Part shown: in pieces, positions 1-37,636 of the stretch
Layout: the number at the start of each line of letters is the position of its first letter
Position numbering within the stretch: position 1 is the stretch's first letter
Assembly (NCBI GenBank): GCA_011959925.1
Contig: BLMD01000272.1
Span: forward strand, 1-37,636
Reading direction: 5' to 3'
DNA length: 37,636 nucleotides
Source: Lachnospiraceae bacterium
GTDB lineage: Bacteria > Bacillota > Clostridia > Lachnospirales > Lachnospiraceae
Notes under the pieces: model-generated
What the model saw: the letters and a program-made list of their open reading frames with translations, nothing else
Told to the model about the DNA's origin: nothing
Databases searched by the model: none
Translations under genes and position numbers: made by a program

Positions 1-60
1 ATAAAGCTGAAGGTATTAGGGTTCTGTGGATAAATCTGCGGAAACTCAAGTATTTGGTTG

Positions 61-89
61 TTGACGTGTTTGGTAATCGGTGTTAATAT
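61..89 (+). promoter_or_regulatory. Sigma-A type promoter of the large secreted protein gene
   Basis: A -35 box TTGACG (61-66) is followed after exactly 17 bp by a -10 box TAATAT (84-89). The predicted start near 96 gives a 5' leader of about 70 nt before the ATG at 169. The leader ends in a strong ribosome site, GGAAAGGGG (154-162). Confidence 0.6.
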
Positions 90-168
90 TAAATAAGTTT
101 ATAATTAATTAGTACCTGTTGATACACGCTGAAGAGGATATCCGTCAGGGATAGGAAAGGGGTTTATT

Positions 169-3100
169 ATGAAAGCAAAACAAGTATTGGCCGGAATGCT
201 GACAAGTATCATGCTTGTGGCAAACGTTCCGGTTTTTGGGGGAGGGAATTACCCGATGCCGGTAAAGGCAGAGGAAGCGTCTGCCAGAGAACCTGTCCGT
301 TACAGGGCAGTGCCGGGAAGCAGTATGAAAGTAGAGTCGGACTGGAACTGTCGAGAGGATGCAAAATTGGACAATATCAAATCGGATGCCGCCAATTACG
401 CGCTTTCCCGTTATAATACAGGGGGAATACCGAGATCGAGCCAGTTAGAAGCGAGGAACAAGATTTACATCAAACTTGACAATCCGGCGAACGTATCAAA
501 GCTTGTCTGGTGGGCGGATGAAGATGCGATAAGCAACGGTTATGGCTGGAACGTGCATAACGGAACGTTGACGCGCTGCAAGATATCCGTGACAACGGAA
601 AGCGTAGCCAGCGCGGAGGCTATGAGAAACCTGGCGGAAAATCAATGGACAGTTCAGGAGGGTGCTACAGGGGATGTACGGCTGGACTCCAATGACGACA
701 GCAACAAGAACCATGGTTACTGTGAACATGGCAATGATGAGGAACATACGTTAAATGTAGCGCATGATATTAAACTGAGCGATTGCTTTACCGATATTCC
801 TCAGAATATTACAGGTATCCGGATTGAAGTATTGAATACGGCGGGAGCTTATACGGGAAGCAGCGGGGATCAGCCGGAAAAAGACGAGCGTGATACCTAT
901 ATCAACGGCCGTGAATTATGGGTTATGACAGGCGAAGGAAAAGAGAGCAAACTGACCGGATTGACCGCATATGCAGATTTTGCAACAGAAGCGGGCTGCG
1001 GCATTGAAAAGCTTGTCGACGGCGTAATTACAAAAGAAGGAAGAATGAGTTCTCTGACAGAGCCTGCAGCCGGAGAGACAAAAGAGAACGGTCAGTCTCC
1101 CTGGAAAAATAATCACAGAGAATATTTTGCAAACAACAATATCTATATCGATATCGGAGCGACAAAAACGCTTGGAAAACTGACGTATGTGCCGGGAACG
1201 CAGAACGGATCAATCAAGCGCTGCAATATCTATACTTCCAATACGGTTCCGTCAAGCGGGAAAATGGCAGATATTGAGGATTGGGAGCTGGCATATACCA
1301 ACGTCCCGGTACCGGATCAGGACGGAAACATAGATACGTCACGAGACTGGTCAGAGTATAACGGGTCTTTGAGCGCTTTGGGAAATGCAAAGGAAGCTGT
1401 TTTTAACCAATATAAAAATGCGAGATATGTCCGCATTGAAGTCATCAACACGCAGGGAAGCGGGACAGAGAATAAGTGGATCAATATCGGACGCGTCTAC
1501 ATATATGAGGCGGAGGCCGTATATACAGGAACGGTGGAGAATGTGGCGCTTGCTTCCAGCGGGACGCAGGTGGCTGCTTATACAGGAACCTTCCGTGATG
1601 CTTCTTCGGGACAGAACTTATCCCCGGACCGGGCGATTAACGGTCTTGGCAATGACATGACACAGCCGAATAAAAACGGCTGGCATTACTGGGTGGGAAC
1701 GGTTCCGCTTAGAGATGCAAGCTTAAATTCGATTGCGAATAATGTAAATTATATGGTCTTAGACCTCGGAGAACATACGACGGTGGATCTTTCAGAGATT
1801 CAGGTTCGCTGGCAGAATAACGCATGGGCAAGCAGATACAGAATAGAGACCAGCGTTACGCCGCCAGGAGCTACAGGAAATGTCATTACAGGCGACACGA
1901 CGGTGGTGACAGAAAATACGCTGGAAAAAGAAGGCTGGACAACAGTTGCAGAGTACCCGGGGGAAAAAGAGAATCCGCGGGATCGAGTGGCACACAAAAA
2001 TCAGGCTGCCTATGCGTATCCTCTGGATACATTCAGCGGTGATGAGCTTTCGACAAAGGAACTGGGACGTTATGTCCGTATTGTTATAAATGAAGTCAGC
2101 CAGGGAGGTTCCTATACCGCGCCGGGATTACGTGCATTAGAGATTCACGGAATCAGGCAGACCGGAGAGATCAGTAATCTGGATCTGGATCTGAATGAAG
2201 AACCGGTGTATGCGGGAGTTATGCGCAGACCGGATACACCTCAGGGCGCAAACTATCATCTCGAAGATTACGACTGGTACAAAGACGGGATGAAGCTGGA
2301 TAAGGAGAAGAACAGCTTTGGCGCGGGAACATATACATTAAAAGCTAAAGTGGCAACACGGTACGAACTTGCAGAGCTGGTAGAGGCGACCATCGGCGGA
2401 CAGCAGGCAGTGATAGAAGAAGGTACGGAAACCAATTCCGGCGGAGAGACCGTATATACGGTGAGCCGTGAGTATACCATTGAAGATCCCAGTGCAGCAA
2501 AACAGGCGTTGGAGACGTATCTAAACAGTGCAGAGGTTAAAGGGGCGTTTGATACAAATAACAGGGATGAGAGAAACGGGAACAAACTGATTTACCGAAT
2601 TGAAGGCTGGGAGATTTTCCGTGCCGCATATGTAGCTGCAAAAAGTATGATAGAAATGACGACGGAGGGAGGTTCGTCGGATGTCGTATGGTATTTGAAA
2701 TCGGAATATGTAACTGCGAAATCGAAGCTGGAGCGGGCATTTAACGGACTGATACGACGTGGTGAAGGAAATATCATTGAAACGGATAAGGATATGCCGG
2801 ACGTTACGGTCATACCTCCCGCATCGGGAGATTCTCCCGCTAACGCGAAACTTACCAACCCCGGCAAACTTGAGAATGAAAATCTCGGACTGGTGCGGGA
2901 GCGTGATCATTCCAAACCATACTTCCATGTAGATGAGTCTGGATATATGCATGGAAGAGTAAAAGCTCCCAATGATGATGAAAAAAACAGCCTGTTCAAT
3001 TTTAGCGGAACAACAAAATTCATGATCAAATGCCAGGTCAAAGTTCCGGAGCAGGTTACGAAAAAAGAAACGATTGTCGGAAGGTTAAAAGGCTGGGGTC

Positions 3101-5361
3101 TGCAGATTCTGCCCAGGGGCCACAAGAATAACACGACAAACGATACAAACAATCCGACGGAGCAGCTGATTGCGTTCGCTTACAGCAGCGATAACGCATG
3201 GCCGCAGGCAACCTACAATATACCGACGGAAGGCTGGTACGGTCAGGACCATGATGTTGTGGCAGTCTTTAACGGAGGCTATTTCCAGCTGTATGTAGAC
3301 GGCGAGGCAGGCGAGTACCGAAGAACGACAAACAACGAGATCACGTCGGGACCTCTGACGGTGAACTACAATACCAGCACATTCTGCGTCGGTTACAATG
3401 AAAATCCGGAAGTGTCCGGGAACATGGAAGATTTTTCGGGCGGAATGAAAGATTTTGCAATGTATGTAGGTAAAGACTGCCTGAATGATCTTTCCACGCT
3501 GGAGAGCGCTTTCGGACAGGAGCAGAACAAAAAGGAAGTGTTCGAGCAGGCGCTTACAGCACTATTGAACGGAACGGATGCAGATGTGACTCTCACAGGA
3601 GAACCCACGAAGTACGATGTTTCAAGGACTGTATGGGAATTGGTAGAAGACGGCGAAACAACGGCGCTGCCGGGAGGAAGCGCATTTGAACGCTACAGGG
3701 ATTATAAGGTTACAATCGATATCAGGACGACAGAGGGAGATCGGTTTGACAAACAGCAGGCAATTTTAAGGACAGGCGAGGGAGATGACGCGGTTCTTGC
3801 GCATGAAATTGTACCGACCGAGGAAGAAGTATTGATTCGTCTCAGCTATATATTCCGCGGAGAAAAGCATCCGAAAGAGACGCTCACGGAATATCTGGCA
3901 GGTCTTGCCGACGAACTTGAGATTCGTGTAGAAAATGACAGACTGGTAAATAAGGATAAGACAACAGGCACAAAGAAATATACGACGGCAGGCTGGAACG
4001 AATTTGTACCTATTTACAATGCGGCTGTGGAACAGGCAGAACAGGATAAGGCATGGGGAGCGGAAAACAATGCCGATCGTTTCAGTAATGCATTGACGGA
4101 TCTGCAGGAAGCAGTAAGAGTGTTAAAGACAAAGACAGCCAACGGACAGTGTGAATGTGTGCTTGGAACCATTACGTTTACCGGAGAAAATATTGCGCTG
4201 GATGAGGCGTCAGCTGAAATTACTTTAAATGCTGTATGTACGATAGACAATACGAACTGTATCCGGCATACGGGGGATGCAAAAGCTGAGGCAGTGATCA
4301 CATATACCTGTGACGAAGAGAACGAAGCGGGAGCATCTATCCAGGGAGACAAACTGACTGTGACACAGGAAGGAAGTGTGACGGTAACTGCCAGAGTACA
4401 GTTAGTAGACGAAGGCACGACTGCGGCGGAAGGCACGGCGGAAGCGGTATTTACTGCAGCAAGCACACCGGCTGATGCAGGCGATCAGGAAGGGCTGAAC
4501 ACTGCAATCGGGGCTATAGAGAGCGCCATTTCAAAACTCAAGCAGTCGGATTATACACCGGAGAGCTGGCAGGCGCTTTTGTCAAAGCTGCAAGAGGCAA
4601 AAGATATGCTGAGTGATTTGGCGGCAATGCTGGAAGGAACCAGCGATAAAACAGTGAACAAAAATCAGGTCGCAGGCATGATTGAGGATCTGGATGTAAA
4701 CAAAATTCTGGTGAAGAAGGAAGACAAAACCGCGCAGGCAAAAGAAAACCTGCAGAAAGCGATCAAATCTGCGGATGCGGTCTTTGCAGCCGGCAGCAAG
4801 GATTATACCGATGCGGCATGGAAAGCGTTTGAAGAAGCTTACAAAGCGGCGAAGGCAGCGCCTGCAAATGCAGACGCAAATACGCTGAAAAAACTTACGG
4901 ATGCACTGGTAAGCGCACAGGCGGGCCTGAACAAGCCAGTCGTGTTGGGAGATACAAAAACGACCGGCGGCATGCAGTATCGTGTGACAAACGCAGGCAA
5001 CAGGGCAGTAATGCTGATCAAAGGCAAAGATGTAAAAAATATTACAATTCCTGCAGCAATTACAATCAAAGGCGCGTCTTATAAAGTGACGGCGGTTGGA
5101 GACCAGGCATTTGCAAATAAAGGCAAGATTCAGAAACTGACCATCGGCATAAACGTGACAAAGATCGGTAAAAAAGCATTTATGAAATGTAAAAAACTGA
5201 AAAATGTTATTTTCAAGGGTGCAAAAGTGAAAACCGTAAAGAATAAAGCGTTTAAATCGACCGGTTCAAAAGTGAAAGTGAAGTTTTCGAAGAAACTCAA
5301 AGGAAAACAGCGCACTCAGCTGATTAAGAAACTGAAAAAAGCGGGAATGAAAATCAAATAA
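169..5361 (+). CDS. Giant secreted multi-module carbohydrate/cell-surface binding protein (F5/8C, LamG-like, FIVAR, BspA-type LRR)
   Basis: The 1730-aa product starts with a Sec signal peptide (about residues 1-35, ending near PVKAEE). Three consecutive F5/8 type C-like (discoidin) modules follow, roughly at 60-250, 265-450 and 460-665. An Ig-like or helical linker comes next, then a concanavalin/LamG-like jelly roll (about 900-1135), helical FIVAR-type segments (about 1270-1360, 1440-1500 and 1525-1595), and a C-terminal BspA-type leucine-rich repeat (about 1600-1730) containing the typical ITIP and KKLKNVIF pattern. The last 60 residues are extremely lysine-rich. I see no catalytic domain, LPXTG motif or S-layer anchor, so a glycan-binding or adhesin role with charge-based wall attachment is inferred. 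It lies directly upstream of a secreted glycosidase with the same modular style, so the two probably act on the same glycan. The start is supported by the ribosome site at 154-162. Confidence 0.85.
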   Translation: MKAKQVLAGMLTSIMLVANVPVFGGGNYPMPVKAEEASAREPVRYRAVPGSSMKVESDWNCREDAKLDNIKSDAANYALSRYNTGGIPRSSQLEARNKIYIKLDNPANVSKLVWWADEDAISNGYGWNVHNGTLTRCKISVTTESVASAEAMRNLAENQWTVQEGATGDVRLDSNDDSNKNHGYCEHGNDEEHTLNVAHDIKLSDCFTDIPQNITGIRIEVLNTAGAYTGSSGDQPEKDERDTYINGRELWVMTGEGKESKLTGLTAYADFATEAGCGIEKLVDGVITKEGRMSSLTEPAAGETKENGQSPWKNNHREYFANNNIYIDIGATKTLGKLTYVPGTQNGSIKRCNIYTSNTVPSSGKMADIEDWELAYTNVPVPDQDGNIDTSRDWSEYNGSLSALGNAKEAVFNQYKNARYVRIEVINTQGSGTENKWINIGRVYIYEAEAVYTGTVENVALASSGTQVAAYTGTFRDASSGQNLSPDRAINGLGNDMTQPNKNGWHYWVGTVPLRDASLNSIANNVNYMVLDLGEHTTVDLSEIQVRWQNNAWASRYRIETSVTPPGATGNVITGDTTVVTENTLEKEGWTTVAEYPGEKENPRDRVAHKNQAAYAYPLDTFSGDELSTKELGRYVRIVINEVSQGGSYTAPGLRALEIHGIRQTGEISNLDLDLNEEPVYAGVMRRPDTPQGANYHLEDYDWYKDGMKLDKEKNSFGAGTYTLKAKVATRYELAELVEATIGGQQAVIEEGTETNSGGETVYTVSREYTIEDPSAAKQALETYLNSAEVKGAFDTNNRDERNGNKLIYRIEGWEIFRAAYVAAKSMIEMTTEGGSSDVVWYLKSEYVTAKSKLERAFNGLIRRGEGNIIETDKDMPDVTVIPPASGDSPANAKLTNPGKLENENLGLVRERDHSKPYFHVDESGYMHGRVKAPNDDEKNSLFNFSGTTKFMIKCQVKVPEQVTKKETIVGRLKGWGLQILPRGHKNNTTNDTNNPTEQLIAFAYSSDNAWPQATYNIPTEGWYGQDHDVVAVFNGGYFQLYVDGEAGEYRRTTNNEITSGPLTVNYNTSTFCVGYNENPEVSGNMEDFSGGMKDFAMYVGKDCLNDLSTLESAFGQEQNKKEVFEQALTALLNGTDADVTLTGEPTKYDVSRTVWELVEDGETTALPGGSAFERYRDYKVTIDIRTTEGDRFDKQQAILRTGEGDDAVLAHEIVPTEEEVLIRLSYIFRGEKHPKETLTEYLAGLADELEIRVENDRLVNKDKTTGTKKYTTAGWNEFVPIYNAAVEQAEQDKAWGAENNADRFSNALTDLQEAVRVLKTKTANGQCECVLGTITFTGENIALDEASAEITLNAVCTIDNTNCIRHTGDAKAEAVITYTCDEENEAGASIQGDKLTVTQEGSVTVTARVQLVDEGTTAAEGTAEAVFTAASTPADAGDQEGLNTAIGAIESAISKLKQSDYTPESWQALLSKLQEAKDMLSDLAAMLEGTSDKTVNKNQVAGMIEDLDVNKILVKKEDKTAQAKENLQKAIKSADAVFAAGSKDYTDAAWKAFEEAYKAAKAAPANADANTLKKLTDALVSAQAGLNKPVVLGDTKTTGGMQYRVTNAGNRAVMLIKGKDVKNITIPAAITIKGASYKVTAVGDQAFANKGKIQKLTIGINVTKIGKKAFMKCKKLKNVIFKGAKVKTVKNKAFKSTGSKVKVKFSKKLKGKQRTQLIKKLKKAGMKIK

Positions 5362-5377
5362 GGCATAGGATAATATA

Positions 5378-5424
5378 TGAAACGCTGCCAAACAGATCGA
5401 AAGTATCTATGAGGCAGCGTTTCA
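5378..5424 (+). terminator. Perfect 12-bp hairpin after the giant surface protein gene
   Basis: TGAAACGCTGCC (5378-5389) pairs perfectly with GGCAGCGTTTCA (5413-5424) around a 23-nt loop, 17 nt after the stop codon. The tract that follows is AU-rich (ATAATTATAG) rather than poly-T. It may be a weak terminator or an mRNA-stabilising hairpin. Confidence 0.45.
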
Positions 5425-5553
5425 ATAATTATAGCGGCAGACAGCGTTTTGGTCTCAAAAGAGCTATTCTATGCAATATAGCTTTAATATGTTGTAAAAA
5501 GGGATGAAAATATGTTAAAATGTCACTATAATAGAAAGACAAGGGAGGTACAT

Positions 5554-8500
5554 ATGAACAAATTATGGAAACGAATACTGGCAATGACATTGGTATTTGG
5601 TCTGACTGCCAGCAGCATTTGTTTCAAAACGGAAAATGATGCGGCATGGGCAGCGGAACCCGATTTGACGGACGGGCTGGTTGGATACTGGACATTTGAA
5701 GGGGAAACAGAATCAGATCGCCTTGCAAGCAAGGCATCCGTCTCTAATGTGACTGCGGTCAAAACGGGAGACGGCGTTACGTTAAACGGTTTGGGTGAAG
5801 GCGACAGCAACGGAACGATATCTTTTCAAGGCAGCAACAGCTCATATCTCACATTAAATTTGGTGAATGCGGGCATGGGATTGACGTCTTCCAATGCATT
5901 TACACTCGGAGCATGGATCAAATATCAAACGATGACAGGCGACAACACAAGCGTTTTTCATCAGGACGGAACCGGCAGCGGAAGAGCCATTCTAACGATT
6001 GGAAGCAATGGCAAATACGGCACGTATCTGGATGCATCAAACCGGTACTGCAGCCAGACAGTGCAGAGACAGAAGTGGCATCACATTATGTTGTCAGTGG
6101 ACGCTGCAGACGTTTCACCGAGAAAGGTCCGTTTTTATCTGGACGGCGTACTGACCAACGAGGAGACTCTGACCGGAAGCCTTGTAGACGGCAGCGGTAA
6201 TATCCGCGTCGGTGCGCACAGAGATCATGCGGCTAATTCTGCAGTGAACGGGACAATGGATGAGATCCGTTATTACAACAAAGTGATCGATGCTTCTGCC
6301 GTCAAAGCAATTTATGATCTGCACAGCGAAGGAATGGAGACGCAGGAGGTAAGAGAACGGCTGCAGACATGGATTGAAAGGGCAGAAGCGCTGCATGCAG
6401 ACGGCACGGATGAAGCGGCGGCAAACCTGCGGCAGGCAATCCAAAGAGCGGAAGCAATCAAGAACAACGCCTCTGCGCAGATTATGGAAATCGAAGAGGT
6501 GATTACACAGCTTCAGGAAGCGGTACAGGCATATGAGGCAGGCATGCCGATTACAATTGAAGTAGATACTTCCAATGAGATAAGGAATATTCCGTCCGCT
6601 ATGTTTGGCATTAACCATCGTTATCATAATTATGGCTACGGAACCTGGGATCGTGAGAACAATAAAATCAACGATGCGTTTGATGCGCTTACAAAAGAAG
6701 CCAATTTCGGTTCCGTACGTTATCCGGGAGGTACGGTTTCCAATCTCTTTACCTGGAAAGACACGATAGGCGAGGAGAGAACGACAACGATTGCCGGAAA
6801 TAATTTCTATTCCAATGCCGGAGAGCAGCCGGTAGATCCTGCGTTTGGCGTGGATGAAGCGATGAAGTGGATTTACGACGATTTAAATGCAGAAGCGATT
6901 TTTGTCTATGGCCTGGGAAGAGGAAATCCGGAGGATGCGGCGGATCTGGTTGAGTATTTAAACGCGCCCAACGACGGAAGCAATCCGAACGGCGGAACAG
7001 ACTGGGCGAGAGTGCGCGCGGAAAACGGGCATGAAGAACCTTACGGCGTTGTACGGTTTGAACTTGGCAATGAATTCAGCGATACGGGGCAAAATTATTG
7101 GATGTCGGGACTCAGCGAAAATAACAAGGGCGTTGTGGATCTTTATATTGAAGGCGACCGAATGACGATTTCCGGACAGACCAGTTATTATCAGACCAAC
7201 AACAAAGTGGCAAAGAAGGGTGATTGGAGAGCGTCGGCGTCTTTGAGCGACGGAAATCCGAATGAGGAACGTTATGTGTATTATCTTCCGGTTGTACAGG
7301 ATACGGCGGAAGTATTTGTCGCAGGAACAAAGTGGGAAGTGGTAGATTCTCTGGCGGGCAAAGGAGCAGAGAATGTGTGCACATTTGATTACCAAACGGG
7401 TAAAATTACTTTCGGAGACGGGACAAACGGCAATATTCCGGCGCGGGGGGCGCAGATTACCTGCAATTATAAGACAGATCAGGCGGGATTTGTCGATTAT
7501 TATGAAGCGATGAAAGAAGTAGATCCGAACATTGAACTTTATTCCGGCATTTATGACGGGCATCAGAACAGTTTTATCGACAAGATGCATCAAAAGGGAT
7601 ACGATGACAAATATGACGGCGTCATTATTCATCCCTATAGCAAAAGCGTTACCGGTTATGGAGATTCTCTGGTAAAAGCAAAGAATTATTCCAATCAAAT
7701 CGCAACCTATAAAAATAAAATGCATACGGTGACAAACGATGACAGTAAAAAAGTGGCGGTTTCCGAATTTGGAATTTTAAGTGTCAGTCCGGCAAGCAAT
7801 TATCAGACTTCTCTGGGGCATGCGATTTATATTGCAAACCATATGATCGACTGTGTCAATGCCGGAGCGGCATACCAGAACAAACACTGCCTTGTGGATA
7901 CCACGGCGGGAAGCGATAATCTGGGCGCGTGGCAGCAGTGTGTCATTCAGTGCCATGAGGGGAGTGAAGGAAACCAATATGTATCGACTCCTTCCGCCCG
8001 TTTGTTCTCCCTATTCAATCAGATGACGGGAAATCATCAGGTCAGTGAGACGGTCGTGGGCAATGACGTATTTACAGGCAGCGGAAATACTGCCGTGAAT
8101 AACATCAACGTATATTCCACGACAGATGATGACGGAAACACGTATGTTATGGTTGTGAATAATAAAGAAGAGAGCGCGGCTTCTGTTGCACTTTCGATAA
8201 AGGACCGGAATCTGACAGGACAGAAGATACAGGTTTGGTCTCTGGCGTCAGAGAATGTAACGGATATGAATACGTTAGCCGAACCGGATAAAATAACGGT
8301 GGAGAAAACAGAAGTCACGGCGGAAGAGGGCAGTTTTGTTTATACACTGGCTCCTCATGCCGTTTACAGTTTTAAGATCCCGGAAGAAAAGCCGATTGAT
8401 GCCGGAGAGATTGTAGAAACCGGCAGTCAGGAAGGCGGAATGGTAACCGGAATTCCCGATCAGGCGATGCCGGGGGATGTTGTGACAGTGACGGCAGAAC

Positions 8501-9153
8501 CGGAAGAAGGTTATGAATTTGCCGGCTGGTTTATCAAAGGCAGTGAAGAGATGCTTTCCGCAGATAAAAATTATACGTTTACGGTGACGCCGGGACAGAC
8601 GCTTCAAGCAAGGTTTGCAAAGAAAACATTTCAGGTGAAGGTGACGGCGCAGACGGGAGGAAGTGCATCCAGCAGCGTATCGCAGGCCCCCTATCAAACG
8701 TCGGTCACCGTTACGGCATCTTTGCAGGCGGGTTATGAATTTGCCGGCTGGTATGAGGGAAATAAGCTGGTATCGAAGGAGATCCGTTATACGTTTTCTT
8801 TACAGAAAGATACGGAGCTGACGGCAAAATTTACGAAAAAACCCTCGGAGCAGGAAACGATAACAAAACCGGAAGCGCCCAAAGGGCTGAAAGCGAAGAA
8901 AGCAAAGAAGGGAATCCAGTTAAGCTGGAAAAAGACAAACGGAGCGGACGGTTATGTGATTTACCGTTCTTATAAGAAAAAGAAGGGTTATAAAAAAATT
9001 GCCGAGATCAAGAAAGGCGGAACGAAAAAGTATCTGGACAAGAAAGCAAAAAAAGGAAAAACCGCTTATTACAAAATCAAATCTTACAAAAACAGCAGCG
9101 GTAAAAAAGTGCTGAGCGGCACATTTTCTAAAGTGGTAAGCAAAAAGCGGTAA
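5554..9153 (+). CDS. Secreted GH51-like (clan GH-A) glycoside hydrolase with LamG, FIVAR, InlB-type repeats and Fn3
   Basis: The product is 1199 aa. The ATG at 5554 is chosen because GGGAGG (5543-5548) precedes it and the signal peptide MNKLWKRILAM begins there; the frame is also open 14 codons upstream. Order of parts: signal peptide to about residue 34 (AWAAEP), a LamG-type jelly roll (about 40-215), a helical FIVAR-type linker (about 240-325), then a TIM-barrel glycosidase. The barrel shows GH51 landmarks: RYPGG (about 389), WKDTIG, ELGNE with the likely acid/base Glu507, and SEFG with the likely nucleophile Glu738. A stretch of about 130 residues (about 511-643) is inserted between the two catalytic residues. 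Two InlB/Flg_new-like repeats with the GYEFAGW motif (about 954-1093) and a lysine-rich Fn3 module (about 1105-1199) close the protein. An arabinofuranosidase-like activity is plausible, but the substrate is not determined. No cell-wall sorting signal is seen. Confidence 0.8.
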   Translation: MNKLWKRILAMTLVFGLTASSICFKTENDAAWAAEPDLTDGLVGYWTFEGETESDRLASKASVSNVTAVKTGDGVTLNGLGEGDSNGTISFQGSNSSYLTLNLVNAGMGLTSSNAFTLGAWIKYQTMTGDNTSVFHQDGTGSGRAILTIGSNGKYGTYLDASNRYCSQTVQRQKWHHIMLSVDAADVSPRKVRFYLDGVLTNEETLTGSLVDGSGNIRVGAHRDHAANSAVNGTMDEIRYYNKVIDASAVKAIYDLHSEGMETQEVRERLQTWIERAEALHADGTDEAAANLRQAIQRAEAIKNNASAQIMEIEEVITQLQEAVQAYEAGMPITIEVDTSNEIRNIPSAMFGINHRYHNYGYGTWDRENNKINDAFDALTKEANFGSVRYPGGTVSNLFTWKDTIGEERTTTIAGNNFYSNAGEQPVDPAFGVDEAMKWIYDDLNAEAIFVYGLGRGNPEDAADLVEYLNAPNDGSNPNGGTDWARVRAENGHEEPYGVVRFELGNEFSDTGQNYWMSGLSENNKGVVDLYIEGDRMTISGQTSYYQTNNKVAKKGDWRASASLSDGNPNEERYVYYLPVVQDTAEVFVAGTKWEVVDSLAGKGAENVCTFDYQTGKITFGDGTNGNIPARGAQITCNYKTDQAGFVDYYEAMKEVDPNIELYSGIYDGHQNSFIDKMHQKGYDDKYDGVIIHPYSKSVTGYGDSLVKAKNYSNQIATYKNKMHTVTNDDSKKVAVSEFGILSVSPASNYQTSLGHAIYIANHMIDCVNAGAAYQNKHCLVDTTAGSDNLGAWQQCVIQCHEGSEGNQYVSTPSARLFSLFNQMTGNHQVSETVVGNDVFTGSGNTAVNNINVYSTTDDDGNTYVMVVNNKEESAASVALSIKDRNLTGQKIQVWSLASENVTDMNTLAEPDKITVEKTEVTAEEGSFVYTLAPHAVYSFKIPEEKPIDAGEIVETGSQEGGMVTGIPDQAMPGDVVTVTAEPEEGYEFAGWFIKGSEEMLSADKNYTFTVTPGQTLQARFAKKTFQVKVTAQTGGSASSSVSQAPYQTSVTVTASLQAGYEFAGWYEGNKLVSKEIRYTFSLQKDTELTAKFTKKPSEQETITKPEAPKGLKAKKAKKGIQLSWKKTNGADGYVIYRSYKKKKGYKKIAEIKKGGTKKYLDKKAKKGKTAYYKIKSYKNSSGKKVLSGTFSKVVSKKR

Positions 9154-9227
9154 ATGGTACTGTGTAAAACGGGTAAGTTTGTTACAATGGTGACATGAAT
9201 AATAAAATAAGCAGGAGGTATGGATGT

Positions 9228-10154
9228 ATGGACAAACCGGTATTGGTGGTTATGGCAGCAGGCATGGGAAGCCGTTACGGAGGCTTAAAACAGATGGATC
9301 CGATGGATGATGCGGGACATGTAATCCTTGATTTTTCCGTTTACGATGCCATGCTGGCTGGATTTGAAAAGGTAATCTTCATCATAAAAAGAGAGAATGA
9401 AGAAGTATTCCGGGAATGTATCGGAGACCGGATTGCAAAACGGATGCAGGTAACATATGCCTATCAGGATTTAGATGCGCTTCCGGAGGGGTATACGGTT
9501 CCCGAAGGCAGGCAGAAACCGTTTGGTACGGGGCATGCCGTTTTATGCTGCAAGGATCAGGTGAACGGACCGTTCGCAGTGATCAATGCGGATGACTTTT
9601 ACGGGCGCCGTGCATTTCAGATGATTTATGATTATCTGAGCAGTCCGAAAGAGGAAAACGGCAGGTATCAGTATGTGATGGTGGGTTACATTATGGAAAA
9701 TACCCTGACGGAAAACGGATATGTGGCGAGAGGCGTCTGCAGAATCGATGAAAGCGGTCATCTTATGGAAATCCACGAACGTACCAGGATTGAGAGACAC
9801 GGGGATGAAACGGTATATACCGAGGACGAGGGCGCTTCTTGGGTGAAAATTCCGGAGGGAAGCATTGCATCTATGAATATGTGGGGATTCGAGCAGAATC
9901 TGATGGATGAGCTGGAGCAGCGTTTTCCGGCATTCTTAGAAGAAAATCTGTCCGAAAATCCGCTCAAATGTGAATTCTTCCTTCCGTCTGCCGTGCAGCA
10001 GCTGATGGAGGAGCAGAAAGCCGAAGTTGCGGTATTGAAATCCGAGGATCGCTGGTATGGAGTAACATATAAAGAAGATAAAGAAACCGTAATGAAAGCA
10101 ATCGCAGATTTTAAAGCAAACGGGATTTATCCGGAACAATTATGGGAAGCATAA
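9228..10154 (+). CDS. Sugar-1-phosphate nucleotidyltransferase family protein
   Basis: The 308-aa cytosolic protein opens with VMAAGMGSRYGGLKQMDP, the glycine-rich nucleotide-binding signature of the NTP_transferase family. Around residue 120 it has INADDFYGRRAF, matching the metal-binding Asp region. These enzymes join an NTP and a sugar-1-phosphate to make an activated nucleotide sugar. The ATG at 9228 is preferred over an in-frame ATG at 9195 because AGGAGG (9213-9218) lies 9 bp upstream of it and the glycine-rich strand begins at once. The NahK-like kinase follows 14 nt after the stop, with its own ribosome site, so the two are almost certainly one unit: the kinase makes a sugar-1-phosphate and this enzyme activates it. 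The actual sugar is unknown. A possible -10 (TACAAT, 9183-9188) lacks a convincing -35. Confidence 0.85.
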   Translation: MDKPVLVVMAAGMGSRYGGLKQMDPMDDAGHVILDFSVYDAMLAGFEKVIFIIKRENEEVFRECIGDRIAKRMQVTYAYQDLDALPEGYTVPEGRQKPFGTGHAVLCCKDQVNGPFAVINADDFYGRRAFQMIYDYLSSPKEENGRYQYVMVGYIMENTLTENGYVARGVCRIDESGHLMEIHERTRIERHGDETVYTEDEGASWVKIPEGSIASMNMWGFEQNLMDELEQRFPAFLEENLSENPLKCEFFLPSAVQQLMEEQKAEVAVLKSEDRWYGVTYKEDKETVMKAIADFKANGIYPEQLWEA

Positions 10155-10168
10155 GGAGAGGGATACAA

Positions 10169-11242
10169 ATGGAAAAGAAACAGCTTTTGGAACAGTTTTT
10201 GGTAGAGCAGGATGTGGTTTCTGTAGAGCCGTACGGCAGCGGACATATTAATCATACATATCTTGCCAAAATGTCAGAGGGCAGGAAATACATTCTGCAG
10301 GGGATCAATACGACGATATTTAAAAATACGGATGAGCTGATGGAAAATATTCTGCATGTGACGTCGTTTCTGCGGGAGGAGATCAGCCGCACAGGCGGAG
10401 ATCCCAAGAGAGGGACGCTTACCGTAGTCATGACGAAAGACGGATCTTCATACTATACGGATGAAGACGGCAGTAAGTGGCGCGTATATGAGTTTATTGA
10501 AGGCGCACAGACATTTGATGCGGTAGAAAGCAAGGAAGATTTTTACCAGAGCGCCGTAGCGTTCGGCAAATTTCAGGCGCAGCTTGCCAATTTCCCGGCG
10601 GAGACGCTGCATGAAACCATTCCGAATTTCCATAATACGGCGAAAAGATATCAGGATTTTGAAAAAGCAGTAGAAGCGGACGTAAAGGGCAGGGCTGCCG
10701 AAGTGCAGGAAGAAATTGCGTTTGTGCGGGCAAGGAGCAAGGAAGTATCCGAACTTCATGATATGCTGGCAAAAGGCGAGCTGCCGCTGCGGGTTACGCA
10801 TAACGATACGAAACTGAACAATATTATGATCGATTCCGATACGCATCAGGCGATTTGCGTGATCGATCTGGATACGGTAATGCCGGGACTTTCCGCGCAT
10901 GATTTCGGCGATGCGATCCGTTTTGGGGCGAATACGGCTGCAGAAGACGAGCCGGATGTATCAAAAGTATCGCTGTCCCTGGAATTATTTGAGATTTACG
11001 TCAAAGGATTTTTAGAAGGCTGCGGCGGAAGGCTGACGCCGAATGAAATCAAGGTACTGCCGATGGGAGCGAAAATGATGACGTTAGAATGCGGCATGCG
11101 TTTTCTGGCAGATTACCTGGAAGGCGACGTTTATTTTAAAATTTCAAGAGAGAAGCACAATCTTGACCGATGCAGAACGCAGTTTGCGCTGGTAGCGGAT
11201 ATGGAGAAGAAATGGCAGCAGATGTGTGAACTGTGCCGGTAA
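10169..11242 (+). CDS. NahK-like anomeric sugar kinase (APH-fold phosphotransferase)
   Basis: The 357-aa product is close in length to bifidobacterial N-acetylhexosamine 1-kinase. It has the aminoglycoside-phosphotransferase fold: a GSGHINHTY loop near residue 18, the Brenner motif HNDTKLNN with catalytic Asp213 (His211, Asn212), and the metal-binding IDLDTVMPG followed by HDFGD about 25 residues later. NahK-type enzymes phosphorylate a free hexose or N-acetylhexosamine at O1. The ATG at 10169 is chosen for the ribosome site AAGGAGAGGG (10153-10162); an in-frame ATG at 10142 lies inside the previous gene. Placement after a nucleotidyltransferase and secreted glycan-processing genes suggests salvage of a sugar released outside the cell. 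Whether the substrate is GlcNAc, GalNAc or something else cannot be read from the sequence. Confidence 0.8.
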   Translation: MEKKQLLEQFLVEQDVVSVEPYGSGHINHTYLAKMSEGRKYILQGINTTIFKNTDELMENILHVTSFLREEISRTGGDPKRGTLTVVMTKDGSSYYTDEDGSKWRVYEFIEGAQTFDAVESKEDFYQSAVAFGKFQAQLANFPAETLHETIPNFHNTAKRYQDFEKAVEADVKGRAAEVQEEIAFVRARSKEVSELHDMLAKGELPLRVTHNDTKLNNIMIDSDTHQAICVIDLDTVMPGLSAHDFGDAIRFGANTAAEDEPDVSKVSLSLELFEIYVKGFLEGCGGRLTPNEIKVLPMGAKMMTLECGMRFLADYLEGDVYFKISREKHNLDRCRTQFALVADMEKKWQQMCELCR

Positions 11243-11354
11243 GCGCCGCAGGTGATGAAAAGAGAAACGTGGGAACAGGACCGCATGCAGAAACGGTCTG
11301 ATCCTTCGCATAGGCGCTGAAAAAATTATATGTTTTAAAGGATAAGGTTTAAGA

Positions 11355-12080
11355 ATGAGACTGCTTTTTATACGGCACGGAGAGCCGGACTATGAAAAAG
11401 ATTCCCTGACTCCCAAAGGGTTTCGGGAAGCGGAGTATCTTGCAGAATATCTTGCAGGCGAAAAAATAGACTATTGTTATGTTTCACCTCTGGGAAGGGC
11501 AAAGGATACGGCGCTTCCCACCCTTCAAAAAAAGAGGATGCAGGCGGAAGAATGTGACTGGCTGCAGGAATTTCCCGCAAAAGTCATACGGCCTGACAAG
11601 GGATATAAAATCAACTGCTGGGATTTTCTGCCGCAGGACTGGACAAACGTCAGGGAATATTATGACAGGGACGCATGGGCTCAGACTGCTTTGATGAAGG
11701 AAGGCGGCGTGTGGGAAGAGTATGTGCATGTGACAAAATCGTTTGACGCGCTGTTAGAAAAGCATGGATATGTTCGGGACGGTAATTGTTACCGCGCAGA
11801 ACGGGCAAATCGAGATACGATTGCATTCTTCTGCCATTTTGCATTGGAGTGCGTGCTGCTGGGGCACTTGATCGGCGTTTCGCCGATGACGCTCTGGCAT
11901 GGGTTCTGCGCTGCGCCGTCCTCCGTTTCCACGGTGATGACAGAAGAGAGGAGAGAAGGGATTGCATCATTTCGTATCAGCCGATTCGGAGATGTTTCCC
12001 ATCTTTATATCAAAGGGGAAGCGCCGTCCTTTTTTGCAAGATATTGTGAAACTTTTGACAGTGATGAGCTGCATGACTAA
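11355..12080 (+). CDS. Histidine phosphatase family protein
   Basis: The 241-aa protein begins MRLLFIRHGEPD, with the phosphohistidine-forming His8 in the RHG motif of the phosphoglycerate-mutase/acid-phosphatase superfamily. SPLGRAKDTA (about residues 43-52) supplies the second conserved Arg. FFCHFALECVLLGHL (about 155-170) holds the second catalytic His. Such proteins hydrolyse phosphate esters of sugars, nucleotides or small metabolites; the substrate is not known. It follows the sugar kinase after a gap of about 110 nt and ends at a strong bidirectional terminator, so it may be the last gene of the carbohydrate block. The gap holds only weak pairing, AGCGCC near 11242 with GGCGCT near 11312, which I do not call a terminator. 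Confidence 0.85.
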   Translation: MRLLFIRHGEPDYEKDSLTPKGFREAEYLAEYLAGEKIDYCYVSPLGRAKDTALPTLQKKRMQAEECDWLQEFPAKVIRPDKGYKINCWDFLPQDWTNVREYYDRDAWAQTALMKEGGVWEEYVHVTKSFDALLEKHGYVRDGNCYRAERANRDTIAFFCHFALECVLLGHLIGVSPMTLWHGFCAAPSSVSTVMTEERREGIASFRISRFGDVSHLYIKGEAPSFFARYCETFDSDELHD

Positions 12081-12094
12081 GTGATAATAAAAAG

Positions 12095-12129
12095 AGCTGC
12101 AACCGTTTTCAGGCTGCAGCTTCTTTTTT
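12095..12129. terminator. Bidirectional intrinsic terminator between convergent genes
   Basis: AGCTGCA (12095-12101) pairs with TGCAGCT (12115-12121). On the + strand the stem is followed by TCTTTTTT. On the - strand it is followed by CTTTTTATTAT. It sits between the stop codons of the + histidine phosphatase and the - lipoprotein and serves both. Confidence 0.85.
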
Positions 12130-12136
12130 ATCGCTT

Positions 12137-12610
12137 TTATTCTGATTTTGTGTATCCGTTGCTTTTTAAGGATTCTTCACTGGCCTTTAAGGAAATTTTG
12201 CCGCTCCCATCGCCGCCTGCCATATCCAGCAGACCTTTGGATGTCAGTTCTTTTACGGCGTCTCCTGTGGTGTCAACATCTATATTGAATGTGATGGTGT
12301 TATCTTCGGCGGTCATTTTACAGCTTACGCCTTCGATTTCGTTATACTGTCCTGCTAATTCTTCGTAAACGGAATTGAGCTGTTCTTTTACGTCATCCTC
12401 AAAGGAAGAAATATCAAATTCGATCACTTCCGTAAGCTTTTCTACGGTATCGCCTTTTGCTGAAAAGGTCATAGTGTCTTTTGCTTTGAGTCCGTTTTCT
12501 TCCATTTCGCCCTGGTATGTAACGGTCTGTTCTTTGCCTCCACAGGCTGTCATTGTAAATATCATTCCCAGTGCCAATAAACCAATAATTACATGTTTCA
12601 TTCTTTTCAT
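12137..12610 (-). CDS. YehR/DUF1307-like lipoprotein
   Basis: The 157-aa product has an N-terminal lipoprotein signal: KRMKH, a hydrophobic core, then MTACGG, where Cys23 is the lipidation site. The mature part has alternating strands (VTYQGEMEENG, TMTFSAKGDTVEKLTEV) and conserved-looking EGVSCKMTAEDNTITF, matching the DUF1307/YehR lipoprotein family, whose function is unsettled. The start is set by GGAGGAG just upstream on the minus strand (12616-12626). It is monocistronic, with its own promoter (12662-12691) and a shared terminator at 12095-12129. Confidence 0.8.
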   Translation of the reverse strand: MKRMKHVIIGLLALGMIFTMTACGGKEQTVTYQGEMEENGLKAKDTMTFSAKGDTVEKLTEVIEFDISSFEDDVKEQLNSVYEELAGQYNEIEGVSCKMTAEDNTITFNIDVDTTGDAVKELTSKGLLDMAGGDGSGKISLKASEESLKSNGYTKSE

Positions 12611-12661
12611 ATCATCTTCTCCTCCTGTTTATATGATATTGTATTTTTTTATGCAATGTAA

Positions 12662-12691
12662 ATTTTACTCCCTGTTGTATAGGTTTGTCAA
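12662..12691 (-). promoter_or_regulatory. Promoter of the DUF1307 lipoprotein gene
   Basis: Read on the minus strand, TTGACA (12691-12686) is followed after 18 bp by TAAAAT (12667-12662). The predicted transcript starts about 45 nt before the ATG at 12610. Confidence 0.7.
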
Positions 12692-12835
12692 GTGCTCGTG
12701 TGGTTTTTGGACTTTAAAATACTCGATTGAATAAATTTCATTTATTTACAAATACTATCATCACAGGAAGTTAATTTCATAAAAGAGATTGCGCCGCGGC
12801 GAACGATAGAAAATGTAAATGGAGGAATATTTCAT

Positions 12836-12871
12836 ATGAAAGCAACAGGAATTGTGCGCAGAATAGACTAA
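12836..12871 (+). pseudogene. 11-codon stub of an AbrB/SpoVT-type transition-state regulator
   Basis: The reading frame encodes MKATGIVRRID and then a TAA stop. Those eleven residues match the invariant start of AbrB/SpoVT-like swapped-hairpin regulators, which normally continue DLGRVVIP. An intact ribosome site, GGAGG (12821-12825), sits at good spacing. I read this as the 5' end of a regulator gene whose body was lost by deletion or rearrangement directly after codon 11. Confidence 0.6.
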
Positions 12872-13103
12872 TGCGTTATAATAGGACAAGGTTAAGGAAG
12901 CCGCATAAATGCAGGGTTTTCGCTGATTTTGTCCAAACTAAAACACAGGGAATCCGGCGGCAGATGGACCAAATACATAAGAAAGGAAGGTTTGCTATAA
13001 GGATTCGCAAAGACTCTGTAAGTGAAAATTGCCACAGGGGGGCGGGCCATAGTTATTATCGCTCTGGATTTCTTTTTACAAATGAAATATAGATAGGCTG
13101 AAA
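12872..13103 (+). other. Rearranged non-coding stretch with short coding remnants
   Basis: No intact gene is visible. One frame from 12871 is open for 73 codons but has no family signal and an unnatural basic composition. Near 13021-13092 a different frame reads VKIATGGRAIVIIALDFF and ends in a stop, which looks like the C-terminus of a lost protein. Together with the AbrB stub just upstream, this is best explained as a scar of deleted genes. Confidence 0.35.
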
Positions 13104-13165
13104 ATTGGGAGAAATAGAATTTGATTGGGAGAAAATTTAGATAAGTTAAGAGCCAGATTGGGAGA
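13104..13165 (+). repeat. Three copies of ATTGGGAGA upstream of and inside a terminator hairpin
   Basis: ATTGGGAGA occurs at 13104-13112, 13124-13132 and 13157-13165. The third copy overlaps the left stem and loop of the terminator at 13151-13187. It may be protein-binding boxes or part of a short RNA; no ORF explains it. Confidence 0.4.
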
Positions 13166-13187
13166 TTCAATTCCGTCTGGCTTTTTT
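13151..13187 (+). terminator. Intrinsic terminator upstream of the 35-codon peptide gene
   Basis: AGCCAGA (13151-13157) pairs with TCTGGCT (13176-13182), and TTTTT completes a run of six T. No intact gene lies immediately upstream, so it ends either a remnant transcript or an unannotated small RNA that carries the ATTGGGAGA repeats. Confidence 0.65.
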
Positions 13188-13254
13188 GCTTATATATAAT
13201 TAGGCATGGAATAAATGCCAATAATTTATGAAAGATAGAATTGGAGGAAAATGT

Positions 13255-13362
13255 ATGAAACAGGCCTCTTATTGCGGTTACAGCAACACGGTAAGCCCCG
13301 GTATGTGGTCTGGAGGCATTGTAGGGCATGCCTGCGCAGGAGGATATTGTAAGTATTCTTAA
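13255..13362 (+). CDS. Candidate small Cys/Gly/Ser/Tyr-rich peptide (35 aa)
   Basis: The frame encodes 35 residues rich in Gly (7), Ser (6) and Tyr (4), with Cys at 7, 27 and 32, one Trp, and a tail CAGGYCKYS. The ribosome site GGAGG (13243-13247) is 7 bp before the ATG. TATAAT at 13195-13200, after an independent terminator, could be its -10 element, but the -35 is poor. There is no obvious leader with a double-Gly cleavage site. The composition resembles bacteriocin or modified-peptide precursors. No maturase, dedicated transporter or AgrB-type protease is adjacent; an AgrC/LytTR pair lies 1.6 kb downstream. I do not recognise the family. The 3' third overlaps another short frame, so part of this may be a relic of a rearrangement. 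Confidence 0.45.
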   Translation: MKQASYCGYSNTVSPGMWSGGIVGHACAGGYCKYS

Positions 13363-13622
13363 TAAAATACGTATTTTTGGTGCAAATACGCAGAAAAAGG
13401 CTTCCGACCATGACCTGCTGAACCGCATTGTCACATGGTCTGGCAGGAGGCTGAGAGGGGATAGACGCAATGATTTTAATGTCCCAGGGCTACACCAGCA
13501 GTGAGATCGGGGAGCACATGGACGCTTCTGCAAAGCTTGTGTGCGCATGGGCTTCAATGGTGAGGAAGTTCCTGAAAGCATGTCCGGAAGAGGAATTTAT
13601 TGACACAAGGGGAAACAAGTGA
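13328..13622 (+). pseudogene. Remnant of an unidentified helix-rich protein in two frames
   Basis: Two short overlapping frames look like pieces of real protein. The first (13328-13504, 58 aa) contains EDIVSILNKIRIFGANTQKK. The second (13470-13622, 50 aa) contains SQGYTSSEIGEHMDASAK, which resembles the helix-turn-helix of a DNA-binding or mobile-element protein. They overlap in different frames, as expected for a frameshifted relic. I cannot name the family. The second piece has GAGGGG shortly upstream and could be a small gene in its own right. Confidence 0.35.
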
Positions 13623-13655
13623 TATATTTGTCGTATAAAGAGATAAATATATCAC
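13619..13655 (+). promoter_or_regulatory. Perfect 11-bp palindromic arms upstream of the DUF3796-XRE pair
   Basis: GTGATATATTT (13619-13629) and AAATATATCAC (13645-13655) are perfect inverted repeats across 15 bp, ending 18 bp before the ATG at 13674. The AT-rich centre includes TATAAA and TAAATA, which could be -10 elements. Its place suggests an operator for the XRE repressor encoded in the same operon (inference). Confidence 0.5.
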
Positions 13656-13673
13656 AATAATGGGAGAATTAAG

Positions 13674-14342
13674 ATGAAAACAAATAAAAAGAAAATTTGG
13701 ATTGGCTGTGGGATACTTTGTGTGTTGAGTGTGCTTCTTTCGTCATGGTACGCGGTGGCTTATAATGATTCCCGTCTGGTAGTTCCGATGGATTTTAAGG
13801 ATTCTGTATTTGACATAAAGGATTTGCCGATGATTGTTTCGCTTTCTCTTGTTTGTGTTTATCTTGTTGCACTGTTTGTCACGCTTTTTATCCATGCAGG
13901 AAAAAAGCAGAGACAAGCAGTAGAAACAGGTGTCACCCGTAAAATAAATCCAAAGCTGGGGTGTTTGGGAATATTGGGATTTTTGGGGTTTGCCGGTTTC
14001 TGGACATATCCTGTGGATGGTACAGTTTTTCCGTTTGCGTTTTTCCTGTTCTTCGGTTTTTTTGGTTTTTACTATGAAGGAAAGATGTCAGGAACATTTA
14101 TGGATGAGCGTTTCCGTGAGAACATTGCCCGTGCTAAGGTGAAAGCGTATAGGATTACTTTTGGAGTTATGTTTGCAGCACTGATCATTCTTTGTCAGGG
14201 GAAACTTTTTGGAAACCTTGAGTATACCCTGATTGCTGCAATTATTATTCTTTCACTTGCATTGGGGCTGGGGATTTTCTTCTCTGAATATTTGCTGTTC
14301 CGGTATGACCATGACGACCAGGCAGAGGAAGGCGAGGAATAG
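13674..14342 (+). CDS. DUF3796-type integral membrane protein
   Basis: The 222-aa protein has a first membrane span at about residues 8-29, a short outside loop (YNDSRLVVPMDF), then spans at about 49-70, 95-115, 120-135 and two near the C-terminus (about 164-200). It ends in an acidic tail, DHDDQAEEGEE. The pattern and the immediately following XRE gene match the DUF3796 membrane-protein/XRE pairs common in Clostridia. Its biochemical role is unknown; a membrane partner of the regulator is inferred from the pairing. GGGAGA (13662-13667) gives the start. Only 3 nt separate it from the XRE gene, so they are cotranscribed. Confidence 0.7.
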   Translation: MKTNKKKIWIGCGILCVLSVLLSSWYAVAYNDSRLVVPMDFKDSVFDIKDLPMIVSLSLVCVYLVALFVTLFIHAGKKQRQAVETGVTRKINPKLGCLGILGFLGFAGFWTYPVDGTVFPFAFFLFFGFFGFYYEGKMSGTFMDERFRENIARAKVKAYRITFGVMFAALIILCQGKLFGNLEYTLIAAIIILSLALGLGIFFSEYLLFRYDHDDQAEEGEE

Positions 14343-14345
14343 GAT

Positions 14346-14546
14346 ATGGCAGAATTTGAATGCAGATTAAAAAAGTACCGGCAAATGAAAGATCTGACAC
14401 AGGAGCAGTTGGCAGAAAAAGTAGGCGTGCGACGGGAAACAATTATGCGTCTGGAAAAAGCGCAATATAATCCGTCATTAAAGCTGGCAATTAATATTTC
14501 CAGGGCTGTAGAAGCCCCGATTGAAGAGATTTTTGTTTTTAAATGA
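14346..14546 (+). CDS. XRE-family transcriptional regulator (compact)
   Basis: The 66-aa protein is a single helix-turn-helix: LTQEQLAEKVGVRRETIMRL is the recognition core, followed by NPSLKLAINISRAVEAPIEEIF, as in YgzD-type regulators. It likely binds DNA as a dimer and represses its own operon; the palindrome at 13619-13655 is the obvious candidate site. It is translationally close to the DUF3796 gene upstream. Nothing after its stop up to 14594 looks coding. Confidence 0.85.
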   Translation: MAEFECRLKKYRQMKDLTQEQLAEKVGVRRETIMRLEKAQYNPSLKLAINISRAVEAPIEEIFVFK

Positions 14547-14594
14547 TAGAATCCACGCTTTGCGAAAATTCTATTGTCTTGAATAATAGAACTC

Positions 14595-14726
14595 ATGATG
14601 GGCGGGCTGGATACGCCTACGTCCGGCAGCGTCACTGTCCGTGGGGATGAGCTGGCGCAGAAGTTAGGATGCCATGAGGTTGATGCAGCAACCATCAACC
14701 TCACGCCGGGACTACTCCGGAAGTAA
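14595..14726 (+). pseudogene. Chimeric scar containing an ABC-ATPase fragment
   Basis: The 43-codon frame begins MMGGLDTPTSGSVTVRGDEL, which matches the piece just after Walker A in MacB/LolD-type ABC ATPases (compare the segments LAGLDKPSEGKVYIEG and VGALDNPTSGKVLIDG elsewhere in this window). After the codons for AQ it switches to KLGCHEVDAATINLTPGLLRK, which is unlike any ABC ATPase. Two gene fragments have thus been joined. There is no convincing ribosome site, so it is a rearrangement scar and not a working gene. Confidence 0.55.
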
Positions 14727-14816
14727 CAGGGCAGAGAGAAACTAAAAAACAGACACAGACCGCCGACTGGAAATAAGGATCGGAAGAGGCGTGGATTTCG
14801 ACTTACAAAATTTGTA

Positions 14817-14836
14817 TGTGATCTGATGTGATCTGA
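14817..14836 (+). repeat. Perfect tandem duplication of TGTGATCTGA
   Basis: TGTGATCTGA occurs twice with no spacer (14817-14826, 14827-14836), one helical turn apart, 57 bp upstream of the -35 box of the LytTR regulator promoter. It may be a binding site for the encoded regulator, since LytTR proteins bind direct repeats, or a chance duplication. Confidence 0.4.
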
Positions 14837-14892
14837 TAGAAATTTTTACACAGCATTTCGCGGCAGCAGATAAACATTTCACAGCAATTAAA

Positions 14893-14921
14893 TTGTTTTG
14901 GCATTTCGGACTGGCTATAAT
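14893..14921 (+). promoter_or_regulatory. Promoter of the LytTR/AgrC-like two-component operon
   Basis: TTGTTT (14893-14898), 17 bp and TATAAT (14916-14921) form a good promoter. The leader (about 14928-14991) contains a 9-bp hairpin with one G-U pair, CAACGGCAA (14939-14947) with TTGCTGTTG (14959-14967), located 9 nt before the ribosome site GGAGGAGGT (14977-14985). Confidence 0.7.
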
Positions 14922-14991
14922 AAAATGTCAGTCTGTGGCAACGGCAATAGTTTTTCTTTTGCTGTTGACGAATAATGGAGGAGGTGGCGCA

Positions 14992-15696
14992 TTGATCCGT
15001 ATTGCAATCTGTGATGATGAAAAACACATGTCCGATCATATAAGGGCAATGGCCTCCGATTTTTTCCGTAAAAAGAACAGGGAGATCCAGCTTGGGACAT
15101 TTACCAGCGGTGAGGAACTGCTAAATTATGACGGGCAGATTGACATTCTGTTTCTGGATATCCAGATGAAGGGTATGGACGGCATGGAAACGGCAAGGAA
15201 GCTTCGAGCTGATAAGTTCCGGGGGTTTCTGATTTTCATTACGGTGCTGAAAGAGATGGTATTTCAGTCTTTCGAGGTACAGGCCTACGATTATCTGGTC
15301 AAGCCGGTGGAGGAAAAACAATTTGAGAAAACCATGGAACGCCTCTTTGCTTCTATGCAAAATGCCGTCGAGGACAGCCTGCTGGTGCAAAAGGGATATG
15401 AGGGACGCATCATTCGGGAGGATGAGATTATTTTCTGCGAGATCATAGACCGGAAAATATATCTGAATCTGACATCAGGAGAGGTTGTTGATTATTATGA
15501 GCGGATCGAAAATCTGGAATCAAAGCTGGACAGTCATTTTTTCCGGTGCCACAGGAGCTATCTTATCAACCTGAAGCACTTAAAAGGATATAAAAACGGG
15601 ACTGCATATATGGATAACGGCAAAGAAGTTCCCGTATCGCGGCTGCGGAGTAAGGAGTTTTCCGGTGTTGTTCTGCGGTATATGAAAAACATATAA
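14992..15696 (+). CDS. LytTR-type response regulator (AgrA/VirR-like)
   Basis: The 234-aa product starts at TTG 14992, which has GGAGGAGGT at ideal spacing; the frame is open further upstream but lies across the promoter. Residues 1-120 are a receiver domain: CDDEKH acidic pocket, phospho-acceptor Asp56 in ILFLDIQMKG, and the Lys of YLVKPVEE. Residues about 135-232 are a LytTR DNA-binding domain with the typical FFRCHRSYLINLKHLKGY. LytTR regulators bind direct repeats and often control peptide signals, bacteriocins or virulence. It is cotranscribed with the AgrC-like kinase downstream. Local targets are unknown, but the following genes, with their own ribosome sites, are candidates. Confidence 0.9.
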   Translation: MIRIAICDDEKHMSDHIRAMASDFFRKKNREIQLGTFTSGEELLNYDGQIDILFLDIQMKGMDGMETARKLRADKFRGFLIFITVLKEMVFQSFEVQAYDYLVKPVEEKQFEKTMERLFASMQNAVEDSLLVQKGYEGRIIREDEIIFCEIIDRKIYLNLTSGEVVDYYERIENLESKLDSHFFRCHRSYLINLKHLKGYKNGTAYMDNGKEVPVSRLRSKEFSGVVLRYMKNI

Positions 15697-15717
15697 GAAC
15701 TTTGCGGTTATCCGGCA

Positions 15718-15742
15718 GGTCTGCGCATTTACTGCGCAGACC
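15718..15742 (+). other. Perfect 10-bp intercistronic hairpin between regulator and kinase genes
   Basis: GGTCTGCGCA (15718-15727) pairs perfectly with TGCGCAGACC (15733-15742) around loop TTTAC. No T-tract follows, so it is more likely an mRNA-processing or differential-expression hairpin than a terminator. Confidence 0.55.
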
Positions 15743-15785
15743 GTAAGAAAGTGATTCAGGGCTTTTACATATGGGGGCAGGTAAC

Positions 15786-17141
15786 ATGGCTGAGTATTTA
15801 GATTTTTTTAATGTATATATTATGGGCGTGCTGGAAACGTCTTTCCAGATTTATTTTCTGGCAAAAATTTTGAAAAAGAAAATGCGGCCTCCTTTTTATT
15901 TCCTGTTTGTAGTAGGCGCAGTGATTGTGGGCGAGTTTATTCCAGGCGGCACGATTGTTGGTTTTGTGGTGTTTGTCTTAGTGATTTCGATAGGTGGGGC
16001 TTTTGCCTGCCATGCGCATTTTAAGGCTTCCCTTCTGTATGCGACTCTGACAACGGAAATCCTGTTGCTCTGCAGCGGAATCGTGAGCTCACTGATGAGC
16101 CTTCCATACCCATGGCTGCCTGCTTTTTTCCATGAGCCAGGCAATATTGCGGGCATGCTGATCTGCGAGGCGGCATCCTTTATGCTGAGTGGGTTTTGCT
16201 ATTATATCGTATACCGCTATTTTTCCATGGATGCCCTGTGTGCTGCGGATGCTCCTGATACCGCAATGGGAATGCAGCAGATGTTTCTGATTTTTGTTCC
16301 GATCCTGATGATATTTATTATGAGTAACTATATCAATGCGATTGAATATGACTTCCAGTTTGAGATCCTGACGGACAAAGGGCCTGCGGAACACTTTTTC
16401 AGCCATGGGCAGATGCTGGCCATGTATTTTCTGGGACTTGCCAGCCTGTTCTGCATCCTGTTTTCCTATAAGAAACTGCAGCAGAGTTTTCGTTTGGGCA
16501 CTGAAATTTCACTTCTGGAGCAGCAGGAACATTCCCTGAACCAGTATGTGGAGGAAGCGAAAACCCGTTACGATGAAACAAAGTCTTTCCGCCATGATAT
16601 CAGAAACCACATCGCAGTGGTAAAAAAGCTTCTGCAGAATGGGAAACTGGAGGAAGCCGTAACCTATATGGAGGATCTGGACGATATGGCGGAAAAAATG
16701 TCCTTCCCCTGCAGCACTAACAACCCGGTTGTGGATATTCTGGTGGGGAACAAACTGGGGATTGCAAAAAGCATGGGGATAGGTGTGGACTGTTCCCTCC
16801 TTCTGCCATACCCCTGTGGCATCAGAGATATTGATATCTGTATTGTCCTGTCAAATGCACTGGATAATGCAATCCATGCAGTAAAAAATCTGGGCGCCGG
16901 CATAGAAAAATATATCCGTGTGTCCGGGCGGATCCAGGGGGATTTCCTTATGATGGAAATTCAGAACAGCTTCCACGGGAAAGGAGCGTTCAAAAAAGGG
17001 ACAGGTCTGTCGAATGTAAAAAAAGTGGCTGAAAAATATGGCGGCGCCATGAGTATAGAGACACAGGAGAATGTATTTGTCCTCCATGTGCTGCTGATCA
17101 TTCCACAGCATCTAGAAAGCAGCCCACAGCAAATGGATTAA
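15786..17141 (+). CDS. AgrC-like sensor histidine kinase (GHKL, HPK10-type)
   Basis: The protein is about 451 aa from ATG 15786; an in-frame ATG at 15771 is possible and neither has a perfect ribosome site. The first 230 residues form about six membrane spans without a large outside domain, as in peptide-sensing AgrC/ComD-type kinases. A coiled coil (LEQQEHSLNQYVEEAK) leads to KSFRHDIRNH, with phospho-acceptor His270. A GHKL ATPase follows, with N-box LSNALDNAIHAV and a G-rich KGTGLSNVKKV. With its LytTR regulator it forms a complete two-component system. Such kinases usually sense secreted peptides; no agrB/agrD pair is present here, but a 35-codon peptide ORF lies upstream at 13255. Confidence 0.9.
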   Translation: MAEYLDFFNVYIMGVLETSFQIYFLAKILKKKMRPPFYFLFVVGAVIVGEFIPGGTIVGFVVFVLVISIGGAFACHAHFKASLLYATLTTEILLLCSGIVSSLMSLPYPWLPAFFHEPGNIAGMLICEAASFMLSGFCYYIVYRYFSMDALCAADAPDTAMGMQQMFLIFVPILMIFIMSNYINAIEYDFQFEILTDKGPAEHFFSHGQMLAMYFLGLASLFCILFSYKKLQQSFRLGTEISLLEQQEHSLNQYVEEAKTRYDETKSFRHDIRNHIAVVKKLLQNGKLEEAVTYMEDLDDMAEKMSFPCSTNNPVVDILVGNKLGIAKSMGIGVDCSLLLPYPCGIRDIDICIVLSNALDNAIHAVKNLGAGIEKYIRVSGRIQGDFLMMEIQNSFHGKGAFKKGTGLSNVKKVAEKYGGAMSIETQENVFVLHVLLIIPQHLESSPQQMD

Positions 17142-17240
17142 AATGCTATCTTCTATAACCGAAAAAAGAAAAAGGAAGCTGCCTGCGGCGGGGATCGGCT
17201 GCAAAGAAGTTTCCTGACAATATCAATTTGAAGGAGGAAC

Positions 17241-17960
17241 ATGCTTATGGCAATGCAGATTTATGAAAACCCGAAAGGATACCTTGATGCTATACGGCAA
17301 GGCCGGGGAAATTATGATCATTCCGGCGCCGGCAACGCAGAGCGGGTAAAGGAAAAACAAGCCGCCGAAAGGGCAGAAAAGGCAAAGGGAGCTGAGAAAG
17401 CTGCTGAGGAAAAAAACGTTGGCAAGTTGTCCGAACCACGGGATGAATACATCAGCAGTGAAAAATCGGGGCAAAAGCCTACGGGACTGTACCGGGTAGG
17501 ACAGGACGAGAACGGCAGCCGGAAAATCTTTTTTGATGACCCCAAAGCTGGCCATGCCAATGGAAAGGATGACCGTTCCGAGGAAAGCGAAGATGGTAAA
17601 GCACCGAAGGTATACCCATCCGGGCATCCCGCAATGCAGAACCCTGACGGGGCGGGCGAACTGCCGTCCCATAAGGCAGGCGGAGACAGCCAGGGAAAGC
17701 CGGAGGAGAAATGTGTCACAAATACGGATAAGGTTGACAGGGAGATCAAGATGCTGAAAGAGAAAAAGCAGCAGCTTAAGCAGCAGATCCAGTCGGTTTC
17801 CGGGAATGAACCGTCCTTCGGGCATCCCTCTGTGCCATCCGGCAATAAAGAGGAAAACAAAATCCGGGAGCTGGAGAAAAAGCTGGCACAGGTAGAAAAC
17901 GAGTTAAGCCAGAAAGACAATGATACATACAGGCGGCAGAATGCTTCAGTATCAGAATAA
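17241..17960 (+). CDS. Unknown hydrophilic, disordered/coiled-coil protein (239 aa)
   Basis: The 239-aa protein has no signal peptide or membrane span. Residues 1-30 are ordered-looking (MAMQIYENPKGYLD), then an Ala/Lys/Glu-rich segment leads to a short conserved-looking block, DEYISSEKSG ... TGLYRVGQDENG ... KIFFDDPK (about 75-105). A Gly/Pro/Ser-rich linker follows, and two coiled-coil stretches close the protein (IKMLKEKKQQLKQQIQ and IRELEKKLAQVENELSQK). The ribosome site GGAGGA precedes ATG 17241; Met3 is also possible. The gene follows the kinase by about 100 nt and precedes another coiled-coil gene, so both may be targets or partners of the two-component system. I do not recognise a family with a known function. 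Confidence 0.65.
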   Translation: MLMAMQIYENPKGYLDAIRQGRGNYDHSGAGNAERVKEKQAAERAEKAKGAEKAAEEKNVGKLSEPRDEYISSEKSGQKPTGLYRVGQDENGSRKIFFDDPKAGHANGKDDRSEESEDGKAPKVYPSGHPAMQNPDGAGELPSHKAGGDSQGKPEEKCVTNTDKVDREIKMLKEKKQQLKQQIQSVSGNEPSFGHPSVPSGNKEENKIRELEKKLAQVENELSQKDNDTYRRQNASVSE

Positions 17961-18099
17961 AAGAGACTGAAGTTTTTAGTGTGGTATCCATACCGGGAGA
18001 TGGTGGCGAATGCGCACTGTTTTCCGGTATTTTGGAATGGCGGCATCATTTTGGTTTCTTAGAAAGGAGTATGTCAGGAAGAATTCAGGAGGGACAATT

Positions 18100-18603
18100 A
18101 TGCATACGAAAACAATGGAAGGTCTTGCAGGAGCAAGTACAAATATGAAGTTACTGAATACACCCTTCCGTGTCTATAAAGACGCAGAACGGAGAGGTGA
18201 TACAGCTGTCATGGAGCGGGCGATGAGGTATGTCGGGGACTTTGCAGAGAAGGCGGAGGACTATCAAAAGAAAGCAGAAAAAGGAATGGAGGAGGACGCA
18301 AAGGAGGCAAGGGAAAAAGCGAAGACGGAACAGGAAAACGCCATCAGGAAACGCAAGGAAGAGCGCGAGGAGCTGGAAAAGAGGATAGAGGAAAGCCGGA
18401 ATGAGGATACAGATACCGTAAGCATCAGTGAAAGCGGAAAGGTTGCATTGGACGAGAAGACGGATTCGGTTCAGACCGGTGCAGACAACGGCGTATCTAT
18501 CGAAGAAACAGCGGATGCTGCTAATACAGAGCCTGTAATTTATACGAATACCGGGAAAGCAGCCAGACCCGAACCCGATGCAACTCTCTCTGTTTCTGTA
18601 TAA
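18100..18603 (+). CDS. Unknown hydrophilic coiled-coil protein (167 aa)
   Basis: ATG 18100 is chosen for AGGAGGG (18087-18093); the frame extends upstream without a site. The N-terminus (GLAGASTNMKLLNTPF) is followed by a highly charged helix (about residues 40-105: EKAEDYQKKAEKGMEEDAK, EERGEL-like Lys/Glu/Arg repeats), then a Ser/Thr/Asp-rich disordered tail. No signal peptide, membrane span or known domain is seen. Like the preceding 239-aa protein it is a cytosolic coiled-coil plus disordered design, so the two may bind each other or a common scaffold. Function unknown. Confidence 0.6.
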   Translation: MHTKTMEGLAGASTNMKLLNTPFRVYKDAERRGDTAVMERAMRYVGDFAEKAEDYQKKAEKGMEEDAKEAREKAKTEQENAIRKRKEEREELEKRIEESRNEDTDTVSISESGKVALDEKTDSVQTGADNGVSIEETADAANTEPVIYTNTGKAARPEPDATLSVSV

Positions 18604-18638
18604 AAAGAAAAATCGGCCTTTTCAGAAGGAAATATACT

Positions 18639-19221
18639 ATGTGCAATAAAAATCTTAAAACATTAGGCTGTATGGTTCTTGTAGCTGGCGCTTTATCAGG
18701 ATTGGCCGGCTGCTGGGCAGGATCAAAAAAGCGACTTCGATGCAGAGGAACCGGATGCTGGAAGGGATTCTGAAGACCTGGCAGGAGATAATACCGGTTT
18801 GGGTGAAATGGAGATTGTGAACGCAGCCGAATTTGGCAACCCAAAAGAAGTGTTGGATCATATGCCGATTGTATCAAATGTTACAGTTATAAAAACAGGA
18901 GAGGATGAGTTACAGATTGAGTTCGAATTAGAGAATGTGGGGCTCTGCACTTTTGCTGTCGGTAAAGGAGAGAAATTCGTTCTACCGGATGAAGTTTTTG
19001 TGGATTCCACCAAAATTGAATGGACGGCATCCACCGCAGACGGGGAATATCTTTTTCCTTATATGAGGGTTAATGAAACTGGGGATATATTTATGATAGA
19101 CTGGACATATAACGGATACTGTTTTGCTATCTATGGGAAATCGCCCCAGAATACAAGTGACAGAGATATGGCCGGAAAGATTGCATTGGCAATGATATAC
19201 AATTTGGGTGAAGCGGAATAA
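18639..19221 (+). pseudogene. Lipoprotein gene split by a +1 frameshift
   Basis: From ATG 18639 (ribosome site AGAAGGA) the first frame gives a lipoprotein signal ending LAGCWAGS, with the lipidation Cys in LAGC, then runs into unrelated codons and a stop. A second frame, offset by +1, immediately continues as SDFDAEEPDAGRDSEDLAGD and stays open to 19221, with an acidic linker and an about 130-aa beta-rich domain (VLDHMPIVSNVTVIKTGEDE, IEWTASTADGEYLFPYM). Removing one A from the run of six A (18725-18730) restores one about 193-aa lipoprotein. It is either inactivated, slippage-controlled or a sequencing error. The family of the mature domain is unknown. The 140-aa fragment from ATG 18799 would lack the signal. 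Confidence 0.7.
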
Positions 19222-19261
19222 TGGTGTTATCAGATTTGCTAAATTGAGATCGGAGGGAAAA

Positions 19262-19678
19262 ATGAATCAGAAAAAATGGATCCGCATTGTGTCGATTTAT
19301 TCGATTATATATACAGTAATTACATTGTTAAGCAGCGTTTTGTATCTTTGTAACGGCGTCTATGAAGACCCAAGCGGTAACTGGCACGAATTAGACAGGG
19401 CAATCATTCTCCTGATCGGGATAGCAGCATTTGAGCTGTGTACGAATCTGCCTGTTAAGCCTTTGGCTCTCAGATATTTGATTGCATATATTCCCTCTCA
19501 GCTGTTGGCGTTCGCCTATGTCTGGTTCAGCGGATTGCGGGAACCCTTGGCGAAAACAGCGTACAGGGATATTTGGATTAACTTTACAAGTCTTTTTGTG
19601 CTGTTATGCATCATCAATACTGTCATTTATGTTTTTAAGAAAAAGAGAGGGCAGAAAGGGGATAAATCATGTCAATAA
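19262..19678 (+). CDS. Small integral membrane protein, DUF6608-like (138 aa)
   Basis: ATG 19262 follows GGAGGG (19252-19257); an in-frame ATG at 19208 overlaps the lipoprotein relic. The product has four hydrophobic spans (about 8-30, 45-65, 70-92 and 105-128) and a basic C-terminus KKKRGQKGDKS. An Asp-Arg in HELDRAIILLIG marks the second span. The layout resembles DUF6608 membrane proteins of Clostridia, though this is recognised only by pattern. Function unknown. It lies in a run of small genes each with its own ribosome site. Confidence 0.6.
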   Translation: MNQKKWIRIVSIYSIIYTVITLLSSVLYLCNGVYEDPSGNWHELDRAIILLIGIAAFELCTNLPVKPLALRYLIAYIPSQLLAFAYVWFSGLREPLAKTAYRDIWINFTSLFVLLCIINTVIYVFKKKRGQKGDKSCQ

Positions 19679-19760
19679 CCGTGCTCTTTCAGGTTCTGTA
19701 AAGAAGAATATAGATGCAATAAGCTCTGCAATTTTGTAATCATTAGAGAGGAAAAAGACA

Positions 19761-19967
19761 ATGAGTAAATACAATGCATTATGGGAATATGTGCAGAAAA
19801 GCGGAAAGGAATCATTTCAACTGACCTTTGAGGAGATTCAGGAGATTGCGGGGATACCGATTGACCACTCTTTCTTGAAATACAAAAAGGAATTGGCGGA
19901 TTATGGTTATGAGGTCGGGAACATATCCATGAAAGAACAGACAGTGTGTTTTCATAAGGTTGACTGA
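19761..19967 (+). CDS. Small DUF7662-like protein (68 aa)
   Basis: The 68-residue soluble protein reads YNALWEYVQKSGKESFQLTF then EEIQEIAGIPIDHSFLKYKK and ends with GYEVGNISMKEQTVCFHKV. This pattern (compact start, FEEI-x-I-G-P-hydrophobic centre, terminal VxF) resembles the small DUF7662-type winged domain found near many bacterial mobile and toxin-related genes. The ribosome site is GAGAGGA at about 19745. Function unknown. Confidence 0.6.
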   Translation: MSKYNALWEYVQKSGKESFQLTFEEIQEIAGIPIDHSFLKYKKELADYGYEVGNISMKEQTVCFHKVD

Positions 19968-20275
19968 CTGCTTCCATGTTGTTAAGGAACATGAGTATAA
20001 AAATAAGTAATAATAGGAGAAACGAAAAATGGAATGGTGGAAGCCTGCAAAAAGATAGAAGAAAAAAGAACGCGGGATATTTTGAAAGCAGATAGAACGG
20101 CTGCCCATTTAAAAACAGGGGATAAGGATATAAACGGGGAGAAATGAAAAATTATGATTGGGATTTATACCGAAAGATTTGGAATGAATGACAGGAATAA
20201 AAAATAATAGACAGTATCATAAAAAAGACGGATGCTCTGTGCCCTGATTCCCTGGCGCTGATTGGAGGGCTATAT
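19968..20275 (+). other. 308-nt gap with at most one tiny ORF
   Basis: A 37-codon frame (20034-20147; MVEACKKIEEKRTRDILKAD) follows AGGAGA at 20014-20019, but another ATG at 20029 at better spacing gives only nine codons. The rest is AT-rich and has no gene I can support. It looks like decayed coding sequence between the DUF7662-like gene and the first broken CPBP gene. Confidence 0.35.
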
Positions 20276-20915
20276 ATGGAAAGAAACATAAAATGCAAAC
20301 CGAATAATTTATGCATGATAATTTTCATGCTTTGCCTGTCTGTAAGGTTTGTGGAATACTTTCTAATTGAAACAGACAAAACAGCTATTGGAGAAAATGT
20401 GCTCCATAAAGTTGTTGGGATTATCTTATTGGCGCTGGTATTGAAAAAGATAAATCTTACATGGGGTGATATCGGATTTCAAAAAAACGGCTTTGTAAGC
20501 GGTATTTTGAAAGGCTTATTATTGGGAAGCGTGTGCTTTGCCGTTTCTTTTGGATTGGAATTAGGGATTTTGGCTCTGCAAGGCAATCCCGCGTATTTGG
20601 AAATCTATATCAGCAGTTTTTCTTTAACAGGCTCGCAGATAAAAAATACGGATTTTGTTTTTTTTCTGTTATGCGTACTGTTCAACATTATCAATGTATG
20701 GATGGAGGAAGGCGTTTTTCGCGGTCTGTTTCTTAAAACGCTCTCTGAAACAAAGCCATTTATTCAATAATACCGTTGCTGCGAATATGCTGCATGTCGT
20801 TTCGCAAAATGGCGCAGACGAATTACAGATTGTCCGGATCATGGCTGCACAGATAATTTCATTTGCGTTTGTGATGGTCGTTTATTGCTGCAGGAACAGG
20901 AAAGGAAACGGATAG
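20276..20915 (+). pseudogene. CPBP (Abi) membrane protease, core deleted and frameshifted
   Basis: From ATG 20276 (GGAGGG 20263-20268) the frame encodes four to five membrane spans and reaches the CPBP motif 1 as WMEEGVFRGLFLKTLSE (EExxxR), then ends at 20770 with KPFIQ. In another frame the next codons read FNNTVAANMLHVVSQNGADEL to 20915, which matches the usual C-terminal segment of the same family. The 60 or so residues that should lie between, including the His motif (FxxxH) and the last metal-ligand region, are absent. So the gene has an internal deletion plus frame change and cannot make an active protease. CPBP proteins include bacteriocin immunity and prenyl-protease-like factors. Confidence 0.7.
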
Positions 20916-20933
20916 AAATTTGGAGGGAGCGTT

Positions 20934-21463
20934 TTGAAAAAGCGAGAGTTTATTTATATAGCAGTTTTGACTTTGCTCGTTGCGTTTATGGATATAACAG
21001 GTATTCCAAGCGCGTTTTTCGTCCATATTCAAGTTGCGGACATAGAACCTGTTTATTTTACGTTTATGGTAAATTTTTTGATCATAGGAGCGGCAGCCTA
21101 TTTGTTTTTAAGAACATTATGTCCTGCATGGGACTTGGGATTTAGGAAAAAGGGCTTGATCGATGGGCTTAAAAAATACGGAATCATTGGAGCGCTGGTT
21201 GCGGCAGTGGGTTTTCTTGCTTTTTATGTGGGACTATCACCTTTTGATCGTCAGCCATCTATTGAGAAGGTACGTGTGCTAAATTAGTCACTGATTGTAA
21301 TAGTAAGCAAAATTGCAATGTCTGCGCTTTGCCTTATTGCTTTTCGAGTATAAACGGATATGCTGATTTGACATTATATATTGTTGTGCCCGTATATATA
21401 ATTTTGGGAATATATAGTTTTATAGAACTAAAAAAGAAGCGTGAAATTTCCGTTGTAGGATAA
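20934..21463 (+). pseudogene. N-terminal CPBP-like membrane protein fragment joined to another membrane remnant
   Basis: TTG 20934 with GGAGGG (20921-20926) begins a frame with about three membrane spans (KKREFIYIAVLTLLVAFMDI), a CPBP-like DLGFRKKGLIDGLK segment and GLSPFDRQPSIEKV. It stops at 21287, just before the catalytic EExxxR segment expected in CPBP proteins. Downstream codons LIVIVSKIAMSALCLIAF and, after a +1 shift near 21341, LYIVVPVYIILGIYSFIEL look like the end of a membrane protein. The catalytic part is missing. I read this as a second broken CPBP-type gene. Confidence 0.5.
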
Positions 21464-21478
21464 AGGAGAGGTGGTTTC

Positions 21479-21607
21479 ATGAAAGATTTAAAAGAATTAG
21501 GGAAACTGATGAAAGAGCACCCTGTCATGATTCTTGTAACATTGGCGGCGATGGTTGTAGGCGCAATTTTTGGGGCAGCTGCGTTTTATCAAGGGTGGTT
21601 AGGATGA
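21479..21607 (+). CDS. 42-aa single-span membrane peptide
   Basis: ATG 21479 follows AAGGAGAGG at good spacing. The product is MKDLKELGKLMKEHP, a Gly/Ala-rich hydrophobic span (about 16-37), then FYQGWLG. The stop overlaps the ATG of the next frame (ATGA-type, 21604-21607), so it is translationally coupled to the third CPBP gene. It may be a small partner or immunity-type peptide. No family recognised. Confidence 0.55.
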   Translation: MKDLKELGKLMKEHPVMILVTLAAMVVGAIFGAAAFYQGWLG

Positions 21608-22198
21608 AGGAAACAGCAAACAGGGGAAAAGGAAAAATGCTCCTGATTTCAGCCGGCATAGAAATCATGCTGATTATCTGCATTACGGCAATGGGTTGTT
21701 TTGGCTGCCTTTGTGGTATTTTCCGTTGGAGGGCAGATTATCCCGAAGATGGCTGTCGGTGAGCAGATCCCCTGGCACTTGCTGCGTATGGGAATTGTGC
21801 CGCTGATCATGACCACGTTTTTTGAGGAATTTTTATTCCGGGGATTTATGCAGAGCCGGATTGACCGGCAATTTGGATGGGTACCGGCAATTCTGGTTTC
21901 CGGGGAAATGTTCTCCCTTTACCATTTAGGCTATCCGGGGTTCCGCACCTGGGAGGACATTTTTCTGCTGTTTGCAGTAGGGATCGGATTTGCAGCTGCA
22001 TACAAGCTATCTGGTAATAACCTGATGGTATCCTTTTTCGTGAACCTGCCGAATGCATTTGTTACCTACATATTGAAATATGAGCAGTTCCCCGTTATGC
22101 GTGCCGGTTCCACCATAGCGGCGGCTGTCACACTGGCGTTGATTGGGTTGATTCTTTTATTATATCGAAATGCAGATCAAAGGATAAGGAGGCAATAG
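21604..22198 (+). pseudogene. CPBP (Abi) membrane protease split by a frameshift but with complete motifs
   Basis: The start ATGAAGG at 21604 overlaps the previous stop. It encodes one span (MLLISAGIEIMLIICITAMG), then loses frame near 21690-21700. The second frame (to 22198) carries the family hallmarks: TTFFEEFLFRGFMQ (EExxxR), SLYHLGYPG (FxxxH-like) and SFFVNLPNAFVTY (third motif), with membrane spans to the end. So the catalytic core is intact and only the first span is in another frame (+1 net). A simple indel or sequencing error could explain it. An internal TTG at 21701 would allow a shorter product but has no good ribosome site. Confidence 0.65.
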
Positions 22199-22201
22199 AA
22201 T

Positions 22202-22603
22202 ATGGAACTTGTAAAACTGACACACGAAAATCTTGATAGGGAGCACATCTGTTGTGCGATCTCCAATAACAAGGATATTCAGGTCATATTCTTTGCTGTC
22301 GATAATGATAGAATTGTGGGAATCATTGATTTCAGGCATACGCTGAACGACTTCCTGAAGGATCTCGGTCATTGCGGTTACAGCGTTCGTCCGTCAGAAA
22401 GAAGAAAAGGCTTTGCTACGGAAATGCTGCGTCAGTTATTGGAGATTGCCAAAAAGACCGGGATGAACGAACTGCATCTTTCTGTGGAAAGGAAGAATGA
22501 ACCTGCGGTTAAAACAATCATCCGGAATGGAGGAGTCTATGAGCGCAGCTTTGAAATTGATGGAGAACAGGCGGATATTTACAGGATCGCTCTGTCGGAA
22601 TAG
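22202..22603 (+). CDS. GNAT family N-acetyltransferase (short)
   Basis: The 133-aa protein contains the GNAT core: GYSVRPSERRKGFATEMLRQ is motif A (acetyl-CoA pyrophosphate loop), followed by LHLSVERKNEPAVKTIIRNGG. The N-terminus (MELVKLTHENLDREH) moves into IFFAVDNDRIVGIIDFRHTL almost at once, whereas relatives of this type have about 30-40 more residues there. An in-frame internal deletion is therefore likely, and activity is uncertain. It begins 3 nt after the CPBP stop. Substrate unknown. Confidence 0.7.
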   Translation: MELVKLTHENLDREHICCAISNNKDIQVIFFAVDNDRIVGIIDFRHTLNDFLKDLGHCGYSVRPSERRKGFATEMLRQLLEIAKKTGMNELHLSVERKNEPAVKTIIRNGGVYERSFEIDGEQADIYRIALSE

Positions 22604-22739
22604 CCATACTGGAACAACGGATACGGCAGAGCTGCAAGCTGCCTGGGGGCTTGAGTTGCCAGCCGCAGAGGCAGTGGAAAATATCTCTCTCAAAAGAAAC
22701 TAAATTACGAACCGTAAGCAATGAAGGAGGTAAATAACA

Positions 22740-22916
22740 ATGCGTCATATTTATATTCGTGGAATCATTGGACTGATCTGGCTGGTTGCAGCCATTGTAT
22801 GCGGGGTATCCGGTAACTTCCCGATGATGGGGCGTTATCTGGTATTGGCAGGCGTATTCCTGTACTTCGCATATGCAGCATGGAAAAAAGAGAAGGACGG
22901 CAAAGGGGAGAGGTAA
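22740..22916 (+). CDS. 58-aa two-span membrane protein in the ABC operon
   Basis: ATG 22740 follows AAGGAGG (22724-22730). The product MRHIYIRGIIGLIWL has two hydrophobic spans separated by GNFPMMGRY and ends WKKEKDGKGER. The ABC ATPase starts one base after its stop, so it is clearly part of that operon. It is probably an accessory membrane peptide of the transporter. The preceding 22604-22739 contains a short relic (ELQAAWGLELPAAEAVENIS) of some lost C-terminus. Confidence 0.6.
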   Translation: MRHIYIRGIIGLIWLVAAIVCGVSGNFPMMGRYLVLAGVFLYFAYAAWKKEKDGKGER

Positions 22917-22917
22917 G

Positions 22918-23625
22918 ATGGGAGAAACGCTCCTGACGATTAAAAATCTGAGTGCGTGGTACAGTGAAGAGAAAATGATACTTTCGGGATTCTCTTTTTC
23001 GCTGGCGGAGCATGAAGTGGCAGGTCTGATCGGTCTGAACGGAGCCGGGAAAACCACATTTCTGAAGGTGATTTCCGGCTTGCTTGCGACCTTTCGTTCA
23101 GACGGTATCTGCTTTAGCGGCGCTCCTGTGGATTTCCGGAAGCAGGATTTTAAGCTCTGCCGCTATACGGTGTTTGCCGAGGACAATTCCTTTTCGTATT
23201 TTACTTTCCGGGAATACCTGGCTTATGTATGCGCCGCCTACGGGAAGAGTGTGCCGGATGTGTCGGAGCTGGTACAGGGCTTTCACTTTGAAGAATATAC
23301 AGATACCCTGTTACGGGAGTTGTCAACCGGGAACCGGAAAAAAGCATTTCTGATCACGGCTTTTGCCCTGAAACCCAGACTGCTCCTCCTGGACGAGCCG
23401 GTCAATGGCCTGGATTTCCAGAGCACGGAATATCTGTACCAGCAGATTCTGGGCTATAAAGAGTATGGGACTGTGCTGTTTTCTTCCCATATCCTGGAGA
23501 GCATCACGCTGACCTCTGACCGGGTATTTGTCCTGGAGGACGGTAAGATCCGGCAGACCTTTGAAGGCGGACAGATCAATGCCGCGGATATCCGGGAGGC
23601 GCTGCATGATGAAAATGACAGGTAA
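22918..23625 (+). CDS. ABC transporter ATP-binding protein (ABC-2/exporter type)
   Basis: The 235-aa ATPase has Walker A GLNGAGKTT (39-47), a Q-loop region around FAEDNSF, an unusual signature LSTGNRKK, Walker B LLLLDEP with the D-loop GLDF, and H-loop SSHI. It lacks the usual LSGGQ glutamine, which is tolerated in CcmA/YtrB-type exporters. ATG 22918 directly follows the 58-aa membrane protein gene. It overlaps its permease gene. Likely exports a peptide or lipid, or gives self-protection; the cargo is unknown. Confidence 0.85.
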   Translation: MGETLLTIKNLSAWYSEEKMILSGFSFSLAEHEVAGLIGLNGAGKTTFLKVISGLLATFRSDGICFSGAPVDFRKQDFKLCRYTVFAEDNSFSYFTFREYLAYVCAAYGKSVPDVSELVQGFHFEEYTDTLLRELSTGNRKKAFLITAFALKPRLLLLDEPVNGLDFQSTEYLYQQILGYKEYGTVLFSSHILESITLTSDRVFVLEDGKIRQTFEGGQINAADIREALHDENDR

Positions 23626-24817
23626 AGCCTTTGCAAAAAAACTGTTTGGGGCAAGATACGAGCGGCTGCCCCGGACACTTTTGATGGATGTGATTCTGTT
23701 TTGGGGGCTGTATATCGCAGGCTTTCAGGTGCAGGTTGCGGCATTTGTACGGATCCTGATGATCAGTGCCTTTACTGCCGGCGTGATGTGGCAGGCCCTT
23801 TCTTCCAGAGATAATGCTGTGGAGCTGAAACATATGCTGATGCTGCCGCATCAACCCAAAGAGTTTGTATTCTCCTATGTGGCGGCGCTGGGAGGCTATA
23901 CGGTTCTTACAAAGACAGGGCTGCTGCTGGCGGTTCTGCTGGCCGTTTCTGCATGGAAGCCCATAGAGATGATAGGAATGGCCATCAGTATGTTTCATGC
24001 GGTCCTTATGGCTGCCGCCGCCTATTCCCTGAGAAAATACTGGTATGCGGGTGGGTTCTGGGCTGTTGCCATGGTGTCTGCAATTTTATTTTGTGGAAGT
24101 AGGACATGGTTTGGACTGTTGCTGCTTGCGAATAGTTTCATCGCTATTCTGATCTTGCGGAAGGCAGAGGTCTATGCTTTTTATCAGGGGGAGAGTGAGA
24201 AACACCATGCGATCCGGCAGAGGAAGAAAGCTTCCTTATGGCGGTACTTTTTTCGGTATCTGAGCTGCCACAGGAATTATCTGGTCAATACTGGTGTGAT
24301 GTGGTGCGTAGCCATTGTAATGCCGTATTTTTTAAGAGAAATGGCCGGGCTGTCTGTTGTCCCAGTGGGGTTTTCGATTCTATCCTTAAATACCCCTATT
24401 TGTATCCTGCTATCCTGCGACCGTGACCTGGAGCAGGCAGTCCGTTTCCTGCCCGGACAGAAACGGCGCTTTTGCATCCCATACTGCCTGTTTATCTTTT
24501 CCTGTAATATGGCTGCAGATGTGATATTCCTCTGTAGCTGGCAGATACAAAACGGCGGTGTCACTGTCCTGATGATTGCCGGGGCTGTTTTCTTTGCCCT
24601 GCAGAGTGCGGCGCTGTCTGTGCTTCTGGAATGGTTTCACCCCATCCGTGGCTGGAAGATTGAAAGCGACCTGTGGCACCATCCTCGGAAATATTTGGTT
24701 CCGGTGGCAATGCTGCTGCTTGCGGGAGCCGTCTCGGCCTGGCCGGTACTGCTGTATGTATTGCTGATTCTGCTGACTTTAGAAATCATAGTTTTATTAG
24801 GCATATGTTGGAGGTAA
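23609..24817 (+). CDS. ABC-2-like permease of the exporter
   Basis: The start is taken at ATG 23609 (MKMTGKAFAKKLFG), overlapping the ATPase stop by 17 nt, with GGGAGG (23598-23603). The 402-aa product has about ten hydrophobic spans with short loops (for example LPRTLLMDVILFWGLYIAG and AMLLLAGAVSAWPVLLYVL) and no large outside domain. This fits an ABC-2-type membrane half paired with the ATPase upstream. A cytosolic segment SEKHHAIRQRKKASLWRYFF interrupts the spans. Its last codons (TGG AGG TAA) form the ribosome site for the next gene, so the next ABC system is translationally linked. Confidence 0.8.
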   Translation: MKMTGKAFAKKLFGARYERLPRTLLMDVILFWGLYIAGFQVQVAAFVRILMISAFTAGVMWQALSSRDNAVELKHMLMLPHQPKEFVFSYVAALGGYTVLTKTGLLLAVLLAVSAWKPIEMIGMAISMFHAVLMAAAAYSLRKYWYAGGFWAVAMVSAILFCGSRTWFGLLLLANSFIAILILRKAEVYAFYQGESEKHHAIRQRKKASLWRYFFRYLSCHRNYLVNTGVMWCVAIVMPYFLREMAGLSVVPVGFSILSLNTPICILLSCDRDLEQAVRFLPGQKRRFCIPYCLFIFSCNMAADVIFLCSWQIQNGGVTVLMIAGAVFFALQSAALSVLLEWFHPIRGWKIESDLWHHPRKYLVPVAMLLLAGAVSAWPVLLYVLLILLTLEIIVLLGICWR

Positions 24818-24823
24818 ATAAAA

Positions 24824-25480
24824 TTGGAAGTATTGAGAGCAGAGAATATTTCGAGAATATATTCCCAAAATGCGGTATCATTGCAGGTGTTGCATAGTGT
24901 GTCGGTAACGATTCAAAAAGGGGAATTTGTAGCTATACTTGGAAGAAGCGGTTCAGGGAAATCAACGCTTTTAAATATTCTTGCCGGTCTGGACAAACCT
25001 TCAGAGGGGAAGGTCTATATTGAAGGTACGGATATTTTTCATCTGAATGAAGAAAAAAGGACGCTTCTTCGGCGGGAAAAAATAGGTTTTGTATTCCAGG
25101 CATATGAATTACTGTACTCATTGAATGTTACTGAAAATATCCGTCTGCCGGAGCTAGAAGCAAACGCGGATTATGTAGGGGAGCTTCTTGATGCGCTGGG
25201 AATCAGAAAATATGAAACATGTTATCCGGATCAATTATCGGGAGGAGAACAGCAGAGGGTGGCCATTGCAAGGGCGCTGATCAACCATCCGCCCATTCTT
25301 TTTGCCGACGAGCCTACTGGAAATCTTGATTCCAAGTCGGAAAGAATCGTCATAGACCTGTTAAAAAATCTGGCAGAAAAGTATGAAACCAGTATCCTGA
25401 TGGTTACGCATAATGAAGATCTTGTAAAAGATGCGGACCGTGTGATCCGCTTAGAGGACGGTGAAATTGTCAGTGGATAG
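24824..25480 (+). CDS. MacB/LolD-type ABC ATPase
   Basis: The 218-aa protein starts at TTG 24824 with GGAGGT (24808-24813). It has Walker A GRSGSGKST (40-48), Q-loop FVFQAYELL, signature LSGGEQQRVAIARAL, Walker B FADEPTGNLDS and H-loop MVTHN. This is the standard MacB/FtsE/LolD ATPase that drives an FtsX-type permease by mechanotransmission; such pairs in Firmicutes handle antimicrobial peptides or lipoproteins. The Walker B DNA (25304-25321) is almost the same as the prophage target in the paralogue at 30475. It overlaps the FtsX gene. Confidence 0.9.
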   Translation: MEVLRAENISRIYSQNAVSLQVLHSVSVTIQKGEFVAILGRSGSGKSTLLNILAGLDKPSEGKVYIEGTDIFHLNEEKRTLLRREKIGFVFQAYELLYSLNVTENIRLPELEANADYVGELLDALGIRKYETCYPDQLSGGEQQRVAIARALINHPPILFADEPTGNLDSKSERIVIDLLKNLAEKYETSILMVTHNEDLVKDADRVIRLEDGEIVSG

Positions 25481-27842
25481 AAAGAAAATCTTATCTTTAG
25501 TGAGAGGGTATCTTTTAAAAGAGAAAAGGAATACCGTCCTGACAAGCCTGTTTCTTTGTTTTGTCACGGTATTTCTTCTAATTGGGAATCAGCTTTTTGC
25601 AAATGTCCAGACGGTAAACAGATTGAATGCGGAGGCTTTGGAGGGACGGCAGCATGTAACATATTCTGATATTTCAGAGGCAGAGTTTCAGAAGATGAAA
25701 GCATGTGATTTCGTCGCGGATGCCGGGCTGAGCTTCCACCTGGGGCAGGCGGAGGATGGGACGGCATTCGACTATATAGATGAAGGTTTCCGGGATTTAG
25801 GAGCAACTGTAGCAGAGGCGAATATCAAGCAGGTTATAAACGGGCGCTGGGCACAAAAAGAAGAGGAAATTGTATTTACAAAAAATTATATGGAAAAATA
25901 TGGACTGGAATTAGGCGATACGGTTTCTGTCAGCCTGTCAGCTACAGACGCAGATACAGGGGAGGTGACATTCCGCATACCGGATCTTACCCTTACGGTT
26001 ATCGGTGTCATTGACAATGTAGCTGGGTTTACGGACCGGAAAAGCGGATATGTCTCAGAGGCGCTTGCAGAAAAAATACTTAGAGAGAAAAACGGGCGGG
26101 TAAACGCCGTGGTTCGGTTTTCCGATGAGGAGAAAATCCCGGAAAATCTAAATAAGCTGAATGCTTATTTAGGCTATGGAGAGGAAGAGTCAGAAACCTT
26201 AAAAACGCAGATCAATGATATGCTTGCAGAAGCTGTCACGGATGGAGGAACCCTGAAAAAACAGAATATAATCATGAATTTTACCATATGGCTGGTAGGC
26301 ATCCTGGTTGTGTATAACATTTTTTATAACCGCCTTTTTGAAAAGAAACGGGACTTTATTGCTCTGAGAAAAATAGGGTTTCAGACAAAGGATCTGATGA
26401 AAATTGCCGGGATGGAATTCCTGATCTTCATTTTGATCGGATTTGCGACAGGAATCCTGATAGGATATTTCCTGAATCAGGCGGTATATGGCGAGATCAT
26501 GAAAGCATTCGCCCATGCTTATGACGCTGAGGGGCTGGTTTTTTCTGAATTGTCGTGGGACAGCGTAGGGGATACGGCAGTGATGCTCCTGTTCATGGTC
26601 ATACCGAGTATGGCAGGCATTATGTTTCAACTTCAAAATTCCATGCCAACGGAATTTATGCGCGGTAAAAGAAAAAATACAAGAAAGCAGGCGCTGGCGC
26701 TTCTGATTGTGTCGCTTTCTGCAATCCTGATCAGCATCCTGGGAATCCAGGATAACCACAGTGACGAAGGGATTCTTTTTGTTAAGGAATATGTCCCTGG
26801 GGATCTTCAGGTGACAGCAGGCAGCATTTATGAAAATATACAGGGCGGGGATATCCCATCCATATCTGATTCGGTTTTTCAGGAAATGAAAGCAGCTCCG
26901 GGTATCCGGCAGGTGCAGGATTATAAGATCAATTACGACAGGGGAATCTTCCTGTGCGAGGACAGGGGAAAATTAAACGCTGACAGCGGGACTTATGAGT
27001 CGATGCTCGCTATGGAACAGGATATTGACGGAAAGAAACAATGCTTATACAATCTGGTTTTGGCGACAACGGAGAATATGGAGGCGCTGGCGCCAGGTTA
27101 TGACGAAAAAGAGGATGGTTACGCCGCAATCATGGAACCAGAGCTGGCAAAGACATTGAATCTGGAGATTGGGGATACGTTTACCATCTATGATGAGCAA
27201 TTGATTGCAAACGGCTCGAAAGAGGGATGTAAGTCTGCCCGTGTAAAGCTTTTGGATATCCGAAATGTTATATTGTCGGAAAATCATATCGGTGGAAATC
27301 TTCTGGTTGTAGATGAGGAAACTGCCAGGGCTTTTCCGGGCAGTCTGTACCGGCAGGTTGTCAATGTGTGGACCAAGGAGGGCGTGGAGGCAGTTGCCGC
27401 ATCCAATTTGGAGCGTATTTCAGATACGAACGGATATTCCTTCCGCAATGCCAACCGTCAAATACAAAAGTATGTAGATTCGGATCACAGCCAGAAGGTG
27501 ATGCAATGCTTTTTTATCATCATTCTTGCGGTGATCGGCCTTTTGGTCTATTTCAATACCATATTTACAAACCTGCTGAACAGGAGAAATGATTTTAAAA
27601 TCATGCATAAAATCGGCATCCGGAAAAAAGAGATGTATTGGATGATAATGAAAGAGGGCTTATGTCAAGGCGGCGTGGCAGCAGGAATCGTGGTGATTGT
27701 GCAGGCCGCTTGGAGTGCGGGCAGGCAGGAGACATTTTTCAGTATGTTTGCGGTAACAGATGCGATAGTAGTGGCTGCATGCGCATTGTTCCCGGTTTTT
27801 ATACTTTGGTATATGTTTCATAAAAAAATGGCAGTTTCTTAA
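25467..27842 (+). CDS. FtsX/MacB-type ABC permease (791 aa)
   Basis: Starts are ambiguous (GTG 25461, TTG 25467, GTG 25473); TTG 25467 has AGAGGA at the best spacing. The protein has a first span (about 20-45), an outside MacB_PCD-like domain (about 50-265), then three spans around FTIWLVGILVVYNIFYN, EFLIFILIGFATGILIGYFL and AVMLLFMVIPSMAGIMF. A cytosolic link and another span (ALALLIVSLSAILISIL) lead to a second outside domain and C-terminal spans with the FtsX-type motif FNTIFTNLLNRRNDF. It overlaps the ATPase gene by 14 nt and is followed at once by a two-component system, as in antimicrobial-peptide response modules. Cargo unknown. Confidence 0.85.
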   Translation: MSVDRKKILSLVRGYLLKEKRNTVLTSLFLCFVTVFLLIGNQLFANVQTVNRLNAEALEGRQHVTYSDISEAEFQKMKACDFVADAGLSFHLGQAEDGTAFDYIDEGFRDLGATVAEANIKQVINGRWAQKEEEIVFTKNYMEKYGLELGDTVSVSLSATDADTGEVTFRIPDLTLTVIGVIDNVAGFTDRKSGYVSEALAEKILREKNGRVNAVVRFSDEEKIPENLNKLNAYLGYGEEESETLKTQINDMLAEAVTDGGTLKKQNIIMNFTIWLVGILVVYNIFYNRLFEKKRDFIALRKIGFQTKDLMKIAGMEFLIFILIGFATGILIGYFLNQAVYGEIMKAFAHAYDAEGLVFSELSWDSVGDTAVMLLFMVIPSMAGIMFQLQNSMPTEFMRGKRKNTRKQALALLIVSLSAILISILGIQDNHSDEGILFVKEYVPGDLQVTAGSIYENIQGGDIPSISDSVFQEMKAAPGIRQVQDYKINYDRGIFLCEDRGKLNADSGTYESMLAMEQDIDGKKQCLYNLVLATTENMEALAPGYDEKEDGYAAIMEPELAKTLNLEIGDTFTIYDEQLIANGSKEGCKSARVKLLDIRNVILSENHIGGNLLVVDEETARAFPGSLYRQVVNVWTKEGVEAVAASNLERISDTNGYSFRNANRQIQKYVDSDHSQKVMQCFFIIILAVIGLLVYFNTIFTNLLNRRNDFKIMHKIGIRKKEMYWMIMKEGLCQGGVAAGIVVIVQAAWSAGRQETFFSMFAVTDAIVVAACALFPVFILWYMFHKKMAVS

Positions 27843-27858
27843 TGTGCTGGAGATTATC

Positions 27859-28551
27859 ATGAAAGACAAAAAGATATTATATGTAGAAGATGATTTAAGC
27901 CTGATTGAAGGCCTGAAATATACACTTGAGAAAAATGGTTTTCTGGTAGATAATGCCCGTACCGTAATGGAAACATATCAATTCTTCCGGGCAGGCCAGT
28001 ATGACCTTCTGCTGCTGGATGTCACGCTGCCGGACGGGACAGGCTTTGATATCTGTAAAGAAGTAAGAAAGACCTCTGCTGTCCCGATCATATTCCTGAC
28101 AGCTTCGGATGAAGAGATCAGCATTGTAAAAGGGCTGGACATGGGTGGAGATGACTACATTACCAAACCCTTTAAATTAGGGGAGGTCCTTTCAAGGATC
28201 AACGCATTGCTGCGCCGTTCTGGGCAGCAATTTCATAAGAGTGATACGATTCTGGAATCCGATGGGATCCGGATTGACCTGTCTGAACGGATCTGTTGGA
28301 AAGGGGAAACAGAGATTCCCTTAACATTGGTGGAATATAAGCTGCTCTGCCTGTTTTTGAAGAATCCAGGCCGCATCCTGCCAAGGGAACTGATCTTAGA
28401 CCGCCTTTGGGATGGGAACGGCAGCTATGTGGATGACAATACCCTTTCCGTCTATATACGCAGGCTGAGGAGGAAGATTGAAGATGACCCGAATTCCCCC
28501 ACAAAGCTTCTGACGGAGATCGGGTTTGGCTATAAATGGGCCGGGGAGTGA
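27859..28551 (+). CDS. OmpR/PhoB-type response regulator
   Basis: The 230-aa protein begins at ATG 27859 (CTGGAG upstream); a GTG at 27844 is less likely. The receiver domain shows VEDD, phospho-acceptor Asp54 in LLLLDVTLPDG, and KPF. The winged helix (about 130-230) ends with SVYIRRLRRKIEDDP and TEIGFGYKW. It lies between the FtsX permease gene and the kinase gene and likely controls the flanking ABC genes in response to the kinase. Confidence 0.92.
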   Translation: MKDKKILYVEDDLSLIEGLKYTLEKNGFLVDNARTVMETYQFFRAGQYDLLLLDVTLPDGTGFDICKEVRKTSAVPIIFLTASDEEISIVKGLDMGGDDYITKPFKLGEVLSRINALLRRSGQQFHKSDTILESDGIRIDLSERICWKGETEIPLTLVEYKLLCLFLKNPGRILPRELILDRLWDGNGSYVDDNTLSVYIRRLRRKIEDDPNSPTKLLTEIGFGYKWAGE

Positions 28552-28557
28552 TGGAAG

Positions 28558-29805
28558 ATGAAAACAATGGGAAAAGAAACAAGGAGGATGCTGTGCTGCC
28601 TGCTTGCCATCTGTCTGGCTACGGCGGCAGGTTTCACGGTCGTTTTGTCTTATATGACGAATGATTACCAGAAAACAATGGTGGAGCATGATTATGGGAC
28701 GGCAGGGTATCTGGTAAACCACCCGGACACAAATGTGGCAGCCGCGTTTACGAAAGACAAAACGGACTCTGACCTGGAGGCCGGAAGGCGGATCCTTAAG
28801 GAAGCGGGTTACCATGGAAATGCAGATCCCAGACTGATCCCTGCCGTATACGCTTACCGAAAGCATACCGCCGCCTGGTTCGGAGGTATGTTTTTTTGTG
28901 CTTTTCTAGCTGTTTTTCTGACAGTCTGGATCTACATCCGGAAACAAAACAAAGCGATAGCAAAGGCAGATACTGTGATTACCCGGTTCCTTTCAGGGGA
29001 TACGGGACAGAGGATTGACAGTGAGGAAACCGGGGACTGGTACAGCCTGTTCCATAGGATCAATGAACTTGCCGCTATCCTCTCTGCCCAGGCAGAACAT
29101 GAAAAACAGACGCGCGAATTTCTGCAGGGTATGATCTCAGATGTTTCCCACCAGTTAAAGACGCCCCTGGCGGCGCTTAAAATGTATGATGAGATTATGG
29201 TGCAGGAGGGTACGGACAGGGAGACAATCCAGGAATTTACTCGGAAATCCCTGCGGGAAATACGCCGGGTGGAAGATGTAGTTTATACGCTCTTAAAAAT
29301 AGCCAGGCTGGACGCAGGCACGGTTAGGATGGAAAAGGCAGAGGAAAACATAGAAATGCTCCTTACGGATGTGACGGAACGCTTTGAGACATTTGCCACT
29401 CAGGACGCGAAAGAAATTGTATTATCCGGGAACAGCGATGTTTCCCTTTACTGCGATGCCCTCTGGATGTCGGAAGCTTTGGGGAATGTGGTGAAAAATG
29501 CGCTGGAGCATACCAAAAGAGGCGGGAAAGTAGTAATCAGCTGGGAGAGGACGCCCCTTCTTACAAATATTGTGGTGGAAGACAACGGAACAGGGATCCA
29601 CCAGGAGGATATCCATAATATCTTCAAACGGTTCTACCGGAGCCGTTTTTCCCAGGATATCCATGGAATCGGCCTGGGGCTGCCGCTGGCAAAATCCATT
29701 GTGGAAGCCCATCAGGGGACGATTTCTGTAACCAGCAGGGTCGGACAGGGAAGCAGGTTTGTCTTAAGTTTTTTTACCATACAGGAAACTTCGTTCCCTG
29801 TATGA
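28558..29805 (+). CDS. Sensor histidine kinase (HisKA/HATPase)
   Basis: The 415-aa kinase has a first span (about 11-33), a short outside domain of about 75 residues (YMTNDYQKTMVEHDYGTAGY), a second span (about 109-127), a HAMP-like linker, and HisKA DVSHQLKTPLAALK with His198. The ATPase follows with N-box NVVKNALEHT, G1 DNGTGI and G2 GIGLGLPLAKSIV. It is 6 nt after the regulator gene and forms a complete OmpR-type system. The short outside domain suggests direct ligand sensing at the membrane or through an ABC partner. Confidence 0.92.
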   Translation: MKTMGKETRRMLCCLLAICLATAAGFTVVLSYMTNDYQKTMVEHDYGTAGYLVNHPDTNVAAAFTKDKTDSDLEAGRRILKEAGYHGNADPRLIPAVYAYRKHTAAWFGGMFFCAFLAVFLTVWIYIRKQNKAIAKADTVITRFLSGDTGQRIDSEETGDWYSLFHRINELAAILSAQAEHEKQTREFLQGMISDVSHQLKTPLAALKMYDEIMVQEGTDRETIQEFTRKSLREIRRVEDVVYTLLKIARLDAGTVRMEKAEENIEMLLTDVTERFETFATQDAKEIVLSGNSDVSLYCDALWMSEALGNVVKNALEHTKRGGKVVISWERTPLLTNIVVEDNGTGIHQEDIHNIFKRFYRSRFSQDIHGIGLGLPLAKSIVEAHQGTISVTSRVGQGSRFVLSFFTIQETSFPV

Positions 29806-29848
29806 TAAAACCCTCCGGGGGATGCGCACTCACGCGAAGAGGTAGTAT

Positions 29849-29924
29849 GCCGCAAGCGGCCGCGCTCGGCGCAAGAATGTGCTTTTGCACATTCTATCTT
29901 CATCTTACAAAAGAGTAAGATGAA
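29849..29924. repeat. Array of three perfect hairpins between kinase and ABC ATPase genes
   Basis: Three perfect inverted repeats stand in series. GCCGC-AA-GCGGC is at 29849-29860. AGAATGTGC-TTTT-GCACATTCT is at 29874-29895. TTCATCTTAC (29899-29908) pairs with GTAAGATGAA (29915-29924). None is followed by a true T-tract. This compact structured block looks like a dispersed intergenic repeat element or a leader RNA controlling the downstream ABC gene. Confidence 0.55.
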
Positions 29925-29982
29925 ATTCATGTGGAAGTAAGACCCATTGGGTATGATAATTCCCGAAAGGCAGGTAATGAAT

Positions 29983-30492
29983 ATGAATATTCTTGAAGTA
30001 CAAAATCTATGCAAGACCTATGGAAAAGGGGAAGCGGAAGTCCGGGCGCTTGACCATGTTTCCTTCTCCGTGGGCAAAGGGGAATTTATCGCAATCGTAG
30101 GCGAATCCGGATCCGGAAAAAGCACGCTTTTAAATGTGGTGGGGGCTTTGGATAACCCGACATCCGGAAAAGTGCTGATTGATGGCAAGGACATTTTTTC
30201 CATGCCCGAAAAGAAACTCACGGTGTTCCGCCGCCAGAATATCGGGTTTATCTTCCAGTCCTTTAACCTGATCCCGGAATTGAATGTAGAGCAGAACATT
30301 ACATTCCCATTGCTTTTGGACTACCAGAAACCGGATCAGAAGTATGTGGAGGAGCTGCTAGAGATTCTGGGATTAAAGGAGCGCAGGAAACACCTGCCCA
30401 GCCAGCTTTCCGGAGGACAGCAGCAGAGAGTGGCAATCGGCAGGGCGCTGGCGGCCCGACCTGCCATCATCATGGCGGATGAGCCTACCGGA
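29983..30492 (+). pseudogene. MacB-type ABC ATPase gene interrupted by prophage after Walker B
   Basis: From ATG 29983 (an ATG at 29977 is also possible; ribosome site AAAGGCAGG) the frame encodes a normal MacB/LolD ATPase: Walker A GESGSGKST, Q-loop FIFQSFNLIPE, signature LSGGQQQRVAIGRAL and Walker B IIMADEPTG. After that Gly (30490-30492) the expected NLD is replaced by GAKLVVQQ, and the frame runs through prophage DNA antisense to the integrase tail to a stop at 30576. About 170 of roughly 225-250 residues are native. The D-loop, H-loop and the presumed downstream permease are separated by the prophage, so the lysogen cannot make this transporter. The gene follows a two-component system, a typical antimicrobial-peptide response layout. 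Confidence 0.88.
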
Positions 30493-30516
30493 GGGGCAAA
30501 GTTAGTAGTACAACAA
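30475..30516. other. Left prophage-chromosome junction (attL)
   Basis: Chromosomal ATPase sequence is continuous up to GAGCCTACCGGA (30481-30492). The following GGGGCAAAGTTAGTAGTAC is not ATPase sequence and lies directly beside the integrase stop codon at 30517. The crossover core must lie within or next to GCCTACCGGAGG. The exact core cannot be fixed without attR or the empty site. Confidence 0.7.
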
Positions 30517-31908
30517 TCACAAAAAAATAATGTGGATATTTTTCTCATGGTCAACACGGATTTCCTTGACGATTGACCGCCACAATTCACGCTTTTCCGG
30601 AATGGAAAAAGAATCATATACACTTTCAAAATCCATTTTCAAGAACTCCCGCAGATATGACAAATCCTTGACGGGGCGGGAATCCTCTGCATTGATTTTC
30701 TCAAGCTGCAAAAGCAGCTTTTCCCGATCAAGTTTAAATTCATCCATCGTTATGAGGTCATTCAAAAACAGGTCTTTCAATTTCTGTAATTTGTTTTCGA
30801 CACTCCGGCGTTTTGCGTCCGTCCGGATGGCGGGCAGGTTCGCAACCTCATATTCTGCAATATACTTTTCAAGTTCCGGACGGATGCGGTCAAGCATCAT
30901 CGCCTCAAGGGTGGATTCCATGACGATTTTCCGGTTCGGGCATCGGTGCAGGTTCACGCCCTGTCTGCATCGGTAGCAGCTATATTTGTATATTGCCCGT
31001 GTACCGTCCGCACGGAGGCGACCGCCACACCGATGTTGACATCCGCTCATGACATGATCGCAGTCGTCGCAGACCACAAGCCCGCCGAAAATATAATCAT
31101 GCTTTTTCCCGTCCTTGATGTTGATTTTGAGAAGTCGCTGAACGTCCTCAAAGAGATCACGGTCAATAATTGCCGGACAGTATTCTTTATTATCCCGAAA
31201 CTCTCCGATGTATTTTGTGTTTGTGAGCATATTCTTGAGACTGGCAGCAGATCGAACCAGTCCGAACTCTGATTCCATATACCGGAGTGTTTCACTCAAG
31301 TTCCCGCTCTTTCGATAAAACTGAAAGATTGCAACGGCGGTCGGGGCATCGTCATTCGGTGTGAGGTGCTTGCCTTTGATGGAATATCCGAGCGGGGTTG
31401 AGCCGGAAAGAACCTCACCGTTGTCAACCTTGTCATCGAACACGCCGAGGATTCTGTCAGAATCGTTTTGAGCCTCAAGTTCAGCCCATATCATTGAATT
31501 ATTCACGAACGCCCGTCCGTGGGGCGTGGATGTGTCAAAATAGGGCTGCTCAATCGCAGTCCACGAAACACCGTATTTGTCGAGGATGTCTTGCGTGTTC
31601 AGATAATGCCGGAGGTTTCTGAACCATCGGTCAAGGCGGGTGAAAATGACAAGGTCAATCTTTCCCGCCCGCACATCATCGAGGAGGCGTTGAAAATCGT
31701 CTCTCTTGAGTTTTTGTCCGGAGATTCCGTCGTCGATGTAGGTATCAACGAGAATCATGTTCTCATGCGTGTCGATGTATTTCTGTCCGGTCGATAGTTG
31801 GTCACGCATGGAATCGCCCTCTTTTACTTGCCTGTCAGTAGATACACGGATATAGATTGCGACACGGAACAGGATTTTCTCAACGGTGGCGACGGTTTTT
31901 CGTCTCAT
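30517..31908 (-). CDS. Large serine recombinase (prophage integrase)
   Basis: The product is 463 aa from the ATG at 31908 (TGGAG at 8 bp on the minus strand); an upstream ATG at 31926 lacks a ribosome site. The resolvase domain has catalytic Ser23 in YIRVSTDRQ and the R-rich FTRLDRWFRN. A recombinase domain follows (GYSIKGKHLTPNDD, LTNTKYIGEF). A zinc ribbon has CDDC and CYRC pairs, and a coiled coil (KLQKLKDLFLNDLITMDEFK) precedes the C-terminus. Such integrases join attP and attB directionally with a 2-bp core and need a recombination directionality factor to excise. The stop codon is about 25 bp from the junction, the classic position. The target is the ABC ATPase gene. Confidence 0.95.
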   Translation of the reverse strand: MRRKTVATVEKILFRVAIYIRVSTDRQVKEGDSMRDQLSTGQKYIDTHENMILVDTYIDDGISGQKLKRDDFQRLLDDVRAGKIDLVIFTRLDRWFRNLRHYLNTQDILDKYGVSWTAIEQPYFDTSTPHGRAFVNNSMIWAELEAQNDSDRILGVFDDKVDNGEVLSGSTPLGYSIKGKHLTPNDDAPTAVAIFQFYRKSGNLSETLRYMESEFGLVRSAASLKNMLTNTKYIGEFRDNKEYCPAIIDRDLFEDVQRLLKINIKDGKKHDYIFGGLVVCDDCDHVMSGCQHRCGGRLRADGTRAIYKYSCYRCRQGVNLHRCPNRKIVMESTLEAMMLDRIRPELEKYIAEYEVANLPAIRTDAKRRSVENKLQKLKDLFLNDLITMDEFKLDREKLLLQLEKINAEDSRPVKDLSYLREFLKMDFESVYDSFSIPEKRELWRSIVKEIRVDHEKNIHIIFL

Positions 31909-31951
31909 TTTATCAACTCCAATCATAAAAAGGTATAAAAATAAAACCTAT

Positions 31952-32016
31952 GCAAAAGCACGGTTTCGTGGTAAAATGAGACTTGCGAGGGGTCATTTTA
32001 CCACCGTGCGTTTTGC
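31952..32016. repeat. Long near-perfect inverted repeat upstream of the integrase gene
   Basis: GTGGTAAAATGA (31968-31979) pairs perfectly with TCATTTTACCAC (31993-32004). Outside it, GCAAAAGCACGG (31952-31963) pairs with CCGTGCGTTTTGC (32004-32016) apart from a 4-nt bulge and one extra G. The arms total about 25 bp around a 13-nt loop. It lies 44 bp before the integrase start and could be an operator, an RNA leader control or a processing site. Confidence 0.6.
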
Positions 32017-32039
32017 GGGGTGTGAATGATTCTGTAAAA

Positions 32040-32074
32040 GGCGATTTCCGTTGCAGCGGAGGTCGTCTTTTTTT
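32040..32074. terminator. Hairpin terminator at the 3' end of the zinc-ribbon gene
   Basis: GGCGATTTCCG (32040-32050) pairs, with an internal loop, with CGGAGGTCGTC (32057-32067). The + side is followed by seven T. The - side is followed by CTTTTAC. It sits 3-40 nt beyond the stop of the minus-strand gene and separates it from the integrase gene. Confidence 0.55.
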
Positions 32075-32076
32075 AT

Positions 32077-32619
32077 TTATCTATAATAGCCGACAGTTTC
32101 ATCGTCGAGGCTCTTGTCTTTTTCCTCAACATAATCTGTATAGTCATAATTGACGATTTTGTAAAAGGCAATAACAAGATGTATTTCTCCGGTTTCGTCA
32201 TCATATCCAAGAATTTGTGAAAAAATAGGTCTATGATTTTCGAGTGAGTTCTTGATTTCGGATGCTATGTGAGCATCAGTCACAAAACCGAGGGTCTCAA
32301 CAATGCGTTTTGCGATGACCATATCATTCTCAACCACAAAATACACATTGTCACAGCAGTCGATTTTTGAGAAGTCCGGCATAGAATCCGGACGTTGCAA
32401 TTCAACATCCTCAAATTTTTCAATTAACTTGCTTTTCATATGATTTCCAATATAAACAGTCGGAATCTCAATAGATTTCTCAACGGGCTTTTGGGGTTCG
32501 GGGTTAAGCGGTTCAGTCTCTTTTTGCATGAGTTCCCGCTGACAGTTGGAACAAAGTCCGGTTTTTATATTTATCATGAGAAATAAACCGTGACGACCGC
32601 ATTTTCTACATTTTGACAT
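32077..32619 (-). CDS. Zinc-ribbon phage protein of unknown function, lysogeny strand (180 aa)
   Basis: The N-terminus CRKCGRHGLFLMINIKTG then CSNC is a four-cysteine zinc ribbon. A linker PLNPEPQKPVEK and a C-terminal domain (about 50-175) follow, with alternating strands and helices (DNVYFVVENDMVIAKRIVET, SQILGYDDETGEIHLVIAFY). GGAGGTG lies just before the start at 32619. It is transcribed in the same direction as integrase and repressor, so it may be expressed in the lysogen; such positions often hold superinfection-exclusion or lysogenic-conversion genes (inference). No named family recognised. It is divergent from the XRE gene at 32690, whose promoter overlaps its start codon. Confidence 0.7.
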   Translation of the reverse strand: MSKCRKCGRHGLFLMINIKTGLCSNCQRELMQKETEPLNPEPQKPVEKSIEIPTVYIGNHMKSKLIEKFEDVELQRPDSMPDFSKIDCCDNVYFVVENDMVIAKRIVETLGFVTDAHIASEIKNSLENHRPIFSQILGYDDETGEIHLVIAFYKIVNYDYTDYVEEKDKSLDDETVGYYR

Positions 32620-32642
32620 TCAAAGCACCTCCATTCTATAAG
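32613..32642 (+). promoter_or_regulatory. Promoter of the small XRE gene
   Basis: TTGACA (32613-32618), 18 bp and TATAAG (32637-32642) lie 48 nt before the GTG at 32690. The -35 box overlaps the start codon region of the divergent zinc-ribbon gene, which links their expression. Confidence 0.6.
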
Positions 32643-32689
32643 AGAATCACGCCACCTTGTAAACTTCCTTTTGAAAGGAGGTGAGCAGG

Positions 32690-32887
32690 GTGAAAATTCT
32701 ATTATGGGAAAAAAGAACCGAAAAACGGTTCACTTTGATGGAGTTGGCGAAGAAATCCGGAATCGGAAAATCGACGCTCAACAACATCGAAAACGGTAAG
32801 GTGTCACCGACATTGTTTCAGCTTGAAACGATAGCCATTGCGCTTGATGTCAAAATCACCGACCTGTTTGAATCCGAATACAAATAA
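32690..32887 (+). CDS. XRE-family phage regulator (65 aa)
   Basis: GTG 32690 is preferred because AAAGGAGGT (32673-32681) ends 8 bp before it; a GTG at 32681 overlaps that ribosome site. The product is one helix-turn-helix: FTLMELAKKSGIGKSTLNNI then GKVSPTLFQLETIAIALDVK, as in Cro/CI-type and SinR-like regulators. The paired palindromes about 45 bp downstream (32931-32978) are candidate targets. It is distinct from the second XRE repressor at 33144-33518, so this prophage has two HTH regulators in its switch area. Confidence 0.85.
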   Translation: MKILLWEKRTEKRFTLMELAKKSGIGKSTLNNIENGKVSPTLFQLETIAIALDVKITDLFESEYK

Positions 32888-32930
32888 TTGTATCACACGC
32901 CGGACAGGATGTCGGCAGCAGGTGAGAATA

Positions 32931-32991
32931 TTTCCATAATCATGGAAATGCGCCTCACGATTTCCACAATCATGGAAATTTGTGCTACAAT
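32931..32991 (+). promoter_or_regulatory. Twin 18-bp palindromic operators over a promoter
   Basis: TTTCCATAATCATGGAAA (32931-32948) and TTTCCACAATCATGGAAA (32961-32978) are the same palindrome (7-bp arms, centre AATC; one arm mismatch in copy 2). Their starts are 30 bp apart, close to three helical turns, so bound proteins would face the same side. Copy 2 overlaps a possible -35 (TCCACA, 32963-32968). This is 17 bp from an extended -10, TGC-TACAAT (-10 at 32986-32991), that would drive the 38-aa gene at 33019. Confidence 0.65.
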
Positions 32992-33018
32992 GCGTATCGG
33001 AAGGGAGGTGGTGTTCCC

Positions 33019-33135
33019 TTGAGTTACAAAGAGGCTATCATTGAGTTAGTCGGAAAGATACATAGTGAAAAAATCCTCAAGAGGATATACAAATTCGTTT
33101 TGTATCTGTACACCATGAGCGAGACTGGCAGTTGA
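33019..33135 (+). CDS. Small phage protein (38 aa)
   Basis: TTG 33019 follows AAGGGAGGTG (33001-33010). The product MSYKEAIIELVGKIHSEKIL ... KRIYKFVLYLYTMSETGS is an amphipathic helical pair. Similar 35-45-aa proteins with the LLKRIY-type core are common beside repressors in Firmicutes phages; the role is unknown. It is transcribed toward, and ends 8 bp before, the convergent repressor gene, and is controlled by the twin operators upstream. Confidence 0.6.
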   Translation: MSYKEAIIELVGKIHSEKILKRIYKFVLYLYTMSETGS

Positions 33136-33143
33136 AAAGACTG

Positions 33144-33518
33144 TCAGTCTTTTTCGTTTTTAGCTTGCAAATACAAATCAATGAGGCGGTCAAGAGCCTC
33201 AATGTCCTCCGTACTGGCATTGACGAGGGCTTTTATTGCATTTTTCCGAATGTCGCTCTCACCTGCCATAATGCGGTCAATCTTTTCGATGAAACCATCG
33301 TCAGAATCGACAAACATTTCTCCCTCACCAGTGGTCAACCATATGTAATCAACGCCGAACTCACGGCAAATCGCCTTTGTCATTTGTTCAGTGCAACCAC
33401 GTTCACCTTTTTCAATCCTTGAAATAGCGGTTTTTGTAACACCTATTTTTTCACCGAATTTCTCAAGAGTAAGATTGAGGGATTTTCTAATTTCTTTTAT
33501 TCGCTCACCTTGCGTCAA
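33144..33518 (-). CDS. CI-like XRE repressor (124 aa)
   Basis: The start is TTG at 33518 on the minus strand, with GGGAGGTGA at ideal spacing; the open frame further upstream crosses the promoter region. Residues 1-65 form the HTH (ERIKEIRKSLNLTLEKFGEK, GVTKTAISRIEKGERG) followed by FGVDYIWLTTGEGEMF, typical of phage CI-like repressors of Gram-positive phages. The C-terminus (about 80-124) is a helical dimerisation part. There is no peptidase domain for RecA-type autocleavage, so induction needs another route such as an antirepressor or metalloprotease. Divergent early genes and three operator boxes support a lysogeny-repressor role. Confidence 0.88.
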   Translation of the reverse strand: MTQGERIKEIRKSLNLTLEKFGEKIGVTKTAISRIEKGERGCTEQMTKAICREFGVDYIWLTTGEGEMFVDSDDGFIEKIDRIMAGESDIRKNAIKALVNASTEDIEALDRLIDLYLQAKNEKD

Positions 33519-33543
33519 GTATATCACCTCCCTTGTTAATGAC

Positions 33544-33572
33544 AATATAGCACGAACTAAAACAGAAATCAA
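33544..33572 (-). promoter_or_regulatory. Repressor (leftward) promoter
   Basis: On the minus strand, TTGATT (33572-33567), 17 bp and TATATT (33549-33544) with an extended TGC form the promoter for the repressor gene. Operator box 1 lies only 8 bp upstream of its -35. Confidence 0.7.
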
Positions 33573-33579
33573 TAAAAAA

Positions 33580-33647
33580 GTTACCAAAGGCAACAAAAAA
33601 GTATTGACAAAGTGACCATAGGCGATTAAAATGTAACCATAGACAAC
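33580..33647 (+). promoter_or_regulatory. Three operator boxes and the early (rightward) promoter
   Basis: The boxes GTTACCAAAGGCAAC (33580-33594), GTGACCATAGGCGAT (33612-33626) and GTAACCATAGACAAC (33633-33647) share GTNACCAWAGRCRAY. The early promoter TTGACA (33604-33609), 17 bp, TAAAAT (33627-33632) contains box 2 wholly in its spacer, and box 3 covers the start site. Binding would block early transcription directly, while box 1 sits between the two divergent promoters. Confidence 0.75.
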
Positions 33648-33666
33648 AAACAGGAGGTAAAAAACC

Positions 33667-34083
33667 ATGATGAAACATGAATTTGAGGCAATCGCAAAGA
33701 GAGAAGTCACAGACGAGCAGTTCAAGGCAATCGAAAAATTATACATGAGCAGCACACTCAACAAACAGGATTTTGTGAAAAACATTCGTCCGATGCTGAA
33801 AACAATTCCGGAGCCGGAAAAGGAAAAGAACATCAAAAAGATGTGTGTCAGAGACCGGAGCGGTTGCATGAAAACACCTAACGGATGTTGGTATCACATC
33901 GAATATGTTGAACTGGTGGACGTTGATATAAAGACAGGAAAATTCATAGTCAAGGCACTTGAGGACAGAGATTTTGAAAAGCTGTCAAGAGAGGGAAACG
34001 ACCTAAATTATAGTACGGGATTTGATTTCGATTATACACGGTGCATTGATACACAGCACAGGGAAATTGAACTTGTGGCATAG
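33667..34083 (+). CDS. First early phage protein, unknown (138 aa)
   Basis: ATG 33667 follows AGGAGGT (33652-33658), and the gene is first under the early promoter. The N-terminal half (KHEFEAIAKREVTDEQFKAI, EKLYMSSTLNKQDFVKNI) is helical. The second half has strands around CMKTPNGCWYHIEYVELVDV and ends IDTQHREIELVA. I recognise no named domain. In phages of this type the first early genes are often antirepressors, Cro-like proteins or host-takeover proteins, but nothing in the sequence shows a DNA-binding motif. Confidence 0.65.
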   Translation: MMKHEFEAIAKREVTDEQFKAIEKLYMSSTLNKQDFVKNIRPMLKTIPEPEKEKNIKKMCVRDRSGCMKTPNGCWYHIEYVELVDVDIKTGKFIVKALEDRDFEKLSREGNDLNYSTGFDFDYTRCIDTQHREIELVA

Positions 34084-34091
34084 AGGCAGCA

Positions 34092-34109
34092 GGGAGGCGC
34101 AAGCCTCCC
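34092..34109 (+). other. GNRA-loop hairpin between early genes
   Basis: GGGAGGC (34092-34098) pairs with GCCTCCC (34103-34109) around the GNRA-type loop GCAA. It begins 9 nt after the stop of the first early gene. It has no T-tract, so a stability or processing hairpin is more likely than a terminator. Confidence 0.5.
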
Positions 34110-34129
34110 GCAGAACAGGAGGAATGACA

Positions 34130-34417
34130 ATGTTGAGAGATAATGCGAACAATCAAAACGCCCTGCGGGTAAAAAGAATTTTAGACGGGGAGATCGGATG
34201 CAGTACATACAATATGCGGATGTGCTATTTCAACGCATCGGTGAAAGAACATGATTCCCTTGAGGCATGTCTGAAAGAAATGGAGGAAAAGTTGTCTCCG
34301 GAGGTTAAGGCAGAGCCGTTCATGCAGGAGTGCATGGAGGAGTTCAAAGAGAAAATCGCTATATATGACCGATTCTTTCGGGAACTTTCAAGGCGGGAGA
34401 TAAACGGAATTGAATAA
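34130..34417 (+). CDS. Early phage protein, unknown helical (95 aa)
   Basis: ATG 34130 is 7 bp after AGGAGG (34117-34122), while an in-frame ATG at 34124 is too close. The product MLRDNANNQNALRVKRILDG contains helices with many Glu/Lys (SLEACLKEMEEKLSPEVKAE, CMEEFKEKIAIYDRFFRELS). No known domain. It is probably cotranscribed with the previous early gene. Confidence 0.6.
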   Translation: MLRDNANNQNALRVKRILDGEIGCSTYNMRMCYFNASVKEHDSLEACLKEMEEKLSPEVKAEPFMQECMEEFKEKIAIYDRFFRELSRREINGIE

Positions 34418-34541
34418 AAGCCGAAACGGGGCAGCAGTCGCCCCGTCATGCAGGGATGGCAACCTTGTGTCTGACGATGGCAAGCCGAGAGACAAAGTCA
34501 GTGATACCGTGGGAAACATGGCAGCGGGTGAACCATGCTAG
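34410..34541 (+). CDS. Possible 43-aa overlapping phage ORF
   Basis: TTG 34410 overlaps the previous stop and follows GGGAGA (34395-34400). The frame encodes MNKSRNGAAVAPSCRDGN and VSDDGKPRDKVSDTVGNMAA to a TAG at 34539. The hairpin at 34426-34446 lies inside it. It is the only sizeable open frame in 34418-34675, but its reality is uncertain. Confidence 0.3.
   Translation: MNKSRNGAAVAPSCRDGNLVSDDGKPRDKVSDTVGNMAAGEPC
34426..34446 (+). other. Hairpin with GGCAGCAGTCG-type loop, copy 1
   Basis: ACGGGGC (34426-34432) pairs perfectly with GCCCCGT (34440-34446); the loop is AGCAGTC. A sister hairpin with the same loop theme lies at 37313-37347. No T-tract follows. Confidence 0.5.
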
Positions 34542-34571
34542 AGAGTTCATAGTCGGTCAACAGGTTTTTAA

Positions 34572-34598
34572 TTGATTTTTTTAAGGTGAAAAAATCAA
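34572..34598. repeat. Perfect 10-bp AT-rich inverted repeat
   Basis: TTGATTTTTT (34572-34581) and AAAAAATCAA (34589-34598) flank a 7-nt loop, TAAGGTG, in the gap before the 132-aa gene at 34676. It could be an operator or weak terminator. Between it and 34676 a 16-codon frame from TTG 34635 (GAGGTGA upstream) overlaps the next start codon and may be a leader peptide. Confidence 0.4.
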
Positions 34599-34675
34599 AA
34601 CACGGTATACATCGCCGGAATAGAGGTGAGCGGGTTGAAAAGACCGAGAGAGCCACCGGAGCAGGAGGAAAGCGG

Positions 34676-35074
34676 ATGCAGGTGAGAAATAGTAGAGATT
34701 TGAAAAACGCATATGAGATTTTGAGCATATACAAAGAATTACTTTCAGAGTGTGGGAAGTTAGAGCCGGAAAAGATGAAATCGGTCAACGAGAAGATCGC
34801 CGAGCAAAAGCGGGAGATTCGGAAATTTCACAAGGAAAGCAGCGATCGGAGGATTGTGAAAGATGACGGAATTGACGGATATGTCCTCTTGATTGAATTA
34901 CCGGAAACACTGGGGAACATGCAGGATGCAGAGGAATATTTTGAGGAGCGTGAGACGATTTCGGCAATGCCGTCAATGTTCGATTGCACCGGACAGGCGT
35001 TCACATCATGGTTCAAGGTATTCAAACGGAGAGACAGGTTCATGGCGTATCATTCGGTATGTTTTGACGTGTAG
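34676..35074 (+). CDS. Early phage protein, unknown (132 aa)
   Basis: ATG 34676 follows AGGAGGA (34663-34669); the frame is open upstream without a site. Helical Lys/Glu-rich N-terminal half (NAYEILSIYKELLSECGKLE, KMKSVNEKIAEQKREIRKFH), then a folded C-terminal half with strands DDGIDGYVLLIELPETLGN and SWFKVFKRRDRFMAYHSV. No domain recognised. The coiled-coil plus small beta domain layout suggests an oligomeric early protein; no function can be assigned. Confidence 0.6.
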   Translation: MQVRNSRDLKNAYEILSIYKELLSECGKLEPEKMKSVNEKIAEQKREIRKFHKESSDRRIVKDDGIDGYVLLIELPETLGNMQDAEEYFEERETISAMPSMFDCTGQAFTSWFKVFKRRDRFMAYHSVCFDV

Positions 35075-35118
35075 AGGGATGCGCTATCTATAAACACATT
35101 CAGAGAGGAGGAACATTC

Positions 35119-35292
35119 ATGACAGTAAAAGCAAAGAAAAGGGAAATGGTTGAGGGCATTGCAGAAAAGTTCCTGTTATTGCCGGAATCTGACAAGTCAT
35201 TCATTGCCGGATATTTGACGGGCAAAGAGGAGGAGCGGGCAAGATGGCAGCAGGAGCAGGAACGGAAACAGTCAGCAGCAGTCACAGCATAA
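35119..35292 (+). CDS. Small phage protein (57 aa)
   Basis: ATG 35119 follows AGAGGAGGA (35103-35112). The product TVKAKKREMVEGIAEKFLLL contains PESDKSFIAGYLTGKEEERA and ends in a Gln/Ala-rich tail. The core is typical of small early proteins in Clostridia phages, whose role is unknown. Its last 49 nt overlap the radical SAM gene start. Confidence 0.65.
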   Translation: MTVKAKKREMVEGIAEKFLLLPESDKSFIAGYLTGKEEERARWQQEQERKQSAAVTA

Positions 35293-36260
35293 AGGGGCAG
35301 CAGGAAAGAATCGGACTGATTGACGTTGACGGTCATAATTACCCGAACTTGCCTCTCATGAAAATATCTGCATGGCATAAGCAGCGGGGAGACACGGTGG
35401 AGTGGTATGAGCCATTATTGCACGGTTTCCCTCAAAAGCCACTTGACAAGGTATATATGAGCAAAGTGTTTTCGTTTTCTCATGATTACGAATATCACGT
35501 CAACGCAGAGAAGATCATCAGAGGCGGGAGTGGGTACGCAATTCAGACGGTCAACGGGAAAGAGATTTTTGACAAAATGAAAGACGCTGATTTGCCGGAC
35601 TACATAGAACACATTTATCCGGACTACTCCCTTTATCCGGAGCAAACAAAAGACACGGCGTTCGGTTTTCTGACAAGGGGATGTCCGAGGGGATGCGCCT
35701 TTTGTCATGTAGAGCAGAAAGAGGGGAAACGGTCATACAAGGTCGCCGATCTGTCCGAGTTTTGGCGGGGGCAAAAGAAAATAGTTTTGTGTGACCCGAA
35801 CATTTTAGCGTGTCGGGAACACATGGAACTATTGCAGCAGTTAGCGGACAGCGGGGCGAAAGTGAATTTTAATCAAGGACTGGATGTGCGCCTCATGAAT
35901 GAGGAAAACATTGCAATTCTGAAAGAGATCAAACTGGAAAAAATTCATGTCGCATATGACAGGTACGAGGATAAAGACATCGTTGAGCCGAAAATGAAAA
36001 GGTTTAAGGAAATGACGGGATTTGACAAGGACAAAGGGAAAGTCACGGTTTATATACTGGTCAATTTCGGAACGACGTTAGAACAGGACATTGAAAGAAT
36101 ACAGTTTTGCAGATCATTGAATTTTTCACCATATCCCATGATCTACGATCGGGAACACGCAGACCCTATATATAAAAAGCTGCAAAGATGGTGTAACAAC
36201 TTTATTTTTTGGAAAACGCCCACATTCGAGGAATACAACGGGCTGACAGGAGGAATATGA
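35244..36260 (+). CDS. Phage-encoded radical SAM protein
   Basis: The 338-aa protein starts at ATG 35244 with AGGAGGAG (35228-35235), overlapping the 57-aa gene. An N-terminal region (about 20-60: RIGLIDVDGHNYPNLPLMK) resembles the start of B12-binding-like domains in radical SAM enzymes. The cluster motif CPRGCAFC gives Cys147, Cys151 and Cys154 (CxxxCxxC) for the 4Fe-4S/SAM centre. KVNFNQGLDVRL and KVTVYILVNFGT are the later barrel strands of radical SAM methylthiotransferase/MiaB-like folds. No TRAM or auxiliary cluster is obvious. It makes a 5'-deoxyadenosyl radical; the substrate is unknown. The tight link to MT-A70 and DUF7768 genes suggests nucleic-acid or nucleotide modification. Confidence 0.88.
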   Translation: MAAGAGTETVSSSHSIKGQQERIGLIDVDGHNYPNLPLMKISAWHKQRGDTVEWYEPLLHGFPQKPLDKVYMSKVFSFSHDYEYHVNAEKIIRGGSGYAIQTVNGKEIFDKMKDADLPDYIEHIYPDYSLYPEQTKDTAFGFLTRGCPRGCAFCHVEQKEGKRSYKVADLSEFWRGQKKIVLCDPNILACREHMELLQQLADSGAKVNFNQGLDVRLMNEENIAILKEIKLEKIHVAYDRYEDKDIVEPKMKRFKEMTGFDKDKGKVTVYILVNFGTTLEQDIERIQFCRSLNFSPYPMIYDREHADPIYKKLQRWCNNFIFWKTPTFEEYNGLTGGI

Positions 36261-36263
36261 AAA

Positions 36264-36857
36264 ATGCAAATAGATATTTTCAGCACGGAAAATAAGTACA
36301 ACGTGATATATGCTGACCCGCCGTGGAAATTTGGGAGCAAAGAGGTTCAAAAATACGGCGGGAAAAGATTCAGACCTCTTGAAAAAGTGTATAGCACGGA
36401 AAAAAGTGCAGACATGGAGCAGTGGGATGTGAAAAGAATCGCAGATGAAAATTGCGCTATTTTCATGTGGTCAACGGACGCTCATATAAAAGAGGCAGTT
36501 AAGCTAATGGAGGCATGGGGGTTCAAGTATGTAACGATTGCCTTTATATGGGCTAAAACTACAAAAAACGGTAAGCAAATCAGCAATTTAGGGGCATGGA
36601 CGATGAAAAATTGCGAAATATGCTTATTTGGAACAAAGGGAACTATGCTCAAGTATAAAAAATCAAATAGTGTCAAGCAATTATTCTATGCGGAAAGACG
36701 GGAACACAGCAGAAAACCGAATTGCGTCAGAGAATTTATAAATGAATTATTCGGGGATATTCCCAAAATAGAACTATTCGCAAGAGAGGAGATTGATGGG
36801 TGGGATAGTTGGGGAGATGAAGTTGGAATATTTGATGCACAGGGGGCAGTTGAATGA
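36264..36857 (+). CDS. MT-A70 family adenine-N6 DNA methyltransferase
   Basis: The 197-aa enzyme has the catalytic DPPW at residues 18-21 (VIYADPPWKFG), then CAIFMWSTDAHIKEAVKL and the SAM-binding ending REEIDGWDSWGDEVG. MT-A70 proteins transfer a methyl group from SAM to adenine N6, in phages usually on DNA to protect against host restriction or to control expression. The ribosome site is GGAGGA (36250-36255). It begins 3 nt after the radical SAM stop and overlaps the next gene by 4 nt (ATGA), so the three are one translational unit. The target sequence is unknown. No restriction partner is near. Confidence 0.93.
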   Translation: MQIDIFSTENKYNVIYADPPWKFGSKEVQKYGGKRFRPLEKVYSTEKSADMEQWDVKRIADENCAIFMWSTDAHIKEAVKLMEAWGFKYVTIAFIWAKTTKNGKQISNLGAWTMKNCEICLFGTKGTMLKYKKSNSVKQLFYAERREHSRKPNCVREFINELFGDIPKIELFAREEIDGWDSWGDEVGIFDAQGAVE

Positions 36858-37183
36858 AACTTTTATACATATGTTCGCCGTATCGGGCGACGGATGCGGT
36901 GACGTTGCAGCGTAACGTCGAGTATGCAAAAGCGTTGACAAGAACAATATTGCTGCGGGGCGATTGTCCGGTGACACCGCACCTCTACATGACGCAGTGT
37001 CTTGATGAAAGCATCGAGGAGGAGTGGGAGATCGGACTGGGAGCAGGAATGAACATATTGAGGAGGTGTGACGGAATCGTCGTCGGCATGAAATACGGTA
37101 TTTCGGAGGGCATGGCTGCGGAGATTCAGTGTGCGAAAGATGGCGGGATGATGATTGAGTATCGGGAAAGAACGTGGAGGTGA
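36854..37183 (+). CDS. DUF7768/DUF4406-like protein (nucleoside deoxyribosyltransferase fold)
   Basis: The 109-aa protein reads LLYICSPYRATDAVTLQRNV at its start, then CPVTPHLYMTQCLDE, GIVVGMKYGISEGMAAEI and ends CAKDGGMMIEYR. This pattern is that of the DUF7768/DUF4406 family, a Rossmann-like fold related to nucleoside 2-deoxyribosyltransferases. The SPYR, HLY and SEGM motifs correspond to that family's nucleotide pocket. It shares a 4-nt overlap with the MT-A70 gene. A role in nucleotide salvage or base exchange is inferred; activity is not proven for this family. Confidence 0.8.
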   Translation: MKLLYICSPYRATDAVTLQRNVEYAKALTRTILLRGDCPVTPHLYMTQCLDESIEEEWEIGLGAGMNILRRCDGIVVGMKYGISEGMAAEIQCAKDGGMMIEYRERTWR

Positions 37184-37189
37184 CGGCGG

Positions 37190-37300
37190 GTGAGCGCAGA
37201 GAATATCAAGAAATTTTATGAGACCATTGCACGGATAATCTCTGAACGGGAGCGGGTCAAGGTGACGGTGCAGGTCAGAGAGAAAGAGGCAGCAGCTTGA
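37190..37300 (+). CDS. Small phage protein (36 aa)
   Basis: GTG 37190 follows TGGAGGTGA (37175-37183). The product MSAENIKKFYETIARIISER is a helix followed by a basic strand VKVTVQVREKE and AAA. Proteins of this size and pattern are common in Clostridia phage early regions. Function unknown. Confidence 0.55.
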   Translation: MSAENIKKFYETIARIISERERVKVTVQVREKEAAA

Positions 37301-37312
37301 AAAGGATAAAAA

Positions 37313-37347
37313 GAAACGGGCGACCGTTGGCAGCAGTCGTCCGTTTC
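37313..37347 (+). terminator. Hairpin with GGCAGCAGTCG-type loop, copy 2
   Basis: GAAACGGGCGAC (37313-37324) pairs with GTCGTCCGTTTC (37336-37347), 12 bp with one G-U. The loop carries GGCAGCA, as in the hairpin at 34426-34446. It follows the early operon's last small gene and may end or attenuate it, though only a short T-poor tail follows. Confidence 0.45.
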
Positions 37348-37355
37348 AATCGTGC

Positions 37356-37406
37356 TTTTGTGTCAGTTGTTCTACAAGAAATATTATAACAAATCTGACA
37401 CGAAAA
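37356..37406. repeat. Imperfect inverted repeat in the late intergenic region
   Basis: GTGTCAG (37360-37366) pairs with CTGACAC (37395-37401), extended outward by TTTT with AAAA after one unpaired G. The inner segment is AT-rich and includes TATTATAA. It could be a promoter-operator for the next gene. The rest of 37301-37530 has no gene. Confidence 0.4.
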
Positions 37407-37530
37407 CACAAGCGCAAAATCATGAAAAAAGCCTTGTTTCAAGGGAATTTTCGGGCTTTTACCGTCCTTGTAATTGATAGTAACAAGTCAGCGAAAACCT
37501 TGAGGGGCGGGTGCAACAGGAGTGTGTCAG

Positions 37531-37636
37531 ATGGAGAGGAAAGGACAGGAAAGAAAGAAGAAAAAGAGGGGGATGCAGTTCATCCCATATGACTATGAGG
37601 CAGCATATAACAAAACCATTGCGGACTTGAATGAGT
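37531..37636 (+). CDS. Partial phage gene at window end
   Basis: From ATG 37531 the frame is open to the window edge: MERKGQERKKKKRG, then MQFIPYDYEAAYNKTIADLN. CAGGAG at 37517-37522 is the likely ribosome site, although the second Met (preceded by AGAGGGGG) is another possible start. The very basic start suggests nucleic-acid binding, but too little is present to identify it. Confidence 0.4.
   Translation, partial: MERKGQERKKKKRGMQFIPYDYEAAYNKTIADLNE

Follow-up and report, generated by a model that had tools for sequence, protein, structure and literature searches.

A gene for an ABC ATPase in the genome of a Lachnospiraceae bacterium breaks off within a conserved motif and continues as prophage DNA. 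A preliminary description of this locus, made from the letters alone, had proposed that the prophage might serve as a reversible switch of a regulated antimicrobial-peptide-type transporter. This raises the question whether the phage controls this particular gene or whether it uses codons that many genes have in common. Here we analysed the window, that is the whole stretch of 37,636 nt, together with related integrase loci (L numbers), genomes (G) and contigs (C). The window constitutes the entire contig C272 of a genome assembled in 418 contigs with an estimated contamination of 5.16%. In our assessment it is highly probable that a temperate phage lands on the widespread protein-motif codons of ABC ATPases and that no dedicated switch is involved. 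Prophage insertion into a regulated transporter does not by itself indicate a regulatory switch.

The gene order on the window is FtsX, response regulator, kinase and ATPase (Table 1), which agrees with the placement of the ATPase downstream of a two-component system and an FtsX system in the preliminary description. The ATPase frame from 29983 matches PF00005 at 6.8e-36 in Pfam, and its best NCBIfam models, LolD, DarD, YbbA, FtsE and MacB, are all under cut-off. As had been noticed, the frame is clean up to ADEPTG, with the Asp codon at 30478, and then turns into prophage DNA, adding 27 foreign residues before a stop that ends at 30576. The insertion had been assigned to the Walker B codons. 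More exactly, the break is in the Thr codon directly after the Walker B Asp-Glu and before the D-loop. The 27 foreign codons after Gly replace the region of the D-loop and the switch histidine. Integration truncates the ATPase before both elements, and for as long as the prophage remains, the transporter is expected to be inactive. DEPTG was found uninterrupted in 21 of the 40 ABC ATPases fetched from the window's genome (111 matches in all), and the other 19 carry DEPIN, DEPTA, DEPTS, DEPFS and so on.

The integrase stop is located 28 bp from the crossover, close to the approximately 25 bp estimated before. Its domains (PF00239, PF07508, PF13408) and the YIRVS motif are those of phiC31/A118-type enzymes, and the att sites have the corresponding make-up of a palindromic attP, a differing attB and a short common core with a central dinucleotide. 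The enzyme is the sole match in its own genome at E <= 1e-60.

Table 1. Features of the window, and junctions of related integrases at other targets. Positions refer to the window unless a locus is named.
Feature	Position	Strand	Evidence or remark
ABC ATPase, MacB/LolD-like, paralogue of the broken one	24824..25480	+	PF00005 2e-36; uninterrupted DEPTGNLD (L138)
FtsX-type permease beside the paralogue ATPase	25461..27842	+	PF02687 4.6e-16
Response regulator	27844..28551	+	PF00072, PF00486
Sensor histidine kinase	28558..29805	+	HisKA, HATPase_c
Interrupted ABC ATPase, host 5' part, ends in ADEPTG Thr codon	29983..30488	+	translation, PF00005
att core CCTACCGG, Pro-Thr-Gly codons	30484..30491	+	18 attL aligned; arm symmetry
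ATPase frame running on into phage DNA, to stop	30489..30576	+	translation
attL phage arm with AAGTTAGTAG (30499-30508)	30489..30511	+	inverted partner of CTACTAACTT in attR
Prophage, integrase-proximal part, ended by contig edge	30489..37636	.	phage-gene matches
Large serine integrase, 469 aa	30517..31926	-	Resolvase, Recombinase, Zn-ribbon; phrog_95 1.1e-99
Phage-side gene without Pfam or PHROG match	32077..32619	-	profile searches
HTH repressor-like phage regulator	33144..33869	-	HTH_19, phrog_8
Radical-SAM phage protein	35244..36260	+	phrog_9298 4.9e-98
MT-A70 DNA methyltransferase	36264..36857	+	PF05063, phrog_359
Nucleoside 2-deoxyribosyltransferase-like phage protein	36854..37183	+	phrog_355
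att arm junction of decayed relative, in-frame Pro-Thr-Gly, non-ABC frame	L021:5380-5712
RadC target, HNHPSG	L110
Response regulator target, LPDG	L129
Fe-alcohol dehydrogenase target, LPHG	L130
SpaA domain target	L073
IS4/5 transposase target	L090
NMT1-like binding protein target	L034
Terminase large subunit target, NPEG	L093		Pfam just under cut-off; phrog_2 5.7e-16

Because the window is an entire contig, attR had to be sought on other contigs, and this was done via ATPase C-terminal halves at contig ends with a paralogous ATPase as the query. It was detected on another contig of this genome, C391, at whose beginning the phage arm ...CTACTAACTTATACCCG is followed by codons for PTGNLDSKNSQEV..., a stop and a 774-aa FtsX/MacB permease. 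The ATPase continuation on C391 translates as PTGNLDSKN..., hence the flank holds the remaining ATPase (NLD...) and the downstream permease that the preliminary description had expected there. Among the contig-end halves fetched, C391 alone has a phage arm before the ATPase C-half, and by this arm and the gene order it is probably the partner of C272. Three further candidates, C125, C116 and C285, were rejected as their ATPase C-halves stop at the contig end with nothing beyond. C125 and C116 end within a few bases of the ADEPTG codons, probably at assembly breaks between near-identical ABC paralogues. In G315 and G398, ATPase C-halves follow an arm that differs little from that of C391, and in G400 (Blautia luti) and G247 they follow related arms, giving matching attR junctions in five genomes, the window's included. 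The C-half is directly followed by an FtsX permease in G315, G398 and G400, while the next scanned gene in G247 is a response regulator. From the junction coordinates, the prophages have sizes of ~41 kb (G315), ~40 kb (G398), ~25 kb (G400) and ~38 kb (G247).

The empty site was examined in genus-mates by searching the two ATPase halves separately and not as a joined sequence. Matches were obtained in 14 of 15 genomes, with the window's genome counted, and the halves adjoin without a gap in all 11 genus-mate loci examined (one per genome), at a first-half identity of 54-77%. A permease match follows in 8 of these loci and ...ADEPTGNLD... was read in five. Judged by this similarity, we regard the uninterrupted genes as homologues of the broken ATPase. 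The junction is real, its other end has been located, and excision would rebuild the ATPase gene.

The crossover dinucleotide AC is positioned at 30487-30488 within the Thr codon. In the window, 18 of 26 arm positions are symmetric around AC; across the five elements for which both ends were read, the phage arms form inverted repeats around this dinucleotide at 17-20 of 26 positions. Using these five elements and placing the crossover at AC, attP and attB mismatched at 6 of the 10 third-codon positions that flank the dinucleotide, compared with 0 of the 30 remaining core positions (Fisher p 5.5e-5). The att core seems to read two letters per codon and to ignore the third. The position of the phage arm relative to the core is constant across the ATPase junctions.

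Next to their integrases, 19 of 66 loci, including the window, end at these ABC ATPase codons (3 of the 66 are without flank). This bears out the earlier suggestion of a conserved nucleotide-binding motif as the target, here in many genes: the 18 target ATPase halves, one of which (L075) contributes 20 residues only, fall into 15 clusters at 70% identity, and the median pairwise identity is 43% over 106 pairs. The 5' half lies beside the integrase in 18 of the junctions (reverse) and the 3' half in one (L018, forward). Relatives with >70% integrase identity and a readable junction sit at DEPTG in an ABC ATPase in 10 of 11 cases, and eight more distant relatives likewise break an ABC ATPase at the DEPTG codons. 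The junction recurs in the isolate contigs of 1XD21-13 and Blautia luti MSK.16.34. No phage arm was found at L011. The decayed relative L021 (87%, integrase internally deleted) joins a frame of 81 codons without a Pfam match at ...AKAYEP(TG), which indicates that the target is not ABC ATPases alone. Among truncated-looking ATPases in G406 and G402, the one on C43 of G402 is the L019 junction itself; the two others were rejected as junctions since they showed no DEPTG.

Even close relatives enter different genes. At 84-97% integrase identity many ATPases are used, and L013 and L014, the only relatives within 95-97% of the window integrase, have targets to which that of the window is 55-56% identical. 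One metagenome-assembled genome carries the integrase on two contigs (L018, L019) at two different ATPases. The neighbours upstream of the broken ATPase vary as well: L016 has a kinase and a response regulator there, L017 and L080 have FtsX, L014 has phosphoglucose isomerase, L015 a Cys/Met PLP enzyme and L083 an amidase. In L019 and L020 the nearest scanned upstream ORFs gave no match (an intervening 131-aa ORF was left out for L020). A two-component system is located upstream only in L016 among the eight other loci with a nearby upstream ORF scanned.

These results are best explained by the following scenario. A tailed-type temperate phage would have entered the coding region of the ATPase gene by means of the large serine integrase that it encodes, exchanging strands at the central AC in CCN-AC-NGG, whose fixed letters are the first and second positions of the codons for Pro, Thr and Gly. 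The sequence DEPTG(N/A)LD would mark MacB/LolD-like exporter ATPases, and as one genome holds about twenty of them, the phage should find a site in almost any related host. Integration would usually cost the host one of many paralogues, and judging from the motif counts it may be neutral through ATPase redundancy. The core needs AC-NGG, which is given by DEPTG and not by the other 19 ATPases, and so the link to a peptide-exporter-like operon would follow from the motif. The entry of one integrase group into many divergent genes with varied neighbours points to a general landing strategy and not to a switch of a single transporter. Loss of transport upon integration is expected, and precise excision would rebuild the gene, as with any prophage inside a gene. 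The recombination activity of the window integrase is suggested by the integrated copies and by a free attP in a related clade.

A decayed, immobile prophage that knocks out the ATPase permanently is improbable. Such a state would agree with the fragment assembled here and with the decayed integrase of the relative L021. A DNA similarity search of the window's own genome, using 20 kb from the 1XD21-13 prophage, recovered none of the phage beyond the window's 7.1 kb, and the predicted attP was not found in this assembly within 3 mismatches. However, the integrase has an intact frame and reaches 97% identity to integrases of other prophages, and both att halves are well preserved. Moreover, the close relative 1XD21-13 possesses a full-looking prophage with terminase subunits, portal, protease, capsid, tape measure and Dit (10 proteins scanned). 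The full-looking prophage of this relative also counts in favour of the preliminary description. The window prophage can presumably excise.

Active lysogeny, in which the prophage would be kept as a reversible on/off switch of the regulated antimicrobial-peptide-type transporter, has a very low probability. The position of the ATPase after a two-component system, the intact gene halves at both junctions and the uninterrupted homologues of the genus-mates, with their following permease matches, would suit such a role, as would the kinase and response regulator at L016 and the response regulator near the G247 attR. Yet the target is not a constant regulated gene, given the 15 ATPase clusters, the varied neighbours and the one non-ABC frame, and the ATPase stays under the cut-off of the generic LolD/MacB models that it matches. 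Neither an attP nor a second, uninterrupted copy of the flank was found in this assembly, and an excision factor was not identified, though none was sought by name. On these grounds, we do not retain the regulated switch of this transporter suggested in the preliminary description. An assembly chimera or a random insertion can practically be dismissed in spite of the fragmented and partly contaminated assembly, since the same junction occurs in independent assemblies and isolates, has matching attR counterparts in five genomes and recurs in 18 other loci, which makes chance or artefact very unlikely.

The landing on ATPase codons appears in more than one lineage of these integrases. In a tree of 65 rows, the window's clade was sister to the feoB-entering integrases (98/96 support), apart from a second DEPTG clade. 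Forcing both DEPTG clades together was rejected (AU p 7.7e-5; 8 + 17 rows, the group being named post hoc and 9 of the 17 second-clade rows being without an own ATPase junction). Two integrase clades that are not joined on this tree thus use the DEPTG site. Of seven free palindromic attPs from the second clade and its closest kin, six have GT at the centre, GT being AC read from the opposite strand. In this related clade the same integrase gene (1371/1371 nt) is found next to a free attP in L082 and in integrated form at DEPTG in L083, and both sequences run together to CCCGTGGG and then diverge, which suggests a circular or concatemeric form for the second clade, not for the window's. For clade I, the window's own, the attP palindrome pattern was met in one unrelated contig only and no free attP was detected; the attL junction pattern gave 0 matches in viral contigs.

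The feoB junctions lie at His-Thr-Gly, with FeoB_N confirmed in L025, and share ACNGGN with Pro-Thr-Gly-Asn-Leu. Both orientations were observed in feoB, a GT core with the 5' half adjacent (L024, L029) and an AC core with the 3' half adjacent (L025-L028), the latter like L018. In other serine integrases, the central dinucleotide alone sets the orientation. The feoB and L018 orientations, as read here, fit this rule. At L018:600-960, the sole DEPTG-type junction in the opposite orientation, the core on the integrase strand is AC and not GT at the same spacing, so that in this natural example the dinucleotide may have determined the orientation. In L024-L029, L175, L178 and L183, integrases of the sister group or similar to clade II were found in feoB at His-Thr-Gly. 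The likeness of this feoB site to the ABC Pro-Thr-Gly core is a plausible route for target switching. At L079, a clade II integrase breaks a topoisomerase-like gene, as judged from reading the sequence, at Gln-Thr-Gly, apparently a secondary site.

The codon-level core is the part of the finding that merits follow-up; much of this superclade has an att core of the form CCN-NN-NGG, in frame Pro-X-Gly. CC....GG is present within 70 nt of the integrase stop in 52 of 70 related flanks, compared to 7.7 expected by shuffling, and missing from the first 70 nt in 18. Since the flanks are interrelated, these counts lack independence, and counting began after the rule had been noticed in the data. Left out as duplicates were L022, L023, L030, L072, L088, L112 and the phiCD27 copies L120-L127, and in addition L011, L074, L084, L103, L106, L128 and L131, with the flank lacking or cut, and L021. 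For 15 clear attP palindromes the centre was located with the innermost three bases disregarded; CCN-NN-NGG is present in 11 of them, and four have a TCN core instead (L096, L098, L099, L101). The reading frame was then considered in 50 loci, 8 of which have no core and 11 short open frames only, leaving 31 with a frame of at least 70 codons, including the free attP of L094 and perhaps another in L092. The longest frame from the core reads Pro-X-Gly in 29 of the 31, and for the remaining two, L018 and L073, Pro-X-Gly is likewise the reading in the recognisable gene. Further targets are listed in Table 1. L039 and L186 are broken at ...GLIGP and ...GFLGP, which by sequence resemble Walker A (GPNG/GPSG) of ABC ATPases, in short pieces without a Pfam match. 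As attL carries only the host half of the core, the other residue was read from attR in five elements; elsewhere it was supplied from the protein family, presumably HNHPSG for RadC, NPxG for terminase, LPxDG for response regulators and the corresponding motif for Fe-ADH. The feoB hosts carry CAT (His) and not CCN, which speaks against the rule, as does the Gln-Thr-Gly site of L079. Twelve new loci served as an out-of-sample test, 8 of which fit the rule or its feoB variant, namely L174, L179 and L186 with in-frame Pro-X-Gly, L189 with a free attP CCG-AA-TGG, and L175, L178, L183 and L181 (cut short) at FeoB His-Thr-Gly or alike, three of these last four being from the genus of the already known L029. 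The other four (L184, L185, L187, L188) were misfits or unclear.

We tentatively propose that the integrases of this superclade may read coding DNA by codon, with CCN-XX-NGG standing for a conserved Pro-X-Gly, the third letters being free, and with clades shifting their target via XX. If this somewhat doubtful proposal holds, the dinucleotide AC would stand for Pro-Thr-Gly in ABC ATPases and for His-Thr-Gly in FeoB. Other dinucleotides could, with similar reserve, correspond to Pro-Asn/Ser-Gly of Walker A, Pro-Ser-Gly of RadC, Pro-Asp-Gly of response regulators, Pro-His-Gly of Fe-ADH and Pro-Glu-Gly of the terminase of a rival prophage. Reading the codons of invariant residues and skipping synonymous positions would explain precise landing across divergent hosts. 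In-frame CCN-XX-NGG as Pro-X-Gly would provide a simple rule by which the targets of many gut-phage integrases could be predicted and natural integrases with known multi-copy targets chosen.

Among known systems, the integrases of Enterococcus phiFL1-3 and Efs 1-1-1 are ~47% identical and have the core type described here, but the Efs 1-1-1 core (CCAGATGG, integrase strand) is located in radC at HNHP(SG) and not in an ABC ATPase. The integrase of Clostridioides phage phiCD27 is 34.5% identical and its attP is palindromic as well, whereas its core CCA-CT-TGG has a different dinucleotide (CT). Read from the complementary strand, this core would encode Pro-Ser-Gly, the residues found in Walker A. 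Its attB reportedly lies in an ABC-transporter ATPase gene. The prophage in comK of Listeria interrupts one defined functional gene that is restored by precise excision; the window resembles it in its interrupted, restorable gene and differs in that many paralogues are available. The same holds for the active lysogeny of Staphylococcus Sa3int prophages at hlb, where a functional gene is interrupted but the target is a single defined one. Multi-targeting large serine recombinases were defined in PMC10083194 as members of a 90% identity cluster whose targets fall into more than three clusters at 50% identity, with targets allowed to be present at many sites per host (Durrant et al. 2022). They are similar to the present case in that close-relative integrases enter several different genes; in contrast, the aligned example in that text has a TT core with T/A-rich ends, and here CCN-AC-NGG lies in the frame of a motif. 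The words ABC, ATPase and ATP-binding have 0 word-start occurrences in the main text of PMC10083194. Among the CC-licensed PubMed Central matches listed, no report covered serine integrases at ABC ATPase, feoB or Walker-motif targets, or a codon rule.

Some other loci deserve mention. In L093 (10135-10629) a superclade integrase sits within the terminase large subunit of another prophage, broken at NP(EG), and in L174 (2871-4325) within a large protein of an unnamed phage family in another prophage, broken at LPT(G); both insertions are possible instances of phage-on-phage interference. In L187 and L188, no phage arm can be seen between the serine integrases and the leucine-rich-repeat-like genes that they directly abut. 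On the window, positions 169-9153 encode two very large surface-type proteins (leucine-rich-repeat; laminin-G plus arabinofuranosidase-like domains), and at 9195-11242 a nucleotidyltransferase is followed by a choline-kinase/APH-family gene, perhaps a pair for phosphocholine-type surface decoration.
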